Shown one piece after another: positions 1 through 64,000 of a stretch of 64,000 nucleotides of DNA. Both the position numbers and the translations under genes were made by a program. How positions within the stretch are numbered: the first letter of the stretch is position 1; every line of letters starts with the position of its first letter. Source of the stretch: Leifsonia sp. 466MF. GTDB taxonomy: Bacteria > Actinomycetota > Actinomycetes > Actinomycetales > Microbacteriaceae. The notes beneath the pieces were generated by a model. That model ran no database searches and was not told where the DNA came from. It saw nothing but the letters and a program-made list of their open reading frames with translations. The stretch covers positions 3,348,001 through 3,412,000 of the forward strand of contig NZ_LT629696.1 of the NCBI RefSeq assembly GCF_900100265.1, in the 5' to 3' direction.

Positions 1-903
1 GGCGTCGAGGAGCATGGCGCCGACCACGTAGCGGACGGTGAATGCCTGGGGCACAAACGATCCGCCCGGCAGGCTGCCGGTGACGCCGTGGTGGAGCAGC
101 AGCCAGCCCTCGGGCACCCGCAGCGGAGCGGGGCCGGCGCCGATCTTCAGGGCCTCCCACTCGTACTCGGGGCCTGCGACGAAGCGGTGGCCGCCGGGAC
201 GGGTGAGCGCCGTGATGTCCTGCACGGCGTCGTCCACCGGCACGTAAGAGATCCAGATGCTCGCGCGGTCGTCCGTCACGCCCGCGGGAAGCGGCGGCTG
301 CTCGTCCGGCCGGACGAACCCGAAGTCCCACATCGGCCGGTGCAGCATGGCGAAGCTCGGGCGGCCCTCCGGGTCGGGCACGACCTCCGGGAAGAACACG
401 ACGTCCTTGTTCGGAAAGAGGTTGAGGTCGGTGTCGAGGGCGTCGTCGTAGGCGAACTGGATGGGGCCGAGCCGCGTCCACTCGCGGCCGTCGGTCGACA
501 CGGCGAGGGCGGGCTTCGGTCCGAGCGGCCCGAACGCGACGTAGCTCATCACGTGGATGCCGAGGTCGTTCAGCGGGGTGATGCGCGGGTCCTCCACGCC
601 GCCGTGCGCCGTGCCGTGCTCCCATCCCCGCTGCGCCTCCAGGGCGATCTCGAGGTCCGCGACGCCGGTCGGCACACCGTCGGTCACGACGACACGCGCC
701 CGCCCGATCCGCGACACGTTCTGCTCGGCGACCAGCCGCGGGAACAGGTGCACCGTGCCGTCCGGGTCCTGCACGGTCGCGGGGTTCAGCACGCCCTCGA
801 CCTGGCGCGGGTCGGCCGGGTCGGGCTCCATGACGATGCCGATGCGCTCCAGTGCGTACGGGATGGCGACGGCGGTGGTGCGGGCGGGGGTGGTGGTGGA
901 CAA
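1..903 (-). CDS. GH130 family glycoside phosphorylase/hydrolase, C-terminus cut by window edge
   Basis: The 301 visible codons match glycoside hydrolase family 130, whose members phosphorolyse or hydrolyse beta-mannosides in the cytoplasm. Visible family features are an N-terminal LNPATVQ segment, EDPRIT near residue 115, MLHRPMWD, and the C-terminal-side KIGAGPAP and LLLHHGV blocks. The C-terminus lies beyond position 1. I chose a TTG start because AGAGAGG sits 5 nt upstream; the first internal ATG would remove about 25 residues. It follows the permease gene by 39 nt on the same strand, so it is probably the last gene of a mannoside-type uptake operon. The substrate is inferred from the family and is not proven. 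Confidence 0.85.
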   Translation of the reverse strand, partial: MSTTTPARTTAVAIPYALERIGIVMEPDPADPRQVEGVLNPATVQDPDGTVHLFPRLVAEQNVSRIGRARVVVTDGVPTGVADLEIALEAQRGWEHGTAHGGVEDPRITPLNDLGIHVMSYVAFGPLGPKPALAVSTDGREWTRLGPIQFAYDDALDTDLNLFPNKDVVFFPEVVPDPEGRPSFAMLHRPMWDFGFVRPDEQPPLPAGVTDDRASIWISYVPVDDAVQDITALTRPGGHRFVAGPEYEWEALKIGAGPAPLRVPEGWLLLHHGVTGSLPGGSFVPQAFTVRYVVGAMLLDA

Positions 904-942
904 CAGGACCTCTCTAGCGGATGGGGTGATGCGTGGACGGGG

Positions 943-1839
943 TCAGCCCTTGACGGCGCCGACGACGCCGTTGACCAGGTAGCGCTGGATGAAGATGTAG
1001 CCGACGATGAGCGGGGCCGCGACGATGAAGGTCGCGGCCGCGAGCAGCGGCCACTGGTTGCCGTACGTCCCCTTGAAGGCGTAGAGCCCGACGGTCACCG
1101 GGAACTTGGTGGGGTCGGCGAGCAGGACGGTCGCGAGGATGATCTCGTTCCAGATCCACACGGCCTGCAGGATGAACACGGTCACCAGCGCCGGCCGGGC
1201 CAGCGGCAGGATGAACGTGAAGAGGTAGCGCCAGTAGCCGACGCCGTCCATCGCGGCCGCTTCGTCGAGCTCGCGCGGGATGGACTTCACGAATCCGCTC
1301 AGCAGCAGGGGCCCGACGCCGACACCCACACCGACCAGCAGGATGTACCCGAGCTGCGTGTCGTAGAGCCCGAGCCGCAGCAGCAGCTGGAACTGGGTGA
1401 TCAGGGCGTTGGGCAGGAACAGCACCAGAACGAAGACGATGGACCAGTACTTCGCACCGCGGATGTACCCGCGTGCGACGGGGAACGCCAGCACCAGGGT
1501 GAGGAGGGTGCCGATCGCCGACCCGGCCGCCGTGTAGAGGACGCTGTTCAGGATGTACGCGCCGAAGTCGCCCTTCTCCCACGCGGTCGCGAAGTTGCCC
1601 CACTGCGGGTTGGAGACGATCCCGACCGGGTTCGCGACGAATTCGGCCTGGGACTTCAGCGCGGTGTTCAGCAGGTAGAGCAGCGGGAAGAGGAACACGA
1701 CCATGAGGATGAGCGCGCAGATGTACGCGCCGATCGGCCGGCGCCGGCGACGGCGCGACACCGTGGCGCCGCGTGGGCCGGATGCCTCCGGCAGCGACTC
1801 GGTCGTCGGCGTCGTCACCTGTTCGGTGGTGGTCGTCAC
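943..1839 (-). CDS. Carbohydrate ABC transporter permease, MalG type
   Basis: This 298-residue inner-membrane permease has about six hydrophobic segments after a basic N-terminal tail rich in Thr and Arg. The EAA loop of CUT1 permeases is visible (EAAAMDG followed by ILPL), and the protein ends with the usual VKG-like tail. The GTG start overlaps the stop of the upstream permease in a GTGA arrangement, which implies translational coupling. An open frame continues upstream of this start but only as a shadow of the neighbouring permease. With its partner it forms the membrane channel for the sugar bound by the lipoprotein encoded upstream. No ATPase gene is present, so a shared MsiK-like ATPase is likely. 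Confidence 0.9.
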   Translation of the reverse strand: MTTTTEQVTTPTTESLPEASGPRGATVSRRRRRRPIGAYICALILMVVFLFPLLYLLNTALKSQAEFVANPVGIVSNPQWGNFATAWEKGDFGAYILNSVLYTAAGSAIGTLLTLVLAFPVARGYIRGAKYWSIVFVLVLFLPNALITQFQLLLRLGLYDTQLGYILLVGVGVGVGPLLLSGFVKSIPRELDEAAAMDGVGYWRYLFTFILPLARPALVTVFILQAVWIWNEIILATVLLADPTKFPVTVGLYAFKGTYGNQWPLLAAATFIVAAPLIVGYIFIQRYLVNGVVGAVKG

Positions 1840-2747
1840 AGTCTCGCCTCCCGTCGGCGGAGAATCAGCAGAGCGATGATCGAGACGATGGCCACCAGGA
1901 AGAACTGGACCATCGATACGGCCGCCGCATAGCCCTGCGACTGCGACAACGTCGTCCCCGAGGCGCCGCCGAAGCCCTGGACGTACACGAGCAGGGAGAG
2001 CACCTGGGTTGAGCGGTTGTTCGGACCGCTGAGCACGTAGATGAGCTGGTAGCTCTGGAGCGCGTTGACGATGCCCAGCAGGACGTTCGCGGTGATGGAC
2101 GGCGCCAGCAGGGGGATGGTGATGCTGCGGAAGCGCTGCCAGCCGCTCGCCCCGTCGATCTCCGCCGCCTCGTTGAGCTCCTCCGGAACGGCCTGGAGGC
2201 CGGACAGGAAGATGATGACCGAGACGCCGAGCACCATCCACACCTGGACGAGGATCACCAGGGCAAGCGCCAGCTTCGGGTCTCCGAAGAACGCGGAATG
2301 GCCGCCGAAGAGGCCGAGCAGCGATGCGGCCGGTCCGCCGCTCACGTTGAAGATCAGCGACCAGACCAGTCCCGTGACCGTCACGCCCAGGATCGTGGGC
2401 ATGAACACCACGGCCCGGTAGAAGTTACGACCCCTCAGCCGGCGGTTGAGGAGCACCGCGACGGCCAGGGCGACGACGATCTGCAGCGCCGTGCTCACGA
2501 CGGCGAAGATGATCGTGTTGCGCAGGGCGTTCGCGCTGTCCGCCCACTTGGCGGGCGAGAAGAAGTCGACGTAGTTCTGCAGGCCGACGAAGTTGATCGG
2601 GAGGCCGGGGAGGCCGCGCAGGTCGGTGAGCGAGGCGATCAGCACGCCGACCGCCGGAACGAAGCCGAAGATGCCCAGCAGCAGCATCCCGAGCCCGAAG
2701 GTGACGCGGACCGGCGTGCGGCGGGGGAAGGGGAACGATTCAGTCAT
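1836..2747 (-). CDS. Carbohydrate ABC transporter permease, MalF type
   Basis: This 303-residue protein is the first permease of the uptake operon. It has a short cytoplasmic N-terminus, six apparent membrane segments, and the EAA loop (EAAEIDG then ITIPLL) that docks onto the ATPase. The ATG start was chosen over a longer open frame because the extension overlaps the binding-protein gene and lacks family similarity. The 3' end overlaps the MalG-type permease by 4 nt. A strong intercistronic hairpin separates it from the binding-protein gene, so its transcript level may be lower than that of the lipoprotein gene. The sugar is inferred from the GH130 gene to be a mannoside-like oligosaccharide. 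Confidence 0.9.
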   Translation of the reverse strand: MTESFPFPRRTPVRVTFGLGMLLLGIFGFVPAVGVLIASLTDLRGLPGLPINFVGLQNYVDFFSPAKWADSANALRNTIIFAVVSTALQIVVALAVAVLLNRRLRGRNFYRAVVFMPTILGVTVTGLVWSLIFNVSGGPAASLLGLFGGHSAFFGDPKLALALVILVQVWMVLGVSVIIFLSGLQAVPEELNEAAEIDGASGWQRFRSITIPLLAPSITANVLLGIVNALQSYQLIYVLSGPNNRSTQVLSLLVYVQGFGGASGTTLSQSQGYAAAVSMVQFFLVAIVSIIALLILRRREARL

Positions 2748-2763
2748 GTGTCTCTCGACTCCC

Positions 2764-2797
2764 GGGAGGGTGGCCGGCCGGGGTCGGCCACCCTCCC
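2764..2797 (-). terminator. Intercistronic GC-rich hairpin between binding-protein and permease genes
   Basis: A perfect 13-bp inverted repeat (GGGAGGGTGGCCG and its complement) with an 8-nt loop fills the gap between the lipoprotein gene and the permease gene. There is no T-run, so it is more likely an mRNA-processing or partial-attenuation hairpin than a full terminator. Such elements often keep binding-protein mRNA more abundant than permease mRNA; that role is inferred here. Confidence 0.7.
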
Positions 2798-2806
2798 GAC
2801 AGAGGG

Positions 2807-4135
2807 TCAGCCGGCGGCCGACCACGCCTTCTGCGCGGCCTCGGCGGCCTGCTCGGGCGTTGCGGAGCCGAGCGGGCTCAGCGCCGGGTAGTTGAACGGG
2901 AAGACCGCGTCCTGGCCCGCCTTGTTGTTGGCGAACCAGACCTGGTCCCAGGCGGGCTCGTACGACTTGGTGTAGTCGCCGATCGACTGGAGGAACGCGC
3001 TGGTGGAGATTCCGGGCTGAGCCGACGAGAAGCCCGACTTCTGCAGGAACAGCTCGTAGTTCTTCTTGTCGGAGAAGAACTTCAGCCACGCGAGCGCCGC
3101 CGTCTTGTTCTTCGCCGAGGTCGGGACGGCCAGCTGGAGCTCCGTCTTGCCGTTGAGCAGGGCGTTGTCCGCCGCGTTGTCGGAACCCGGGAACGGGAAG
3201 TACCCGTAGTCGAACTTCTTGGCGACGGCAGCGTCGATCGTCGGCTGGTCCCAGGTGCCGTCGACCGTCATCGCGAAGTCGCCCGCAGCGAAGCCCGACG
3301 GGATGGACGTGTAGTCGGCTCCCGCAGCTCCCTCCTGCGAGTTCTGCAGCACGTACTCGGTCTGCTTCAGCACCTTGACCTCGGTCGGGTCGGTGAGCTT
3401 GGCCTTGTTCGTCCAGAGGTCCTTCGCCAGCTGCCGCTTGTCGGCGAGCGTCGGATAGTTCGCCGTGACGGAGGCGAGCATCGGCAGTCCGGCGGGCCAG
3501 CTGTCCTTTCCACCCATGCCGAACGGCGTGACGCCCTTGGCCTTGAGGGCGTCGACCACAGCGGTGAACTCGCTCCAGGTCGTCGGGATCGTGAGCCCGT
3601 TGTCGGCGAAGATCTTCTTGTTGTAGAAGACGCCCGTGTAGTAGCTGACGCCGGTCGGGACCGCGTACTGCTTGCCGTCGATCGCCTGCGTGTCGAGCAG
3701 GGTCGGCGTGTACTGCTTGAGGAACGACTCGCCCGTGAGGTCGACCAGGCCGCCCGCCTTGGCGAGCCGCGCGTCGTCGGTGGCGGCGTCCTTCGCGTAC
3801 GACGGCGTCTCCATGAGGCCCTTCACGACGAAGAGGTCGAGGTTGCCCGCCGTGAGGCGCGACGACTTGGTCGCGGGGTAGTTGTCGTTCGAGACGGTGG
3901 AGAAGACGACGTCCACCTTCGGGTACTGCTTCTCGAAGGCCTCGTTGATCGCCCGGAAGCCGGCGTCCGTGGCGTCGCTGCTCGAGACGAGAAGCTGCAG
4001 CTTCCCGTTCGGCTCTCCATCTGTCGATCCGCCGCCGCTGGAGCAGGCGGCGAGTGCGCCGATCGTGGCTGCGGCGACCGCGCCGGCGATCAGCCGCCGG
4101 CCCAGGGTCGCGCCGCGCAACCTCTTCGTTGCCAT
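2807..4135 (-). CDS. Sugar ABC transporter substrate-binding lipoprotein
   Basis: This 442-residue extracytoplasmic binding protein belongs to the SBP family 1 (CUT1) group. The first 31 residues form a lipoprotein signal: a KRLRG basic start, a hydrophobic stretch and a lipobox ending in LAAC, followed by a Ser/Gly linker. The mature part carries family blocks such as YAVPTGVSYYTGVFYNK and TTWSEF. The ATG start was preferred over an upstream in-frame ATG that would bury the signal peptide behind 37 unrelated residues. It is the first gene of the permease/GH130 operon. Two palindromic LacI-type sites lie 48 to 95 nt upstream, so it is probably repressed by the adjacent LacI protein in the absence of its glycan. 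Confidence 0.92.
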   Translation of the reverse strand: MATKRLRGATLGRRLIAGAVAAATIGALAACSSGGGSTDGEPNGKLQLLVSSSDATDAGFRAINEAFEKQYPKVDVVFSTVSNDNYPATKSSRLTAGNLDLFVVKGLMETPSYAKDAATDDARLAKAGGLVDLTGESFLKQYTPTLLDTQAIDGKQYAVPTGVSYYTGVFYNKKIFADNGLTIPTTWSEFTAVVDALKAKGVTPFGMGGKDSWPAGLPMLASVTANYPTLADKRQLAKDLWTNKAKLTDPTEVKVLKQTEYVLQNSQEGAAGADYTSIPSGFAAGDFAMTVDGTWDQPTIDAAVAKKFDYGYFPFPGSDNAADNALLNGKTELQLAVPTSAKNKTAALAWLKFFSDKKNYELFLQKSGFSSAQPGISTSAFLQSIGDYTKSYEPAWDQVWFANNKAGQDAVFPFNYPALSPLGSATPEQAAEAAQKAWSAAG

Positions 4136-4182
4136 GTGTTGTCTCCTCGTCGAGTTTCGGGATGTGTGCAGGTGTATCGGGT

Positions 4183-4198
4183 ACAAAAACGTTTCGGT
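4183..4198. promoter_or_regulatory. LacI-type operator, proximal copy (imperfect)
   Basis: ACAAAAACGTTTCGGT differs at two positions from the perfect 16-bp palindrome 32 bp away. It has the central CG typical of LacI/GalR operators and lies upstream of the binding-protein gene. The 32-bp spacing is about three helical turns, consistent with two repressor dimers on one DNA face. Confidence 0.75.
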
Positions 4199-4214
4199 TC
4201 TACACGCGCAGGTT

Positions 4215-4230
4215 ACCGAAACGTTTCGGT
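4215..4230. promoter_or_regulatory. LacI-type operator, perfect palindrome
   Basis: ACCGAAACGTTTCGGT is a perfect 16-bp palindrome in the 160-nt gap between the lacI-family gene and the binding-protein gene. It is the best candidate site for the repressor encoded next to it. The site probably overlaps or flanks the operon promoter, although I could not fix the promoter hexamers with confidence. Confidence 0.82.
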
Positions 4231-4295
4231 GACGACATGGTGGCACGCCCCGGCATGCAAATGCAAGCCCGACCGAGCACCCCGCCCGATCGCGA

Positions 4296-5321
4296 TCAGC
4301 GCTGCGAGCGCGCCGGCCCCGTCGAATCGCGGACGATCATCTCGGCGTCGGGGATCCGGACGTCGTCGACGACGCCCTCCTCGATCAGATCGACGAGCAT
4401 CCTGCCCGACTCCCTCCCCAGCGTCCGCGGCGAGGTGTGCACCGTGGTGAGGGACGGCCGAACGTAGGTGCCGAGCCGGATGTCGTCGAAGCCCGCCACC
4501 GACAGCTGGCCCGGCACATCCACGCCGAGGTGCTGCGCCTGGGCGATGAGGCCGATGGCCGACAGGTCGTTCGCGCACATCACCGCGGTCGGCGGGTCGG
4601 CCGAGTCGAGCAGGATGGATGCGGCAGCCGCGCCGCCGAGGTAGGTGAACTCGCCGGGGACCACCGGTCCGGGCTCCAGCCCCAGCTCGCGCAGCCCTGC
4701 ACGCCAGGAGTTCTCGCGCTCCACCGAGTGCGTCATGTTCGGGCGGCCGCTGACGTAGGCGATGCGCCGGTGCCCGAGGTCGACCAGGTGCCGGAGGGTG
4801 GCCCGGATCCCGGCGTCGGGATCCTCGCGCACCGCGGGGATCGGGAAGCCGCTGCCCGGGTTGATGGCGACGGCGGGGAGCCCGAGCCGCTGGACCAACG
4901 CGATGCGCGGGTCGTCGACCTCCAGGTCGTTGATGAACACACCGTCGACGCGACGGTCGGCCGCGAGCTTCTCGTACCGCTGGAGCACCTTGTCGGATTC
5001 GGCGCTGATCTGGAGGACGAGCGCGTACCCGCGGGGATCGATCGCATCCTCGATGCCGCCGATGAACCCGCCGAAGAACGGGTCGAGCTCGAGCACATCC
5101 GGATCCCGGTGCAGGACGAGGCCGACCGTGAACGCGCGCCGCCCGGACAGGCTCTTGGCCCGGAGCGAGGGGACGAAGCCGAGTTCCGACGCGATCCGGA
5201 TGATGCGCTCGCGCGTGACGTCCGAGACCCCGGGCCGCCCGTTGAGCGCGCTCGAGACGGAGCTGATCGCGACGCCGGCCTTGTTCGCGACGTCGACGAT
5301 CGTCACCCGCTCATCGCCCAC
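4296..5321 (-). CDS. LacI family transcriptional repressor of the GH130 uptake locus
   Basis: The roughly 341-residue protein has an N-terminal LacI helix-turn-helix (TIVDVANKAGVAISSVSSAL), hinge region and a periplasmic-binding-like effector domain ending near MIVRDST. I chose GTG because GAGG lies 7 nt upstream. An ATG at 5348 would add nine residues (MQGGRRGGS) with a weaker ribosome site, so the start is uncertain. It is encoded upstream of the transporter operon on the same strand, and two matching palindromes lie between them. It probably represses the operon and is released by a sugar imported or processed by the system; the effector is unknown. Confidence 0.9.
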   Translation of the reverse strand: MGDERVTIVDVANKAGVAISSVSSALNGRPGVSDVTRERIIRIASELGFVPSLRAKSLSGRRAFTVGLVLHRDPDVLELDPFFGGFIGGIEDAIDPRGYALVLQISAESDKVLQRYEKLAADRRVDGVFINDLEVDDPRIALVQRLGLPAVAINPGSGFPIPAVREDPDAGIRATLRHLVDLGHRRIAYVSGRPNMTHSVERENSWRAGLRELGLEPGPVVPGEFTYLGGAAAASILLDSADPPTAVMCANDLSAIGLIAQAQHLGVDVPGQLSVAGFDDIRLGTYVRPSLTTVHTSPRTLGRESGRMLVDLIEEGVVDDVRIPDAEMIVRDSTGPARSQR

Positions 5322-5401
5322 CGACCCGCCTCGCCTTCCGCCCTGCATCGAGCGACGGACATCCTATGCCGAAGAGGGCGGCGGGCGCTCCTCAGCCTCC
5401 C

Positions 5402-7189
5402 TCAGCCGCGCCGCGGCTTGCGCGGCGGCCGGTCGTCGTCCTGCCACGAGCCGGACCGACTGCCGCCTCGCCCGCGATCGGGACGGAGCTGGATGAGCTT
5501 GCCGCCGATCCGCGTGCCCGAGAGCCGGGACAGCGTGTCGCCCGGCATGTCGGCCGGCAGCTCGACGATGGAGAAGTCGGGCATGATCCGGATGTGCCCG
5601 AAGTCCTCGCGGCTCAGGCCGCCCTCGTTGGCCAGCGCACCGACGATCTGGCGCGGCTCCACCTTCTGACGCTTGCCCACCTCGAGGCGGTACGGCGCCA
5701 TGGGGGTGTCGTTCCGTTCCCGGCGCCCCGGACGGTCGAGCCGGTCGCCCCGAGCGCCTCGGCCGCCTGCACGATCGCCGCCGGCACGGTCGCCGCGCGT
5801 CTCGCGCTCCACCGGCTGCGACAGCTCGTCGCGTTCGCTGAGCAGGAGCGGCTCGTCGCCCTGAGCGACGACGGCGAGCGCCGCCGCCACATCCGTCTCC
5901 GGCACATCGTGGTGCTCGACGTAGTGGGCGATGATCTCGCGGAAGCGCGAGATCCGGTCCTCCTGGGCGAGCGCCTGGGTGATGGCGTCGTCGAAGCGGG
6001 CGAGACGGGTGACGTTCACGTCGTCGACGCTGGGCAGCTGCATCTGTGTCAGCGGCTGGCGCGTGGCCTTCTCGATCGCGGTCAGGAGCCGGCGTTCGCG
6101 GGGCGTCACGAAGCTGATCGCCGCGCCGCTCCTGCCTGCGCGTCCGGTGCGGCCGATGCGGTGCACGTACGACTCGGTGTCGACCGGGATGTCGAAGTTG
6201 ACGACATGACTGATGCGCTCGACGTCGAGGCCGCGCGCCGCGACGTCGGTGGCGACCAGGATGTCCAGCTTGCCGGACTTGAGCTGGTCGACCGTGCGCT
6301 CCCGCTGGGCCTGCGCGACGTCGCCGTTGATGGCCGCGGCCGAGTAGCCGCGTGCGCGCAGCCGCTCCGCGAGCGTCTCCGTCTCGTTCTTGGTGCGGAC
6401 GAAGATGATCATCCCCTCGAAGTTCTCCACCTCGAGGATGCGCGTGAGCGCGTCGACCTTCTGCGAGTACGACACGACGAGGTAGCGCTGGGTCGTGTTC
6501 GCCGACGTCGTCGTCTTCGACTTGACGGTGATCTCTTCCGGATCGTGCAGGTACTTCTTGGAGATGCGCCGGATCTGCGCGGGCATCGTCGCCGAGAAGA
6601 GCGCGACCTGCTTGTCGTCCGGGGTGTCGGCGAGGATGGTCTCCACATCCTCCGCGAAGCCCATCTTCAGCATCTCGTCGGCCTCGTCGAGCACCAGGTA
6701 CTTCAGCTGGGAGAGGTCGAGGGTCCCCTTCTCCAGGTGGTCCATGATGCGTCCGGGCGTTCCGACGACGATGTGGACGCCGCGGCGCAGCGCGGACAGC
6801 TGCACCCCGTATCCCTGCCCGCCGTAGACCGGCAGCAGGTGCACGCCCTTCAGGTGGGTCGCGTAACTCTCGAACGCCTCCGCCACCTGCAGCGCGAGCT
6901 CGCGCGTCGGGGCGAGCACGAGCGCCTGCGGACTCTTCTGCGACAGGTCGAGGCGCGACAGGATCGGCAGCGCGAAGGCCGCCGTCTTGCCGGTTCCCGT
7001 CTGCGCGAGGCCGACGACGTCGCGGCCCTGCAGCAGCGGCGGGATGGTGGCGGCCTGGATGGCGGACGGCGTCTCGTAGCCGACATCCTTCAGAGCCTTC
7101 AGGACGGCCCCATCCAGCCCTAACGACGAGAAGGTCGGAGCATCGTCGGCGGTTTCGGAGCCGCTGTGTGCGGAATCTGGCGTGGTCAC
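5402..7189 (-). CDS. deaD: DEAD-box ATP-dependent RNA helicase, CsdA/DeaD-like
   Basis: This 595-residue cytoplasmic helicase has all core motifs: a Q motif near residue 40, AQTGTGKT (Walker A), PTRELA, TPGRIMD, DEAD (VLDEADEM), SAT, ARGLDVE and HRIGRTGRAGR. After residue 450 comes an Arg/Gly/Asp-rich linker and then a DbpA-type RNA-binding domain (GALANEGG through LIQLRPD), ending in a basic RGG-like tail. That order matches CsdA/DeaD helicases, which remodel RNA during ribosome assembly and cold adaptation. The GTG start gives the expected N-terminus, but its ribosome site is weak. It is likely monocistronic. Confidence 0.93.
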   Translation of the reverse strand: MTTPDSAHSGSETADDAPTFSSLGLDGAVLKALKDVGYETPSAIQAATIPPLLQGRDVVGLAQTGTGKTAAFALPILSRLDLSQKSPQALVLAPTRELALQVAEAFESYATHLKGVHLLPVYGGQGYGVQLSALRRGVHIVVGTPGRIMDHLEKGTLDLSQLKYLVLDEADEMLKMGFAEDVETILADTPDDKQVALFSATMPAQIRRISKKYLHDPEEITVKSKTTTSANTTQRYLVVSYSQKVDALTRILEVENFEGMIIFVRTKNETETLAERLRARGYSAAAINGDVAQAQRERTVDQLKSGKLDILVATDVAARGLDVERISHVVNFDIPVDTESYVHRIGRTGRAGRSGAAISFVTPRERRLLTAIEKATRQPLTQMQLPSVDDVNVTRLARFDDAITQALAQEDRISRFREIIAHYVEHHDVPETDVAAALAVVAQGDEPLLLSERDELSQPVERETRGDRAGGDRAGGRGARGDRLDRPGRRERNDTPMAPYRLEVGKRQKVEPRQIVGALANEGGLSREDFGHIRIMPDFSIVELPADMPGDTLSRLSGTRIGGKLIQLRPDRGRGGSRSGSWQDDDRPPRKPRRG

Positions 7190-7232
7190 TGTCCCACGGT
7201 AGTCCCCGGGGGCGGATTCTCGGCGTGGCGAA

Positions 7233-7250
7233 GCACGCCGAGCGGCGTGC
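7233..7250 (-). terminator. Short hairpin in the gap downstream of the LtrA-like gene
   Basis: GCACGCC and GGCGTGC form a 7-bp stem with a 4-nt loop in the 95-nt gap between the LtrA-like gene and the helicase gene. There is no U-tract on the minus strand, so termination is plausible but not demonstrated. Confidence 0.35.
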
Positions 7251-7284
7251 GGCAACCGCCGAGTTAGGGGCTTCCGGGTGAGGC

Positions 7285-8535
7285 CTAGGTGAGCTGACGC
7301 GCCAGCGCCGCCGCCTGGTGCCGGTGCCCGATCGTCTCGTATCCGACCACGACGACCGCGGGCGACAGGGCGATGACGATGAGGCTCACCCCGATCGGAG
7401 CCCCCGCGGCCGCCAGCCACACCGACGCGACGAGCGCGACGACCGTCCCAACGAACAGCCCGATGTGGAACGGGTCCCCTTCGTGAACGAGATACGTGTA
7501 CAGCAGGAACAGGACCACCGAGAACACGAGCACTGGCACGGCCACGCTCGCCACAGCACCGGCCACGCCGAGTTCCCCGACCCCCTCGATCTCGTACGCG
7601 ACGACGTGCAGCCCCGCCCCGGTCGCTGCGATCGAGGCGAAGAGCAGGATGTGGCTGTAGCCCCACGCCACCGCGCGCCGGCGGTGCCGTCGGAGAATCT
7701 GTGACGACGGGATGATGAAGTACGTCCACCAGAGCCCGAAGGTCAGCCCGACGCCGGCCACGGCGATCAGGGCGGCCTGGATGCTCCATCCCTGCTTCTC
7801 GACGAGCGCCGCGACCGACGTGACCGTCCCGAACAGCACCTCGCCGAGCGCGATGATCGTGAGAAGGCCGTAGCGTTCGGCGATGTGGCCGGCGTTCCAG
7901 GGCGTCCCGCCGAGCCGCACCTCGGCGAGGACGGGGCCGCCCAGCTCCACAACATAGAGCAGCGGAGCCACCAGCAGGACCGTCTCGAAGCTGGGCCGCG
8001 CGAACGCCAGCAGCACCCAGCCGACCTGGGCCGCGGTGACGAAAGCGGCGTAGACGAGGGCGGTGCGCCGCCGGGCGGGATCCTGTGCCGCCGCGCGCAG
8101 CCACTGGGCGACCAGGGCGATGCGCATGACGACGTAGCCCGCCACGAGCACACCGACCTCGAACTCGCCTCCGGCGTCGACCGACGCGAACATCTCCGGC
8201 AGTCCGAGCGCCAGGATGACAACGCCGACCATCTGCACCATCGTCGTCACGCGGTAGAACCAGTCGTCGGTGTCGTAGGCCGACGCGAACCACGAGAAGT
8301 TGATCCAGGCCCAGCAGATCGCGAACATCGCGAACGAGAACGCGCCGATCGCCGGCCACACGTGTCCCTCCGAGAGCAGGTGTGCGAGCTGGTCCCCCGC
8401 CTGCCCGAAGGCGACCACGAAGGTCAGATCGAACAGCAGCTCCAGCGGTGTCGCCGCGCGGTGCGCCTCGCCCGGGTCCCGGCCGCTCATACGCAGCAGC
8501 CGGTGACCGAGGTCGTCTCGCGTGGTCTCGGACAT
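7285..8535 (-). CDS. Low-temperature-requirement A (LtrA) family membrane protein
   Basis: This 416-residue integral membrane protein has about eleven hydrophobic segments. The LtrA-family opening is clear: TPLELLFDLTFVVAFGQ near residue 30, a FSWFASAYDTDDW segment, and AERYGLLTIIALGE in the middle. Its biochemical role is not established; the family name comes from a Listeria low-temperature phenotype. The ATG start is supported by GGGAGGCGAC directly upstream. It is divergent from the DUF202 cluster, with a 146-nt promoter gap between them. Hydrophobicity and length fit the family, and no residue looks missing. Confidence 0.85.
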   Translation of the reverse strand: MSETTRDDLGHRLLRMSGRDPGEAHRAATPLELLFDLTFVVAFGQAGDQLAHLLSEGHVWPAIGAFSFAMFAICWAWINFSWFASAYDTDDWFYRVTTMVQMVGVVILALGLPEMFASVDAGGEFEVGVLVAGYVVMRIALVAQWLRAAAQDPARRRTALVYAAFVTAAQVGWVLLAFARPSFETVLLVAPLLYVVELGGPVLAEVRLGGTPWNAGHIAERYGLLTIIALGEVLFGTVTSVAALVEKQGWSIQAALIAVAGVGLTFGLWWTYFIIPSSQILRRHRRRAVAWGYSHILLFASIAATGAGLHVVAYEIEGVGELGVAGAVASVAVPVLVFSVVLFLLYTYLVHEGDPFHIGLFVGTVVALVASVWLAAAGAPIGVSLIVIALSPAVVVVGYETIGHRHQAAALARQLT

Positions 8536-8681
8536 GTCGCCTCCCGAATGGACGCCCGGCCCCCGCGGCCGGGTGGCCCTATTCTGCGCCGGGTCTCGTC
8601 GGTTCGGCAGGTTACGATGGTCGCCCAACGCCGGGTTCCGCACCGTCGCCGTCCGCGACGCCGAATGACGAGGAGAACCCC

Positions 8682-8783
8682 ATGACCTCCGACACCGATC
8701 AGCACACCCCAGCCGAGTCCGTTCCGGACTGCTGCGCTCCTGCAGCTGCCGGAGGCGATGCCCCCTCGGACGGCCGCGGATGA
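8682..8783 (+). CDS. 33-residue micro-protein coupled to DUF202 genes
   Basis: This short ORF encodes 33 residues beginning MTSDTDQHTPAE and containing a paired cysteine (DCCAP). GAGGAG lies 6 nt before the ATG. Its stop overlaps the next start in ATGA, exactly as the next two genes overlap each other. That arrangement suggests a three-gene translationally coupled operon. I recognise no family. It is acidic, small and Ala/Pro/Ser-rich, with no membrane segment. It could be a leader that only couples translation of the DUF202 genes, or a small partner protein. Confidence 0.55.
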   Translation: MTSDTDQHTPAESVPDCCAPAAAGGDAPSDGRG

Positions 8784-9145
8784 CGGACGACAAACGCTTC
8801 CCGCGGTCCGTCTTCTCCAGTGGCGACGAGCCGGATGCGCGCTTCTCCCTCGCCAACGAACGGACATTCCTCGCCTGGCTCCGCACCGGCATCGCCCTCC
8901 TCGCCGGCGGTGTCGCGCTCGAGGCCCTCGGTTTGGGCATCCACCCCGGGTTCCGCCTCGCCGCGTCCCTCCTGCTGCTGATCGCCGGCGCGGCCGTGCC
9001 TATTCAGGCCTGGTACGGCTGGAAGCGCACCGAGTCCGCCCTGCGACACGGGACCCCGCTGCCGTCGGCACCATTGACCGTCGTCCTGAGCGTCGTCGTC
9101 ACCGCGGTCGGCGTGCTGGTCCTGGTGGGCGTCCTGCTGCGATGA
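8780..9145 (+). CDS. DUF202 (YidH-like) membrane protein
   Basis: The 121-residue protein has the DUF202 signature LANERTFLAWLRTGIALL at residues 25-42, followed by three hydrophobic segments. The family is an inner-membrane group of unknown function. It is the second gene in the coupled unit: ATGA overlaps join it to the micro-ORF before it and to a second DUF202 gene after it. The tandem pair probably forms a heteromeric membrane assembly, which is inference from their coupling. Confidence 0.85.
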   Translation: MTDDKRFPRSVFSSGDEPDARFSLANERTFLAWLRTGIALLAGGVALEALGLGIHPGFRLAASLLLLIAGAAVPIQAWYGWKRTESALRHGTPLPSAPLTVVLSVVVTAVGVLVLVGVLLR

Positions 9146-9507
9146 ACGCCCCGTTCGACCCGGGCCTGCAACCCGAACGCACCGCTCTCGCGTGGCGGCG
9201 GACCGGGCTCGCCCTTCTCGTCGGATCGTTCGTCGCAGCGCGCATCCTGCCCGAGCTGCTCGGCGCCTGGTCGGCGCTCCTCGGGCTGACCGGCGTGGTG
9301 ATCGCCGGCATCCTGCTCGCCATGATCCATCGCCGGTATCGCGGGCACCACGGACAGCTCACCACCGACGGCGATCGTGCGCCGATCGCCGAGGGTCGCC
9401 TCATCGCGGCCACCGCGGCTTTCGTCTTCGGCGGCGCCCTCGTCAGCATCGTCGTCGTGATCGTGCTCGCAGTGAGCGGTGCCCTCGGCGCCTCGCTCCC
9501 GCGATGA
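9142..9507 (+). CDS. Second DUF202 family membrane protein
   Basis: The 121-residue product again starts with the DUF202 motif in shorter form (ERTALAWRRTGLALL at residues 12-26) and has three membrane segments separated by a basic HRRYRGHH loop. The start overlaps the preceding stop as ATGA, so the two DUF202 proteins should be made together. The paralogues are clearly diverged, which suggests they have distinct roles in one complex. Function is unknown. Confidence 0.83.
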   Translation: MNAPFDPGLQPERTALAWRRTGLALLVGSFVAARILPELLGAWSALLGLTGVVIAGILLAMIHRRYRGHHGQLTTDGDRAPIAEGRLIAATAAFVFGGALVSIVVVIVLAVSGALGASLPR

Positions 9508-9540
9508 GGTCGGACGCACCCGCGGAATAGGGTGGTCGGC

Positions 9541-10494
9541 ATGAGCGCAGTCCATCCGCGAGGCGGGACCTCGTCGGTGCCGGAGACGATCGCCCTGATC
9601 GGCCCCGGCGCGATCGGCACCACCGTTGCCGCGGCGCTGCAGGAGGCGGGCACCCCCGTTCAGCTCTACGGACGCACGGCTCGAGACCAGCTCGTCCTTC
9701 ATCGCGGAGATCACGACATCGTGGTCCCTGGACCCGTCATCGCTGACGTGTCGCAGGTCGCCGGTCCGGCAGATCTCGTCTTTCTCGCGGTGAAGACCAC
9801 CCAGCTCGAGGCCGCGTCACCGTGGCTGGCGGCACTGGTCGGGCCGCAGACCGTCGTCTGCGTGCTGCAGAACGGCGTCGAACAGCAGGCGGCGCTGGCG
9901 CCGCTCCTCCCGGAAGGACATGTCGTCCCCGCTGTCGTGTGGTTCCCCGCCGAGACGCAGCCCGACGGCTCCGTACTGCTGCGCGGCGACGCGCGCCTCA
10001 CCCTGCCGCACTCCCCGGCAGCGTCGGTCGCGGCCCAGGCGCTGAGCACCACGTGGTGCGAGGTCGAGCTGTCCACGGATTTCGCGTCGGTCGCGTGGCG
10101 CAAGCTGCTCCAGAACGCCGTCGCCGGTCTCATGGTGCTGACGGGCCGCAGGGCTGGGATGTTCCGGCGAGACGACATCGCCGGACTGGCGCTGGACTAC
10201 CTCCACGAGTGTCTCGCCGTCGCTCGGGCCGAAGGGGCTGCGCTGGACGACGATGTCCCGGCCCAGCTGCTCGCGCGGTTCCAGTCGTTCCCCGCCGACC
10301 TGGGCACCTCCATCCTCGCCGACCGCGAAGCGGGTCGCCCTCTGGAGTGGGACGCACGGAACGGTGTCGTGCAGCGCCTCGGCCGCGCTCATGGCATCCC
10401 GACGCCGATCAGCGATGTGCTCGTGCCCCTTCTCGCCGCAGCGAGCGATGGAACGGGAAGGGTCGCCGGGCCGGCGGCGGTCACGCCCGGCTGA
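9541..10494 (+). CDS. Ketopantoate reductase-like (ApbA/PanE family) oxidoreductase
   Basis: This 317-residue NADPH-dependent enzyme has the Rossmann motif LIGPGAIGTTVA at residues 17-28. A C-terminal helical domain carries the family lysine in WRKLLQNAVAGLM, and the GVEQ and LLPEGHV blocks are also typical. PanE reduces 2-dehydropantoate to pantoate on the coenzyme A pathway, but many actinobacterial paralogues have other 2-oxo acid substrates. Without neighbouring pantothenate genes the exact role stays open. The ATG was chosen over an in-frame GTG three codons upstream because AGGGTGG is well placed. Its end overlaps the convergent TetR gene by 14 nt. Confidence 0.82.
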   Translation: MSAVHPRGGTSSVPETIALIGPGAIGTTVAAALQEAGTPVQLYGRTARDQLVLHRGDHDIVVPGPVIADVSQVAGPADLVFLAVKTTQLEAASPWLAALVGPQTVVCVLQNGVEQQAALAPLLPEGHVVPAVVWFPAETQPDGSVLLRGDARLTLPHSPAASVAAQALSTTWCEVELSTDFASVAWRKLLQNAVAGLMVLTGRRAGMFRRDDIAGLALDYLHECLAVARAEGAALDDDVPAQLLARFQSFPADLGTSILADREAGRPLEWDARNGVVQRLGRAHGIPTPISDVLVPLLAAASDGTGRVAGPAAVTPG

Positions 10495-11161
10495 CCGAGG
10501 TGAGTCCCGAGATCATGACGTCGATCGCGAAGTCGCGCCGTCGGCGCTCGTCCGCTCCGGTCAGCGCCGGGGCCAGCCGCCGGACGCGCGGGAACAGCTC
10601 CGGGTCCGCGGTCGAGTAGACGGCGAGAGCATCCGAATCGGGGATGCCGGCGACGGCCGAGCGATCACGCACGGTGCGTTCGACGGCGGTCGACGCCGCG
10701 AACTGCGCGATGAGGTCGACGGCGAGCGCGGCATCGGCATCGGGGATGCCGCCGGCCTCCATGAGCGCGAGCTCGTGCTCTGCGAGACGCAGTGCCCCTG
10801 GGAGCGTCGGGATGGTGCCGAGCGCGACCGCGCCGAGGCCCGGGAACGACTCGAGCGCGTCGACCGTGTTGACGACCGTGGCCGCCAACGCCGCCCGCCA
10901 GTCCCCGTCGACCGGAGCGACGAGCTCGATGCCCGCGTAGACGTCGTCGAGCGCGTGCTCGAGCAGCACATCCCGACCCCCGAAGTACGCGTACAACGAC
11001 GCCGGGCCCGTGTTCACCGCCGCGGCGACGTCGCGGAGCGTCACGGCCTCGACTCCACGTTCGCGGATCAGCCCGAGGGTGGCGTCGAGGATCGAGCGCC
11101 GCGACAACGGCGGCTTCGCCGGGCGGTCACGGCGCGAAACGGGCTCAGCGGGCAGCGGCAT
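10481..11161 (-). CDS. TetR family transcriptional regulator
   Basis: The 226-residue regulator has an N-terminal TetR DNA-binding domain (LDATLGLIRERGVEAVTLRDVAAA, then GPASLYAYFGGRD) and a C-terminal TetR_C-like ligand domain. The chosen ATG lies 6 nt after TACACT on the coding strand, as expected of a leaderless transcript. An in-frame ATG at 11194 would add eleven residues but has no ribosome site. It is divergent from an NmrA-like reductase, and two tandem 13-bp palindromes occupy the shared region. It probably represses the reductase and itself; the ligand is unknown. Confidence 0.87.
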   Translation of the reverse strand: MPLPAEPVSRRDRPAKPPLSRRSILDATLGLIRERGVEAVTLRDVAAAVNTGPASLYAYFGGRDVLLEHALDDVYAGIELVAPVDGDWRAALAATVVNTVDALESFPGLGAVALGTIPTLPGALRLAEHELALMEAGGIPDADAALAVDLIAQFAASTAVERTVRDRSAVAGIPDSDALAVYSTADPELFPRVRRLAPALTGADERRRRDFAIDVMISGLTSVSRA

Positions 11162-11200
11162 TCCCCCAGTGTAGCGAGTTGACACGATCGCCATTCTCTA

Positions 11201-11226
11201 CGAACATTGTTCGCGAACGCTGTTCG
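11201..11226. promoter_or_regulatory. Tandem TetR operator (two abutting 13-bp palindromes)
   Basis: CGAACATTGTTCG at 11201 is a perfect palindrome around one central base. CGAACGCTGTTCG follows directly with five matching bases per arm. Together they span 26 bp between the divergent TetR and NmrA-like genes. TTGACA at 11179 could be the -35 box of the rightward promoter, which would place the operator over the -10 region. Spacing between GAAC and GTTC is 3 nt, not the 4 nt of an actinobacterial LexA box. Confidence 0.8.
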
Positions 11227-11251
11227 TCAAGCTCTATGAGAAGGAGAAACC

Positions 11252-12088
11252 ATGTCGGTGCTGGTAGTGGGCGCGAGCGGTGCGGTCGGCGGCCTGGTGG
11301 TCGCCGGGCTGCTGGAGCGCGGAGAGCGGGTGCGGGCGACGAGCCGGCGACCGGAGAACCTGACGCTGCCGGAGCGGGTCGAGGTGCTGGCCGCGGACCT
11401 GAACGACCCACCGACGCTCGGGCCGGCGCTGGCGGGCGTTGATCGCGTGTTCCTGTACGCGGATCTCGACGACCCGGAAGCCGTGGTCGCGCAGCTGGCG
11501 GGCTCGGAAGTTCGGCACGTGGTGCTGCTGTCGTCCTCCGCCGTGACGTTCCCCGGGGCCGAAGAGGACTTCAACGGTGCGAGGTTCCTGCGCGTCGAGC
11601 GGGCGATCGAGTCATCCGGGCTGAACTTCACGTTCCTGCGGCCGGGCGGCTTCGCCAGCAACGCGGCGCGCTGGAGCTGGAGTGTGAAAGGCGAGAGCGC
11701 GGTGCCGCTGCCCTACCCGGACGCCGTGCAGGTCCCCATCCACGAGGCGGACATCGCGGAGGTGGCCGTGATCGCCCTCACCGGAAACGCCCTGCTGAAC
11801 GCGACCCCCGTGCTCACCGGCCCGGAGCGGCTGACCCTGCGCCAGCAGGTCGAGACGATCGGCTCGGTGATCGGCCGACCCGTCGCCGTGGTCGAGCAGA
11901 CGGAGGCGGAGTCGGTCGCGATGTTGTCCCAGTACGTGCCGGAGGTCTGGGTGACGCAGATCGTCACGGACTGGCGGGAGGCCGTCGGAACCCGCCCGGA
12001 CGTGTCACGCGAGTACACCCGCATCACCGGGCGCCCATCTCGCACGTTCCGCACCTGGGTCAGCGATCACGTCGAGCTGTTCCGCTGA
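11252..12088 (+). CDS. NmrA-like NAD(P)-binding oxidoreductase
   Basis: This 278-residue SDR-like protein starts with the dinucleotide-binding motif VVGASGAVGGLVV. It has the NmrA/atypical-SDR layout, with VEVLAADLNDPPTL, VVLLSSSAV and FLRPGGFASN, and lacks a classical YxxxK pair. Related proteins act as quinone reductases or redox sensors. GAGAAGGAG lies just before the ATG. It is divergently transcribed from a TetR gene and is probably its main target. Its 3' end overlaps the convergent GH5-like gene by 84 nt, an unusually long antisense overlap. Confidence 0.85.
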   Translation: MSVLVVGASGAVGGLVVAGLLERGERVRATSRRPENLTLPERVEVLAADLNDPPTLGPALAGVDRVFLYADLDDPEAVVAQLAGSEVRHVVLLSSSAVTFPGAEEDFNGARFLRVERAIESSGLNFTFLRPGGFASNAARWSWSVKGESAVPLPYPDAVQVPIHEADIAEVAVIALTGNALLNATPVLTGPERLTLRQQVETIGSVIGRPVAVVEQTEAESVAMLSQYVPEVWVTQIVTDWREAVGTRPDVSREYTRITGRPSRTFRTWVSDHVELFR

Positions 12089-13165
12089 CCGCCGCCCACC
12101 CGGGGAGCGCATCCCGAGCGCGCGCATCACCTCGGGCGCTGCGGGCTCCGTCCCCGAGCGCGACACCGCGGGGTCGGTGTCCACGATGCCGAAGGGCCCA
12201 CGAAGGTTCCAGAGCGCCCAGCCGATGCCATGGTCGCCGAGCACGCCAGTGACGGCCTCCAACCACGCGAGGCGGATTGCGGACGGGAGTGTCGCGTAGG
12301 CCCCCATCTCGCCGACGTGCACAGCGGCGCCGGCGTCCGCGAGCGCGATCCACGGCTGCAGCACCCGCTCGATGGCGCCCGCATCCCACGTCGCCGTCGT
12401 CTCGCCGGGCAGCGGCACGTACCCGTCGCGGCGCGCCGCATCCACATCGGTCTGCAGCGGCCAGTGCGGCTCGGCCGTCGTCGCAGCCACCCACGGCGCT
12501 CGGTGATGCGTGATCTCGAAGGGCTTGTACAGGTGCACGGAGGTCACGACCCGGGGATGCGCCGACCACTTCGCAGGAGGTGGCTGCATTCCCGCATCCC
12601 AGCCCTCCAGCACCACCAGGCGTTCGGGCGAGATCCTCCAGATCTCCTCCGCCGTACGGCCGAAGACCTCGTCGAAGGTCGCCTCGTCGGTGCGCGGTGG
12701 CTCATTGAGCAGGTCGAAGCTCAGCTCCTCCGGCGGTACATCGGCGTACCGCCGGGCGAAAGTCGTCCAGTAGTGGCGGAACAGCTGCTGACGGTCGGCG
12801 TCGCGGAAGAGGTCCCCGGGTTCCGGCACGTCGAACTGCGACAGTGAGTTGACGCAGTACCCGGGGGCGCGGTGGAGGTTGAGGCTCACGTGGATGCCGT
12901 ACTCGCGCCCCAGTTCGACCGCACGGTCGACGAGACCCAGGCGATCGGGATCGATGGACTGCCCGCGCGGGCCGGTGCCGAACCACAGGTACGACAGCGG
13001 GATGCGCGCGAAGGTCATCCCGAGCTCCGCCATCATGGCGAAATCCGACTCCTGGATTCCGTGCCCCAGCCGGATCGGGAAGAGCTCCATCCAGCGCGCG
13101 CTCGTCGAGAAGAGCTCGATCAGGTTGGCGCCTCGCCAGTGGGAGGCTCGGGATATCGTCGGCAT
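12005..13165 (-). CDS. GH5-like glycoside hydrolase (cellulase fold), cytoplasmic
   Basis: The 386-residue enzyme lacks a signal peptide. A clan GH-A barrel is indicated by RGANL near the start, ARIPLSYLWF, LNLHRAPGY, the acid/base motif FDLLNEP (Glu at about 155) and the nucleophile motif VHVGEMGAY (Glu at about 286). GH5-type enzymes cleave beta-linked oligosaccharides; a cytoplasmic one would process imported fragments. It is divergent from an ABC importer, with an operator in the 163-nt gap. The last 30 or so residues are read opposite the NmrA-like gene and look low in complexity, so the natural C-terminus may have been extended by drift. Confidence 0.87.
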   Translation of the reverse strand: MPTISRASHWRGANLIELFSTSARWMELFPIRLGHGIQESDFAMMAELGMTFARIPLSYLWFGTGPRGQSIDPDRLGLVDRAVELGREYGIHVSLNLHRAPGYCVNSLSQFDVPEPGDLFRDADRQQLFRHYWTTFARRYADVPPEELSFDLLNEPPRTDEATFDEVFGRTAEEIWRISPERLVVLEGWDAGMQPPPAKWSAHPRVVTSVHLYKPFEITHHRAPWVAATTAEPHWPLQTDVDAARRDGYVPLPGETTATWDAGAIERVLQPWIALADAGAAVHVGEMGAYATLPSAIRLAWLEAVTGVLGDHGIGWALWNLRGPFGIVDTDPAVSRSGTEPAAPEVMRALGMRSPGGRRSAEQLDVIADPGAERARWAPGDAGVLA

Positions 13166-13180
13166 TCACGCTCCTTCGCA

Positions 13181-13198
13181 TGCGCAATCGTTTGCGTG
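13181..13198. promoter_or_regulatory. LacI-type operator between GH5-like gene and ABC importer
   Basis: TGCGCAA and TTGCGTG flank TCGT, the same half-site layout (7-4-7) as two other sites at 21372 and 21595. It lies 16 nt before the GH5-like start codon and about 130 nt upstream of the binding-protein gene. It probably binds the LacI-family protein encoded at 18970. Confidence 0.78.
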
Positions 13199-13328
13199 GT
13201 GCAGGCAATGCTACTTGCGCACCGTGAATGTATCCAGCAGAATCGCGATGAACAAGCATTTGCGCGCTTTGCTCAAAATGCATTCCAGGACGACCATGAG
13301 CATCGTCCAAGACCAAGGAGTTTCAAGG

Positions 13329-14690
13329 ATGAAACCAACGCGGAAGCTGGCTGTGATCACCGCCACCGGCCTCGCCGTCGCCGCTGTGCTCGCCGGCTGC
13401 TCGAGCTCGCCGAGCTCCGACAGCGCGAACGGCGCTGTGACCATCACCATCGGAGACCGGCCGGCGTCGTCGGACGCGGACAACCGGGCCTACTACGACA
13501 AGCAGGTGAAGGCGTTCGAGAAGGCGAACCCCGGCATCACGCTGAAACCCGTCGAGACCAAGTGGGACGCGACGACGTTCCAGGCCCTGGTCGCCGGCGG
13601 GAACCTGCCCGACGTCCTCAGCGTCCCGTTCACGGAGCCGCAGGGCCTGATCGCGCGAAGGCAGGTCGCCGACCTGACCGACGTGCTCAAGTCCTCCGGT
13701 CTCGCCGACGAGCTGAACCCGACGGTCCTCAAGGTGGCTCAGGCCGACAACGGACACACCTACGCCGTCCCGACGTCGGCCTACTCGGTCGGCCTCATCT
13801 ACAACCGTGACCTGTTCGCGAAGAGCGGCCTCGACCCCGACAAGCCGCCGGCCACCTGGGACGAGTTGCGGGCCGACGCGAAGCAGATCACCGAGAAGAC
13901 CGGAGTCCCCGGCTACGCCCAGCTGACCACCAAAGGCCAGGGTGGCTGGATGTTCACCACCCAGACGTACGCCTTCGGCGGCACGGTCGAGAACGCTGAA
14001 GGCACGAAGGCCACCTTCGATGGGACACCGTCGCAGGAGGCGCTGAAGGCGCTGCACGAGATGCGGTGGACCGACGGCTCGATGCCGTCCACGGCCCTCT
14101 ACGATCTCGACGGCATGGCCCAGGCGTTCGCCGGCGGCAAGGTCGGCATGTTCATGTCCGCGCCCGATCAGTACCGCGCCTCCATCGTGACCAACGGCAT
14201 GGACCCGAAGAACTTCGGTGTCGGGGGGCTGCCGCAGAACGGCGGCGACCACGGCACGCTCTCCGGAGGCTCGGTGCAGGTGGTGAGCCCGAAGGCCACC
14301 GCGGACCAGCAGAAGGCCGCGCTCAAGTGGATCCGCTTCTTCTACCTCGGCCCGTTCGAGAATCAGAAGGCTGCGGTCGACCAGGCGAAGGCCCAGGCGG
14401 CGGACAAGCAGCCCGTCGGTCTGCCCGGCCTGCCCGTCCTGAGCGCGGAGAAGCAGGAGACGTACAACGGCTGGATCAAGCCCTACGTCAACGTCCCCAC
14501 CGCGAACTTCGCACCGTACGTGGCGGTCGCGAAGGACCAGAAGATCATCCCGGAGCCGTCGTCGCACGCGCAGGAGGTCTACGCGGCGCTGGACCCGGTG
14601 GTGCAGAGCGTGCTCACCGACCAGAACGCCGACATCCCGGCTCTGCTGTCGCAGGCGGCGAAGACCGTGCAGGGCAAGCTCGGACGCTGA
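13329..14690 (+). CDS. Sugar ABC transporter substrate-binding lipoprotein
   Basis: This 453-residue extracellular lipoprotein has a signal ending in the lipobox VLAGC at about residue 24, then a Ser-rich linker. The SBP family 1 fold is seen in ITIGDRPASSDADN, FEKANPGITLK, LPDVLSVPF, YAVPTSAYSVGLIYNR and PATWDEL. AAGGAG lies 8 nt upstream of the ATG. It heads an operon with two permeases, an SDR and an enolase-superfamily enzyme. It should capture an oligosaccharide released by the secreted hydrolases encoded downstream. Confidence 0.92.
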   Translation: MKPTRKLAVITATGLAVAAVLAGCSSSPSSDSANGAVTITIGDRPASSDADNRAYYDKQVKAFEKANPGITLKPVETKWDATTFQALVAGGNLPDVLSVPFTEPQGLIARRQVADLTDVLKSSGLADELNPTVLKVAQADNGHTYAVPTSAYSVGLIYNRDLFAKSGLDPDKPPATWDELRADAKQITEKTGVPGYAQLTTKGQGGWMFTTQTYAFGGTVENAEGTKATFDGTPSQEALKALHEMRWTDGSMPSTALYDLDGMAQAFAGGKVGMFMSAPDQYRASIVTNGMDPKNFGVGGLPQNGGDHGTLSGGSVQVVSPKATADQQKAALKWIRFFYLGPFENQKAAVDQAKAQAADKQPVGLPGLPVLSAEKQETYNGWIKPYVNVPTANFAPYVAVAKDQKIIPEPSSHAQEVYAALDPVVQSVLTDQNADIPALLSQAAKTVQGKLGR

Positions 14691-14756
14691 CGCCCCGTGG
14701 TCCGGCGCAGGGCTGGGAAGCCACGCGCCGGACCACCGCGTCCGGAAGGAGAGATC

Positions 14757-15743
14757 ATGGCGCTGAGGGAGCAGACCCCGACGCTGAAGGAGGCGCCGCC
14801 GACGGCGACGTCCGGAGTGAGGGATGCGCGGCGCCGGTCGGCGCCGGCGAGGCGGCGCAACCGTGTCGTGGCGTGGTACCGGAGCGGCGGGCTCACCGTC
14901 GTCCTGTTCGCCGTGCCGATCGTCCTGATCTTCCTCTACTTCTCGTGGGGGCCGATCGTCAGCGGGCTCGTGATGAGCCTGCAGCGAACGAACCTGGTCG
15001 ACCCCGCCACGTGGGTCGGGCTGGACAACTTCACGTACGTCCTCTCCGATCCGGGACTCGGCCAGGCGGCGATCAACACCCTCTACTTCACCGGCCTGGC
15101 GATCCTCTTCGGCTTCCCGCTGCCGATCCTCCTCGCGGTGTTCATCGCCGAGCTGCGCGGACGGTCGTGGATGTACACGACGCTCGTGTACCTGCCGGTG
15201 ATCGTCCCGCCCGTCGTCTCCATCCTCCTCTGGAAGGTGTTCTACGACTCCTCGCCGAGCGGGCTGTTCAACTCGATCCTGGGGGTGTTCGGCATCCCGC
15301 CGCAGCCGTGGCTCGACTCGCCTGCGACCGCGATGCCCTCGATCGTGATCGAGGCGACCTGGGCGGGAGCCGGCACGGCGGTGATCATCTACCTGGCGGC
15401 CCTGACATCGGTGCGAACGGAGCTGTACGAAGCCGCCGAACTCGACGGCGCCGGCATCTGGTCCCGCGTGTGGCACATCACCCTCCCGCAACTGCGCGGC
15501 GTGATCCTCGTGATGCTGCTGCTGCAGGTCATCGGCACGATGCAGTTGTTCACCGAGCCGTTCCTCTTCACCGGGGGCGGTCCGCAAGGGTCGACGACGA
15601 CGATCCTCCTCCTCATCTACAACTACGCGTTCGTCAGCGGCGACTACGGCGCGGCCACGGCCCTCAGCGTCCTACTGGCCGCCGGGTTGTGCCTGCTGTC
15701 GGCGATCTACCAGCTCGCGACGCGGAAATGGAGCAGCGACTGA
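14757..15743 (+). CDS. Carbohydrate ABC transporter permease (first)
   Basis: This 328-residue permease has a long basic N-terminal region before six membrane segments. The EAA loop reads EAAELDGAGIW with TLPQL. GGAAGGAG lies just before the chosen ATG; an earlier in-frame ATG at 14697 would overlap the preceding stop region without a ribosome site. It follows the binding-protein gene and overlaps the second permease by one nucleotide (TGATG). Confidence 0.9.
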   Translation: MALREQTPTLKEAPPTATSGVRDARRRSAPARRRNRVVAWYRSGGLTVVLFAVPIVLIFLYFSWGPIVSGLVMSLQRTNLVDPATWVGLDNFTYVLSDPGLGQAAINTLYFTGLAILFGFPLPILLAVFIAELRGRSWMYTTLVYLPVIVPPVVSILLWKVFYDSSPSGLFNSILGVFGIPPQPWLDSPATAMPSIVIEATWAGAGTAVIIYLAALTSVRTELYEAAELDGAGIWSRVWHITLPQLRGVILVMLLLQVIGTMQLFTEPFLFTGGGPQGSTTTILLLIYNYAFVSGDYGAATALSVLLAAGLCLLSAIYQLATRKWSSD

Positions 15744-16669
15744 TGAGCGCACCGCTTCCCACCGGCACCCGGCGTCGCAGTCGTCCGGCCGCCGAGCGCA
15801 GCGTGATCTCCGACAGCGACCGCAGGCGACCGGCGGTGCGGATTCCACTCACCGTCGTCCAGGTCCTCATCCTGATCGGTCTGATCGTCGCCGGCCTCGG
15901 TCCGCTGCTGTGGCTGCTCAAAGCCGCCCTCTCCCCCACCCAGGACATCCTGCGCGACCCGCTCGCCTTCTTCCCGTCCGGCGTCGTCGAGTGGGGGAAC
16001 CTCGCGACGGCCTGGAACCAGGGACACCTCGGCTTCTACCTCGGCAACACGGCCATCCTCGCCCTGGGCTCGATGATCGCGAATCTCTTCGTGTGCGCCA
16101 CCGGCGCCTACGTGCTGAGCGTGCTCCGGCCGAAGTGGGGACCCGTGCTCTCCGGCGCCATCCTGGCGACCCTGTTCATCCCGGGAATCGTCTCGCTCGT
16201 CCCGCTCTATCTGACGGTGCTGAAGCTCCCGCTCGTCGGCGCGGATCTCACCAACACGTACTGGGCGGTCTGGCTCCCAGCCGCCGCGAACGGCTTCAAC
16301 GTCCTCGTCATCAAGCGTTTCTTCGACTCCATACCGCGCGAGTACTTCGAGGCTGCGCGTATCGACGGCGCCGGCCATGTGCGGGTGTTCACCACGATCG
16401 TGCTCCCGCTGTCCCGCCCCATCCTCGGCGTGGTCGCCCTCCTCGCCGTCATCGCCTCCTGGAAGGACTATCTGTGGCCACTCCTCGTGCTACCGAACCC
16501 GGATCTCCAACCGGTCTCGGTCGCCCTGCCGAAGATCGCGCAGTTCAGCCCGCTGAACATCCAGCTGGCGGGCCTGTTCCTGGCCCTGCTGATCCCGGTG
16601 GTGCTCTTCATCGTCTTCCAGCGCTCGTTCCTGCGCGGCGTCGGGATGTCGGGAGGAGTGAAGGGATGA
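15743..16669 (+). CDS. Carbohydrate ABC transporter permease (second)
   Basis: This 308-residue membrane protein has a basic N-terminus, about six membrane segments and the EAA loop EAARIDGAG with VLPLS. It ends in GVKG, typical of MalG-type partners. The ATG overlaps the stop of the first permease. As in the first uptake locus, no ATPase gene accompanies the permeases, so a shared ATPase elsewhere is expected. The SDR gene downstream overlaps its stop as ATGA. Confidence 0.9.
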   Translation: MSAPLPTGTRRRSRPAAERSVISDSDRRRPAVRIPLTVVQVLILIGLIVAGLGPLLWLLKAALSPTQDILRDPLAFFPSGVVEWGNLATAWNQGHLGFYLGNTAILALGSMIANLFVCATGAYVLSVLRPKWGPVLSGAILATLFIPGIVSLVPLYLTVLKLPLVGADLTNTYWAVWLPAAANGFNVLVIKRFFDSIPREYFEAARIDGAGHVRVFTTIVLPLSRPILGVVALLAVIASWKDYLWPLLVLPNPDLQPVSVALPKIAQFSPLNIQLAGLFLALLIPVVLFIVFQRSFLRGVGMSGGVKG

Positions 16670-17562
16670 CGGAGCTTCCCCGCCGCGTGCTGGTCACCGG
16701 TGCCGACGGCGCGATCGGCCGAGCCACCACGGAGCAGCTGGTCGCAGACGGCGTCGCCGTCACGGCGCTCTCCCTGAACTTCGATGGCGACAGCGCAGCC
16801 GACCGGGTCATCGCCGGCGACGCGCGCGACGAGGCCACCGTCGCGGAGGCGCTGGAGGATGTCGACGCGATCGTGCACCTGGCCGCGATCCCGCATCCGT
16901 CGCTCGGGACGCCGGCGACCGTCTACGGAACGAACGTCGTCGCCACGTTCACGGTGCTCGCTACCGCCGCCGAACGCGGCGTCCGGCGCGCCGTCGTGGC
17001 GAGCAGCATCAATGCGTTCGGCGTCCCGATGAACAGCAACGACGTGGAGCCGGCGTACTACCCGATCGACGAGGAGATCCCCACCGACATCGCGGACGCG
17101 TATTCGCTCTCCAAGACCAGCGACGAGACGACCGCGCGCATGATCTGGCGGCGCTGGGGCATGGACGTCGTCTGCCTCCGATTCCCGCTGATCAAGGATC
17201 GCGCCACCCTCGAGCGCGTCGCCGCCGAGGTCGAGCTCGACCCGGCGTCGATGGCGCGGGAGGGCTGGGCCTACCTCGACCTGCGCGACGGCGTGCGGGC
17301 CATCCGCTCCGCACTGACCTCCGCGCCGCCCGGACCTCACGTGGTCGGCCTCAGCGCCGACGATGTGCTGCCGGCCATCCCGGCCGCCGAGCTGCTGAGG
17401 AGGTTCGCGCCCGCTGTCCCGGTCCGCGGGCCGATCGCCGAGCACGGGCCGCTCATCGACACGTCGCGGGCGCGGGAGCTGCTGGGCTTCACCCCGCTGT
17501 ACTCCATCCATCACGCGGACCCGCTCGAGGATCCGCTCGCCCTGGGAGCCGTGAATGCCTGA
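16666..17562 (+). CDS. NAD-dependent epimerase/dehydrogenase-like SDR, possibly a uronate dehydrogenase
   Basis: The 298-residue extended SDR has VTGADGAIGRATTEQL at residues 10-25, VHLAAIPHP, ASSINAFG and the catalytic AYSLSK (YxxxK). The order resembles hexuronate dehydrogenases and related sugar SDRs, which oxidise C1 of uronic acids to aldarolactones. The neighbouring enolase-superfamily dehydratase supports an acid-sugar pathway. ATGA overlaps join it to the permease before it, and 8 nt overlap joins it to the gene after it. The substrate is inferred from context only. Confidence 0.8.
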   Translation: MTELPRRVLVTGADGAIGRATTEQLVADGVAVTALSLNFDGDSAADRVIAGDARDEATVAEALEDVDAIVHLAAIPHPSLGTPATVYGTNVVATFTVLATAAERGVRRAVVASSINAFGVPMNSNDVEPAYYPIDEEIPTDIADAYSLSKTSDETTARMIWRRWGMDVVCLRFPLIKDRATLERVAAEVELDPASMAREGWAYLDLRDGVRAIRSALTSAPPGPHVVGLSADDVLPAIPAAELLRRFAPAVPVRGPIAEHGPLIDTSRARELLGFTPLYSIHHADPLEDPLALGAVNA

Positions 17563-18850
17563 GACCGCCGTACTCGACCCCGTCGCCGACCGCGACTTCC
17601 GCACTTTCGACCAGCCGTGGCCCGCGCGGGAGGATGTCCGGATCACCGGCGTGCGCGCCATCGTGACGGCGCCGGAAGGCACACCCCTCGTGGTGGTGCG
17701 GGTGGACACGGACACGGACGGCCTCTACGGGCTCGGCTGCGCGACCTTCACGCAGCGCTGGCACGCGGTGGTCGTCTTCGTCGAGCAGCACCTCGCACCT
17801 CTCGTGGTCGGCCGCTACCCGGGCGACATCGGCGACCTCATCCGGCTGGCGCGGTTCTCGGGATACTGGCGGGAGGGCCCCGTCGGCAACAACGCCATCT
17901 CAGGGCTCGACATGGCGCTGTGGGACATCGCGGGCAAGCGGGCGGGGGCGCCCGTGCACGAACTGCTCGGCGGCAAGGTCCGTGCGGCGGCCGACACGTA
18001 CATCCATGCAGGAGGGGCGGGCGTGGAGGACGCGCTCGACCAGGCGGAGGAATTCCTCGCCCGGGGGTGGCGGCACATCCGGCTGCAGTCGGGCCAGGCG
18101 GGTATCGGCACGTACGGAGCTCCGCCGATCGCGGGCGTCGCGCGAGCCGGGGCGCCGTACCCGCGCGGCTGGGATGTCGGCGAGTACCTCGCGGCCGCCC
18201 CGCAGCTCTTCGCCCGGACCAGGGAGCGGCTCGGTGACGGAGTCGAGCTCCTGCACGACGTCCACTCCCGGCTGACACCGAAGGAGGCGGTCGTGCTCGC
18301 GCGATCGCTGGAGCCCTACCGGCTCTTCTTCCTGGAGGATGTTGTGGCGCCCGAGCACTGGGACCGCCTGCCGGACGTGCGCGCGCAGTCGCCCGTGCCG
18401 CTCGCGGTCGGTGAGCTGGCGACGTCGGTGTCGGATGCCGCACGGCTGATCACTTCGGGCGGCGTCGACTTCATCCGCTCGCACATCTCGGCCGTCGGCG
18501 GGCTCACCCCGGCCAAGAAGCTCGCCGTGCTGGCGGAGTTCTTCGGGGTGAAGACCGCCTGGCACGCCCCAGGCGACACCTCGCCGGTCGGCGCGGCCGC
18601 CAATGTGGCACTGGATGTGACCTCCGCCGCCTTCGGCATCCAGGAGGGGCACGTCTACAACGACGCGACCCACGAGGTGTTCCCCGGCACCCTCCGCATC
18701 GTGGACGGCTGGCTGCGCCCGAACGAGGACCCGGGATGGGGGATCGACATCGACGAGGCCGCGGCAGCGCGGTTCCCGGCCGGGTTGTCGGGACACGACG
18801 AGTGGGCTGCCGGGGTCCGCGGGCTCGACGGCGGGCTGATCGCACCGTGA
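17555..18850 (+). CDS. Enolase-superfamily acid-sugar dehydratase, ManD/RspA-like
   Basis: This 431-residue enzyme belongs to the mandelate racemase/muconate lactonizing branch. ManD-type marks include WREGPVGNNAISGLDMALWD, LLGGKVR, IRLQSG, LHDVHSRLTP (metal ligand Asp and catalytic His), FFLEDVV and VGELATS (metal ligand Glu residues), AWHAPGDTSPVG and HEVFPG. Verified ManD enzymes dehydrate D-mannonate or D-gluconate to 2-keto-3-deoxy sugars, often slowly. The length is near the family norm of about 400-420. Together with the SDR it suggests oxidation and dehydration of a uronic-acid product. Confidence 0.85.
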   Translation: MPETAVLDPVADRDFRTFDQPWPAREDVRITGVRAIVTAPEGTPLVVVRVDTDTDGLYGLGCATFTQRWHAVVVFVEQHLAPLVVGRYPGDIGDLIRLARFSGYWREGPVGNNAISGLDMALWDIAGKRAGAPVHELLGGKVRAAADTYIHAGGAGVEDALDQAEEFLARGWRHIRLQSGQAGIGTYGAPPIAGVARAGAPYPRGWDVGEYLAAAPQLFARTRERLGDGVELLHDVHSRLTPKEAVVLARSLEPYRLFFLEDVVAPEHWDRLPDVRAQSPVPLAVGELATSVSDAARLITSGGVDFIRSHISAVGGLTPAKKLAVLAEFFGVKTAWHAPGDTSPVGAAANVALDVTSAAFGIQEGHVYNDATHEVFPGTLRIVDGWLRPNEDPGWGIDIDEAAAARFPAGLSGHDEWAAGVRGLDGGLIAP

Positions 18851-18969
18851 CCCCGGCCGACGCGCACCGTCGTGGATGGCGCGTACAGCGACCACCTCGT
18901 CCGGTGCGGTGCGTCATGCCATCATGAGGGAGCCGATCCGTCGGGACGGCCCACAGGAGGAGGACAGGG

Positions 18970-20001
18970 ATGGGTGACCGCGCGAGCATGAGCGATGTCG
19001 CGCGCGCGGCAGGTGTCTCGGTCTCGACCGCCTCACGCGCGCTGCGCGGCATCGGCCGCATCTCCCCCGAGACCCGCGCTCGCGTGATCGACACGGCCGC
19101 CCGCCTGCAGTTCGAGCCCGACATGATCGCCCGCTCGTTCGTGACCGGCAAGAGCTTCATCGTCGGCGTGCTCGCCGAGAACGGCTTCGGCCGATTCAGC
19201 ATGCCGCTGATCATGGGTGCGAGCAACCATCTGGGCCGTGAGAACATCGCGGCCGTCGTGCTCGATGCGCAGGGGCGGCCACGCGTGCTGGCCAGCTACC
19301 TGAAGCGGCTGCGCTCGCGCCGCATCGACGGCATCCTCGTGGTCGGCGACGACCCCAATCGGGCCAGCCTGGTGCTGTCGGAGGAGTTCTCGGTGCCGGT
19401 GGTGTTCGCCTCCTCATCGGCCACGCCGGAGACCGACTACGTCGTCGCCCCGGACAACCGCGAGGCGGGCCGGGTCGCGGCGGAGCACCTCATGGGTCTC
19501 GGGCGGCGCCACATCGCACACGTCACGGCCACGCTCGGGGAGCCCGCCGTCGCCGCGCGCTCCGCCGGCTTCACGGACGCCCTGCGCGACGCCGGCCTCC
19601 AGCCGGCCTTCGACGCCCCTCTCTTCGGCAGCTACCTACGCGAGTGGGGTGCCGAGTCCGCGCGGCGCATCCTGGCCGGGGGCGCACGGGTGGATGCGGT
19701 GTTCGCCGCGAACGACGAGATCGCCGTCGGCCTCTTCTCGGAGTTCCACCGGGCGGGGGTCCGCGTGCCCGATGACATCGCGATCGTCGGCTACGACAAC
19801 CGGATGGGCGAGGTCAGGCGCCCCGACCGTCCACTCACCTCCTTCGACCCGCTTCTGGGCAAGGTCGGGGAGGAGGCGGCGGCACGCCTCCTCCGCGTGC
19901 TGAACAGCGACGACGAGGCCGGGATCGAGTACGTACAGCCCGAGTTCATCGTCGGTCGCTCCACGGTCGGGCCGACGCTCGAGCCGTACGACCTCCTCTG
20001 A
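18970..20001 (+). CDS. LacI family regulator of the second polysaccharide locus
   Basis: This 343-residue repressor has the LacI helix-turn-helix (SMSDVARAAGVSVSTASRAL) and an effector domain of the periplasmic-binding type (FAANDEIAVGLF, VGYDN). AGGAGG lies just before the ATG. It lies in the middle of a locus with at least three sites of form TGCGCAA-N4-TTGCGCA, so it is the leading candidate to bind them. It ends 19 nt from the convergent secreted glycosidase gene. The inducing sugar is unknown. Confidence 0.9.
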   Translation: MGDRASMSDVARAAGVSVSTASRALRGIGRISPETRARVIDTAARLQFEPDMIARSFVTGKSFIVGVLAENGFGRFSMPLIMGASNHLGRENIAAVVLDAQGRPRVLASYLKRLRSRRIDGILVVGDDPNRASLVLSEEFSVPVVFASSSATPETDYVVAPDNREAGRVAAEHLMGLGRRHIAHVTATLGEPAVAARSAGFTDALRDAGLQPAFDAPLFGSYLREWGAESARRILAGGARVDAVFAANDEIAVGLFSEFHRAGVRVPDDIAIVGYDNRMGEVRRPDRPLTSFDPLLGKVGEEAAARLLRVLNSDDEAGIEYVQPEFIVGRSTVGPTLEPYDLL

Positions 20002-20020
20002 GCGCGACTTCCCCGCCGGA

Positions 20021-21337
20021 TCAGACGTCCGGGTGGGCGGCGACGAACGAGCGGTACGCCGAGTACGGCGGGTCCATGTGCGTTCCCGCGTCGTCGACCA
20101 GCCCCCACTGCGTGCCGCCGTCGAGTTCGTAGAACATCGACGACAGGAAGCCCTCGGTGTTCCGTCGCGGCCCGAACTCGGCGAGCTGGGCGGAGATGTA
20201 GGAGGCCCGGTGACTCTGCGACTGATTGGGGTCGGAGTTCCACTCGGTCAGCAGGAACGGCACGCCATAACGGGCCTTGCAGTAGATCGGCAGATCGAAG
20301 GACGGGCCGGCTCCGTCGGTACCGATGCGGAAGATGTCACCGTCTCCCTCGTAGTTGTGCCACGTGGTGAGGTCCCAGCGGACCGGGGGATGGCCGATCG
20401 AGCCGTCCGGCTGCCACCCCTCCCACAGCCCGTCCGCGGCGGCGACGTCCGACTTGCAGAAGTTGATGCCGCACTGAGCGCCCGGCTGCACGCTCTTGAC
20501 GCCATCGATGAGCCCGCGCATCAGCCCGCGCATGAGCGGCCAGTTGTCGTTGTCGAAGTCGATCAGTTTGGTCCCTGCGTCCGCCTCGTGCTCCGGCAGG
20601 ATGATGGCCGAGTTCCTGGTCAGTTCGTTGCCGCACTCGAACATGGTCACTCCGTGCGGTGTCAGAGCGTTCGCGACGGCTTCCCCGATCGAGTGACCCG
20701 AGTCGTAGGCGGCGTCCTCGGAGGCGTACATCGCCCCGCTCGAGTCCTCCAGGCCCGAGTCGATGACGGGCAGGACGGTGATTCCCGAGGCGCCGAGGGA
20801 CTGCGCGAGTGTCGTCACCGGCCCCAGGCTCGCCGGGTCGTCGGTGCAGTTGACCCGATACACGGTGCACCCCAGGTCGGTCATCAGGCTCGCGATGAGC
20901 GCGGGACTCTGGGGGGTGTCGTGATGCCCGTTCATCCCGTAGAGCATTCCGGCGGGAACGGACAGCGGAATGCGAGGGTCGGTGCAGTGCAGCCAGGCGT
21001 CGTTCCAGCCGGCGTACCACTGGCCGCTCGTGTTGACGCAGTAGATCACTCCGCCGTACCAGAGCAGGAGGGCGACGTCGTAGGTCACGCCAACGGTCGA
21101 GCCGTTGCGGTAGATGACCCCGCCCGACACCGTCCAGACATCGCCGCCGTTATCGGTGATCGAGGTTGCGGACGGGATGGTGGTGCCGTCCGGAGACGCG
21201 TTCGGCGAGTCGCCCATCCGGAGCCTGGGGGTCGGCGCCGCGAGGACCGGCCCGACGTCGAGGGCGCCGAGAACCGCTCCCGCGGTCAGTGCCGTCGCGC
21301 CGAGGAAGACCCTCCTCGACATGCTGCGTTCGTTCAT
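20021..21337 (-). CDS. Tat-exported clan GH-A-like glycosyl hydrolase
   Basis: The 438-residue protein opens with a twin-arginine-like signal (SRRVFLGATALTAG at residues 7-20) ending near VLAAP. A small beta-rich module follows at about 45-110 (TTIPSATSITDNGGDVW, GGVIYRNG, WYAGWNDAW), of a type attached to exopolysaccharide-active hydrolases. The catalytic barrel carries MLYGMNGHHD, the acid/base motif FECGNELT and the nucleophile motif FLLTEWNSD. The start is supported by GGAGG 6 nt upstream; longer frames lack a signal. It is divergent from a second secreted hydrolase and shares an operator with it. Family number and substrate are not certain. Confidence 0.8.
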   Translation of the reverse strand: MNERSMSRRVFLGATALTAGAVLGALDVGPVLAAPTPRLRMGDSPNASPDGTTIPSATSITDNGGDVWTVSGGVIYRNGSTVGVTYDVALLLWYGGVIYCVNTSGQWYAGWNDAWLHCTDPRIPLSVPAGMLYGMNGHHDTPQSPALIASLMTDLGCTVYRVNCTDDPASLGPVTTLAQSLGASGITVLPVIDSGLEDSSGAMYASEDAAYDSGHSIGEAVANALTPHGVTMFECGNELTRNSAIILPEHEADAGTKLIDFDNDNWPLMRGLMRGLIDGVKSVQPGAQCGINFCKSDVAAADGLWEGWQPDGSIGHPPVRWDLTTWHNYEGDGDIFRIGTDGAGPSFDLPIYCKARYGVPFLLTEWNSDPNQSQSHRASYISAQLAEFGPRRNTEGFLSSMFYELDGGTQWGLVDDAGTHMDPPYSAYRSFVAAHPDV

Positions 21338-21371
21338 CCTGAGCCTCCATCGCCTCATACCTGATGACATC

Positions 21372-21389
21372 TGCGCAATCGCTTGTGCA
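21372..21389. promoter_or_regulatory. LacI-type operator between two divergent secreted glycosidase genes
   Basis: TGCGCAA-TCGC-TTGTGCA is an 18-bp inverted repeat with one imperfect position per arm pair. It lies 35 nt upstream of the leftward glycosidase start and about 140 nt upstream of the rightward one. It shares half-sites with 13181 and 21595. Confidence 0.8.
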
Positions 21390-21526
21390 CCACAAGAGTG
21401 CACCGACGCCGCGATGCCGTCAAGAGCCCGAGAGAAGCGATTGACACGCCATCGCGCGGCCACTAGTCTGACCGCGCCGCGAGATATGGCGGCACATCAC
21501 CTTCTCGAACGATGGAGTTCCGCGTC

Positions 21527-23848
21527 ATGAAGAAGCATCCGCTGTACCTCCTGGCATCGACGGCCGCCGCCGGCGCGCTGCTGATAGCCTCATCTGCGCA
21601 AGCCTTTGCGCACACCAACCCTCCGACATTGCCGACCGCCCGCTCGGCGGCCGCCACCCCGTCGGAGTGCCCGGCCACCACGCCCAATCCGACGACGGAC
21701 AATGTGAAGGATTACCAGCTCGCGTCCAACACCATCGGCCCGGGACGCTGGTCCTACGAAGCACTGAGCGACACCGGTGCCACTCTGCTGCAGAAGGGCG
21801 GCTCCGGCGCCTTCGCCGCCGACGAGTGGGCGCTCGATCTCACCAAGCCCGAGCACGCGTGGTACGTCAAGGCGGACGGCTCGATCGGCACCGACTGGCG
21901 GCCCATCGCGCAGACCTACACCGTCCCGGATGAGGCCGACGGCAAGCCTGTCCACCTCACCGGATCGTTCACCTCTCTCGGCGGCCGCTTCCGCATCCTG
22001 CTGGCGCACGACGGCGACAGCGCCGCCATCGCCGGCTCGCTGCAGGAGCTCTTCACGTACACCGGTACGTCCACGAATTTCGATAAGACCTTCACGGCCG
22101 CGAAGGGCGACGACATCCTCTTCGTCAGCGACTCCGTGCAGACGTGGTGGGTGCCAGGCAAGCTCCAGGCCGACATCACCTCGGAAGTGAATCAGCCTGC
22201 CGCGCCGGTCACTTCGTCGCCCGCGCCCGGCACCATCGACGTGAGCACGCCGGTCACGCTGACGACCAAGACCGCCGGCGCCTGCATCCGTTACACGACC
22301 GACGGGAGCGACCCCGCCACCTCGGCGACGGCCATCACCTACACCAAGCCGGTGCCGATCACTGCAGACACCGACCTCAAGGCGGTCGCGATCGGGGTGG
22401 GCGGCGCGCCCAGCACGGTCAGCGACCTGCCGTTCGTGCTGAACGAGCCCTTCCGCGCCTTCGCCGGCGTCAACCAGGGACCGACGTCGGCCGCCAATGT
22501 CGCCGACATGCAGTGGGGCCGGCAGGACTTCGACTGGGGCACGATCGAACCGGAGAAGGGCAAGATCGACCATGCCGCCCTGGACAAGTACGTGCAACAG
22601 TTCACGGACGCCAAGGCGCACGGGGTGACCATCCTCCCGGTGCTCGCCTACACCGCAGGCTGGGCGGCGAACCGAACGGGCTACAGCTACGAGTTCCACG
22701 GCAAGACCTATCAGTACGGTCCCGTCACCGGCACAGAGGGCTGGAACTTCATCCGCCAGCTGAAGGTCACGGACTCCTCCGGAAAGGTGATCTCGGACGC
22801 GTCGGTGCAGACCAACATCGGCCGCACTCCCCCGCAGGATCCGAAGGACTGGGCCGACTTCGTGAAGCTCGCCGTCGACACCCTGAAGCCGCTCGGCATC
22901 ACGTACTTCCAGGTGTGGAACGAGGCCTACCCCGGCTCGGGCTTCTGGGAGGGCGGCATGGACCAGTACATGCAGGACATCCAGCTCCCCGCCGCCAAGA
23001 TCATCCACGCGGCGGGCATGAAGGTGGTCTACGGAGGCTGGATCTGCGGCGCCCCGCTCAGCGAGTACATCGCACTGCTCGACAAGTGGAAGGCCTGGAA
23101 GAGCATCGACGTCTACGACATGCACTACATGCCGATCGGTACGATGCAGACGATCTACGCCGCGGCGCAGAAGCGCGGCATCAAGAATCCGTCGGTGTGG
23201 CAGACGGAGATCGGCTTCACCACCGAGGACAAGTTCATCGCCGACATCTACCCGCGCGTCTTCCACTGGGCACTGTCCAAGGGCGGCAGCAACCCCGACC
23301 AGGTCAAGCTGATCTACTTCGCCGACTGGTCGCCGAACGACCCGGCCGCCTTCGGCTACAACCGCACGATCAAGAGCGGCGACGGGCTCAGCACCAAAGG
23401 CAAGACGCTCGTGACGCTCGCCGACCTGCTCCGCGGTTCGAAGGCGACGACCTACGACAGCTTCACCACGGATCCGGGCCTCAAGCCCGAGCTGAACGAG
23501 GCGCTGTCGACAGCGAACGGGTTCCTGCTCGACGGCAAGCGGATCGTGCTGGCCATCGATCTGAAACGCCAGAACCAGGCCGACATCTTCGAGGACCAGA
23601 ACACGGGTGACACCATCCACCTGGACTTCGGCGAGCCGACCATCACCGTCACGCTCCGCAACGTCCACAACGTGAAATCGCTGGACCGGGTCGATCTGCT
23701 CGGCAACCGAACGCCGCTGACCTGGACGTCGGCCGGCCGGAACGCCATCCAGGTGCAGGTGCCGATCCGGGACACCGACCCGACGGTGCACGACCTGAAC
23801 CAGACCGAGAACGAGGACGTGTTCTACCTCTCCGTCAACCAGGGCTGA
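21527..23848 (+). CDS. Sec-exported multi-domain glycoside hydrolase with chitobiase-C-like module
   Basis: This 773-residue secreted enzyme has a Sec signal at residues 1-28 ending AQAFA. Residues 30-220 form a beta-rich, possibly carbohydrate-binding region. Residues 225-305 match a CHB_HEX_C-type module (SPAPGTIDVSTPVTL, IRYTTDGSDP, AVAIG). The barrel from about 310 to 690 carries the acid/base motif FQVWNEAYPGSGFW and the nucleophile motif VWQTEIGFT, as in clan GH-A families near GH39. It was started at MKKHP, not five codons earlier, because of the signal peptide. An operator-like palindrome lies inside the signal-peptide codons. It should cut an external polysaccharide for the importer of this locus. 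Confidence 0.85.
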   Translation: MKKHPLYLLASTAAAGALLIASSAQAFAHTNPPTLPTARSAAATPSECPATTPNPTTDNVKDYQLASNTIGPGRWSYEALSDTGATLLQKGGSGAFAADEWALDLTKPEHAWYVKADGSIGTDWRPIAQTYTVPDEADGKPVHLTGSFTSLGGRFRILLAHDGDSAAIAGSLQELFTYTGTSTNFDKTFTAAKGDDILFVSDSVQTWWVPGKLQADITSEVNQPAAPVTSSPAPGTIDVSTPVTLTTKTAGACIRYTTDGSDPATSATAITYTKPVPITADTDLKAVAIGVGGAPSTVSDLPFVLNEPFRAFAGVNQGPTSAANVADMQWGRQDFDWGTIEPEKGKIDHAALDKYVQQFTDAKAHGVTILPVLAYTAGWAANRTGYSYEFHGKTYQYGPVTGTEGWNFIRQLKVTDSSGKVISDASVQTNIGRTPPQDPKDWADFVKLAVDTLKPLGITYFQVWNEAYPGSGFWEGGMDQYMQDIQLPAAKIIHAAGMKVVYGGWICGAPLSEYIALLDKWKAWKSIDVYDMHYMPIGTMQTIYAAAQKRGIKNPSVWQTEIGFTTEDKFIADIYPRVFHWALSKGGSNPDQVKLIYFADWSPNDPAAFGYNRTIKSGDGLSTKGKTLVTLADLLRGSKATTYDSFTTDPGLKPELNEALSTANGFLLDGKRIVLAIDLKRQNQADIFEDQNTGDTIHLDFGEPTITVTLRNVHNVKSLDRVDLLGNRTPLTWTSAGRNAIQVQVPIRDTDPTVHDLNQTENEDVFYLSVNQG
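21595..21612. promoter_or_regulatory. Perfect LacI-type palindrome inside signal-peptide codons
   Basis: TGCGCAA-GCCT-TTGCGCA has two perfect 7-bp arms with the same 4-nt spacer as the two intergenic operators. It starts 68 nt into the secreted glycosidase gene and encodes part of the signal peptide (SAQAFA). It may act as an auxiliary operator with the site 223 bp upstream, which is about 21 helical turns. Confidence 0.6.
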
Positions 23849-23858
23849 GGCCCAGCGG

Positions 23859-23889
23859 CGCGCCCGTGTCGATCCCCGATACGGGCGCG
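23859..23889 (+). terminator. Hairpin downstream of the secreted glycosidase gene
   Basis: CGCGCCCGTGTCG and CGATACGGGCGCG pair with one mismatch around a 5-nt loop, 10 nt after the glycosidase stop. No T-run follows. It may separate expression of the hydrolase from the nucleoside-hydrolase-like gene that begins 20 nt later. Confidence 0.55.
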
Positions 23890-23908
23890 TCGCAGCCCGG
23901 GAGAAACC

Positions 23909-24826
23909 ATGCACCGCCTCATCATCGAGACCGACCTGTTCAGCGACGTGGACGACGTCGGTGCCCTGGCCATTGCGCACGCTCTCGCCGACGATGGCCG
24001 GTGCGAGATCCTTACCGTCGGCGTCAACACGCCGAGCGTCTACGGCGTCCCTGCCGCACTCGCCGTCAACGGGTTCTTCGGGCGACCTGGCATCCCTGTC
24101 GGGCGCTTCCCCCTGCAGGACGAGTCCGTGTCCGAGCCCGACTATGCGAGGTTCATCACCGAGAACTACGTGGTTCCTCCGGCCGAGGACGCTGAGCTCG
24201 CCGTGACGGTTCACCGCCGCGCACTCGCCGAGGCGGCGGCCGCATCCGTGACCGTCGTATCGATCGGCTTCTTCGGCAACCTGCGCGACCTGATCGAGTC
24301 GCCGCCGGATGACATCTCCGACCTCGACGGCAGATCGCTGGTCGCGGGTGCGGTCACTCGGCTGATCGTCATGGGCGGCCGGTTCCCCGAGGGTCACGAG
24401 TTCAACATCGCCCACGACCCGGTCGCCGCGGCTTTCGTGCTCTCTCAGTGGCCGACACCGGTGGAATTCGTCGGCTGGGAGACCGGCTTCGAGGTCGTCA
24501 CCGGCCGGGGCCCGTCTCGGGACAGCGAGCACAACCTCGTCGGCGCCGCCTACCGGAGATTTTCCGGAGAGGACTCCGGCCGCGCGAGCTGGGACCTCAT
24601 CGCGATGCACTACGCCGTCGTCTCCGACCCGGACCTGTATGTGCTTTCGCCGCGGGGAAGGCTGACGGTGGAGCAGGACGGGTGGACCCGCTTCGTCACT
24701 GACGACCTCGGCCCCCACCGCCATATCTCGCTCGCCGCCGAACCGGCGCGGGTGGGCGACGCCCTCGATGCCCTGCTCGAGCGGTCCACCCGCGCGAGAC
24801 GGCTCCCTACTCGAACACCGGCGTGA
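23909..24826 (+). CDS. Nucleoside hydrolase-like protein (IUNH fold)
   Basis: This 305-residue protein resembles inosine/uridine-preferring nucleoside hydrolases, which cleave the N-glycosidic bond of ribonucleosides using a calcium-bound Asp cluster. The N-terminal cluster is present in altered form (ETDLFSDVDDVGAL instead of DTDPGIDDA). The IVMGG and EFNIAHDPVAA blocks, the latter with its Asp, are clear. The altered metal loop and location beside polysaccharide enzymes suggest a non-standard glycoside substrate. It lies 60 nt after the secreted glycosidase gene on the same strand. The 3' end overlaps a convergent gene by 20 nt. Confidence 0.75.
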   Translation: MHRLIIETDLFSDVDDVGALAIAHALADDGRCEILTVGVNTPSVYGVPAALAVNGFFGRPGIPVGRFPLQDESVSEPDYARFITENYVVPPAEDAELAVTVHRRALAEAAAASVTVVSIGFFGNLRDLIESPPDDISDLDGRSLVAGAVTRLIVMGGRFPEGHEFNIAHDPVAAAFVLSQWPTPVEFVGWETGFEVVTGRGPSRDSEHNLVGAAYRRFSGEDSGRASWDLIAMHYAVVSDPDLYVLSPRGRLTVEQDGWTRFVTDDLGPHRHISLAAEPARVGDALDALLERSTRARRLPTRTPA

Positions 24827-25112
24827 GGAAGCGGCGCTCGTACCGTCGGATGCACCCGGTGTCGCGGGCGAACTGGAAGGCCTCCTGGCACTCGGGGTCC
24901 GATGCGGACGCCTCGCGGTAGCGCTCGTAATCCGCCAGGGACGGGAAGGTGAACAGGGCGAAGGCTTCGTCGCTGTCGCCTTCGCTGGGCATGAAGTACC
25001 CGTGGTGGGTCCCGCCGAGCTTGTTGACGAGGCGGATCCAGCGCTGCCCGTACTCGGTGAAGTCCGCCAGCTTGCTGTCGTCGATCTCGTACCGCAGGTG
25101 AACGGTGATCAC
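24807..25112 (-). CDS. NIPSNAP-like dimeric alpha/beta barrel protein
   Basis: This 101-residue protein has the NIPSNAP/ferredoxin-like layout: an opening strand ITVHLRYEID, FTEYGQRWIRLVNKLGGTHHGYFMPSEG, and a repeated strand ALFTFPSLADYERYR. The family is common in bacteria and has no settled biochemical role. I chose GTG because an acceptable GAGAGAG lies 5 nt upstream; longer frames are antisense to the monooxygenase-like gene. It probably functions as a homodimer in the cytoplasm. Confidence 0.8.
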   Translation of the reverse strand: MITVHLRYEIDDSKLADFTEYGQRWIRLVNKLGGTHHGYFMPSEGDSDEAFALFTFPSLADYERYREASASDPECQEAFQFARDTGCIRRYERRFLTPVFE

Positions 25113-25199
25113 GGATGCTCTCTCTCGTCGGTCAAAGGGGCGAGCCCATCCTGGCAGAGGGTGCGGCCGGCGCGGGTCGGCGGAGCTAAGGTGGCTCGC

Positions 25200-26366
25200 G
25201 TGAGCGCCCACGCCCTCCCCCCTCGTGTTCCGGCGGTGGTGATCGGGGCCGGCCCCGCCGGTCTCGCCGCTGCCGCCGAACTGAAGCGCGCGGGCGTCGA
25301 CGCTGTCGTCATCGACCGGGCCGACCGGGTCGGGGCGAGCTGGGCCGGCCATTACGACCGCCTCCATCTGCACACTGCGCGCAGGCTCTCCGGACTGCCC
25401 GGCCTCCGCATCCCGCGCCGCTACGGTCGCTGGGTCGCGCGCGACGACGTGCTGCGCTACCTCGCCCAGTACGCCGCCGTGCACGATCTCGACATCCGAC
25501 TCGGAGTCGCCGCTCTGTCTGTCGAGCGGCCGGAGGACCAGTGGCGGGTCGCCTGGAGCAGAGGAGACGAACGCGGCGTGATCGCGGCCGACACCGTCGT
25601 CGTCGCGACCGGCTACAACCACAGCCCGAAGATGTCCGATTGGCCCGGGCTGGGCGATTACTCCGGCACGGTCCTGCATTCGAGCGCGTACCGGAACCCC
25701 GCATTGCTCGGAGCTCGCGACGTGCTCGTCGTCGGGCCGGGCAACAGCGGAGCGGAGATCGCCGCCGACCTCGCAGAGGCAGGTGTCACGGTTTCCCTGG
25801 CGGTTCGTACGCCGCCCAACATCGTGCGACGCGCCGTGCTGGGCATCCCCAGCCAGGCACTCATCCTGTCGATGGCGCCGCTCCCCCTGAAGGCGCAGGA
25901 TGCGCTCGCCGGCGCGCTTCAACGAGTGGCTGTCGGCGACCTGCGCGCGTACGGCATCCCGAAGGCGCCACGCGGGATCGCCACCCAACAGGCCCGCGAC
26001 GATGTCACGCCGACGCTCGACGTGGGTCTCCTGCGGGCCCTCAAGGCCGGTCACGTCACGGTCGTGGCGGCCGTCTCGAGGTTCACCCCGGATGCCGTGG
26101 TTCTCGCCGACGGCACCGAACTGCATCCCGACGCCGTCGTCCTCGCGACCGGGTTCCGCCGCGGCCTCGAGTCGCTGGTCGGCGGTCTCGGCGTTCTCTC
26201 CCCCAACGGTCGTCCGCTGATCAACGCGGACGCTCAACTGCCCGCCTACCCGGGCCTGTTCTTCCTCGGATACTCGAATCCGCTGACAGGCAACCTCCGC
26301 CAGCTCGGGATCGACGCCAGAAAGATCGCCGCTGCGACGACGAGCACCATCGAGTCGGACCGGTGA
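25200..26366 (+). CDS. FAD-dependent flavin-containing monooxygenase-like oxidoreductase
   Basis: The 388-residue enzyme has an FAD-binding motif VIGAGPAGLAAAAEL at residues 14-28 and a second nucleotide-binding motif VVGPGNSGAEIA in the middle. The YNHSPKMSDWPG block and a late ATGFRRGLESL ATG motif are also present. That layout fits the YUCCA/CzcO-like flavoprotein group, which uses NADPH and oxygen. GTG at 25200 has AAGG 8 nt upstream; a GTG three codons earlier is possible. No partner gene identifies the substrate. Confidence 0.82.
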   Translation: MSAHALPPRVPAVVIGAGPAGLAAAAELKRAGVDAVVIDRADRVGASWAGHYDRLHLHTARRLSGLPGLRIPRRYGRWVARDDVLRYLAQYAAVHDLDIRLGVAALSVERPEDQWRVAWSRGDERGVIAADTVVVATGYNHSPKMSDWPGLGDYSGTVLHSSAYRNPALLGARDVLVVGPGNSGAEIAADLAEAGVTVSLAVRTPPNIVRRAVLGIPSQALILSMAPLPLKAQDALAGALQRVAVGDLRAYGIPKAPRGIATQQARDDVTPTLDVGLLRALKAGHVTVVAAVSRFTPDAVVLADGTELHPDAVVLATGFRRGLESLVGGLGVLSPNGRPLINADAQLPAYPGLFFLGYSNPLTGNLRQLGIDARKIAAATTSTIESDR

Positions 26367-26428
26367 GCGGCAGCGGGATACTGTACCGTTCTGGTCATTG
26401 CATGTCGCCTCGGGGGGAGCGCTGTTTC

Positions 26429-27382
26429 ATGTCATCGTCACGTCATGGTCCGACGTCTGTGAGTCCACGCGGCCGAGCCGAGTCACTCGTCATGGGAGGG
26501 GCGCTGGGCTTCGCATCCGGAGTCGTCGGCCTGCTGCCCTGGCTCGTGACGGGCGGCCGCCTTCCGCTGCAGAACCTCTGGCAGACCGACACGCCGCCGG
26601 ACGAGATGCCGTTCGCACTGCTGCCGGTGAGCCAGTACTCCGCCACGACGCTCCTGGTCCTGCTCCTGGTGGGCGGGGTGCTCGCGGGCGGCGCGACCCG
26701 GCTGCTGCATCGGACCGGACAGGTGGAGGCGTGGAGCGTCTCCATCGGACTGCTGCTCCTCCAGTTCGCCGCCCTCCTGCAGGCGTTCGTGGTGATCGCC
26801 GACGGGTTGGGCATCGGCCGGCCCGGCGTCGATAGCCGCGCCTCGCTCTACTTCGCCGGGATGCTCGGGGGCACGATCGTCTCCGTGCTGTTGGCTCAGG
26901 GACTGTTCTGGCTGGTCTCCCGGCGCGCCGTCGGTCCCGCGGCGCTGGGGCTGGTGCTGGCGGCGGTCCCTGTCACCTCCTGGATCGTCGGCGCCGTCAC
27001 GGCGTTGGTCGGCCCGTACAGCGTCGCGCTCGCACTCGGGTCGATCTTCCACTGGCTGCCCGCCGTCATCGTCGGTGCCGTCCTCGGGTGGTGCGGCGTG
27101 GTCCCGCTGCGCCGCCTCGGCGTGTGGGTGGTGGGGCTGATCGCGCTCTGGGTGACGCCCGCCGTCTTCACGGCCGTCTCGAACGCGCTCGGCATGCGGG
27201 TGCTCGACGGCGACCTCCGAGAGATGGCGCAGATCGCCGTCAAGATCTTCCCCGCCGCCCTCGACATCGGCGTCGGCCCGGTCATTCTGGCGGCGCTGCT
27301 GGGGGCGGCCATCGTCGTCGTCCGCTGGGCCATCGCCCGCGGTGGACGCAGACGCGAGACGCTCGCCGAGCCCGAGGCGTGA
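26429..27382 (+). CDS. Hypothetical multi-pass membrane protein
   Basis: This 317-residue protein has about eight hydrophobic segments, starting with GALGFASGVVGLLPWL, and a basic C-terminal tail (RGGRRRETLAEPEA). I do not recognise a family. GGGGGAG lies 9 nt before the chosen ATG; an ATG nine codons upstream is less well supported. It ends 9 nt from the convergent FAD oxidoreductase gene. Codon use matches the surrounding chromosome. Confidence 0.7.
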   Translation: MSSSRHGPTSVSPRGRAESLVMGGALGFASGVVGLLPWLVTGGRLPLQNLWQTDTPPDEMPFALLPVSQYSATTLLVLLLVGGVLAGGATRLLHRTGQVEAWSVSIGLLLLQFAALLQAFVVIADGLGIGRPGVDSRASLYFAGMLGGTIVSVLLAQGLFWLVSRRAVGPAALGLVLAAVPVTSWIVGAVTALVGPYSVALALGSIFHWLPAVIVGAVLGWCGVVPLRRLGVWVVGLIALWVTPAVFTAVSNALGMRVLDGDLREMAQIAVKIFPAALDIGVGPVILAALLGAAIVVVRWAIARGGRRRETLAEPEA

Positions 27383-27391
27383 GAACGCCGG

Positions 27392-28816
27392 TCACGAATC
27401 GAACGAGTATCCCAGGGCGTCCGCCACCTTCAGGATCACGCCGTCGCGACCGCCGTTCCGGTCGGAACGGACGATCTCCCGCTTGATCACCGCGACGGCC
27501 GCCGAAGCGACCGGCTCCGGAGGGATGGGGAGCGGTTTGGTCCGCACCAGCCGCGTCCGGGTGATCTCGGTGTCCGCGCCGTCGAGCAGCTCGAGCATCA
27601 CCTTCGCCGCAAAGCGGGTGGCCGCGACGCCGAGGCCGGTGAAGCCGCTGCTGTAGGCGACTTTGTCTCCCATCGCCGTGCCGTGGAATGCCACCAGCCG
27701 ACTGGACATGTCGATCATGCCGCCCCACGCGTGCGTGAACGTGATGTCACCGAGCTGCGGGAACGTCCGCAGGAAGTGGTCGGCGAGGCGCCGGAACGTC
27801 TCGTCCCGCACGTCGTACGACGGCTTGATCCGGCCGCCGGGATGGTACACGGCGTCGTAGCCGCCCCAGAGGATCCGGTTGTCGGCCGACTTCCGGTAGT
27901 AGTGGAACTGGCGGGAGGAGTCGGTCATCCCGAAGCGCTCCGTCCAGCCGATCGCCTCCAGCTGCTGCTCGCTCAGCGGCTCCGTCATCAGCGCATAGTC
28001 GTAGACGGGGATGGTGCGGAACCGGTTCCGGCGCAGAAGCGACGGGAAGCCGTTGGTGGCCAGCACGACGCGTCGCGCCGACACGACACCGCCGGTGGCC
28101 GTCGCACGCACGCGATCGCGCTCGTCCGACAGCCCGCGCACCGGAGTGCGCTCGTAGATCTTCACGCCAAGACTCAGGCACGCCTGCTTGAGTCCCCACG
28201 CCAGCAGCGCGGGATGGACCAGGGCCTCGCCGTCGCGTTCGAAGAGTCCCCCGCGGAAGAGCGGCGACGTCACGTAGCGCCGGAGCGCACCCTCGTCCAG
28301 GAACTCGCTGTGCTCTCCGGCCGCCTCCCGGAGCGCGGAGACCTGATGCGGTTCGGTGGCGACGGTCAGGACGCCGGTCGCTTCGTACTCCGCCTCGATG
28401 CCGTGCCGCTTCAGGTCGGCGGCGAATTCGACCCAGTTCTCCATCCCGAGCCGGTCCAGGGTCTCGAGTTCGGCCGGGAAGTACCGCTCGCCGTTCTCGG
28501 AGCCATGCGTCAGGCTCGCCTCGACGAAACCGCCGTTGCGTCCGCTCGCGGCCCAGCCCACCTCCTTGCCCTCCACGAGGACCACCTCGAGGTCCGGCTC
28601 GCGCTCCTTCGCCAGGAGAGCGGTCCACAGGCCGCAGTAGCCACCGCCCACGACCAGAAGGTCGGCGCTGACGTCGCCCGACAGCGCCGGTCGCGCGGCG
28701 GGCCGGCGCGGGTCGTCGAGCCAGAACGAGACGTTCTTCGCACCGCGGAGCGCACGGTCGATGACGGCGGGGTCGCTGCGGAGGTCGAGGTCGTAGGCGG
28801 GAATCGGTGCGGACAC
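27392..28816 (-). CDS. FAD-dependent amine/amino-acid oxidase (DAO family)
   Basis: This 474-residue oxidoreductase has VVGGGYCGLWTALLAKE near residue 55 as its FAD motif. The GWAASGRNGGFVEASL block follows and is typical of PuuB-like gamma-glutamylputrescine oxidases and other DAO-fold flavoproteins. ATNGFPSLL and YSSGFTGLGVA lie further along. It probably deaminates an amine or N-substituted amino acid with production of peroxide. GTG is chosen because AGGAGA precedes it by 4 nt. The 179-nt gap upstream contains no visible gene. Confidence 0.83.
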   Translation of the reverse strand: MSAPIPAYDLDLRSDPAVIDRALRGAKNVSFWLDDPRRPAARPALSGDVSADLLVVGGGYCGLWTALLAKEREPDLEVVLVEGKEVGWAASGRNGGFVEASLTHGSENGERYFPAELETLDRLGMENWVEFAADLKRHGIEAEYEATGVLTVATEPHQVSALREAAGEHSEFLDEGALRRYVTSPLFRGGLFERDGEALVHPALLAWGLKQACLSLGVKIYERTPVRGLSDERDRVRATATGGVVSARRVVLATNGFPSLLRRNRFRTIPVYDYALMTEPLSEQQLEAIGWTERFGMTDSSRQFHYYRKSADNRILWGGYDAVYHPGGRIKPSYDVRDETFRRLADHFLRTFPQLGDITFTHAWGGMIDMSSRLVAFHGTAMGDKVAYSSGFTGLGVAATRFAAKVMLELLDGADTEITRTRLVRTKPLPIPPEPVASAAVAVIKREIVRSDRNGGRDGVILKVADALGYSFDS

Positions 28817-28995
28817 GGGGTCTCCTGTGGAAGCGGTGGCGCTGGACGCTCTGCCCACCTTCCACACTAGGAGAACGCATCCCGTGGAGGCTCGGACAGT
28901 GCGTCGGCATTCTGCGTCGGCCGCAACAGGTTGTCGCGGCGCACGCCTGAAGGCAGCGTTGATCGATGCGTTGCTGAGCGACGTGGCCTGACCGC

Positions 28996-29973
28996 TCAGC
29001 GCGTGACGCGCACCCCGGAGGCGATCAATGGGCCGACAGCCCGCGGTGCAACACCGAGATGTTGGCGGAATGCTCGATTGAGGTGCGAGAGGTCGCTGAA
29101 TCCCCACTTCGCTGCCAGAGAGGTCAATGTCGTGCGACCTTCCATGGACACGATGTCATCGGCGCACTTCTCCACCCGCAGATGCATCACGGTTTGGCTG
29201 AATGTGAGGGGCGCACTCTCGTAAATCTGATGGAGCTTCCGCACGGAGATTGCGAAGTGATGGGCGATCGCGCCAGGCGAGGTGTCGCCGTATTGAAGAT
29301 GCCGTACGACGAAGTGCTCGATGCTGCTGCGTAGCGCCTCGTCGCGAGCGGGCTCTCCCGTGAAATCGTCGGACGGCTTCGCCTCAGCCAACACGCCGAC
29401 GAGCGCCGCGATCGCTGTGCCCGCTGTGGTCGCCTGCGTATCGGTCAGTTCCGCGGCCCGCGCCCATGCTGAGCGCATCGTGTCGGCGAGCACCGCTCCG
29501 ATCCCGCGCCCGGCCGAGAAGGGCCGCGCAATCATGTCGTCGGTGATGCCGCCGGGGATCCGCGCGGATGGCACGCGGAACGAGATCGTGCGCCAGGGGT
29601 CGATGTAGTCGAGACGGAACGGGCGCGTTGCATCGACGATCGAGAACGTTCCGGGGCCCGACATCGTCTCCTGCGACCCTTGGCTGACCAGACAGCGACC
29701 GCGCAGCATCAAGTTGATGAACACCACCCCATCGGAGACGCGCGCGACCTCCTCGTCTCCGTGGCGCATAGTCTGCACGCACGTGCCGATCTCCGCCCCG
29801 TTGACGGCGCCGAACGCGTGAGAATCGACCCAGCCCTCGAGGCCCGCCTCCCGCCAGGAGTCCCGCGAATCTCGGGCCGTCGGCCGAAGTGGGGTGAAGG
29901 CCTCGCATACAACTTCGCGCCAATACGCGTATTGCTCGGATGCGGGTCGGTCGGTCGTGTTCCACCGTTGCAC
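28996..29973 (-). CDS. AraC family transcriptional regulator
   Basis: The 325-residue regulator has an N-terminal cupin-like AraC-binding domain (about 20-180) and a C-terminal double helix-turn-helix (IAHHFAISVRKLHQIYES, then LTSLAAKWGFSDLSHLNRAF). It resembles the AraC_binding_2 plus HTH_18 group. GGAG lies 7 nt before the GTG. It is divergent from an acyl-CoA-dehydrogenase-fold enzyme with a 240-nt gap, and it probably activates that gene. The pair is slightly less GC-rich than its neighbours, so it may have been acquired together. Confidence 0.86.
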   Translation of the reverse strand: MQRWNTTDRPASEQYAYWREVVCEAFTPLRPTARDSRDSWREAGLEGWVDSHAFGAVNGAEIGTCVQTMRHGDEEVARVSDGVVFINLMLRGRCLVSQGSQETMSGPGTFSIVDATRPFRLDYIDPWRTISFRVPSARIPGGITDDMIARPFSAGRGIGAVLADTMRSAWARAAELTDTQATTAGTAIAALVGVLAEAKPSDDFTGEPARDEALRSSIEHFVVRHLQYGDTSPGAIAHHFAISVRKLHQIYESAPLTFSQTVMHLRVEKCADDIVSMEGRTTLTSLAAKWGFSDLSHLNRAFRQHLGVAPRAVGPLIASGVRVTR

Positions 29974-30213
29974 AACTCCACTCCCTTCCGCCGTCTGCGG
30001 ACCCCTTGCGATGCGAGGGCTACAGAACCAGCAGACCAATCCAATGTTTCCGTTTGCTTCGTCGCGAGTTTCCGCGCTGTAACCGATCGCTCACATTCCC
30101 GTCGTCTGCACTGTCATCCCACCCGCACTGCACGCTCATACAATTCGCCGCATGTTCGAGCCTGGGACGCTACCCGAACCGATCCCCGACCCAGCAGAAT
30201 TGGAGCCACCCCG

Positions 30214-31467
30214 ATGCCCATCGATTTCACACTCTCCGACGAACAACTCGGTCTTCGTCTCCAGGCGCGCGAGTTCGCCGAGACCGTTCTGAAAGGCGTC
30301 GAGAGCGCTATTGCTCCGGCAACCGATCCCCTGGTCCGATTCCGCTCGCTCAAACCCTTCTACCAGCAGATGGTCGACGCAGGATTCGTCAGCGGTCTTG
30401 TCCCCGCCGAGAACGGCGGGAACCGCTTCAGCAACCTGGAGTTCGCACTCGCTTGTGAAGAACTGGCCAGGGTGGACGTCAACGTTCCATCGGCCATCCT
30501 CGGCACCGGTCTCGGACTGTTTCCGATTATCGCGGCAGGTACGCCCGAGCAGAGGGAGCGCTTCTTCGCCCCCTTCCTGGACGGCAGCCCGGCACTCGCC
30601 GCCATTGCCTTCACCGAGTCAGCGGGCGGCGCGAACTTCGATCACCCGGATCCCCGGTACGGAGTTCAGACCTTCGCCGTCCAGGATGGCGACGAATGGG
30701 TCATCAACGGCAGCAAGGCTTACACCACGAATGCCTCCGGGTGGGACGACGGGGGCGCGGACCTGATCAGCGTGGTGTGCCGGATCGACGAAACGAAGCC
30801 TCCGGAGGAGTCGCTGGCGATCATCGTGGTGGAGAAGGGGACGCCGGGAGTGGAGATCACCGGGATCATCGACACCGTCGGCCACCGCGCAACCAACTCA
30901 CCGGTTGTGGAGTTCCGGGACGTGCGCGTGCCGCTCTCCAACCTGGTCGGCGCGCCCGGCGACGGTCTCAGCCTGACGAAAGGCTCCTTCTCCTGGACGT
31001 GCTCGAGCATCGGCGCGGCAGCCGTCGGCAAGATGCGTGCCGCCTTCGAGCTCGCGTACGACTTCGTCAAGACCGAAAAACGATCCGGAAGCGTGCCGGT
31101 AATCGAGCACCAGAACGCGGGCTACATGCTCGCCGACATCAAAACCCGGATCGAGGTGGGACGCTACTTCGCCTGGAAAGCTGCCGACCACTTCGATAAG
31201 ACCGGAGGGCTCGATCGGGAGTTGTCGAACATGGTGAAGATCTACAACTCGGAGCTTTCGGTGCAGACCGTCTACGACGCGATGCGCTTGGTCGGCGTCG
31301 ACTCGTACGGAGATCGCTCGGAGCTCGGTGGAATCATGCAGGATGTCCTCTGCTTCCCGGTCTACGACGGCGGCAATATGGGCGTCCGCCGGCGTCACCT
31401 GCACGAATTGCTTCGCAACCCCCGCTACGACCACCTGGCGGCGGGCGAGAACCGTCTCTCAGCCTAG
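30214..31467 (+). CDS. Acyl-CoA dehydrogenase-fold flavoenzyme with Asp at the usual catalytic Glu
   Basis: This 417-residue enzyme has the three-part acyl-CoA dehydrogenase layout: an N-terminal helical domain, FTESAGGANFDHPD and INGSKAYTTNA in the middle beta domain, and a C-terminal helical domain. Where short- and medium-chain dehydrogenases have Tyr-Glu-Gly with the catalytic Glu, this protein reads VYDGGNMG. Nitroalkane oxidase in the same superfamily uses Asp at that position. The enzyme could therefore be an oxidase or monooxygenase and not a true dehydrogenase. It is divergent from an AraC regulator. Substrate unknown. Confidence 0.82.
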   Translation: MPIDFTLSDEQLGLRLQAREFAETVLKGVESAIAPATDPLVRFRSLKPFYQQMVDAGFVSGLVPAENGGNRFSNLEFALACEELARVDVNVPSAILGTGLGLFPIIAAGTPEQRERFFAPFLDGSPALAAIAFTESAGGANFDHPDPRYGVQTFAVQDGDEWVINGSKAYTTNASGWDDGGADLISVVCRIDETKPPEESLAIIVVEKGTPGVEITGIIDTVGHRATNSPVVEFRDVRVPLSNLVGAPGDGLSLTKGSFSWTCSSIGAAAVGKMRAAFELAYDFVKTEKRSGSVPVIEHQNAGYMLADIKTRIEVGRYFAWKAADHFDKTGGLDRELSNMVKIYNSELSVQTVYDAMRLVGVDSYGDRSELGGIMQDVLCFPVYDGGNMGVRRRHLHELLRNPRYDHLAAGENRLSA

Positions 31468-31576
31468 GTCGACCGCTGGCGGTGAGCACGGGGCTTGTGT
31501 TTGCCTCATGTAAACAACATGTGACTTTTCCGTCCGCGAAGAAGCTCGCCGGATCGGATCTTCCTATGCTGCCTCC

Positions 31577-33028
31577 ATGACCACTTCCCCCACGGTAGGG
31601 ATAGCGCCCGCCGACGCGCAGCATGTCAGCGTCACCAGCGTCGAATCGGGCGGCATCGAAGCCATTCCGCCGGAGCGCCGGCACGGTTCTCCATGGCAGC
31701 TTTTCGCCACCTGGACCGCCCCGAATCTCGAGTTCGCGACGATCTTCGTCGGCGTGATAGCGGTGGCGTTCTTCGGGCTGGGCTTCTGGCAGTCGATGAC
31801 CGCGCTCGTCTTCGGCACGGCGCTCGGCGCCCTCACCCAGGGCATCCTGTCGACCTGGGGTCCCCGTGAGGGGCTCGCCCAGATGGTGATCGGCCGCACG
31901 GCATTCGGCAGCCGCGGCAACATCCTGCCGTCGGCCCTGAACACGGTGATGGCCGGGCTCGGTTGGTTCGCGGTCAACTCCGTCAGCGGCGCTTTCGCAC
32001 TCACCACACTGACCGGGATGCCCGCCGTGCTGTCGCTGCTGATCGTCGTCGTCGTCGAGGTGGTCGTCGCCTTCATCGGCCACGACCTGGTGCAGCTCTT
32101 CGAGCGGTACGCGACCTACATCCTGGGAGCGATCTTCCTGGTCGCGACGATCACCGTGTTCGCGCATGCGAACCTCGGCGCTCCGGTCAAGGGCGGCGGC
32201 TTCAGCTTCGCGGGCTGGACTCTGACCGCCGCTGCCGCGTTCGGCTATGCCGCGGGGTGGAACCCCTACGCGTCCGACTACAGCCGGTACCTTCCCGCGA
32301 ACTCCAGCCGCCGGGCGATCGGCTGGGCGGCCGGTCTCGGCAACTTCATCAGCTGCGTCGTGCTCATGGCCGCGGGCGCGGCGGCGGCGACGATCGCGGG
32401 ATTCAACCCCGACGATCCGACGGCCTCATTCACCGCCCACATGCCGGTCGTCATCCGCGACCTCACCCTGCTCGCCATCGCCGTGGGGGCGATCGCGGCG
32501 AACGCGCTCAACATCTACTCCGGGGCGATGTCGTTCCTCGCCGCCGGCATCAAGATACCGTTCGCCTGGCGCCGTGCGATCGTCGCGCTCGGCTTCGGCG
32601 TCATCGGGTTCTTCATCGCGTGGAGCGCTCTGCCGGACGCGGGAGCGAAGTACGAGAACTTCCTCCTCGTCATCGCCTACTGGATCGCGCCGTGGCTCGG
32701 CGTCGTCCTCACCGACCGACTCCTGCGCCGTGGCACCGAGATAGCGAGCCTGGTCACGAGCCACGCGAATTACCGCAACCCGGCGGGTTGGATCTCGCTC
32801 CTGGTCGCGGGCGCGGTGTCGATCTGGCTGTTCTCGGCTCAGACGTTCTACACGGGCCCGATCGCAGCGGCAGCGCCGATCGGCGACCTGACGCCGCTCG
32901 TCGGGTTCGTGCTCGCGGCCGCGCTCTACTGGATCCTGTTCCGCGCCTTCAAGGTCCGGCTCGGCGCCTCTCTCGCGACGGAACCGTCGGTGATCGTCGG
33001 GGTGGACGCCGCGGACACGGTCGCGTGA
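31577..33028 (+). CDS. NCS1 family cytosine/purine permease
   Basis: The 483-residue protein has about twelve membrane segments and the NCS1 N-terminal block FATWTAPNLEFATIFVGV. The central YAAGWNPYASDYSRYLP block is typical of nucleobase:cation symporters. It overlaps the next gene, a cytosine-deaminase-like enzyme, in GTGA, so cytosine is the likely cargo. The 109-nt upstream gap contains CATGT-N5-ACATG near 31507 that may be a weak regulatory repeat. Codon use is normal for the chromosome up to its end. Confidence 0.88.
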   Translation: MTTSPTVGIAPADAQHVSVTSVESGGIEAIPPERRHGSPWQLFATWTAPNLEFATIFVGVIAVAFFGLGFWQSMTALVFGTALGALTQGILSTWGPREGLAQMVIGRTAFGSRGNILPSALNTVMAGLGWFAVNSVSGAFALTTLTGMPAVLSLLIVVVVEVVVAFIGHDLVQLFERYATYILGAIFLVATITVFAHANLGAPVKGGGFSFAGWTLTAAAAFGYAAGWNPYASDYSRYLPANSSRRAIGWAAGLGNFISCVVLMAAGAAAATIAGFNPDDPTASFTAHMPVVIRDLTLLAIAVGAIAANALNIYSGAMSFLAAGIKIPFAWRRAIVALGFGVIGFFIAWSALPDAGAKYENFLLVIAYWIAPWLGVVLTDRLLRRGTEIASLVTSHANYRNPAGWISLLVAGAVSIWLFSAQTFYTGPIAAAAPIGDLTPLVGFVLAAALYWILFRAFKVRLGASLATEPSVIVGVDAADTVA

Positions 33029-33501
33029 GCGCCGCCGACGCGGATGGCCGCGTCTACACGACGGACGCCGAGAAACTCTCCGTCGCGACGGCGGAGGCGC
33101 GGCGCGGCGCGGGGGCCGGTGGCATCCCGATCGGCGCCGCGCTGTTCGACAGCGAGGGCAGACTGCTCGGCAGCGGTCACAACCGCCGGGTGCAGGACGG
33201 CGACGCCTCCATGCACGCCGAGACGAACGCCTTCCGCAACGCCGGACGCCAGCGCAGCTACCGCGACACGGTCATGGTCACCACCCTGTCGCCGTGCTGG
33301 TACTGCTCCGGCCTGGTCAGACAGTTCGGCATCGGCCGGGTGATCGTGGGCGACGACCGCAACTTCCTCGGCGGCCAGGACTGGCTGGCAGAGTACGGCG
33401 TGGAGGTCACGGTCGTCAACAATCCAGAGCTGGTCGCGATGATGGGTGCATTCATCGAGTCCAACCCCGAGCTGTGGAATGAGGACATCGGGGAGGAGTG
33501 A
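33025..33501 (+). CDS. Cytosine deaminase of the CMP/dCMP deaminase fold
   Basis: The 158-residue zinc enzyme carries HAETNAFRNAG and TLSPCWYCSGL, which provide the zinc ligands (His, two Cys) and the catalytic Glu. The downstream QFGIGRVIVGDDRNFLGG block matches yeast-type cytosine deaminases. It converts cytosine to uracil and ammonia in the cytoplasm. The GTG overlaps the stop of the permease, so uptake and deamination are coupled. It ends 17 nt before the left boundary repeat of the genomic island. Confidence 0.88.
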   Translation: MSAADADGRVYTTDAEKLSVATAEARRGAGAGGIPIGAALFDSEGRLLGSGHNRRVQDGDASMHAETNAFRNAGRQRSYRDTVMVTTLSPCWYCSGLVRQFGIGRVIVGDDRNFLGGQDWLAEYGVEVTVVNNPELVAMMGAFIESNPELWNEDIGEE

Positions 33502-33517
33502 GGAGCGCGGGTCGAGC

Positions 33518-33548
33518 CCTGTAGCGAGGGCGGGATTCGAACCCGCGA
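33518..33548. repeat. Left att-like boundary repeat (tRNA-Met 3' half remnant)
   Basis: These 31 nt match the 3' part of tRNA-Met at 39375-39405 with one mismatch, and similarity continues for 8 more bases after a one-base gap. No complete tRNA can fold here because the anticodon arm and 5' half are absent. This is the expected trace of integration into a tRNA 3' end. Confidence 0.85.
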
Positions 33549-33656
33549 ACCACGATCAAGGGCGGTGCGGGTTATCGCAAGCCGACGCCATACGCCCGGG
33601 CGAACTGCTCCAGGCCCGCGTCGTATAGCCCGGACGATCGAATGTTGTATGGCCAG

Positions 33657-33851
33657 CTAGCGGTTCTTTCGCGACCAAAAGGGTCGACGCGCTCGTTCGG
33701 CTCGCGCTACCCGCACGGCAGCGGCAAATATTTCGTTGACGGTCGCCTCGCTGGTGAGATCTGGCGTTTCGATCTTCTTATACTCGGGCACACGAACCCG
33801 CCCAATCGAGCCACCCGCTGCATCCGCAACCGATACTGTGCTCATGCTCAA
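33657..33851 (-). CDS. 64-residue island protein of unknown function
   Basis: The small protein reads MSMSTVSVADAAGGSIG at its start and ends in a basic RARRPFWSRKNR tail; the middle (EATVNEIFAAAVRVARAERA) should form one amphipathic helix. AGGAGG lies 7 nt before the TTG start, while the ATG two codons later is 13 nt away, so TTG is preferred. It follows the GAF-like gene by 29 nt on the same strand and is probably cotranscribed. No family is recognised, and it may be a small partner of the membrane protein. Confidence 0.6.
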   Translation of the reverse strand: MSMSTVSVADAAGGSIGRVRVPEYKKIETPDLTSEATVNEIFAAAVRVARAERARRPFWSRKNR

Positions 33852-33880
33852 ATCCTACCCTCCTTTACCTGTACCACGCC

Positions 33881-34684
33881 CTAAGATCTGCCGCTGAGCG
33901 GATACGTAAGAGCGAAGGCAATGGCAAGTATCTCGGCGACCACCGACACGATCTGCTTCTCGATGTCACCGAACTGACGTGCACTCGGCGAGTCTACGTT
34001 GAGCATCCCGAATGAGTAACCGTCGTTACTGACGATAGGAATCGACACAAAGGAGAGCCACTCCGCAGTTTCGCGGTCCCAGCCAGGCGGCCCCTCAACC
34101 GTCCGATCGTCGATGATGAGGATCTCACCGTTCTTGACTCGTTGAAGTGCCAGGTCCGCCGCGGTTCTGCCAGCAAGAAACTCTCCAGGACGCTCACCGC
34201 GCCCCCCGTAGCCAACGACACGGAGCGCATCGCCGTTCGCGGACATTCCATAGACTCCGGTTCGTGCCGAATCGACGTGTCGAAGGAGAAGTGTTGAAAG
34301 CGCCCATGCCGCAGCGTCAGCAACAACCTTAAGGTGAGCCTCACGCTCGCCTACCGGCATATCGGGCATCTCCGAAACCTTCGCGAGCACTGGTTTCAAA
34401 GCATCTTTCATTGCTACCTGGAAGTTCGCCGCGTCGTGAGTATTTCGAGCCTCAGTCAGATCTACGCGCCACCCCCACAGGACTTGGGCGGCGATGCCAG
34501 CGATGATCAAGACCCCGCCAAGTAGGGCGAAGAACCATGCCCAAGCGAACCCGGGCCAGATGTCGCCACCAGCATCCTTACGAGCCTCGAAAACGAAACC
34601 GCCAGCGACAACCACCCCGAGAACAAAAACGCGAAGCACGGTCAAGCCAAATCGCTTCCAGCTCCCCGGTACCCGTCTTGACAT
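33881..34684 (-). CDS. Two-helix membrane protein with GAF-like sensor domain
   Basis: This 267-residue protein begins with two hydrophobic segments at about residues 11-30 and 45-70, then a GAF-like domain from about 105 to 255. GAF marks include VVGYGGRGERPGEFLAG, NGEILIIDD, SFVSIPIVSNDGYSFGMLNVDS and FGDIEKQIVSVVAEILA. The chosen ATG is 7 nt after TAACAT, as in a leaderless transcript; an ATG at 34720 would add MLRCANCNNILR. It lies between the NACHT gene and the 64-residue gene. It could be a membrane sensor or effector of the island module, but that role is inferred. Confidence 0.7.
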   Translation of the reverse strand: MSRRVPGSWKRFGLTVLRVFVLGVVVAGGFVFEARKDAGGDIWPGFAWAWFFALLGGVLIIAGIAAQVLWGWRVDLTEARNTHDAANFQVAMKDALKPVLAKVSEMPDMPVGEREAHLKVVADAAAWALSTLLLRHVDSARTGVYGMSANGDALRVVGYGGRGERPGEFLAGRTAADLALQRVKNGEILIIDDRTVEGPPGWDRETAEWLSFVSIPIVSNDGYSFGMLNVDSPSARQFGDIEKQIVSVVAEILAIAFALTYPLSGRS

Positions 34685-34859
34685 GCGCAAAATGTTATTG
34701 CAGTTCGCGCAGCGCAACATGCGACACCCAGTTCGAGCGAGTGCCCTGCAGGCTTAGCCGCTTGGCTGTTGAAACTTCCAGGAGCGTCGAGGGCCACGCA
34801 CCCTCCAAGCGATGCGATGGCGGACAAAAAGCGTCAGGACGCCCCTTCGGAATCTGTCG

Positions 34860-37800
34860 CTACTCGAGTCTTAGCCTTTCAGCGACTTCGTACATTCTCT
34901 CAGCGATTCGCGGGTTGGCATCCGCGGCGACAAACGAAGTCCGCGCGGCGATATGGACGCCATTAGGTAGTTCGTCGTCATCTAGCACTCGCAGAAACCA
35001 CATTGCACCGAAGACGCGATCGTCAGAACAGGCGATCGCGCGGAGATGCGAATCGAGCGAACCTGACCAGAGCGCTTCAAGCGAACTGTCCACTACGGCG
35101 CACGCTTCCGCGACGATGCCGTACGAAAGATCCGGTCTCGAAGCCATCGCACTTTTCAGTACTGCCCGCTCACACGTGACAATCAGACTCGGCTTCGAGT
35201 GAAGCGCTAGCCGCAAGGCACCCGCCGCCTCAGTCGCCTCGTCTAGTCGGCCGAGCAAGAAATCGGCATGGGCTTCGTCCATGTAACGCGAGTACCAATC
35301 GCGAGCACCAAGAGAACGGATGAGATCGCCACTGGGCCGATCGTGGGAGGGCTCGGCGAGGTTAATCCACGGGAGCCAATGTGGTCCAAGAACCGAATCC
35401 GCAGCGATTGGACTCACCAGCTCAAACAGCTCGTTGCGCAACTCTGGTGTGAGCAACGTGGGATCCTCGAGGCGCGCGCTCGCAATAAGGCTTGCCAGAA
35501 ATACGGCGACGTGACCCAAGGCTTGCTCGGCAGTCCCCCGGGCGGCGAAGGCGCGGACTATCCTCACCTGTTGATCGAGTTCCGCTGCATCAGTCGGGGT
35601 GCCCGCGAGAAATGTAAACCCTTCGTGCGCGTAACCTTCCCCTGGGACGAACGGCCAGAGCGGCGTGCCCGACGGGGATTTAGCGAGACTCGACACGAAA
35701 GCTTCGGTCACCGGAAACACGGCGCCCCACTCGTTCTGCGCCGCGTACCAATGGTCGACTTCGCCTAGTTCGCCGCGACGAGACGCCGCGGCAAGCTGCA
35801 AAAGCGCAGTTGTGCGAGATGTCGAAGTCGTGGCAGCAATCCGGTCGGCGTACTGGGCGCATGCCACGAACGGCCAGGGGGTGACCTGGGGTGCGCTGTC
35901 ATTATCGCTAGCACTGAAAGCCTCCAGAGCATCGGCAAGACTTGAGCTCGATGGATTAGCGGCGAACTTCGCGATTTCGATGGACGCGCGCCATTCGTAG
36001 TCGTCTGACTCAATCCCGGCGAGCCACTGCCATGCCTCCGTGTTTCCTCCGAGCGGGTAGAAGAAGACCGTTACGGCTGACTCCTTCGAGCGAGGGCTGC
36101 CGAAGTCAGGGCGATCGCGGATGTTGGCTCCCGAAAGAACGGAGAGGTTTCGCATCCACTCAGGCGAGGGCGTTTCGTGGCTGCGCAGGATTGACCTTGT
36201 ACCCAGTCGAGCGCGTTCCTCGTAGAACATTGTTGGCGGGGCAGTAAGGAAGCAGTTCCCCACTACTTCTCCCATTCCTGAGTCCCAAGTGTCCCAGGCC
36301 CATTCGATCAGCGCCGCCCGCAAATGAGGATCCGCCTCATCGAAGATTCTTCGCATGGCTTTATCCGCGCGGTCGGCGTGCTCACTACGAATCATGGCCA
36401 GCAGTGCGACCCGGTTAATAGAGTGCACGGCGCTCATTGCGTTCACCGATTCCAGCTCGTCCCAAAGGAGGCTGGCGTAGTCGGTGGAGGCCAAGAAGAG
36501 CAGCTGTCTAACGTCGACGCTCCTCGCCTGCGACAGCGCCCGAAGTGCATTCTGGACAAGACCCCGGGCGTACCTTGGCATCGACAGGCAGCTACCATCG
36601 CGCAGAATATCGATCGCGAGGTCGGCTCCAGGCAACATGAGCTGGGTGGTCTTGTCGTCAATATTGAGGCGCTCGCAAGACAGGACAATTTCAGCTCTCA
36701 GATGCTCCTTGTGGGCAAAGACGCTTCCGATCGCGAAAAGAACGACATTCCGCCAATAGGGCGTCCTTGCACGCGCTTCAATCTCACCAATGACATCGGT
36801 TTCGGGAAGGTTCACCAGATACTCGGCAGCCATAAATTCTTGAAGGCTTCGCAACTCGAAACCGATGCGGTCGGCTTGAAGTTTCGCGAGAAATACCAGT
36901 CGATCTGTAACGAGGCGCGTGAAGTCATCGACGAGGGCAGCCGCCTCCACCGGCTCGTGCCCTTGCTCTCGGAATCGTTCGGTCAGGAAGAGATTGAACT
37001 CGTCGATCGTCAACGAAGAGGTGGTTTCTCCAACGGCCGCTCCACGCGTTTGGAGTTCGAATCCGATTCGTCGATGGAGATAAACCACATCGGACTCATA
37101 GCGCTGCACCAGTTCGCTTAGCTCGCCGCTCTTCTCTTGCTCGCGTTCCGAAATCACGTTGTAGTACGCCGAATATAGACGCGAGCGATCATTGGGTGCC
37201 TTGCCGAGTTTCTCCAGCAGAACCTCCAAGATCGTGACCTGCAGTGGCGACTCAAATAGTCGCGACGTGTGCTCTTCCCTACTGGCGCGCCTGAGCCGCT
37301 CCATCACTTTTTCGGCATTGGTTGTGCCCTCTCCCATCCTGAGTGAGACGAGACCTTCCGCATACGAGATGGCTTCGGTGACGGTGAGCGCGCTGAGCTC
37401 GAAATGTTGGTATTCGTTCGGCGAGAACTCCTCGCCGTAACCTTGGGGGCGCGTGGTCGCCACTGCGGCGACGTCCGCTCCCAGCCCCGCCACATCGATG
37501 AAGAAATCTCGGATAGCGGTCATGACTTGTTCGCGGTTACTGGACGCGGGCACTTCATCCAACCCGTCAATGAGAAGGAGCCACGGATATCTCTGCAGCC
37601 ACCTCCGCACCATCATGGAATCAACGGGAACCGAAGACCTGTCGGATACCCGCGACGCGACGTAATGAAGTAGGGAGTCCTTCGGGCTTTCGGCAAGGTG
37701 GTCAGCGAGCTCAGAGAGGACTATACGGACTGGCCACCTACGCGCTCGAATCTCGGGTAGACCGAGTTTCTGGCGTCTTGCCTCTACTCTTGCAGCGGTA

Positions 37801-38852
37801 TCCCTGACATCAGCGACTTCGACGCTCGAACCTCTGAGGAACTCGGCACGGAAAAGCTGAGCGAGCCATTGCGTAACAGTGCTCTTTCCTTGCCCGGGAC
37901 CTCCTACCAGCACCGTACGGTTGGAACTCCGCCTGTCGCCGCCAATAGCATCCGCTCCCCGGTTGAACTCATTCACCAGGTACGTAACAATCCCCGAACG
38001 CTCCCGCGCCCTCTCCCGGTCAGTTTCAGCGATGTCGAAGTATTCGGAGGGGTCCACATCCTCGTCGTCTTCGTCGTCCGTGACAGAATCGGCAAGGTCA
38101 TCAGATTCGCTAGTATCCACGGTGGCCCAAGGCTGAGGGGGCAGACTTGCTGGGAGATCCACAAAGACGTCACCCATGGTCACTCGACCATCTCCGGAGG
38201 TCCCAGCCTGTGTGAGATTGATGATGTTCTCGTCGATGAGCAGCCGTGCGGTGTAGCCGGTCAATGCCTCTCCGAGCGTGCGCTCGGTATCATCTACTTG
38301 CGACAGCATCGCCGCGATAACGTCTCCGGGCGTAAGGAAGGCAGCATAGCGCCGGCGAATGTCTTCTGCATCGTCGAGCTGAGTGATCAGCTCGTGGTAA
38401 TCCCAAAGTTGAACTTCTTTGATCGGTAGGTCGGCCTCAGAAACGAGGCGTGATAGTTCTGCTCGGATATCGTCCTTACCCGCCCCGGGCACGGAAGAAA
38501 GCCTTACGTTCGTAACGAACAGCAAGTATTCGGGCTTTTCGTAGCGCTTCGAATCGGGGCGTGTCCACTCAGAAATCTCTTTGCGCACGACGGACTTGAG
38601 CCAGGTTAGGTTGGCACTCACATCTGACGTGTGGACTTTGAACTTAGCCTGCAGGACTCCGTAACCGTTCCAATCATTGGACCTGCCGAATGATGGTGCT
38701 TCGCCGTTCCAGATGGCTTCTCTTCCACCATCAGGTCCGTCTCCGAAAACGCTCAATTTCGGGCCAATTTTTCTGGCCAGAAGCGCCTGCGTTAGATGCT
38801 CGAAGTTACGGGGGCCCAACGAGTCGAGGTTGTAGTCCATGGTGTTGATCAT
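34860..38852 (-). CDS. PD-(D/E)XK-like nuclease fused to NACHT NTPase, bacterial NLR-like defence protein
   Basis: The 1330-residue protein has three parts. Residues 1-170 look like a Mrr-type PD-(D/E)XK domain: GDGPDGGREA with Asp at 41 and VLQAKFK with Lys at 70. An acidic linker at 246-270 precedes a STAND/NACHT NTPase: Walker A VGGPGQGKST at 316-325 and Walker B LLLIDGLDEVP at 425-435. Residues 600-1330 are helical with no recognised repeat and would be the sensor. This matches antiphage bNACHT/Avs-type proteins that cut DNA after binding a phage protein. Its start overlaps a zinc-ribbon ORF as ATGA. AT-richer codon use supports horizontal transfer. Confidence 0.85.
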   Translation of the reverse strand: MINTMDYNLDSLGPRNFEHLTQALLARKIGPKLSVFGDGPDGGREAIWNGEAPSFGRSNDWNGYGVLQAKFKVHTSDVSANLTWLKSVVRKEISEWTRPDSKRYEKPEYLLFVTNVRLSSVPGAGKDDIRAELSRLVSEADLPIKEVQLWDYHELITQLDDAEDIRRRYAAFLTPGDVIAAMLSQVDDTERTLGEALTGYTARLLIDENIINLTQAGTSGDGRVTMGDVFVDLPASLPPQPWATVDTSESDDLADSVTDDEDDEDVDPSEYFDIAETDRERARERSGIVTYLVNEFNRGADAIGGDRRSSNRTVLVGGPGQGKSTVTQWLAQLFRAEFLRGSSVEVADVRDTAARVEARRQKLGLPEIRARRWPVRIVLSELADHLAESPKDSLLHYVASRVSDRSSVPVDSMMVRRWLQRYPWLLLIDGLDEVPASSNREQVMTAIRDFFIDVAGLGADVAAVATTRPQGYGEEFSPNEYQHFELSALTVTEAISYAEGLVSLRMGEGTTNAEKVMERLRRASREEHTSRLFESPLQVTILEVLLEKLGKAPNDRSRLYSAYYNVISEREQEKSGELSELVQRYESDVVYLHRRIGFELQTRGAAVGETTSSLTIDEFNLFLTERFREQGHEPVEAAALVDDFTRLVTDRLVFLAKLQADRIGFELRSLQEFMAAEYLVNLPETDVIGEIEARARTPYWRNVVLFAIGSVFAHKEHLRAEIVLSCERLNIDDKTTQLMLPGADLAIDILRDGSCLSMPRYARGLVQNALRALSQARSVDVRQLLFLASTDYASLLWDELESVNAMSAVHSINRVALLAMIRSEHADRADKAMRRIFDEADPHLRAALIEWAWDTWDSGMGEVVGNCFLTAPPTMFYEERARLGTRSILRSHETPSPEWMRNLSVLSGANIRDRPDFGSPRSKESAVTVFFYPLGGNTEAWQWLAGIESDDYEWRASIEIAKFAANPSSSSLADALEAFSASDNDSAPQVTPWPFVACAQYADRIAATTSTSRTTALLQLAAASRRGELGEVDHWYAAQNEWGAVFPVTEAFVSSLAKSPSGTPLWPFVPGEGYAHEGFTFLAGTPTDAAELDQQVRIVRAFAARGTAEQALGHVAVFLASLIASARLEDPTLLTPELRNELFELVSPIAADSVLGPHWLPWINLAEPSHDRPSGDLIRSLGARDWYSRYMDEAHADFLLGRLDEATEAAGALRLALHSKPSLIVTCERAVLKSAMASRPDLSYGIVAEACAVVDSSLEALWSGSLDSHLRAIACSDDRVFGAMWFLRVLDDDELPNGVHIAARTSFVAADANPRIAERMYEVAERLRLE

Positions 38853-38953
38853 GGCTTACGCGCGACCCTCCGGTCTGCACCGCATTCGGGGCAGGCTGTT
38901 TTGGGGTCGAGTATTGAACCACGGACCGTGCACCCGCAGAATCGCGAAACCAT
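38849..38953 (-). CDS. 34-residue zinc-ribbon micro-protein coupled to the NACHT gene
   Basis: The ORF encodes MVSRFCGCTVRGSILD, then ACPECGADRRVARKP. The cysteines at 6, 8, 21 and 24 form a CxC/CxxC pair spaced like a zinc ribbon, followed by a basic tail. Its TGA overlaps the ATG of the NACHT gene in ATGA, which favours translational coupling. A GAGG element lies 11 nt before the ATG, a rather long distance. It could bind nucleic acid or the NACHT protein, or be only a leader. I recognise no named family. Confidence 0.6.
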   Translation of the reverse strand: MVSRFCGCTVRGSILDPKTACPECGADRRVARKP

Positions 38954-39019
38954 TTCGGCGCCGCCCTCGTTTGTGTTAGTCGTCTGTTGAATATCACCGC
39001 GAGCGACCCTAATAGGTTG

Positions 39020-39290
39020 GCGCTCGAGAGCACCGCGCGTACCACGAGCGTGTACGCGGCACGCAAGGCCGTGCTGGCCGCCCACCCTCGGGTCTGGGTG
39101 TCCGAGCTGAGGGACAGGTCGCCACGCCGATGATGCTGCAGTGATGAGCGCGGAACTGAAGGTTGCGTTCGAGTCCGTGATACCGCGACGAGAGACGAGC
39201 CACCGCGAGGAGATGGCATCGGTCGCGTTGTTCCTGGCCTCAAACGACTCGAGTTTCGCCAAGGTCCTCGAGCTGGTAGCCGACCGACGC
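39020..39290 (+). pseudogene. Decayed short-chain dehydrogenase gene fragment
   Basis: One frame from 39020 reads TTSVYAARKAVLAAHPRVWVSE, which matches the YxxxK active-site helix of SDR enzymes, and then meets TGA at 39131. A second frame from 39141 reads EEMASVALFLASNDSS and VLELVADRR, matching the SDR C-terminus. The frames differ by one, the N-terminal Rossmann half is missing, and the usual final glycines have changed. It is therefore a remnant. It fills most of the 425-nt gap between the micro-ORF and tRNA-Met. Confidence 0.72.
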
Positions 39291-39331
39291 GCCACCGCGA
39301 TCTGGCCGCCCTCCTGTCCCCGACAACCAAG

Positions 39332-39360
39332 AAACGGCGGCTGATCATCAGCCGCCGTTT
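39332..39360 (-). terminator. Terminator downstream of tRNA-Met
   Basis: AAACGGCGGCTGA and its exact complement form a 13-bp stem with a 3-nt loop, 18 nt beyond the tRNA-Met 3' end. The stem ends in TTT and a short T-rich tail on the minus strand. It may also act on the opposite strand, because the stem is symmetric. Confidence 0.8.
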
Positions 39361-39374
39361 CCGTGTTTCAAGAA

Positions 39375-39405
39375 CCTGTAGCGAGGGCGGGACTCGAACC
39401 CGCGA
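39375..39405. repeat. Right att-like boundary repeat inside tRNA-Met
   Basis: This 31-nt copy covers the 3' acceptor strand and T-arm of intact tRNA-Met and matches 33518-33548 at 30 positions. Integration here restored a whole tRNA, which is usual for tyrosine-recombinase elements. Confidence 0.83.
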
Positions 39406-39452
39406 CACCACGATTATGAGCCGTGTGCTCTAACCACCTGAGCTACCCCGCC
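39379..39452 (-). tRNA. tRNA-Met (CAT), elongator type
   Basis: The 74-nt sequence folds into a cloverleaf with acceptor GGCGGGG, a D-arm containing AGCTCAG, anticodon CAT at 39416-39418 and a GCGGG-TTCGAGT-CCCGC T-arm. CCA is not encoded. The G1-U72-type pair suggests elongator Met; a lysidine-modified tRNA-Ile(CAT) cannot be excluded by sequence alone. It is the integration target of the island to its left. Confidence 0.92.
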
Positions 39453-39497
39453 GTGGCATCCCCACGTCGAGCGAGCCAGTCGCAGGACGGGAGACGG

Positions 39498-39569
<72 letters not shown>

Positions 39570-39687
39570 GGAGCCGTGACGGCCCGAGGCACGTCGTTTT
39601 CGGCAACCGTTCGAGGATACCACCCACGACAGGGTGCTCCGTACCATTGCGGACGCCCGGCAGCGGCGGCCCCGCCCCCTGCGAGGC

Positions 39688-40644
39688 TCAGGCCGCCTTG
39701 GCCGCCTCCGAGGCTCCGGCGAGCGCCTCCAGCTCGTCGCCCGTGAGCTCGAGCTCGACGGACGCGAGGAGGTCCGGCAGCTGCTCCGTGGTGCGGGCGC
39801 TGGCGATCGGGGCGGTGATGGTCGGCTGCGCGGCCAGCCAGGCGAGGGCGACCGATGCGACGGAGGCGCCGTGGGCGGCGGCCACCTCGTCCAGGGCCGA
39901 GAGGACGGCGCGGCCGGTGTCGTCGAGGTACTTCGCGGCACCGCCGGCGCGAGCGCTGTCGACCGTGACGCCGTCGCGGTACTTGCCCGTCAGGAAGCCG
40001 GCCGCGAGAGCGAAGTACGGCATCACACCGAGGCCCTCGCGCTCGGCGATCGGGCGGTACGTCGTCTCGTACCCGCGCTCGACCAGGTTGTAGTGCGGCT
40101 GAAGGGCGACGGCGCGGTGGAGCCCCTCGCGCTCGGTGATCCGGAACCACTCCTCGATGCGCTCGGGCGAGTAGTTCGAGATGCCGATGTAGCGGACCTT
40201 GCCCGCATCCACCAGGCCGGAGAGCGCCGCCACCGTCTCCTCCAGCGGCACCGTCTCGTCGTCGAAGTGGGCGTAGTAGAGGTCGATGTAGTCCGACTTC
40301 AGTCGCTCCAGCGATGCGTCGGCCGCCCGACGGATGTTGTCGGCAGCGAGCCCCTTGAAGTCCGGGTGCTGGCTCACCTTGGTCGCGAGCACCACCTGGT
40401 CGCGGTTGCCACGCGCCTCGAACCACTCGCCGAGGATGCGCTCGGAGTCGCCGCCCGTGTTGCCAGGGACCCACGCCGAGTAGCCATCGGCGGTGTCGAC
40501 GAAGTTGCCACCCGCCGCGGTGTACCCGTCGAGGACGTCGAACGATGTCTCGCGGTCGGCCGTCCAGCCGAAGACGTTACCCCCCAGAGAGAGCGGGAAG
40601 ACCTCGAGGTCGGACGAACCGATCGTGCGGCGCGGTGCAGTCAT
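39688..40644 (-). CDS. Aldo/keto reductase
   Basis: This 318-residue cytoplasmic NADPH-dependent enzyme has the AKR barrel with LGGNVFGWTADRE, FVDTADGYSAW (catalytic Asp and Tyr), LATKVSQH (Lys) and DLYYAHFDDE (His). The later GISNYSPER and VALQPHYNLVERG blocks are typical of the YajO/Tas-like AKR group. AAGGAGAACAGC before the ATG fixes the start. It stands alone between tRNA genes and a divergent pentapeptide gene. The aldehyde or ketone substrate is unknown. Confidence 0.92.
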   Translation of the reverse strand: MTAPRRTIGSSDLEVFPLSLGGNVFGWTADRETSFDVLDGYTAAGGNFVDTADGYSAWVPGNTGGDSERILGEWFEARGNRDQVVLATKVSQHPDFKGLAADNIRRAADASLERLKSDYIDLYYAHFDDETVPLEETVAALSGLVDAGKVRYIGISNYSPERIEEWFRITEREGLHRAVALQPHYNLVERGYETTYRPIAEREGLGVMPYFALAAGFLTGKYRDGVTVDSARAGGAAKYLDDTGRAVLSALDEVAAAHGASVASVALAWLAAQPTITAPIASARTTEQLPDLLASVELELTGDELEALAGASEAAKAA

Positions 40645-40754
40645 GCTGTTCTCCTTCGTTGTGTCGTTCTTCCACGCTAACGCGGTCGGCCCAGGGCTAT
40701 TCCGGCTCTTCCTGAGGGTGTGGAAAGGTTGCGGCGGACCCGTACTGTGGACGG

Positions 40755-41612
40755 GTGCGCACCGCTGAAGAACCCCGCCGCGAGCTGAGAGCCGACTGCT
40801 CCCGGTGCGTCGGACTCTGCTGCGTCGCCCTCGCCTTCGCACGCTCCGCCGACTTCGCGTTCGACAAGCCCGCCGGCGACCCCTGCGTCAACCTCGACCA
40901 CGACGACCTCTGCACCATCCACCCGAGGCTCCGCGAGAGCGGCTTCCGCGGCTGCACGGTCTTCGACTGCTTCGGAGCCGGCCAGCAGGTGACGCAGCAC
41001 ACCTTCGACGGGATGGGGTGGCGCGGCGACGCCGACCGCCGTCGCGAGATGTTCGCCGTCTTCCCGCTCATGCGCCAGCTGCACGAGCTCCTCTGGTACC
41101 TCGAGGAGGCGCTCGCACTACCCGCGGCAGCCCGCATCCATCCCGCGCTCCGCCGTGCGCGTGCGGAGGTGCTGGAGCTGACAGACGCGCCGAGCGCGGT
41201 CATCGTCGACTCCGACATCGACGACCCGCGCGCACCGGCCGCCGAGCTCCTCCGCGAGGCCGCTCGGCTCACCCGCGAGGCCGGACCCGTCGGCACCGGA
41301 CCCCTCGGTGCCGGCAGGAAGCGGACCGCGCGTTCGCGCATCCAGCCGGGCGCAGACCTCCTGGGCGCCGACCTCCGCGGGGCGGACCTCCGGGGGGCCG
41401 AACTCCGCGACGCTCTCCTGATCGCCGCCGACCTCCGCGACGCCGACCTGTCCCGTGCCGAACTGATCGGAGCCGACCTCCGCGACGCGCGCCTCGACGG
41501 CGCCGACCTCCGCGAGGCGATCTATCTGACGCAGGTGCAGGTCAACGCGGCGACGGGCGACAGCCGCACCCTCCTGCCGCCGACGCTCGACCGCCCCGGC
41601 CACTGGGCATGA
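40755..41612 (+). CDS. YkgJ-like cysteine cluster fused to pentapeptide repeats
   Basis: The 285-residue protein begins with a Cys-rich region ([10 protein letters not shown] at 14-23, then Cys near 44, 53, 67 and 72), like the YkgJ/zinc- or iron-chelate family. After a helical linker, residues 196-258 form about twelve pentapeptide repeats of the A(D/E)LRx type ([16 protein letters not shown]), which should fold as a right-handed beta-helix. The GTG lies 6 nt after TACTGT, suggesting leaderless translation. Pentapeptide proteins may mimic DNA or serve as scaffolds; a metal-binding head joined to one is unusual. Function unknown. Confidence 0.8.
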
Positions 41613-41631
41613 CCGCATCGCGTCACAGAGT

Positions 41632-41712
41632 GCAAACGCTTCCACCCCACTCGCTATACTGCCGCTGTGCGCGGCCGGCCGCGGGACACCGGCGGACGCA
41701 AACGCTTCCACC
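41632..41712 (+). promoter_or_regulatory. Promoter with paired LacI-type operators for the lacI-GH13 unit
   Basis: The 15-mer GCAAACGCTTCCACC occurs at 41632-41646 and again at 41698-41712. Its core GCAAACGCTTCC is a LacI-type pseudo-palindrome with central CG. TATACT at 41655 fits a -10 box, and GCAAAC 17 nt before it could be the -35 box inside the first operator. The LacI protein encoded just downstream probably represses its own operon. Confidence 0.78.
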
Positions 41713-41745
41713 GCATCAGACACGACGCGAGACGCAGGAGGTGGG

Positions 41746-42774
41746 ATGCCCGGGATCGACGATGTCGCGCGTCTCGCCGGCGTCTCCACGGCCACCGTCT
41801 CCCGCGCCCTGAGCGGCAACGGCCCGGTCTCCGACCACACACGGGCGCGCGTCGTCCAGGCGGCGTCGGAGCTCGGGTACGTCGTCTCCTCCGACGCGTC
41901 GAGCCTCGCCTCCGGCCGCACCCGCAACATCGGCGCCGTCGTGCCGCACCTCAACCGCTGGTTCTTCACCTCCGTCATCGAGGGCGCCGAGCGCGTCCTG
42001 CTGGGGCAGGGCTACGACCTCACGCTCTACAACCTCAGCGGGGACGGCGGCGAGCGCCGTCGCGTCTTCGACCACCACCTGCTGCGCAACCGGGTGGATG
42101 CGGTCTTCACCGTCTCGCTGGAGCTGGCGGAGGGCGAGGTTAGCCGGCTCCTCGCACTCGGAAAGCCCGTCGTCGGCGTGGGCGGCCCCCTCCCCGGCGT
42201 CAGCACCCTGACCATCGACGACCTGGCCGTCGCCCGCCTCGCCACAGACCACCTGATCTCGCTTGGGCACATCCGCATCGCCCACATCGGCGGCTCGCAG
42301 GAGTTCGACCTCGACTTCCACATCCCGACCAGCCGGCGCCTCGGCTACGAGCAGGCGCTGCGGGATGCGGGCCTCCCCGTCGACGAACAGCTGCACCGCG
42401 CCTCCGACTTCACCCTCCCCGGCGGTTACGACGCGGCGAAGCAACTGCTCGGGTCGCCGCACGAGCGCCCGACGGCGATCTTCGCGGGCTCGGACGAGAT
42501 GGCCATCGGCGCCATCCTCGCCGCACGCGACCTCGGACTCTCCGTCCCCCGCGACGTCTCCATTATCGGCATCGACGACCATCCTCTCGCCGACTTCTTC
42601 GGACTGAGCACGGTCGCGCAGCATCCCGACCGGCAGGGCGAACAGGCCGCCGCCCTGCTGCTCGACGCCCTCCAGGCCGCGCGGGCCGCTCCGACCCGGG
42701 CACGCCCCGATCCCCTCAGCCACACCGCTCCGGCGGATCTGATCGTGCGGTCCAGCACCGCCGTCCACCCCTGA
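41746..42774 (+). CDS. LacI family repressor of the alpha-glucosidase operon
   Basis: This 342-residue repressor has the N-terminal LacI helix-turn-helix (GIDDVARLAGVSTATVSRAL) and a ligand domain (IFAGSDEMAIGAILAA, IGIDDHPLADFFGLSTV). GGAGGTGGG lies directly before the ATG. It precedes a GH13 alpha-glucosidase gene by 25 nt on the same strand and follows two direct operator copies. It probably senses maltose-like or isomaltose-like sugars and controls its own transcription. Confidence 0.9.
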   Translation: MPGIDDVARLAGVSTATVSRALSGNGPVSDHTRARVVQAASELGYVVSSDASSLASGRTRNIGAVVPHLNRWFFTSVIEGAERVLLGQGYDLTLYNLSGDGGERRRVFDHHLLRNRVDAVFTVSLELAEGEVSRLLALGKPVVGVGGPLPGVSTLTIDDLAVARLATDHLISLGHIRIAHIGGSQEFDLDFHIPTSRRLGYEQALRDAGLPVDEQLHRASDFTLPGGYDAAKQLLGSPHERPTAIFAGSDEMAIGAILAARDLGLSVPRDVSIIGIDDHPLADFFGLSTVAQHPDRQGEQAAALLLDALQAARAAPTRARPDPLSHTAPADLIVRSSTAVHP

Positions 42775-42799
42775 CCATCACAACCGACACGAACACGAG

Positions 42800-44548
42800 G
42801 TGACCACCATCGCCGCTCCGACCCCCCTCCCCCACACCGAGCTCACGCCGTCGGCCCCCGGCCGCGAATGGTGGCGCTCCGCCGTCATCTACCAGGTGTA
42901 TCCGCGCTCCTTCGCCGACTCGGACGGCGACGGGATGGGCGACCTGCCCGGCATCACCCACCGCCTCCCCGCTCTCCGCGAGCTGGGGGTGGATGCCGTC
43001 TGGCTGTCTCCGTTCCAGAGCTCGCCGCAGCGCGACGCCGGGTACGACGTCTCCGACTACTGCGACGTCGACGTCCGCTTCGGCACCCTCGCCGACTTCG
43101 ACACGATGCTCGCGACCGCGCACGACCTCGGTCTGCGCGTGATCATCGACATCGTCCCGAACCACTCGTCGAGCGATCACCGCTGGTTCCAGGAGGCGCT
43201 CGCGGCCGGTCCGGGAAGCCCCGAGCGGGCGCGGTACATCTTCCGTGACGGGAAGGGCGAGGACGGCGAACTGCCGCCGAACAACTGGGAGTCGATCTTC
43301 GGCGGTGCTGCGTGGACGCGCATCACCGAGGCCGACGGGCGGCCCGGCCAGTGGTACCTGCACCTGTTCGACAAGTCGCAGCCGGACTTCGACTGGGAGA
43401 ACCCGTGGGTCTGGGAGCAGTTCCGTGACATCCTGCGCTTCTGGCTGGACCGCGGTGTCGACGGCTTCCGGGTGGATGTCGCCCACGGCATGGTCAAGGA
43501 GGCCGGCCTCCCCGACTACACCCCGCCCGCGCACATGGGCAGCATGGGCGGCACTGCGTCGACGCAGGAGACCGGCGGCATCCCGCTGGAGCCGGAGATC
43601 GCGGCGCACGCCGACGGCGAGCCGCCGACACCTCCCTACTTCGCTCAGGACGGCGTGCACGCCATCTACCGCGACTGGCACAAGGTCCTGGATGAGTACA
43701 CCGGCGACCGCGTGCTGTGCGGCGAGGCCTGGGTGGAGCCGCTCGACAAGCTGGCCCGCTGGGTCCGGCCGGACGAGATGCAGCAGACCTTCAACTTCGC
43801 GTACCTGGAGACCCCGTGGAACGCGTCCGCTCTCCGCAGCGTGATCGACCGCTCGATCGCCGCGTTCAGCAGCGTCGGCGCCCCGAGCACCTGGGTGCTG
43901 TCGAACCACGACGTCGTCCGCCACGCCACGCGCCTTGCGCTGCACGGCGAGAACCTGCAGGGCCACGGCATCGGTCCGAAGACCACCGGGCTGCCGGACC
44001 CGGTCTTCGCTCTCCATCGGGCGCGGGCGGCGACGGCGCTCATGCTGGCCCTGCCCGGTTCCGCCTACCTCTACCAGGGCGAGGAGCTCGGGGTGCCCGA
44101 GGCGATCGGCCTGCCGGACGACGCGCGCCAGGACCCGACGTGGTTCCGCACCAACGGCGAGCGGTACGGCCGTGACGGCTGCCGCGTCCCCATCCCGTGG
44201 GAGGGCGCCGAGGCGTCGTACGGTTTCGGGCCGACCGCCGCGAGCTGGCTGCCCCAGCCGGCGACCTGGGCGGCATACACCCGGTCGTCGCAGGCGGGCG
44301 TTCCGGGTTCGACGCTGACGATGTACCAGGACGCCCTGGAGGCCCGCCGTCGCTACGACCTGGCGTTCGGCTCCCCCGAGTGGATGGACCTGGGCGGCGA
44401 CACGCTCGCCTTCCGCTCCGGCGAGGTCACCGTGGTGGTCAACTTCGGGGAGGAGCCGGTGGAACTGCCCGAGGGCGAGGTGGTCCTGGCGAGCGGCGCG
44501 CTCGACGGAGGTACGCTTCCCCGCGACACGACCGCCTGGCTGGTCTGA
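42800..44548 (+). CDS. GH13 alpha-glucosidase
   Basis: This 582-residue cytoplasmic enzyme has GH13 catalytic motifs in order: SPFQSSPQRDAGYDVSDY, DIVPNHSS, GFRVDVAHG (nucleophile Asp), VLCGEAWVEP (acid/base Glu) and LSNHDVVRHA. The opening WWRSAVIYQVYPRSFAD is standard for GH13 oligo-1,6/alpha-glucosidases. The family releases glucose from maltose-, sucrose- or isomaltose-type sugars. The ribosome site before the GTG is weak (CACGAG), and coupling to the upstream lacI gene may help. Length fits the family. Confidence 0.93.
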   Translation: MTTIAAPTPLPHTELTPSAPGREWWRSAVIYQVYPRSFADSDGDGMGDLPGITHRLPALRELGVDAVWLSPFQSSPQRDAGYDVSDYCDVDVRFGTLADFDTMLATAHDLGLRVIIDIVPNHSSSDHRWFQEALAAGPGSPERARYIFRDGKGEDGELPPNNWESIFGGAAWTRITEADGRPGQWYLHLFDKSQPDFDWENPWVWEQFRDILRFWLDRGVDGFRVDVAHGMVKEAGLPDYTPPAHMGSMGGTASTQETGGIPLEPEIAAHADGEPPTPPYFAQDGVHAIYRDWHKVLDEYTGDRVLCGEAWVEPLDKLARWVRPDEMQQTFNFAYLETPWNASALRSVIDRSIAAFSSVGAPSTWVLSNHDVVRHATRLALHGENLQGHGIGPKTTGLPDPVFALHRARAATALMLALPGSAYLYQGEELGVPEAIGLPDDARQDPTWFRTNGERYGRDGCRVPIPWEGAEASYGFGPTAASWLPQPATWAAYTRSSQAGVPGSTLTMYQDALEARRRYDLAFGSPEWMDLGGDTLAFRSGEVTVVVNFGEEPVELPEGEVVLASGALDGGTLPRDTTAWLV

Positions 44549-44561
44549 GCCGCGCTCGGCG

Positions 44562-45374
44562 TCACTCCCAGTCGGCGTAGAAGCGCTCGACGCGGGGGTG
44601 CAGCTGCTCGAAGAGGTCCGGCGCGGCCGCCACCGTGAGGCGGCGGTCGGCCGGGCCTCCGCCGATTCCGGCGACCCGCGCTCCGGCCTCCTGGGCGATC
44701 AGGGCACCGGCGGCGTGATCCCACGGGTTCAGTCCGCGCTCGTAGTACCCGTCGAGCCGGCCGGCGGCGACCGAGCACAGGTCGAGAGACGCGGCGCCGA
44801 TGCGGCGGATGTCGCGCACGTCGCCGATCAGCTCGGCGACGAATCCCGCCTGCCGGCGCCGCACCTCGGCGTCGTAGCCGAAGCCGGTGCCGATGAGGGC
44901 GAGCGGCAGCTCCACCCCTTCGGTGACGTGGATGGGCTCCCCGTTCAGCCGCGCCCCTCCCCCGGTGTACGCGGTGAAGACCTCTCCGGATATGGGGTTC
45001 ACCACGGCACCGGCGAGAGCCTTCCAGGTCGCGGGCTCCGGATCGCCCTCGACGACGGCGATGCTGACGGCCCAGGCCGGGATGCCGTAGAAGTAGTTGA
45101 CCGTCCCGTCGATCGGGTCGACGACCCAGGTCAGACCGCTCTGACTGCTGCCGCCGCCGGACTCCTCACCGAGGAACCCGTCGCGCGGGCGGGCGGCCGA
45201 GAGTGCGTCGCGGATCAGCTGCTCCGTCTCGCGGTCGGCGCGCGTGACGATGTCGCTGAGCGACGACTTGGACGCGGCGATCTCCACCCCGTCCTGACGG
45301 CGCTGCAGCGCGAAGGCGGCGGCGCGGCGGGCGACGGTGGCGGCGATCTCGAGCAGCTCGGCGTTGGAGGTCAT
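44562..45374 (-). CDS. Inositol monophosphatase family protein
   Basis: This 270-residue Mg-dependent phosphatase carries both family signatures: WVVDPIDGTVNYFYG near residue 85 and NPWDHAAGALI near 215. The EES metal-site segment (LGEESGGG) lies before the first. Family members hydrolyse inositol phosphates, histidinol phosphate or similar. No neighbouring gene picks one of these. TGGAGGC lies directly before the ATG. It is convergent with the alpha-glucosidase gene, with a 13-nt gap. Confidence 0.9.
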   Translation of the reverse strand: MTSNAELLEIAATVARRAAAFALQRRQDGVEIAASKSSLSDIVTRADRETEQLIRDALSAARPRDGFLGEESGGGSSQSGLTWVVDPIDGTVNYFYGIPAWAVSIAVVEGDPEPATWKALAGAVVNPISGEVFTAYTGGGARLNGEPIHVTEGVELPLALIGTGFGYDAEVRRRQAGFVAELIGDVRDIRRIGAASLDLCSVAAGRLDGYYERGLNPWDHAAGALIAQEAGARVAGIGGGPADRRLTVAAAPDLFEQLHPRVERFYADWE

Positions 45375-45414
45375 GCCTCCAGCCTGTCAGACCTGTGTGG
45401 CATGCGTCTCATGA

Positions 45415-45447
45415 CGAAAGCCCCCGGCCGGTGGCCGAGGGCTTTCG
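45415..45447 (-). terminator. Hairpin downstream of tRNA-Tyr
   Basis: Two 15-nt arms starting CGAAAGCCC pair with one mismatch around a 3-nt loop, 20 nt beyond the 3' end of tRNA-Tyr. No U-run is present, but position and strength fit a tRNA terminator. Confidence 0.6.
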
Positions 45448-45466
45448 CGAAGCGTTCTGAACGCGG

Positions 45467-45548
45467 TGGCGAGTGAGGGATTCGAACCCCCGAAGTCGTA
45501 GACAGCTGATTTACAGTCAGATCCCTTTGGCCGCTTGGGTAACTCGCC
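45467..45548 (-). tRNA. tRNA-Tyr (GTA)
   Basis: The 82-nt sequence has acceptor GGCGAGT paired with ACTCGCC, a long variable arm typical of class II tRNAs, anticodon GTA at 45502-45504 and the discriminator A. CC follows the discriminator in the genome. A 10-bp imperfect inverted repeat at 45552-45591 lies immediately upstream and may belong to the ClgR-like gene's terminator. Confidence 0.94.
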
Positions 45549-45658
45549 ATTGGCGCTTTCGACCACCAGTTCACTCGTGACCGAAGGCGCCACACAAGAA
45601 TACTCGGCGGGCGGCTGCAGACGAAATCAGCGCCCGCTCAGCGGCCACACGGCCGGCG

Positions 45659-46009
45659 TCAGGCGGCGAGCGCGACGACGCCGGAGGTCTGCGCAGTGCG
45701 GCCGACCGCGGCCGACTGCAGCTCCAGAGTGGATGCGGGCTCGCGCTCGATCTCCCGCTCCGGCACCAGAGTCAGCACCTGCGCGCCCGCGAACTCGGCC
45801 GCGACGCGGGTCAGGAGCTCACCCTCGCTGATCCCGAGCACGCGGCACAGCGCGGCGAGGATCTCAGACGACGCCTCTTTGCGGCCCCGCTCGATCTCGG
45901 AGAGGTACGGGACCGACACCCTGGAGGTCTCGGAGAGCTCGCGCAGCGTCGTCCCGCGCTCCGTCCTGATCCGGCGGAGCACCGATCCGATCGCATGCCG
46001 TACGAGCAT
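45659..46009 (-). CDS. ClgR-like XRE family regulator
   Basis: This 116-residue protein has an N-terminal XRE helix-turn-helix (RRIRTERGTTLRELSETSRVS, then PYLSEIERGRKEASSEIL). The SEIERGRKEASSEIL signature is diagnostic of ClgR/CsrR-like actinobacterial regulators, which activate clp protease and other proteolysis genes under stress. The C-terminal tail is short and ends VVALAA, a hydrophobic end that could be a ClpP degradation signal. The ATG is preceded by GGCGGC. It is divergent from the deaminase gene, with TTCTGC-N5-GCAGAA at 46061 in the gap. Confidence 0.82.
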   Translation of the reverse strand: MLVRHAIGSVLRRIRTERGTTLRELSETSRVSVPYLSEIERGRKEASSEILAALCRVLGISEGELLTRVAAEFAGAQVLTLVPEREIEREPASTLELQSAAVGRTAQTSGVVALAA

Positions 46010-46137
46010 GCCGCCAGCCTATGTCGGCTCGGCCGCATCCGCGCCCGTCGATTTCGGCGGTTCTGCTCTGGGCAGAATCACCGATAGACAGGTATCGGGC
46101 CCCGCCGCCCGCGCATCCACACAGGAGGACCCGACCC

Positions 46138-46620
46138 ATGACCGCAGCAGCAGCGACCGAAGACCACGTGCGACGCGCGATCCAGGTGTCCCTCGACGCC
46201 CGCGCCCACGGCAACCACCCGTTCGGCGCGATCCTCGTCGCTCCCGACGGCACGATCTCCCTCGAAGCGGAGAACACCGTGGTCACCGAGAACGACATCA
46301 CCGGCCACGCGGAGACCAATCTGGTGAGAAAGGCGTGGGAGGCCATCCCGCACGCCGAGCTCCCCGGATACACCCTCGTCACCTCGTGCGAGCCGTGTGC
46401 CATGTGCAGCGGCGCGATCTACTGGGCCGGGATCGGCGCGGTGGTCTACGGCCTCTCCGAGCAGGGTCTGCGCGCCCTCACGGGCGACCACCCCGAGAAT
46501 CCGACGCTGGACCACCCGTGCCGCCTCATCTTCGCCGACGGGAGCCGCGAGGTCACCGTCCTCGGCCCGATCCTCGAAGACGAAGCGGTCGATCCGCACC
46601 GCGGCTTCTGGCACGACTGA
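46138..46620 (+). CDS. Nucleoside deaminase (CMP/dCMP deaminase fold)
   Basis: The 160-residue zinc enzyme carries GHAETNLVRKAW (His ligand and catalytic Glu) and TSCEPCAMCSGAIYWAGI (two Cys ligands). The ARAHGNHPFGAIL block resembles guanine deaminase/TadA-like small deaminases. CAGGAGG lies 9 nt before the ATG. It probably deaminates a free base or nucleoside such as guanine. It is distinct from the cytosine deaminase at 33025, which has its own permease. Confidence 0.86.
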   Translation: MTAAAATEDHVRRAIQVSLDARAHGNHPFGAILVAPDGTISLEAENTVVTENDITGHAETNLVRKAWEAIPHAELPGYTLVTSCEPCAMCSGAIYWAGIGAVVYGLSEQGLRALTGDHPENPTLDHPCRLIFADGSREVTVLGPILEDEAVDPHRGFWHD

Positions 46621-46687
46621 AGGCCGCGATCGCGACACCCCGACGGGCCTGCGGCCGATGTCGGTGGTCGGGCGCACAATCGGGGGC

Positions 46688-46831
46688 ATGAGAACGTTGG
46701 AGATTTGCGAACGGTGCGACGGGACCGGGGCCGACCCCGCCCAGCGCAGTGAGGAGATCACCCTCTGCGTCGAGTGCAACGGTGACGGCTGCCACGTCAC
46801 CTACTACGCCGAGCTCGCGCAGACGGCCTGA
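46688..46831 (+). CDS. 47-residue double CxxC zinc-finger micro-protein
   Basis: The short ORF encodes MRTLEICERCDGTGADP then TLCVECNGDGCHV. The CxxCxGxG and CxxCxGxG pair resembles half of the DnaJ zinc-binding domain. GGGGG lies just before the ATG. It is 67 nt after the deaminase gene and 15 nt before a nucleotidyltransferase gene on the same strand. It could be a small chaperone-like or RNA-binding protein. I do not recognise a named family. Confidence 0.65.
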   Translation: MRTLEICERCDGTGADPAQRSEEITLCVECNGDGCHVTYYAELAQTA

Positions 46832-46846
46832 TCCCGGCCGCGATCG

Positions 46847-47584
46847 ATGGCATCGCCTCGATCGGGCGGCCCCGCCGACGCTGAGCGAGTACGGGGCGCC
46901 GCGCTCCGCTTCTGCGATGCGGAGTACCCCGAGGCCACCACGGTCATCCTGGGCGGCAGCTCTTCAACCGGGAAACGGACGCCGACCAGCGACATCGACA
47001 TCCTGCTGATCGCGCCACCATCGACCTTCGAGCGGCGAAACGGCAGCCCGACCTCCGAGGCCCGCGTCACGCACCACGACGGCGAGCGCTTCGATGTGTT
47101 CGCCTACACGGTCGAGGGATACCGCGAGTGGGCGGAACGCGACTTCGCCTCGCTGCGCCCGGTCCTGCCCGTCCTGCTGACCGAGGGCATCCCGTTGCGC
47201 ACGGGCGACGAGTTCTCGGAACTGCGTCGCTGGTCGGCTGATCGCCTGGCGCCGGGTCCGCGGCCGACCGCGCATCAGCTGGCGCTCCGACGCTACGCGG
47301 TCACGGATCTGATCGACGACCTGACAGATGCGACGGACGAGTTGGTGTCGGCGGCCATCCGCGCCGATCTCCTCCGCGGCCTCGGAGAGCTCGCCCTGCT
47401 CCATTCCGGCGCGTGGCTGGGTAGCGGCAAATGGCTTGCCCGTCGGCTTCGTGCAGTCGACCCGGAGTCGGCCGATGCACTGGCCGCTTTCGCCCGCGAG
47501 CGGGACCATCGTGAGGCTGTCCGTGTCGCCGCCGCCCTGCTGGACCGCCTGGGCGGCCGCGTCGACGAGGACTTCGTGCGCTGA
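46847..47584 (+). CDS. Nucleotidyltransferase-domain protein
   Basis: This 245-residue protein has the pol-beta-type nucleotidyltransferase motif GGSSSTGKRTPTSDIDILL at residues 36-54 (GS-x-DxD), and a third acidic residue in RFDVFAY near 83. A helical C-terminal half follows. Such proteins transfer nucleotides to antibiotics, proteins or RNA, or act as MNT-type antitoxins; a lone gene of this size points to an antibiotic-type transferase or a housekeeping enzyme. No HEPN partner is visible. Substrate unknown. Confidence 0.78.
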   Translation: MASPRSGGPADAERVRGAALRFCDAEYPEATTVILGGSSSTGKRTPTSDIDILLIAPPSTFERRNGSPTSEARVTHHDGERFDVFAYTVEGYREWAERDFASLRPVLPVLLTEGIPLRTGDEFSELRRWSADRLAPGPRPTAHQLALRRYAVTDLIDDLTDATDELVSAAIRADLLRGLGELALLHSGAWLGSGKWLARRLRAVDPESADALAAFARERDHREAVRVAAALLDRLGGRVDEDFVR

Positions 47585-47614
47585 GACCCTGGATTCGCCG
47601 AAAGCGGGTCAGCG

Positions 47615-48262
47615 TCAGGCGGCGGCCTTCGCCGTCGCCAGGTCGTCGAACAGTTCCGTGTTGAAGCGGAAGGCCAGCGACACCTCGCCGATGACGCGGT
47701 CGCGCTCCTCCTCGGTCCACTCGACCGCATCCAGCTGCGACCGATAGGTGTCCTTGAACAGCTTCGGCTTGGCGATGTCGGCGAACAGGTAGAACCCGAC
47801 GCCGTTGGTCTCGAACCCGTACTGGCGCTGAAGCAGCGTGCGGATGATCTGGCCGCCGGACAGGTCGCCGAGGTACCGCGTGTAGTGGTGTGCGATGAAG
47901 CCGCCCGGCCAGGTGCGCCCGACCTCGCGGATGCGGGCCGTGTACCGCGCCGTCGAGGGCAGGGGCGCGATCCGCTCGCGCCAGTCGTCGCCGAGCAGGA
48001 AGGCGAGGTCGGCCTCGATCGCCGGCAGGCGCGTCAGCTTGGGGCTGATGAACAGGGCGGCGACCGGGTCTTCGCGCATCCACACGGCCGCCTCTTCGAG
48101 GGCCTCGTAGATGAAGTAGTGCTGCGAGAGAAGCTGGATGTAGTCGTCGCGGCACCCCCGCCCGCTCATCAGGTCTTGCATGAAGCCGGCGCCCTCACTC
48201 TCCTGATGGACACCCCGCGTGCGTTCGCGGAGGGCTTCGGAGAAGGGGATCAGATCAGCCAT
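47615..48262 (-). CDS. Heme oxygenase (biliverdin-forming)
   Basis: This 215-residue enzyme fits the HmuO/HO-1 fold. The proximal heme His is at about residue 19 in TRGVHQESEG, and the distal helix has the flexible YLGDLSGGQII. It opens heme to biliverdin, CO and iron. A 19-bp DtxR-type box lies 14-32 nt upstream, so it should be repressed when iron is plentiful. Its length is normal. It is convergent with the nucleotidyltransferase gene. Confidence 0.92.
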   Translation of the reverse strand: MADLIPFSEALRERTRGVHQESEGAGFMQDLMSGRGCRDDYIQLLSQHYFIYEALEEAAVWMREDPVAALFISPKLTRLPAIEADLAFLLGDDWRERIAPLPSTARYTARIREVGRTWPGGFIAHHYTRYLGDLSGGQIIRTLLQRQYGFETNGVGFYLFADIAKPKLFKDTYRSQLDAVEWTEEERDRVIGEVSLAFRFNTELFDDLATAKAAA

Positions 48263-48275
48263 CGGGTCTCCTGAC

Positions 48276-48294
48276 TTAGGGGAGGCTTGCCTAA
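48276..48294. promoter_or_regulatory. DtxR/IdeR-type iron box upstream of heme oxygenase
   Basis: TTAGGGGAGGCTTGCCTAA matches the 19-bp actinobacterial DtxR/IdeR consensus in both TTAGG/CCTAA arms and in the central AGNCT. It lies 14 nt before the heme oxygenase start and overlaps the last codon and stop of the upstream acyltransferase gene. Ferrous-iron-bound DtxR should block transcription here. Confidence 0.88.
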
Positions 48295-49667
48295 GCCTCT
48301 CCTACCCGCGCGACTCCCGTCAAGACGGCCGGCCGCCGCTCCGGCGACACACCCGGCGAGCGCAATAGACCGAGGCAAGCGAGGATCAGCACGGCACCCA
48401 CGACCCAGGCCGCCAGCGCCGACCCGGAGACCAGAATGAGCAGGACACCGCCGGCGCCCGCCGCCGCGGCGCACACCGCACGGAGCGGCCCCGGAACGCG
48501 CCATCCCATCCCAGCGCCCGCGTCGGACGGCCGGGCCTCGAGCCGCCCGGCGACCGCCGCAACCCCGGCCACCGCCACCCCGGCGGCGGCCAGCCACAGC
48601 GGCCGCGTCAGCCACCACCCGGCCGACAGCGGCTGAGGCAGCGACTCGCCGCCCACCACGAGCAGCACCCCCGCCAGCAGGACCAGAACGAGCATGTGCC
48701 ACGAGTACACGGTCATGGCGCGCCGGTTCATGGCGGCCACGTACCGGCCGAGGATGCGACCCTCCGCGAGACGCGCGAGCCGGGTGCGAAGGAGGGAGAA
48801 CACGGCGAGCTGACCGACGCCGAGGAGCACGAGGGCTCCGGTCGGCGGATTGAGATTGAGGTAGAGGTCGGGAGAGTAGACGCCGGCGGCGCACAACACG
48901 GCCAGAGTCCCGAACGCGGCGACCGCCATCCACCTCGCACGACGTGCTGACCATCCGTCCCGGGGAAGCGTTGCGAGAACGAAGCCCAGCTGCTGGACGA
49001 GCAACCACACGAAGAGCAGGTTGATCAGGCCCACGGCGGCCACGCCCGTGGATGCGCGGACCACGTCCACGGCGAGCACCGCTGCCCCCAGACCCGCAAG
49101 CGCGAGCAGGGGACGACGCCGATGCAGGGCGGCCAGCAGAGGCAGCGCCGCCGTGCACACGACGTAGACGCCGAGGAACCACAGCGGCTGGCTGAGCCGG
49201 AAACCTGCGGTCGCCACGATGTCCTCCGGCACGCCGGCCAACTGCAACAGGGCCAGCACCACCACGATCGCGAGTACCGCCGCGACGGCCGGCACGAAAA
49301 GGCGCCGCAGGCGACCGGCGAGCTGGGCGCCGTACCCGTCACCGCGCAGGCGTGCGCGCTCCCACTGCAGGAACCCGGAGAACCCGCCGAGCACGAAGAA
49401 GAGCGGCATGACCTGGCCGAACCAGGTCAGGATGCCGAACCCGCTCCAGTGCTCCATCGCGTTCTGGAGCAGCGGCCCGTCCGCGGTGACGGAGACGCCG
49501 ACCATCAGAGCGTGGAGGGCGACGACGACGGTGAGGCACCAGGCGCGTGCCACATCCACTGCGGCGTCGCGCCGAGAGGACGGAGCGCGGTCGGGATGCG
49601 GACCCGTAGCGGTTCTCGCCCGAGTCGGCGGGGAGTCGGGCGCGAGCGTGGCGGCTGCGAGAGACAT
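48291..49667 (-). CDS. Acyltransferase 3 family membrane protein
   Basis: This 458-residue membrane protein has an N-terminal cytoplasmic region and about ten or eleven hydrophobic segments. Acyltransferase-3 marks include RRDAAVDVARAWCL, an MPLFFVLGGF segment, RLRRLFVP and a late YSWHMLVLVLL. Relatives O-acylate cell-surface glycans or lipids. GGAAGGAACGTCCG before ATG fixes the start. Its promoter region holds a 13-bp motif also found upstream of the DedA-kinase-regulator operon, which suggests joint control. It lies head-to-tail with the iron-regulated heme oxygenase gene. Confidence 0.84.
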   Translation of the reverse strand: MSLAAATLAPDSPPTRARTATGPHPDRAPSSRRDAAVDVARAWCLTVVVALHALMVGVSVTADGPLLQNAMEHWSGFGILTWFGQVMPLFFVLGGFSGFLQWERARLRGDGYGAQLAGRLRRLFVPAVAAVLAIVVVLALLQLAGVPEDIVATAGFRLSQPLWFLGVYVVCTAALPLLAALHRRRPLLALAGLGAAVLAVDVVRASTGVAAVGLINLLFVWLLVQQLGFVLATLPRDGWSARRARWMAVAAFGTLAVLCAAGVYSPDLYLNLNPPTGALVLLGVGQLAVFSLLRTRLARLAEGRILGRYVAAMNRRAMTVYSWHMLVLVLLAGVLLVVGGESLPQPLSAGWWLTRPLWLAAAGVAVAGVAAVAGRLEARPSDAGAGMGWRVPGPLRAVCAAAAGAGGVLLILVSGSALAAWVVGAVLILACLGLLRSPGVSPERRPAVLTGVARVGEA

Positions 49668-49763
49668 CGGACGTTCCTTCCGTCCGGTCAGGGTGACCGG
49701 TCGGTACGAGCGTCTCGATGCGGTGTCGGCCGCCGCGTCCCTCCGCGGAGCCAACCCCGGGCA

Positions 49764-49779
49764 CTACCGCGGTAGGGGT
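49764..49779. promoter_or_regulatory. Palindromic motif shared with the DedA operon, upstream of the acyltransferase
   Basis: CTACCGCGGTAGGGGT contains the perfect 12-bp palindrome CTACCGCGGTAG. Read on the minus strand, ACCCCTACCGCGG is identical to 52463-52475. It lies about 100 nt upstream of the acyltransferase start. The NarL-type regulator encoded next to it is the leading candidate to bind it. Confidence 0.65.
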
Positions 49780-49791
49780 GGCATCAGCGGC

Positions 49792-49818
49792 CCAGCGCTG
49801 CCAGCGCTGCCAGCGCTG
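49792..49818. repeat. Three tandem 9-bp repeats after the response regulator stop
   Basis: CCAGCGCTG occurs three times without spacing, ending directly at the response regulator stop codon. Each unit contains the palindrome CAGCGCTG. It may form a weak terminator or be a slippage-prone tract. Confidence 0.7.
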
Positions 49819-50490
49819 TTACGGCGCCGGTTCGACGAGCCCGGCATCGAAGGCCAGGATCACGGCCTGCACCCGGTCGCGCAGGCCCAGCTTGGTGAAG
49901 ATGCGGCTCACGTGCGTCTTCACGGTCTGCTCCGCGATGAAGAGCTGCGCCGCGATCTCGGCGTTCGACATGCCCCGCCCGATGAGCACGAGGATCTCGC
50001 GCTCGCGCTCGGTCAGGTCGGCGAGCAGGAGAGCGCGGCTGGAGGTGGCGGGCCGCTGGGTCGCGAACCGCTCCAGCAGTCGTTTGGTCACGCGCGGAGC
50101 GAGCAGCGCCTCCCCGGCCGCGACGACGCGGACGGCGTGGACGAGGTCGTCCGGCGGCGCGTCCTTGAGCAGGAACCCGCTCGCACCGGCAGCGAGCGCG
50201 TCGTAGACGTACTCGTCCGCGTCGAACGTGGTCAGCACGAGAACGAGCGGTCGATGCGGCTCACCGCGCGACGGATGGACGAGCTCGCGCGTCGCGTCGA
50301 TGCCGTTCATGCCGGGCATTCGGACGTCCATGAGCACGACGTCCGGTCGCAGGCGGCGCGCCAGTTCGACACCCTCAGCGCCGTCCGACGCCTGGCCGAG
50401 CACGTCGATCCCGTCCTGGGCCGCGAGGATGGCGGCGAAGCCGGCGCGGACCATCGCCTGGTCGTCGACCACGAGCACGGAGATCGTCAC
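49819..50490 (-). CDS. NarL/LuxR family response regulator
   Basis: This 223-residue regulator has a receiver domain with VLVVDDQAMVRAG and the phosphoacceptor Asp in VVLMDVRMPG near residue 54. The C-terminal LuxR helix-turn-helix reads LTEREREILVLIGRGMSNAEIAAQLF and VKTHVSRIF. The GTG overlaps the stop of the sensor kinase as GTGA. It is the third gene of an operon with DedA and the kinase, and probably binds the 13-bp motif shared by this operon and the acyltransferase promoter. Confidence 0.93.
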   Translation of the reverse strand: MTISVLVVDDQAMVRAGFAAILAAQDGIDVLGQASDGAEGVELARRLRPDVVLMDVRMPGMNGIDATRELVHPSRGEPHRPLVLVLTTFDADEYVYDALAAGASGFLLKDAPPDDLVHAVRVVAAGEALLAPRVTKRLLERFATQRPATSSRALLLADLTEREREILVLIGRGMSNAEIAAQLFIAEQTVKTHVSRIFTKLGLRDRVQAVILAFDAGLVEPAP

Positions 50491-51719
50491 GGCGTCCCAT
50501 TCTTCCCGGCGAGCGGAAGGACCGCACGCACGAGGTACCCGCCGTCGGGTTGGGCGGCGGCGGTCAGCGTGCCACCGAGCAGCTCCGCCCGCTCCCGCAT
50601 CCCGCGGATGCCGTGCCCTCCGCCGTCGGGAGCAGGCGGCGAGGCGGGGCGACCGGGGGCCGGGGCATTGCGGACCTCGATCGCGAGCGAGTCGTCCACC
50701 CGGTCCAGGCGGACCACGGTGTCGGCGTCGGTCGCGTGCCGCGCGACGTTGCTGAGCGACTCCTGCACGATCCGGTAGGCGGCGAGAGAGGTGATGGCGT
50801 CCATGCCGCCGGTGTCGACGCCAGTGCCGACGAGCTCCACCCGTCCGCGCCGCGCCGCGTCGGCGACCAGCGCCGGGATGTCCGTCACGCCCGGCTGCGG
50901 CGCCGTCTCCACCCCGGCGTCGTCGCTGCGGAGCACCCCGAGCAGTCGCCGCATCTCCCCCATCGCGGTGCGCGCTGTGGCGGCGAGGTCGTCGAACTCG
51001 GCGACCGCCTCGTCCGGGAGCGACGGGATGCGGTACTTCGCGCTCGACGCCTGCACCTGGATCGCCGACATCCCGTGCGCCACGATGTCGTGCAGTTCGC
51101 GCGCGATGCGGGTCCGCTCCTCCGCGACCTCACGCCGTGCGAGCTCCCCCGCGGAGGTCTGCCGTTCGCGCACCAACTGACGGCGAACATCCTGCCAGCG
51201 CGAAACGAGCAACGCCCCGAGGAGCACAGCTCCGCTGACGGACGCGAACACGATCAGGTCGGCCGTCGCGGCGCCGTCGACTCCGCTCGCCGTGCCGGCA
51301 GCAGCGCCGCCCACCACTCCAATGGTCACCGCTCCCGCGACCGCGACGGCCCACGCCACCAGTCCGGGACGCCAGGCGCCCCGCACGACGACGAGGGCGA
51401 TCGTGGCCGAGAACGCGACGATGGATGGGGCCGACACCGGCCACGGAGCGGACGCCGTCGCGGGTGAGACGACGGCGAAGCCCAGCAGCGAGGCCGCGGC
51501 GGCAGCGGCCGCGACGCGCGGCCAGAGCAATGCGCCGACGATGGACGTCCCCTGGAGGAGCGCTAGAAGCAGGGCGAGAGCGACCGGCACGCCGTAGACG
51601 GCCGGTCCGATGGAGGCGGCGACCGCGACGATGGCGATGGACGCTGCGGACGCTGCGATCCACAGCACGAGGAGCCACCGGTCGACCCGGGCGGTGGTGG
51701 GGAGGCTGTTCGCAGTCAT
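50487..51719 (-). CDS. Sensor histidine kinase (HisKA_3 type)
   Basis: The 410-residue kinase has about five or six membrane segments in residues 15-180, then a dimerisation motif RIARELHDIVAHGMSAIQVQA with the phosphorylated His. A HATPase domain follows, with ITSLAAYRIVQESLSNVARHA and GHGIRGMRERAELLGG. No extracellular sensor domain is evident, so it probably senses a membrane cue, as LiaS/DesK-like kinases do. GGAGG 6 nt before ATG sets the start. It overlaps DedA (ATGA) before it and the response regulator (GTGA) after it. Confidence 0.92.
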   Translation of the reverse strand: MTANSLPTTARVDRWLLVLWIAASAASIAIVAVAASIGPAVYGVPVALALLLALLQGTSIVGALLWPRVAAAAAAASLLGFAVVSPATASAPWPVSAPSIVAFSATIALVVVRGAWRPGLVAWAVAVAGAVTIGVVGGAAAGTASGVDGAATADLIVFASVSGAVLLGALLVSRWQDVRRQLVRERQTSAGELARREVAEERTRIARELHDIVAHGMSAIQVQASSAKYRIPSLPDEAVAEFDDLAATARTAMGEMRRLLGVLRSDDAGVETAPQPGVTDIPALVADAARRGRVELVGTGVDTGGMDAITSLAAYRIVQESLSNVARHATDADTVVRLDRVDDSLAIEVRNAPAPGRPASPPAPDGGGHGIRGMRERAELLGGTLTAAAQPDGGYLVRAVLPLAGKNGTP

Positions 51720-52405
51720 CGGCGTCCTCCCTCCAGTGCGGCGCGTCGCGCTCCGGTCCGCGCAGGTCGGGATGCGACGGCGGCAGGCGACTCGACGCCC
51801 GCCCGCGACGCGCGCCGGCGAGCGGAACGCCGCAGGAGCGCATCCACCACGACCCCCGTGCCGACCCCGAGCGCGATGCCGACGACCATCGCGAGGAACG
51901 CGTTGCCATGCAGCCACTGGGCCGCGACCACCCCAACTGTAACGGAGTAGAGCGCCCACGAGACGCCCGCGACGACCGACAGCCCGACGAACCGGCGCCA
52001 CGCCAGGCCGGACGCCCCGGCCACCAGATTCACGGCCACCCGGCCGACCGGAACGTATCGCGCCGACAGCACCAGGACCCCGGCGCGGGCGTGGATGCCG
52101 CGCCGTGCGCGCTCAACGGCGGCGGCCATGCGTGGCCTCCGCAGCACCCGGAACCGGTCGAGCCCCAACGTCCTCCCGAGCGCGAAGGTGAGGTTGTCGC
52201 CCACGATCGCCCCCGCGGCGGCGCATGCCAGCACCAGGGGCAGGTTCGGGACGCCGACGGCGACCGCCGCAGCAGAGGCGCCGATCACGACCGACTCGCT
52301 CGGAACGGGCGGGAAGAAGGCGTCCACCAGCACGACCGCGAAGACGACGAGATAGACCCACGGAGATGCGGCCGCTGCCGCGATGAAGTCGTTGATGGCG
52401 TCCAT
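51716..52405 (-). CDS. DedA/SNARE-associated family membrane protein
   Basis: This 229-residue protein has the DedA features FFPPVPSESVVIGASA near residue 31 and GDNLTFALGRTLG near 70, then a basic segment, ARYVPVGRVAVNLVAG, and two C-terminal membrane helices. DedA proteins are now linked to phospholipid flipping and membrane homeostasis. The basic C-terminal tail is Arg-rich. It heads the operon with the kinase and response regulator, so the two-component pair may respond to the membrane state this protein changes. The ATG at 52405 has only a modest ribosome site. Confidence 0.86.
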   Translation of the reverse strand: MDAINDFIAAAAASPWVYLVVFAVVLVDAFFPPVPSESVVIGASAAAVAVGVPNLPLVLACAAAGAIVGDNLTFALGRTLGLDRFRVLRRPRMAAAVERARRGIHARAGVLVLSARYVPVGRVAVNLVAGASGLAWRRFVGLSVVAGVSWALYSVTVGVVAAQWLHGNAFLAMVVGIALGVGTGVVVDALLRRSARRRASRAGVESPAAVASRPARTGARRAALEGGRR

Positions 52406-52462
52406 GGTCCCGACGATAGGAATCGGAGCGCCCTCCGCGCGTCCCCCGGGAGTACCGGTCCG

Positions 52463-52475
52463 ACCCCTACCGCGG
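52463..52475. promoter_or_regulatory. Shared 13-bp motif upstream of the DedA operon and YajQ
   Basis: ACCCCTACCGCGG is identical to a site in the acyltransferase promoter at 49767-49779 (opposite strand). Here only part of the palindrome is kept, because GGAGGG follows in place of GGTAGG. It lies 58 nt from both the DedA start and the YajQ start in a 127-nt divergent gap. Confidence 0.62.
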
Positions 52476-52532
52476 AGGGACTTGTCGCGCCTCGTAGACT
52501 GGGAGCAGCTCACTACGGGAAGGACGGACACC

Positions 52533-53021
52533 ATGGCAGACTCCTCGTTCGACGTCGTCAGCAAGGTCGACAAGATGGAGGCGGACAACGCCGTCAACCA
52601 GGCCCGCAAAGAGGTGGACCAGCGCTACGACTTCAAGAACGTCGGCGCATCCGTCGAGTGGAGCGGCGAGAAGGTCCTCCTGAAGGCGAACACCGAAGAG
52701 CGCGTGAAGGCGGTGCTCGAGGTCCTCGAGTCGAAGTTCGTCAAGCGGGGCATCACCCTCAAGTCGCTCGACACCGGCGCGCCGTACGCGTCCGGCAAGG
52801 AGTTCCGCATCGAGGTCGGACTCAAGAACGGCATCGAGCAGGATGCGGCCAAGAAGATCAACAAGCTGATCCGCGATGAGGCGCCCAAGAGCGTGAAGTC
52901 GCAGATCCAGGGCGACGAGCTGCGGGTCAGCTCCAAGAGCCGCGACGATCTGCAGGCCACCATGGCGCTGCTCAAGAACGCGGACCTCGACGTCGCCCTG
53001 CAGTTCGTCAACCTGCGCTGA
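52533..53021 (+). CDS. YajQ family nucleotide-binding protein
   Basis: The 162-residue protein fits YajQ throughout: SSFDVVSKVDKMEADNAVNQA at the start, RYDFKNVGASVEW, KRGITLKSLDTGAP and a C-terminal LQFVNLR. YajQ homologues bind nucleic acid or cyclic-di-GMP. The start is the ATG with a GGAAGGAC-type site upstream. It is convergent with the hydrolase gene, with a 14-nt overlap. Its promoter region carries the shared 13-bp motif at 52463. Confidence 0.94.
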   Translation: MADSSFDVVSKVDKMEADNAVNQARKEVDQRYDFKNVGASVEWSGEKVLLKANTEERVKAVLEVLESKFVKRGITLKSLDTGAPYASGKEFRIEVGLKNGIEQDAAKKINKLIRDEAPKSVKSQIQGDELRVSSKSRDDLQATMALLKNADLDVALQFVNLR

Positions 53022-54024
53022 GGTACCCGCGCATCCACTGCGTGATGGATGCGTATGCCGCCCGGCGCACCGGCGGTCGCGACAGGAACACGTCGTGGAG
53101 GGCGTCCTCCAGCCACGAGACAGTGACGGTCGGCCCGAGTTGCAGCGCGCGCTGAGCGATGTCGCGGACGACGAGCACCACGTCCGAGGTCAGCATGTCC
53201 GGCGTCCAGTGCGGCAGCAGCGTCGACCGTTCGGACAACAGGGTGAGCACGGGTGCGTCGATGTGCAGGCCCGCAGCGACGCGCGCGTGCCCGGCCAGCA
53301 CGGCCACCAGCCAGGCGGGGTGGACCGGGAAGCCGCGGATGGGGCGCCAGGCCAGGTCGTAGTCCCACTCGCCGTCCATGGTGCGTGACACCGTCCGGCT
53401 GTAGAAGCCCAGGTCGACGTTGGGCATCGCCGCTTTCGGGTCGATGCGCGCGTGCAGGTCGATGAGCGGTGTCAGGGCGGCGCGACCCGCCGATCGGGCT
53501 TGGAACTCGAGCCAGGGGCTGTTCAGGATGAGCGCACCCGCTCGGCCGGGGTGGCGGTCGGCCCACAGGCTGAGGGTGAGACCGCCGGTCGAGTGGCCCA
53601 GCAGGATGAGGCGGCGCGACCGCGGGCGGTGTGCCCCCTCCGGGTCCTGCGACTCACCGTGGCCGATCGCGTCCAGCGCTGCCGCGATGTCCTCGTCGTA
53701 GACGGCCAGGTCGTCCACGAACCCCGGAGTCTGCCCCTCGCGGAGACTGCGGCCGTACTTGCGCAGATCGAGCGCGTGGAACCGAGCGCCCTGGTCGTGC
53801 CAGAACTCGGCGAGCTCGGTCTGGAAGAAGTAGTCCGACCAGCCGTGCACGTACAGGACGTCGGTGTCGGCGGCGGGCCGACGGTGCAGGTGGAGGCGCG
53901 GCGGCGGCGAGTATCGCACGAGCGTGGCGACGACGTCGCCCTCCGCGTCCGGTTGCAGCGGAAGCGTCAGCTGCTCGAACGGCTCCCCGAGGATGTCGGG
54001 GACCCACTCGCGCGCGTTCGCCAT
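53008..54024 (-). CDS. Alpha/beta hydrolase, lysophospholipase-like
   Basis: This 338-residue cytoplasmic hydrolase has the alpha/beta fold with VLYVHGWSDYFFQTELAEFW as the oxyanion region and the nucleophile elbow LLGHSTGGLTLSLW (GHSTG Ser). The late ALHDVFLS supplies the catalytic His. The LNSPWLEFQ block is seen in serine aminopeptidase_S33 proteins of lysophospholipase type. It follows the FprA gene by 13 nt on the same strand. The substrate is probably a lipid or ester but is unknown. Confidence 0.86.
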   Translation of the reverse strand: MANAREWVPDILGEPFEQLTLPLQPDAEGDVVATLVRYSPPPRLHLHRRPAADTDVLYVHGWSDYFFQTELAEFWHDQGARFHALDLRKYGRSLREGQTPGFVDDLAVYDEDIAAALDAIGHGESQDPEGAHRPRSRRLILLGHSTGGLTLSLWADRHPGRAGALILNSPWLEFQARSAGRAALTPLIDLHARIDPKAAMPNVDLGFYSRTVSRTMDGEWDYDLAWRPIRGFPVHPAWLVAVLAGHARVAAGLHIDAPVLTLLSERSTLLPHWTPDMLTSDVVLVVRDIAQRALQLGPTVTVSWLEDALHDVFLSRPPVRRAAYASITQWMRGYLSAG

Positions 54025-54037
54025 GCCGCCGGGGCGC

Positions 54038-55435
54038 CTACTCGGCGGCCTGCCCGCTCGCCGGCCCGCTGCCGACAGGCTCCCCATTGGAGGCCCGCAC
54101 CATCTCGTCGCGCGGGACGACCTTCACCCGAACCCGGCCGCGCTCGGCGCCGAGAGACTGCTCGTACGCGTCGAGGTTGTGCCAGCCGTCGAGCGTCGTG
54201 TACTCCACACCTCGCTCGTGGAGGAGGTTTTCCACAGATTGCTCGTCAGGGTCGGACGGCGACCACCAGTTCCCCTGATCGTTGATGACATGTTTGATCG
54301 TCTCCATGGCATCCGATTTGGTGTGACCGATGAGCCCGACGGGCCCGCGCTTGATCCACCCGGTCGCGTAGACCCCGTACATGCGCTCGTTGTCGCCCTT
54401 CCGCAGCACCTGGCCCTCGTGGTTCGGGATGACGCCGTGCTTGCGGTCGAACGGGATGCCGGGCAGCGGCGAGCCGAAGTAGCCGACGGCCCGGTAGATC
54501 GCATCGATCTCGAGCTCGCGGATCTCGCCCGTACCGCGCACGCCCCCCTCGCCGTCGGGCTCGGTTCGCTCCCAGCGGAAGGCCCGCACCTGGCCGTTCT
54601 CGTCGCCCACCACCTCGAGCGGCTTCGCGTAGAAGTGCAGGTGGAGCCGTCGCGATGCGTTGCCGACCTCGCGCTGCCGCCACTGCTGCAGCACGCGGTC
54701 GATGACCATCACCTGCTTGTTGCTCGCGATCGCCGCCTTCGACTGCTCGTCGTAGTCGAAGTCCTCGTCGTAGAGGATCATGTCGACGTCGCGCAGCTCG
54801 CCGAGCTCGCGCAGCTCCAGTGGAGTGAACTTCACCTGCGCGGGGCCGCGACGGCCGAAGACGTGAACGTCGGTGACAGGCGAGTTCTTGAGCCCCTCGT
54901 AGACGTTGTCCGGGATCTCGGTCGGCAGCAGGTCGTCGGCGTGCTTGGCGAGCATCCGGGAGATGTCGAGTGCGACGTTGCCGTTGCCGATGACGGCGAC
55001 CGACTTCGCGTCGAGCGGCCACGTGCGCGGGACGTCGGGATGCCCGTCGAACCAGCTGACGAAGTCGGCCGCTCCATACGAACCCCGGAGCTCGATGCCC
55101 GGGATCTCGAGGTCGGCGTCGCGCACGGCGCCGGTGGCGAAGATGACGGCGTTGTAGTGGCGCTTGAGGTCGTCGAGCGTGATGTCGCGGCCGTACTGGA
55201 CGTTGCCGAAGATCCGGATGTCACCGCTGTCGAGCACCTCGCGCAGCGCGGTGATGATGCCCTTGATGCGCGGGTGGTCGGGGGCCACGCCGTAGCGGAC
55301 GAGGCCGTACGGTGCGGGAAGCTGCTCGAACAGGTCGATCGACACGTCGAAGCCCCGCTCCGCTTTCAGCAGGATGTCGGCGGCGTAGATGCCCGCCGGT
55401 CCGGCGCCGACGATGGCCAGTCGCAGTTTGGTCAT
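54038..55435 (-). CDS. fprA: Ferredoxin/adrenodoxin-like NADP reductase FprA
   Basis: This 465-residue flavoprotein matches FprA: the FAD motif AIVGAGPAGIYAADILL at residues 7-23, LPAPYGLVRYGVAPDHP, VAVIGNGNVALDISRML for NADP, and YATGWIKRGPVGLIGHTKSDA near the C-terminus. It moves electrons between NADPH and ferredoxin, for example to P450 enzymes. The ATG at 55435 is 30 nt after the polyprenyl synthase gene stop on the same strand. Length and motifs are normal. Confidence 0.94.
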   Translation of the reverse strand: MTKLRLAIVGAGPAGIYAADILLKAERGFDVSIDLFEQLPAPYGLVRYGVAPDHPRIKGIITALREVLDSGDIRIFGNVQYGRDITLDDLKRHYNAVIFATGAVRDADLEIPGIELRGSYGAADFVSWFDGHPDVPRTWPLDAKSVAVIGNGNVALDISRMLAKHADDLLPTEIPDNVYEGLKNSPVTDVHVFGRRGPAQVKFTPLELRELGELRDVDMILYDEDFDYDEQSKAAIASNKQVMVIDRVLQQWRQREVGNASRRLHLHFYAKPLEVVGDENGQVRAFRWERTEPDGEGGVRGTGEIRELEIDAIYRAVGYFGSPLPGIPFDRKHGVIPNHEGQVLRKGDNERMYGVYATGWIKRGPVGLIGHTKSDAMETIKHVINDQGNWWSPSDPDEQSVENLLHERGVEYTTLDGWHNLDAYEQSLGAERGRVRVKVVPRDEMVRASNGEPVGSGPASGQAAE

Positions 55436-55465
55436 TCGTTGATTCCTTCTGGGGTTGCTGGTCGC

Positions 55466-56542
55466 TCAGCTGGAGCGTTCGACGATCGTGTCCGCGAACC
55501 GGATCAGAGCCTTCTTCACCGGGCCGTCCGGAAGGGGCTCGAGGGCCTCGACCGCCTCGCGCGCCCAGCGGTGCGCCTCCTCCAGCGTCTGGCGGGTCAC
55601 CTCGTGCTCACGGAGCGCGGCGATCGCCTCCATCGCGGCGGGCGTGACCTCGCCGTCCTCGGCCGAGCCGATGACGTCGCGCTCCAGACGCTCGAGCAGG
55701 GCCGCGGCCTCCGGGTCGGTGGACGCACGCTCGCGGAGGCGGAGGACGGGGAGGGTCGCGACGCCGGCACGCAGATCGTTGCCGGGGGTCTTGCCGGTCT
55801 CGGCCACCCCCTCCGACGACAGGTCGATGACGTCGTCGATGAGCTGGAAGGCCACGCCGATCTTCTCGCCGAACACCACGACGGGCTGCTCGTACTCCTT
55901 CGGAGCGTTCGAGAACAGCACGCCCATCTGGGCGGCGACCGCGATCAGGGAGCCGGTCTTGTCCTCGAGCACCCCGATGTAGTGCTCGATCGGGTCCTCG
56001 CCCTCCTGGGGTCCGATGGTCTCGTGCAGCTGGCCGAGGCACAGCCGCTCGAACGTGTCGGCCTGGAGTTGGATCGCCCGCTCACCGAGCGCGGAGACCA
56101 GCTTGCTGGCGCGGGCGAACAGCAGGTCGCCGGTCAGCACGGCGACGGAGTTGCCCCAGACGAACTGCGCGCTGGGCACGCCGCGGCGCATCTGGGAGTC
56201 GTCCATGACGTCGTCGTGGTACAGCGAGGCGAGGTGGGTGATCTCGACGGCCTCGGCCGCCTGGATGACGTCGGCGTTCGTGCCGTCGCCGAGCTGGGCG
56301 GCCAGCAGGGTCAGCATGGGACGGACCCGCTTGCCGCCGGCCTCGAGGAGGTACCGGGCGGTCACGTCGGCGAGGTTGTCCGCGAAGTGCATCTCGCGGT
56401 GGAGGCTCTCCTCGACCTGGGCGAGACCGGCGTCGACGGCGTTCGCGAGCTGGCGGTCGTCACCGCGGAGGAAGATCCGCTCGGTGAAGCCGAGCTGGCT
56501 GGTCAGCGACGGGCGCCGCACAGCCGGGACACTTCGTGGCAC
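55466..56542 (-). CDS. Polyprenyl diphosphate synthase for menaquinone side chain
   Basis: The 358-residue trans-prenyltransferase has GGKRVRPML (substrate binding), the first Asp-rich motif LYHDDVMDD and the second DDVIDL. It elongates farnesyl or geranyl diphosphate to the long isoprenyl chain that MenA attaches. It follows MenG, with one-nucleotide overlap (TAGTG), which supports the menaquinone role. The GTG start was chosen because it is the only start codon near the expected N-terminus; GGGGGAG lies 2 nt before it. Length is typical. Confidence 0.9.
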   Translation of the reverse strand: MPRSVPAVRRPSLTSQLGFTERIFLRGDDRQLANAVDAGLAQVEESLHREMHFADNLADVTARYLLEAGGKRVRPMLTLLAAQLGDGTNADVIQAAEAVEITHLASLYHDDVMDDSQMRRGVPSAQFVWGNSVAVLTGDLLFARASKLVSALGERAIQLQADTFERLCLGQLHETIGPQEGEDPIEHYIGVLEDKTGSLIAVAAQMGVLFSNAPKEYEQPVVVFGEKIGVAFQLIDDVIDLSSEGVAETGKTPGNDLRAGVATLPVLRLRERASTDPEAAALLERLERDVIGSAEDGEVTPAAMEAIAALREHEVTRQTLEEAHRWAREAVEALEPLPDGPVKKALIRFADTIVERSS

Positions 56543-57597
56543 TACTCCCCCTCGGACGGGATGGTGGACGCAGACTCTTCGGAGCCGGCGGTTCCGGCGG
56601 ATGCCGGACGCGACTCGGAGCCGGCGGAGGTCGAGCGCTTCGGCTTGGGTGCCGCGGGCTTCGGCGTCGTGGGCCTGGCGGCGGCAGACTTCGGAGCGGC
56701 AGACTTCGCAGCAGCGGGCTTCGCGGCAGCGGGCTTCGCAGCAGCGGGCTTCGCCTTCGTCGCAGCGGCCTTCGGCTTGGGAGCGGCCTTGGGCTTCGTC
56801 GCGGCAGCCGGCTTCTCGGCCGGCGCCTCGGGCTGCGCATTCACGTCGGGCGTCGCCGCGACCGGCTCCACTGGCTCCACCGGTGCAGGCCGGCGCTCGG
56901 GCTTGAAACCGCGGTGCAGGGCGACGATGCCGGCCGTCAGATTGCGGTACGCGACACGCTCGAAACCAGCCTCGCGCATCCACCCGGCGAGCGCGCGCTG
57001 GTCCGGCCACGCCTGGATGGACTCCATGAGGTACTCGTAGGCCGCGGGGTTGGAGCTGGCGACGCGCGCCAGCACGGGCATCCCGAACTTGAGATACGCC
57101 GAGTAGCCGGCGCGGACGGGAGCGAGCGGCGGCTGGGAGAACTCGCACACCACCACGCGGCCGCCTGGCTTGACCACACGGAAGAACTCGGCGAGGGCCT
57201 TCTTCGGGTCGACGATGTTGCGCAGACCGAATGAGATCGTCACCGCGTCGAACGTGTCGTCGTCGAACGGGAGGTCCATGGCGTCGGCCTGGACGAAACG
57301 GATGAAGGGGTTGCCGGCCTGGCGCTGCCGGCCGACGTCGATCATCCCGGCCGAGAAATCGGCGGCGACGACGGACGCCCCGTTGCGGGCGAGGGAGGCG
57401 CTCGACGTGCCCGTCCCGGCCGCGACGTCGAGGATCGTCTCGCCGGCGCGCGGCGCGACCGCACGCGTCGTCGCGACGCGCCACAGGGCCGCATTGCCGA
57501 CCGACAGGACGTTGTTGGTCCGGTCGTAGCGCGTCGACACCTGGTCGAACATGGCGGCGACCTGGGCGGGCTGCTTGCTGAGGTCGGCCTTACTCAC
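56542..57597 (-). CDS. menG: Demethylmenaquinone methyltransferase MenG with long AAAKP tail
   Basis: This SAM-dependent enzyme methylates demethylmenaquinone. The core (1-232) has MFDQVSTRYDRTNNVLS, the SAM motif ILDVAAGTGTSSASL, ADAMDLPF, SFGLRNIVD and VKPGGRVVVCEFS. Usual length is about 230-250, but here residues 233-351 add a Lys/Ala/Pro-rich tail with repeated AAAKP and AAPK units, like histone H1 or HU tails. The tail ends in an acidic stretch (SEESASTIPSEGE). It starts at ATG and overlaps the polyprenyl synthase gene. The tail may be a slippage-driven extension or a linker to membrane or nucleic acid. Confidence 0.9.
   Translation of the reverse strand: MSKADLSKQPAQVAAMFDQVSTRYDRTNNVLSVGNAALWRVATTRAVAPRAGETILDVAAGTGTSSASLARNGASVVAADFSAGMIDVGRQRQAGNPFIRFVQADAMDLPFDDDTFDAVTISFGLRNIVDPKKALAEFFRVVKPGGRVVVCEFSQPPLAPVRAGYSAYLKFGMPVLARVASSNPAAYEYLMESIQAWPDQRALAGWMREAGFERVAYRNLTAGIVALHRGFKPERRPAPVEPVEPVAATPDVNAQPEAPAEKPAAATKPKAAPKPKAAATKAKPAAAKPAAAKPAAAKSAAPKSAAARPTTPKPAAPKPKRSTSAGSESRPASAGTAGSEESASTIPSEGE
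56704..56748. repeat. Three tandem 15-bp repeats coding for the AAAKP units of MenG
   Basis: A 15-bp unit, CTTCGCAGCAGCGGG or one base different, occurs three times in a row. On the coding strand each unit encodes five residues of the Ala/Lys/Pro tail. This suggests growth by slippage or unequal crossing-over. Confidence 0.8.
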
Positions 57598-57699
57598 CCC
57601 ACCAGCTTAGGCTGCGGCGTCAGCGGGTGCATGCCGACGACAGGATGCACGCCGAACGGTCAGCCAGGCGGGGCGCTCCGGCACGACGGCTTCCGACCA

Positions 57700-58086
57700 T
57701 CAGAACCGCTGCCCCAGCGCCTTCGCCCGCAGAGCGTCGAACTCGCCGCGCGAGATGACACCCTGGTCGAGAAGCGCCTGCGCCTGCTGGATGTCGGCCG
57801 CCGGTGTCGCCGACGCCGTCGGCTTCGACCCCCAGTCGTCGTCCTCCGGCACCTGGGCACGGCGGGCCATGCTCCGCTCCGCCATCCCCCGTCCGCGGGC
57901 GATCAGATACACGAGCACCGAGATCAGCGGGACGAAGATGAAGAAGATCACCCACAGGGCCTTCCACCATCCATTGAGCCCGCTGTCGCGGAACAGGTCG
58001 ACCAGCACGGTGAACAGGATCATCACGAAAGCCACGAACGCGAAGATCCAGAAGACGTACAAGAACGCATTCCAGAAGGTGCCCAT
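57700..58086 (-). CDS. PLDc_N/SHOCT-type small membrane protein
   Basis: The 128-residue protein has two membrane segments (about 5-28 and 42-62) separated by DLFRDSGLNGWWKALWV, which matches the phospholipase D N-terminal-like module. A SHOCT-like short helical motif follows at the end (AADIQQAQALLDQGVISRGEFDALRAK). SHOCT modules are thought to mediate oligomerisation. It is near menG but transcribed separately, with a promoter gap at 58087-58221. Function is unknown. Confidence 0.83.
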   Translation of the reverse strand: MGTFWNAFLYVFWIFAFVAFVMILFTVLVDLFRDSGLNGWWKALWVIFFIFVPLISVLVYLIARGRGMAERSMARRAQVPEDDDWGSKPTASATPAADIQQAQALLDQGVISRGEFDALRAKALGQRF

Positions 58087-58221
58087 CTCAGTCCCCTCTC
58101 ATCGCGCACACCGTAATGCTGCGTGCCGACCCACGGCTAGACCACATCTGAACGGGCGGGACTACCATGGCGATCCCAGAGATCGCGGAGCGGACGGCCG
58201 CCCCACGGGTGAGGAGCGACG

Positions 58222-59076
58222 GTGTCCCACGACACGTTTTGGACGACGGATCCCTCCGAGCTGCTCCGGGTGCGACCCGGCTTCCGCCTCGCCGACCAGC
58301 CCACCGACGGCGCCCCCGGCTTCGAGGGCGGCAAGGAGGAGGGGAAGGATGCCCTCTCAGCGGGGAAGGACGTCCTCGCCGAGCTCCAGGAGAAGCTGTT
58401 CGCGTGCGGCAGGGAAGGTGCCCCGCGATCCGTCCTCCTCGTGCTCCAGGCGATGGACACCGCAGGCAAGGGCGGCATCGTCTCGCACGTCATCGGCGCG
58501 ATGAACCCCGGCGGCGTCCACTACGCGGGCTTCGGCAAGCCGACCCCGGAGGAGCTCTCGCACGACTTCCTCTGGCGCGTCTGGCGGGAGGTCCCCGCCG
58601 CGGGCCAGGTTGGCGTCTTCGACCGCTCCCATTACGAGGACGTGCTGATCGGCCGTGTGCGCCAGCTCGCGCCGCCGGAGGAGCTGGAGCGCCGCTACGG
58701 CGCGATCACCGGATTCGAGCACGAGCTGGCGGAGTCCGGCACCACCATCGTGAAGGTGATGCTGCACCTCGGGAAGGCCGAGCAGAAGAAGCGCCTGGCC
58801 GCCCGGCTCGAGAACCGTGCAAAGCTCTGGAAGTTCAACCCCGCCGACGTCGACGAGCGGCTCCGCTGGGACGACTACCAGGAGGCGTACCAGATCGCCC
58901 TGGAGCGCACGAGCACGGCGGAGGCGCCGTGGTTCGTCGTCCCCGCCGACCACAAGTGGTACGCGCGGGTCGCCGTGCAGCAGCTGCTGATCCGCGCGCT
59001 CGAGGGGCTGGACCTGGAGTGGCCGATGCCCGACTACGACGTCGAGGAGCAGAAGCGCCGCCTGGCCGACTCCTGA
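58222..59076 (+). CDS. ppk2: Polyphosphate kinase 2 family phosphotransferase
   Basis: This 284-residue PPK2 has the Walker A variant LQAMDTAGKGGIV near residue 76 and the Walker B-like FDRSHYEDVL near 132. WKFNPADVDERLRWDDYQEAY follows, all typical of the one-domain class. It transfers phosphate between polyphosphate and nucleotides, maintaining nucleotide and energy pools. The GTG is preceded by GAGGAGCGACG. It is divergent from the PLDc_N-type gene. The length is standard. Confidence 0.93.
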   Translation: MSHDTFWTTDPSELLRVRPGFRLADQPTDGAPGFEGGKEEGKDALSAGKDVLAELQEKLFACGREGAPRSVLLVLQAMDTAGKGGIVSHVIGAMNPGGVHYAGFGKPTPEELSHDFLWRVWREVPAAGQVGVFDRSHYEDVLIGRVRQLAPPEELERRYGAITGFEHELAESGTTIVKVMLHLGKAEQKKRLAARLENRAKLWKFNPADVDERLRWDDYQEAYQIALERTSTAEAPWFVVPADHKWYARVAVQQLLIRALEGLDLEWPMPDYDVEEQKRRLADS

Positions 59077-59105
59077 TCGCGGGTCGGCCGGTCAGTGGAC
59101 CTCGC

Positions 59106-60368
59106 TCAGCCGAACGCCTCCACGATCGGCCGGAACTTCATCGTCGTCTCGGCGAGCTCCCGCTCGGGGTCGGAGTCCGCGACGATGCCCGCCCCCGCAT
59201 ATGCGGTCAGGTCGCCGTCCGGAGTCACCTGTGCGCACCGGAGTGCGATCGCCCACTCGCCGTCGCCGTCCCCGCCGACCCAGCCGACCGGGCCCGCGTA
59301 GCGTCCGCGGTCGAACGGCTCCAGTTCGCGGATCAGCTCCAGCGCCTCGCGTCGGGGCGTTCCCGCGACCGCGGCCGTCGGGTGCAGCGCGGAGGCGAGA
59401 TCGAGGGAGCTGGATCCGTCGCTCAGCATCCCGGCGATGTCCGTCGCGAGGTGCCACAGGTTGGGGAGCTTGAGCGTGAAGGGCTCGTCGCTCGCTGCCA
59501 GGTCTGCACTGTGCGGGCCGAGCGCATCCATCACGCTGGTCACAGCGAAGCGGTGCTCGCCCTGATCTTTGGCGCTGGCCACCAGCTCGGCGGCAGCGGC
59601 AGCGTCGAGGGAGGCGTCCGAGCCGCGCGAGATCGTCCCAGCCAGCACGCGTGCCGTCACCGTTCCGTGGTGGACGCGCACCAGCGTCTCCGGGGACGAG
59701 CCGACCAGGCCGTCCACCGCGAAGGTCCAGCAGTCCGGGTAGCCGAGCGCGAGCTCCACCAGCGCGCGTCGGAGGTCCGACTCGATCGGCAGGTGCCCGC
59801 GGAGGTCTCGCGCCAGCACGACCTTCGACAGATCCTGCTCGCGGATGTGCTCGACCGCGGCCGCGACGGCCGAACGGTACCCCTCGCCACCCAGTTCGCC
59901 GGGGAGGAGGGCCAGCCGGTACTCGTCACCGAACGGGGTCGGGCGCGGCAGCGGGGCCGTCGCCTGGGCGTCGGCGCGACGGATGCGGGTGATCCAGCTG
60001 CGGCTGCCGCGGCGGCCGATGATCACCTCGGGCACGATCAGCGTGCTCGTCGCCGTGCTCTCGTCGTCGAACGCGAACGTGCCGAACGCCACGAGTCCCG
60101 TTCCCGGCGTGCGGACGGCGTCGTCGACCTCCGCGGCGGCCGCGGTGGCCCGCCAGGCGGCAGACGCCTCTTGGATGCGGTCCGGGCCGGTGAAGTCGAG
60201 CCGGAGCACCTCCCCGATCGCCGCCATCCCTTCGCCTTTGCGCAACCAGAGCAGGGGTGCGCGGGAGTCGAGGAACGGGATGAGCTGGCGGACGTCGTCG
60301 AGCGGTGCGGTCTCGGCCACGAGCACCGTAACGCCCGTATCCCGCCGAGCGGTCGGGGCTGATCTCAC
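59106..60368 (-). CDS. menF: Isochorismate synthase MenF
   Basis: This 420-residue enzyme of the chorismate-utilizing family carries VVLARDLRGHL, LVGSSPETLVRV, VLAGTISRGSDA and the C-terminal LHPTAAVAGTPRREAL and GWVGGDGDGEWAIALR. It converts chorismate to isochorismate, the first step of menaquinone synthesis. GTG lies 6 nt after TAGGCT on the coding strand, suggesting leaderless translation. It is convergent with ppk2 and near menG and the polyprenyl synthase, which gives a loose menaquinone cluster. Confidence 0.92.
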   Translation of the reverse strand: MRSAPTARRDTGVTVLVAETAPLDDVRQLIPFLDSRAPLLWLRKGEGMAAIGEVLRLDFTGPDRIQEASAAWRATAAAAEVDDAVRTPGTGLVAFGTFAFDDESTATSTLIVPEVIIGRRGSRSWITRIRRADAQATAPLPRPTPFGDEYRLALLPGELGGEGYRSAVAAAVEHIREQDLSKVVLARDLRGHLPIESDLRRALVELALGYPDCWTFAVDGLVGSSPETLVRVHHGTVTARVLAGTISRGSDASLDAAAAAELVASAKDQGEHRFAVTSVMDALGPHSADLAASDEPFTLKLPNLWHLATDIAGMLSDGSSSLDLASALHPTAAVAGTPRREALELIRELEPFDRGRYAGPVGWVGGDGDGEWAIALRCAQVTPDGDLTAYAGAGIVADSDPERELAETTMKFRPIVEAFG

Positions 60369-60523
60369 CAGGCCAGCCTACGCCCGCGATGCTGTACGCC
60401 CGTTGGGGAGCGGATGGGGAGTCGATGGATGCGGCGCGCGGCGCGTCCGGGCGCTCCCCCAGACAAATAGAGCAGGCAATGCGCGCGTTCGACACTCAGT
60501 ACATCAGCCCGAAGACCGATCCA

Positions 60524-60538
60524 CCTGGATGTAACATC
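60524..60538. promoter_or_regulatory. Perfect palindrome at the first GntR start, likely autoregulatory operator
   Basis: TGGATGTAACATCCA is a perfect 7-1-7 palindrome ending 5 nt before the ATG. The embedded TAACAT could be the -10 box of a leaderless transcript, 8 nt upstream of the ATG. GntR proteins often bind short palindromes of this size, so autoregulation is likely. Confidence 0.75.
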
Positions 60539-60543
60539 CAACT

Positions 60544-61212
60544 ATGCCCGTGCCCGTGACCGGAGCCGCCAGCCCCCGGCGGCTGATCCGAGACGAAGTC
60601 TTCCTGCGCCTGCTCGACGCCATCGTCGACGGCGACCTGCTCCCCGGCGAGCAGCTCTACGACGCCGAGATCGAACGCTGGGTCGGGGTGTCCCGCACCC
60701 CCGTCCGTGAGGCGCTCAACCAGCTGGCGGCCATGGGCCTGGTCGAGATCCTGCCCCAGCGACGCACGCGCGTCACGCCGATCGAGTCGCGCCGGCTCCG
60801 CGAGCTGCTCACCACCGTCGGTGTGCTCGTCGCCGGTGTCGTGCGCGACGCGACGCCACTCCTCACCGAGGGCGACCGCGAGACGCTGCGCTCCTTCACA
60901 TCCGCCGACGCGTCCGAGGCCGTCCGCACCGGGCTCTCCGCCGACGGCTTCCTCGGCGTCTTCGTCCGCCGCCTCGACAACGCGACCGTCGCGCGCCTGC
61001 TCAAGCGACACCTTCCCGAGGTGCAGCGGGCGCTCAAGGCCGCGCCCTCCTCCGCGCCGCTCGAGAAGGCGCTCCCCTCGATCAAGGCACTGATCGACGC
61101 CGCCGTCGCCGGCAAGGCGGACAAAGCAGCACGGGCCGCCGGCGACCTGTTCGACAAGTCGATCGTCTCGATCGCCGACGAGTTCGGCACGCCATCGAAG
61201 GAGGCCCGCTGA
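60544..61212 (+). CDS. GntR family regulator (first of a tandem pair)
   Basis: The 222-residue protein has an N-terminal winged helix of GntR type (FLRLLDAIVDGDLLPGEQLYDAEIERWVGVSRTPVREALNQLAAMGLV) and an all-helical C-terminal FadR/FCD-like domain in degenerate form. Metal-binding Asp/His pairs of FCD are not obvious. The start ATG lies right after a perfect palindrome. The stop overlaps the start of a paralogous gene by one nucleotide. The two proteins may heterodimerise. Confidence 0.84.
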   Translation: MPVPVTGAASPRRLIRDEVFLRLLDAIVDGDLLPGEQLYDAEIERWVGVSRTPVREALNQLAAMGLVEILPQRRTRVTPIESRRLRELLTTVGVLVAGVVRDATPLLTEGDRETLRSFTSADASEAVRTGLSADGFLGVFVRRLDNATVARLLKRHLPEVQRALKAAPSSAPLEKALPSIKALIDAAVAGKADKAARAAGDLFDKSIVSIADEFGTPSKEAR

Positions 61213-61913
61213 TGCCGCTGCCCGTGAGCGACACCGCACCGGTCGAGCGCCGGCTGCTGCGCGATGTGGTCTACAACCGCCTGTACGAGGGCATCCTCGA
61301 CGGCACCCTCGAGCCGGGTGAGACACTCCTCGACGAGAAGCTCACCGCGTGGCTCGGCGTCTCGCGCACCCCGATCCGCGAAGCGCTGATGAAGCTCGCC
61401 GACATCGGCCTCGTCGAGATGGCTCCCAACCGGTACACCCGTGTCGCACCGATTGATCTCAAGGCGATCGACGAAGCCATCTACACGACCGGTCTCCTCC
61501 ACGAGCACGCCGCCCGCGCGAACGTCCCCGAGCTCGAGAACGCCGTCGTCACCCGTCTCGACAAGGCGCAGAAGGAGGTCAAGAAGGCCGCGAAGGCCCG
61601 CGACCTCCCCGCTCTCGGCCGCGCCTTCAACGACTTCTTCCTCGAGCTCACGCGCGCGGGCGGAAACGATGTATTGGCCTCGGTCAGCGACGGCCTCAGC
61701 CCGCAGCTGCTCCGCTACATCTCGGTCTGGGAGACGCCGTTCGGGATCGACGACCTCCCGGGTGCGCTGGCCGGCATCCTCGCCGCCGCGAAGGACCGCG
61801 ACGGTCAGAAGGCCGGAGACCTCGTCAAGGATCTCTACGCCGGCACCCTCACGCAGTTCCTCGAGGACTATCGCCGCCGGGACGCCGACATCACCAAGAC
61901 GCCGGTCTTCTGA
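61212..61913 (+). CDS. GntR family regulator (second of a tandem pair)
   Basis: This 233-residue paralogue repeats the layout of the preceding gene: PVERRLLRDVVYNRLYEGILDGTLEPGE, LGVSRTPIREALMKLADIGLVEM and an all-helical C-terminal domain. It begins at ATG within TGATG overlap. N-terminal domains of the two proteins are clearly related, while the C-terminal halves differ more. Duplicate GntR genes in one unit suggest a heteromeric or cross-regulating pair. Target genes are not apparent nearby. Confidence 0.84.
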   Translation: MPLPVSDTAPVERRLLRDVVYNRLYEGILDGTLEPGETLLDEKLTAWLGVSRTPIREALMKLADIGLVEMAPNRYTRVAPIDLKAIDEAIYTTGLLHEHAARANVPELENAVVTRLDKAQKEVKKAAKARDLPALGRAFNDFFLELTRAGGNDVLASVSDGLSPQLLRYISVWETPFGIDDLPGALAGILAAAKDRDGQKAGDLVKDLYAGTLTQFLEDYRRRDADITKTPVF

Positions 61914-61936
61914 CCCGCGGGCGTCGCCCTGCGGCG

Positions 61937-62236
61937 TCAGACCTCGAAGTCGACCGCGGCTCGAGATCCCACAACGGAGCGGATGTATCCCGCCACCTCG
62001 AGGTGCGCCGGGTGGTCGAGGTACGCCTGGATGCCATCCACGTCGTCGAAGTCGCTGATCAGCACGACGTCGAAGTTGTCGCCCGGCACTGCGTTGACCC
62101 CGACCTGGAGCGAACGCAGCTGCGGGATGACGGCGGGAAGCGACTCCAGGCCGCGCTTGATCTCGGCGGCCTGCTCGGCGCGCTCCGTCTCGTCGCTCGT
62201 CGCGAGCTTCCACGAGACGACGTGGCGGATGGTCAT
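61937..62236 (-). CDS. Dabb family stress-responsive alpha/beta barrel protein
   Basis: The 99-residue protein matches the Dabb domain: IRHVVSWKL at the start, IKRGLESLPAVIPQLRSLQVGVN, DVVLISDFDDVDGIQAYLDHPAHLEVAGYIR and a C-terminal VDFEV. Such proteins form dimers and have uncertain roles in stress. ATGA overlap joins it to the glutaredoxin gene upstream, so both are probably one operon. It is convergent with the second GntR gene. Confidence 0.88.
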   Translation of the reverse strand: MTIRHVVSWKLATSDETERAEQAAEIKRGLESLPAVIPQLRSLQVGVNAVPGDNFDVVLISDFDDVDGIQAYLDHPAHLEVAGYIRSVVGSRAAVDFEV

Positions 62237-62496
62237 TCTGCCTCCAGGAGTGCGGTGCGCAAGCGTGTCGGGTCGACCCGCCAGTAGGTGTGGACCCGTC
62301 CATCGACGAGCACGACGGGGATCTCCTCCACGTACTTCTCGTGGAGTTCGGCGTCCTGCAGGATGTCGCGCTCCTCCACGGTCACTGTGGGCGAGCCGTC
62401 CGGCAGCTGGTCGATGACCGAGTGGATGACCTCCCGCGCGTCATCGCACAGGTGGCATCCGGGCTTGCCGATGAGAGTCAGGGAGACGCTGGACAC
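62233..62496 (-). CDS. Glutaredoxin-like thiol-disulfide protein
   Basis: The 87-residue protein has a thioredoxin fold with the active-site KPGCHLCDDAREVI (CHLC) at residues 11-24 and the cis-Pro in EEIPVVLVDG. The C-terminal YWRVDPTRL is a typical end of the DUF836/glutaredoxin-like family. The GTG start lies 6 nt after TAGAGT, suggesting leaderless translation. It is coupled to the Dabb gene, so a shared redox or stress role is plausible. Confidence 0.88.
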   Translation of the reverse strand: MSSVSLTLIGKPGCHLCDDAREVIHSVIDQLPDGSPTVTVEERDILQDAELHEKYVEEIPVVLVDGRVHTYWRVDPTRLRTALLEAE

Positions 62497-62516
62497 GAAT
62501 CCACTCTAGACGCAGC

Positions 62517-62547
62517 AAAAAGCGCCGGACCGGATGGACCGACGCTT
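62517..62547 (-). terminator. Intrinsic terminator downstream of the bS22 gene
   Basis: On the minus strand, a stem of 12 bp (AAGCGTCGGTCC with GGTCCGGCGCTT, one mismatch and one wobble) with a 4-nt loop ends in five Ts. It lies 20 nt beyond the bS22 stop and before the glutaredoxin start. Confidence 0.85.
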
Positions 62548-62566
62548 GGAGCCGCAGACTCGAGGT

Positions 62567-62665
62567 CTACTTCTTGTTGCGACGCTGGTGGCGCGTCTTG
62601 CGAAGAAGCTTGCGGTGCTTCTTCTTCGCCATACGCTTGCGACGCTTCTTGATAACGGAACCCAC
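62567..62665 (-). CDS. Small ribosomal subunit protein bS22 (AURKAIP1/COX24-like)
   Basis: The 32-residue, Lys/Arg-rich product reads MGSVIKKRRKRMAKKKHRKL at its start and ends RHQRRNKK. This matches the actinobacterial bS22 protein found in mycobacterial 30S subunits, which is related to the AURKAIP1/COX24 domain. It starts at GTG with GTGAGG upstream and has its own terminator. The next gene upstream encodes an excisionase-type regulator, the same pair as Rv0500A/Rv0500B of M. tuberculosis. It is easily missed because of its length. Confidence 0.93.
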   Translation of the reverse strand: MGSVIKKRRKRMAKKKHRKLLRKTRHQRRNKK

Positions 62666-62735
62666 GTGGACCTCACAAAGAATCGGGGGCATGCCGCGGG
62701 GCGCGCGGCGACACGAGCAGCCAGTCTACCTGACG

Positions 62736-62948
62736 TCACGCAGAGTCCGCGACGCCGCCCTCTCGGAACGTCGCGGCTTGCAGCAGCTGGTCGACCGCGG
62801 ACTCCGGAACACGGAACGATCGACCGAAGCGGATGGCGGGCAGTTCACCCGAATGGACGAGCCGGTACACGGTCATACGGGAGACGCGCATCATGTCGGC
62901 CACCTCGGCGACCGTCAGGAAGCGCACGTCCCTCAGATCGTGTGCCAT
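62736..62948 (-). CDS. Excisionase-family helix-turn-helix DNA-binding protein
   Basis: This 70-residue protein has a MerR/excisionase-type helix-turn-helix (FLTVAEVADMMRVSRMTVYRLVHSGELPAIRFGRSFRVPE). GAGGAGG lies 8 nt before the chosen ATG; a longer frame would add 19 residues without support. It sits upstream of the bS22 gene as in mycobacteria, so it is a core actinobacterial gene and not a mobile-element excisionase. Confidence 0.9.
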   Translation of the reverse strand: MAHDLRDVRFLTVAEVADMMRVSRMTVYRLVHSGELPAIRFGRSFRVPESAVDQLLQAATFREGGVADSA

Positions 62949-62989
62949 GCGTCCGTCCTCCTCTTTCCGGTCATCGTACTCGCGGAGGG

Positions 62990-63415
62990 TCAGTCCTTGC
63001 GCCACTTCTTCGGCGTCACGCGCTCGGTCGCCGACGACACCCGGTGACGCGTGTCGGCGAGCACCTTGCCGACCGTGCTCGCGAACTCGCGCGTCTCCTC
63101 CGCCAGCCGGACGCTCAGCTCCATGTCCTCATCGGATGCCGTGAACGGAATGATCCAGTCCTCGACCGCCACCAGCGGGCCGGCATCCAGGCTGTAGTAG
63201 CGGTGCTGACCCTCCTCCCGCACGGACACGAGACCCGCCTCGCGCAGAACTTTCAGGTGCTTTGACACCGTCGGCTGGCTCAGCTCGAGCGTCGCGACGA
63301 TCTCGGAAACGGATATCTCGCCCACGGAATGCGCCGCGTCCGTATTGCGATCGAGCAGCACGCGCAGAATGTCGCGCCGCGTCGGATCGGCGATCACGTC
63401 GAAGATGTCGGCCAT
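62990..63415 (-). CDS. ArsR-type winged-helix regulator
   Basis: The 141-residue regulator begins MADIFDVIADPTRRDILRVLL and continues with VSEIVATLELSQPTVSKHLKVLREAGLV, a clear ArsR-type winged helix with RREGQ-like wing (VREEGQHRYYSLD). No metal-binding Cys pair is visible, so it probably senses something other than metals. It is divergent from the TrkH-like gene with an 81-nt gap. It lies 41 nt upstream of the excisionase-type gene on the same strand. Confidence 0.9.
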   Translation of the reverse strand: MADIFDVIADPTRRDILRVLLDRNTDAAHSVGEISVSEIVATLELSQPTVSKHLKVLREAGLVSVREEGQHRYYSLDAGPLVAVEDWIIPFTASDEDMELSVRLAEETREFASTVGKVLADTRHRVSSATERVTPKKWRKD

Positions 63416-63496
63416 GTCCCCAGGCTAGCCATTCCCCCGACGCAGTACCATGTCCGAAGCCCGCCCGACAGCCGAAGACGACGGGAAGGACGAGAC

Positions 63497-64000
63497 ATGA
63501 GCGCCACCACCCGGGCGGTCCCCGGACGGCCCGCGTCGGCCGTCGGGCGCATCCGCGCCGCACTCAACGGGTTCGCGGCCCGCAGCCCGTCCCGGTTCGC
63601 GATCCTCGTCTTCGCCCTTCTGATCCTCGTCTTCACGCTGCTGTTCTCGCTGCCGATCTCCTCGTCGAACGGGCGGTGGACGCCGCTGGCGGACTCCCTG
63701 TTCACCGCGGTCTCGGTCATTTGCGTGACCGGGCTCGCGACCGTCGACATGGCGACCCACTGGTCCGTGTTCGGGCATCTGCTCGTCTACATCGGCGTGC
63801 AGGTCGGCGCCGTCGGCGTGCTGACCATGGCATCCATCCTCGGGCTGGTCATCTCGCGGAAGCTCGGGCTGCGCGCCAAGCTGATGGCGGCGAGCGACAG
63901 CAACCCGCTCCGCGTGCACGGCGGCCCGGTCGCCGAAGGACAGGCGGTCCGGCTGGGCGAGGTCGGCAAGCTGCTCACCACCGTCGCGATCAGCATGGTC
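63497..64000 (+). CDS. TrkH/KtrB-type potassium transporter subunit, cut by window edge
   Basis: The 168 visible codons open with a basic N-terminus and membrane helices (FAILVFALLILVFTLLFSLP). The filter-loop segment is VICVTGLATVDMATHWS, containing the first TGL selectivity element, followed by GVQVGAVGVLTMASILGL and a basic loop. This matches the channel subunit of Trk/Ktr potassium uptake. The frame is still open at 64000, so the C-terminal two thirds and any TrkA partner lie outside. GGAAGGACGAGAC before ATG supports the start. Confidence 0.9.
   Translation, partial: MSATTRAVPGRPASAVGRIRAALNGFAARSPSRFAILVFALLILVFTLLFSLPISSSNGRWTPLADSLFTAVSVICVTGLATVDMATHWSVFGHLLVYIGVQVGAVGVLTMASILGLVISRKLGLRAKLMAASDSNPLRVHGGPVAEGQAVRLGEVGKLLTTVAISMV

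Follow-up and report, generated by a model that had tools for sequence, protein, structure and literature searches.

The 1330-aa protein encoded at 34860..38852 of the window (the whole stretch of 64,000 nt that was analysed, which is part of the single-contig 4.14 Mb genome of Leifsonia sp. 466MF, G000; labels beginning with G and L are our own) is probably a single-protein anti-phage sensor of the bNACHT (NLR-related) kind that would cut DNA upon infection. The defence kind is a known one; a rare sensor and a second, adjacent module make the locus of interest. The protein and its parts are as follows:

34860..38852, minus strand: PD-(D/E)XK-NACHT-sensor protein, 1330 aa (ORF, NACHT match, homologs)
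38343..38852, minus strand: nuclease-type N-terminus (residues 1 to about 170), containing D41, R44, Q68, and K70 (23-sequence alignment, PADLOC)
37413..37931, minus strand: NACHT NTPase, residues about 308-480, with Walker A K323 and Walker B IDGLDE (PF05729, alignment)
34863..36695, minus strand: C-terminal sensor, residues about 720-1330 (block identities, no Pfam match, profile search)

The open reading frame contains no internal stop, and the motifs GPDGGREA (including D41), QAKFK (Q68 and K70), GGPGQGKST (K323), and LLLIDGLDEVP were found where a sequence-only reading of this DNA had placed them. The NACHT module scored above the Pfam threshold (PF05729, 26.8 bits, cut-off 26.7), and both Walker A and Walker B motifs are present. 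In an alignment of the protein with 22 homologs (A1; 30 homologs were listed, eight of which were left out), residues F17, A23, D41, R44, Q68, K70, E92, T114, D177, and D232 were invariant in all 23 sequences. The above-threshold NACHT match and the invariance of D41, R44, Q68, and K70 argue for the anti-phage reading and, judging by its motif, the N-terminal region would be of the PD-(D/E)XK type. Among the eight homologs left out of the alignment, the nuclease motif was present in L050, L038, L039, and L040; L064 retained the D, Q, and K and lost R44, and the motif was not seen in the ORFs used for L042 and L062. The remaining one, from Nonomuraea gerenzanensis (L052, 4989-8669), kept NACHT and lost the nuclease motif; perhaps it has a different effector activity.

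The label “Mrr-like”, which the sequence-only reading had attached to the nuclease, fared less well. Pfam Mrr_cat gave weak matches in six of the 23 members (best E 0.0012), which speaks for the label, and a profile comparison with the single E. coli Mrr (EcoKMrr) sequence was negative, which speaks against it, so that it is weakly supported. These two results, together with the motif loss in L052, were counted against the anti-phage reading. Residues 5-51 were matched (2.2e-6) by the PADLOC model for the REase that is fused in short-Argonaute systems. A PDB sequence search with the whole protein returned no match, and a PDB search with the effector profile returned a single unrelated one (E 0.47). 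A 34-aa ORF with a CxC...CxxC pattern (38849-38953, minus strand) overlaps the start codon of the NACHT gene by 4 nt (ATGA). This zinc-ribbon-like microprotein was considered as a component of the system and dropped, because no such ORF was present at any of the 22 other homolog loci read.

Conservation beyond the NACHT module, in a region that includes ELRSLQEFMAAEY, extends to about residue 700-780. The sensor proper therefore comprises about 550-630 residues, and not the roughly 700, starting at residue 600, that had been assigned to it. Two full-length relatives were found, in G017 (51% identical) and G740 (40% identical), and the sensor is best conserved in these two only. Compared by block, the window protein is 60, 48, 66, 75, and 66% identical to its G017 relative over residues 1-780 and 36, 32, and 36% over residues 781-1330; the corresponding values for G740 are 49, 38, 58, 62, and 46%, and 17, 31, and 19%. 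In the full-length relatives, the effector and NACHT parts are thus conserved and the sensor is strongly diverged, a pattern that favours the anti-phage reading. Most other homologs could be aligned only up to about residue 700-850. Plasmids and predicted viral contigs also carry members of 1252-1357 aa, so that the length of the protein is often maintained even where its sequence has changed.

A profile built from the sensors of the three full-length members detected one protein on a viral contig (L126, 2.5e-8) and another on a Variovorax plasmid (L054, 4.6e-7); these E-values assume a set of 1000 sequences. In a phylum sample, two of 395 other genomes matched this profile, in its first part only. 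One such match (G881:C23:58584-58883, L125), confined to the first part of the profile, lies in a 1330-residue open frame, possibly another long-sensor member. No Pfam match was obtained in the sensor region at E ≤ 1, and self-comparison for internal repeats (score 41) did not rise above 40 shuffles (mean 38, maximum 47), in agreement with the earlier remark that the sensor contains no recognised repeat. As far as sequence can tell, the recognition part is rare and matches no described domain.

A duplicated 3' part of tRNA-Met delimits the 5.8 kb of foreign-looking DNA in which the gene is located. The boundary features are:

33518..33567, minus strand: distal partial copy of the tRNA-Met 3' part, an att-like repeat (30/31 core, 45/51 gapped, shuffles)
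39378..39452, minus strand: intact tRNA-Met, anticodon cat (ARAGORN), whose 3' end is the proximal repeat copy, 39375-39405
39331..39361, no strand assigned: hairpin directly behind tRNA-Met, kept in relatives (alignment and seven of the eight partial copies listed in the genus)

The two copies of the tRNA-Met 3' half form a 31-nt direct repeat (33518-33548 versus 39375-39405) with 30 of 31 positions identical, as had been noticed earlier. A pattern search for the 31-mer with up to three mismatches found just two places in the 64 kb, both of them the repeat copies, and 100 shuffles yielded no chance match. When one gap was allowed, the similarity covered 45 of 51 columns (33518-33567 versus 39375-39425), spanning the anticodon stem to 3 nt beyond the tRNA 3' end. 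The DNA between the copies (33549-39374) is 58.9% G+C, compared to 67.5% at 20000-33500 and 71.2% at 39453-46000; the AT-richer block described from the sequence alone is therefore real. Third-position G+C was 0.63-0.65 in the two main genes and 0.73-0.93 in other ORFs picked in 20000-50000. The preceding ORF, which we take to be deaminase-like, ends 17 nt before the distal copy. Between the tRNA and the NACHT gene, a single frame (39140-39330, plus strand) presumably resembles the C-terminal end of a short-chain dehydrogenase and is probably a gene remnant.

A query covering 39300-39640 gave matches in 40 of the 40 genomes searched (own genome included), many of them through tRNAs alone, and the site was fetched from eight relatives of the same genus. 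On the right side of tRNA-Met, synteny with the window holds in all eight, each piece being about 74-95% identical. On the left side, 3-7 kb of each relative were compared, and none matched the window, except for one 94-nt piece (73%) located far off in L020. Among the left flanks of the relatives themselves, just a single pair shares more than 120 nt (122 nt at the beginning of the flank, comprising the tRNA end and the hairpin). Because unrelated DNA lies to the left of the tRNA in the relatives, the tRNA-Met site is a hotspot. At least eight further partial tRNA 3' copies were found in six genomes of the genus (G005, G009, three in G010, G015, G020, and G023), and shorter ones, in G011 and G012, were among the matches listed. 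A tyrosine integrase gene (L079, 10046-11209, minus strand; PHROG integrase, 2e-69) is located 42 nt from one of the G010 copies; this integrase is 54.5% identical to the one adjoining an REase-NACHT gene of G005, close to tRNA-Arg, and 56% identical to another beside tRNA-Ser in the window's own genome. Such integrases thus occur at tRNA genes in the genus.

The window itself encodes no tyrosine integrase, and a PF00589 search of the genome produced four loci, all elsewhere. The empty tRNA-Met site expected from the sequence-only reading was not found either: no genome examined joins the same left flank to an intact tRNA. The left flank (14000-33500) was scattered or absent in the six genomes searched with it, and in none of these was it found next to the tRNA. 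In about 40 kb read beside the site in G013, and 40 kb in G014, the only left-flank DNA was a 1-kb piece in G013 (26384-27384), about 20.6 kb from the tRNA. The last part of the left flank, starting at about 31500, was located elsewhere in G009 and G012. The lack of an integrase in the window and of an empty site would fit a repeat that is not an integration scar, with the block brought in by a rearrangement or by homologous recombination and the tRNA fragment left behind by an older event; the distal copy, as the alignment indicates, also lacks the hairpin that seven of the eight listed copies in other genomes include. We consider this doubtful, however, since the repeat, like integrase sites, stops 3 nt beyond the 3' end of the tRNA, and since the tRNA is a hotspot, some copies of which in this genus are linked to integrases. 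Acquisition of the block by past integration appears to be the best reading, based on the direct repeat, the low G+C, the unrelated left flanks in eight relatives, and the integrase-linked copy in G010. The block would most likely be a remnant or a non-autonomous part of a tyrosine-integrase element. The tRNA-Met island proposed earlier stands as far as repeat, composition, and hotspot are concerned, and not with respect to an integrase or an empty site.

Besides the NACHT gene, the block carries a second module that the earlier reading left unmentioned:

33881..34720, minus strand: 2TM-GAF protein, 279 aa (Pfam GAF_2 and GAF; transmembrane segments by hydropathy)
33657..33851, minus strand: small ORF, 64 aa, behind the GAF gene (ORF; relatives behind GAF genes in G326 and G518)

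Both GAF models scored above their cut-offs (GAF_2, 35.2 bits; GAF, 32.0 bits), hydropathy indicated two transmembrane segments, and homolog comparison makes the ATG at 34684 the probable start. Relatives of the GAF family were found at 14 places in 13 of 299 family genomes (own genome included), and GAF was matched in eight of nine aligned members. Of the 13 places other than the window, 11 were read, with a flank of just 1.5 kb in six cases. A small ORF directly follows the GAF gene at eight of the 11 (G326, G518, G560, G622, G521, G586, G015, and a second G000 locus), and the ORF list contains none for G451, G611, and G514. Clear similarity among the small ORFs is limited to the window, G326 (tblastn, 9.7e-17), and, by alignment, G518. 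The GAF modules of G326 and G518 adjoin tRNA-Leu, and the G611 GAF gene adjoins an integrase. A GAF or 2TM-GAF gene followed by an ORF of about 58-76 aa recurs at L106, L096, L097, L098, L100, L101, L085, and L086, in genomes that we take to be Microbacteriaceae-like.

No NACHT gene was present beside the GAF gene at any of the 11 places read besides the window. Since the module is mostly found without NACHT, we lowered the idea of GAF as an obligatory NACHT partner. The NACHT protein, the membrane GAF protein, and the small ORF might still form one system, with GAF as a membrane sensor or effector and NACHT as a second arm. The NACHT and GAF genes are adjacent and on the same strand in the window, and the NACHT gene of G017, the closest homolog, has a neighbour of the same GAF family (profile comparison, probability 93.7%, E 1.9e-7) with a small ORF 10 nt behind it, so that two of the three full-length members have such a neighbour. 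Yet Pfam does not call the G017 neighbour GAF, strand and order differ in G017, the neighbour in G740 is a different one (weakly Abi_alpha-like), and the other GAF places read offer no adjoining NACHT gene; a single system is, therefore, improbable. A more elaborate version, to which we likewise give little credence, is a two-arm immunity in which the DNA-cutting NACHT protein, whose sensor would respond to a phage feature not among the triggers known for bNACHT/Avs proteins, is combined with a membrane GAF/small-partner module that would be mobile itself and would sense a nucleotide or other small infection signal at the membrane. The adjacent 2TM-GAF and small-ORF module is probably separate cargo; it may be a mobile cassette using sites in common with the NACHT gene, and a functional link is possible.

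Homologs of the NACHT protein were found in 27 plasmid records, none covering 80% of the query. Predicted viral contigs gave no match when searched with the single protein and ten matches when searched with the core alignment; seven of these ten have a full-length ORF, and a pattern search detected the nuclease motif in six of the seven (not in L130). Homologs on plasmid records and predicted viral contigs argue for the anti-phage reading. None of 50,697 phage records contained a relative, which was counted, with the missing integrase and empty site, against the anti-phage and island readings. In three of the predicted viral contigs (L128, L130, and L132), NACHT proteins of 1324-1357 aa are flanked by neighbours whose sizes agree between the contigs (about 600 and 340 aa ahead of, and about 670 aa behind, the NACHT gene), perhaps marking a hotspot in related phages or satellites. 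One scan of genome contigs yielded a single NACHT match, a distant one from a Bernardetiaceae MAG.

Genes in the fetched genomes are ORF picks by codon-position G+C, not annotation, and were read at loci other than L080, L081, L109, and L110. Ten neighbour proteins, picked by eye from seven homolog loci, were scanned against PADLOC. A known or candidate defence gene was detected near the homolog at five of the seven loci, which also supports the anti-phage reading: a CBASS effector and cyclase (L054), AbiD (L055), PDC-S28 (L087), an LmuB-like (Lamassu-like) gene about 3 kb away (L088), and an OLD/GajA gene about 3 kb away (L084). At L033 there was no PADLOC defence match, and at L093 only a subtilase model was matched, which was left out of the count; at the positive loci, one scanned neighbour in L088 and the Abi_alpha-like one in L084 had no PADLOC match. 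A tRNA lies within 3.1 kb of the gene at five of 12 wide-flank chromosomal loci (window, G017, G005, G305, and G571; loci with only 1.5 kb of flank were left out), with a chance probability of 0.0002-0.004 (0.0016-0.019 without the window), given an assumed baseline of 5-10% and a distance chosen post hoc. In G017, tRNA-Arg (cct) lies 0.4 kb away from the homolog. In G005, a more distant REase-NACHT gene (L033, 5961-13437) adjoins a tyrosine integrase, about 2.6 kb from tRNA-Arg (cct). That the protein mainly serves a mobile element (plasmid or phage exclusion, or element stability) and not host phage immunity would agree with the plasmid and viral-contig homologs and with the integrase beside the G005 homolog, but is very improbable, as defence genes are common cargo of mobile elements and make up most of the scanned neighbours, and in any case this explanation overlaps with host defence.

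A nuclease-NACHT-sensor defence protein, as first proposed, is thus well supported by motif conservation, homologs, and neighbours, with the nuclease type assigned by motif. In the mechanism we favour, the C-terminal 550-630 residues would bind an infection signal. Binding would let the NACHT module, whose motifs are present, oligomerise with ATP, as expected from the family. Clustering would then activate the N-terminal PD-(D/E)XK nuclease, in which catalytic-type residues are intact, and the nuclease, by analogy with bNACHT25 and bNACHT32, would degrade DNA and stop the infected cell.

Taken alone, the 1330-aa protein is an ordinary addition to a known defence family. Its significance lies in extending to an actinobacterium a nuclease-NACHT layout studied in E. 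coli, in providing full-length members with conserved effector and NTPase and a diverged sensor, which are useful for mapping what sensors recognise, and in a locus that points to a mobile 2TM-GAF and small-ORF module.

Avs proteins (antiviral STAND NTPases) follow the logic of effector, STAND NTPase, and sensor. The window protein shares this general logic, and PMC10907252 likewise describes a tripartite layout with variable sensors; no Avs model was among the five PADLOC matches at E ≤ 1. Two other sources report further validated PD-(D/E)XK and P-loop NTPase defence proteins (PMC13092281) and list Mrr-like REase effectors in other conflict systems (PMC7159879). An uncharacterised REase-NACHT protein of 1320 aa encoded by a Klebsiella variicola plasmid (L121, WP_150341749.1) is a homolog with the same layout, 25% identical over residues 4-881 and with similarity undetectable beyond residue 881; a gene carrying the annotation Lit-family phage exclusion lies 2.6 kb away.

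The nearest described counterparts are bNACHT25 and bNACHT32, members of clade 6, which, according to PMC12169576, consist of an N-terminal PD-(D/E)XK DNase, NACHT, and NCH1. No NCH1-named family was among our Pfam matches at E ≤ 1, in a library that may hold no such model. The same paper states that the D48A substitution abolishes defence and that MS2 infection causes DNA degradation; activity there needs the nuclease active site, which, with the shared layout, argues for the anti-phage reading of the window protein. The central NACHT module and the tripartite effector-NACHT-sensor layout of bNACHT proteins were both found, the former by the PF05729 match and the Walker motifs, the latter by block identities and motif positions, and, for the clade 6 effector, the nuclease motif was present in 23/23 sequences and Mrr_cat was weakly matched in 6/23. 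According to PMC12169576, bNACHT25 and bNACHT32 have a helical C-terminal sensor region, whereas the window protein is actinobacterial and has a sensor without a Pfam match. With the layouts compared by description only, all three would combine an N-terminal PD-(D/E)XK domain, a central NACHT, and a C-terminal sensor, and from this shared anatomy the window protein is predicted to work like bNACHT25 and bNACHT32.
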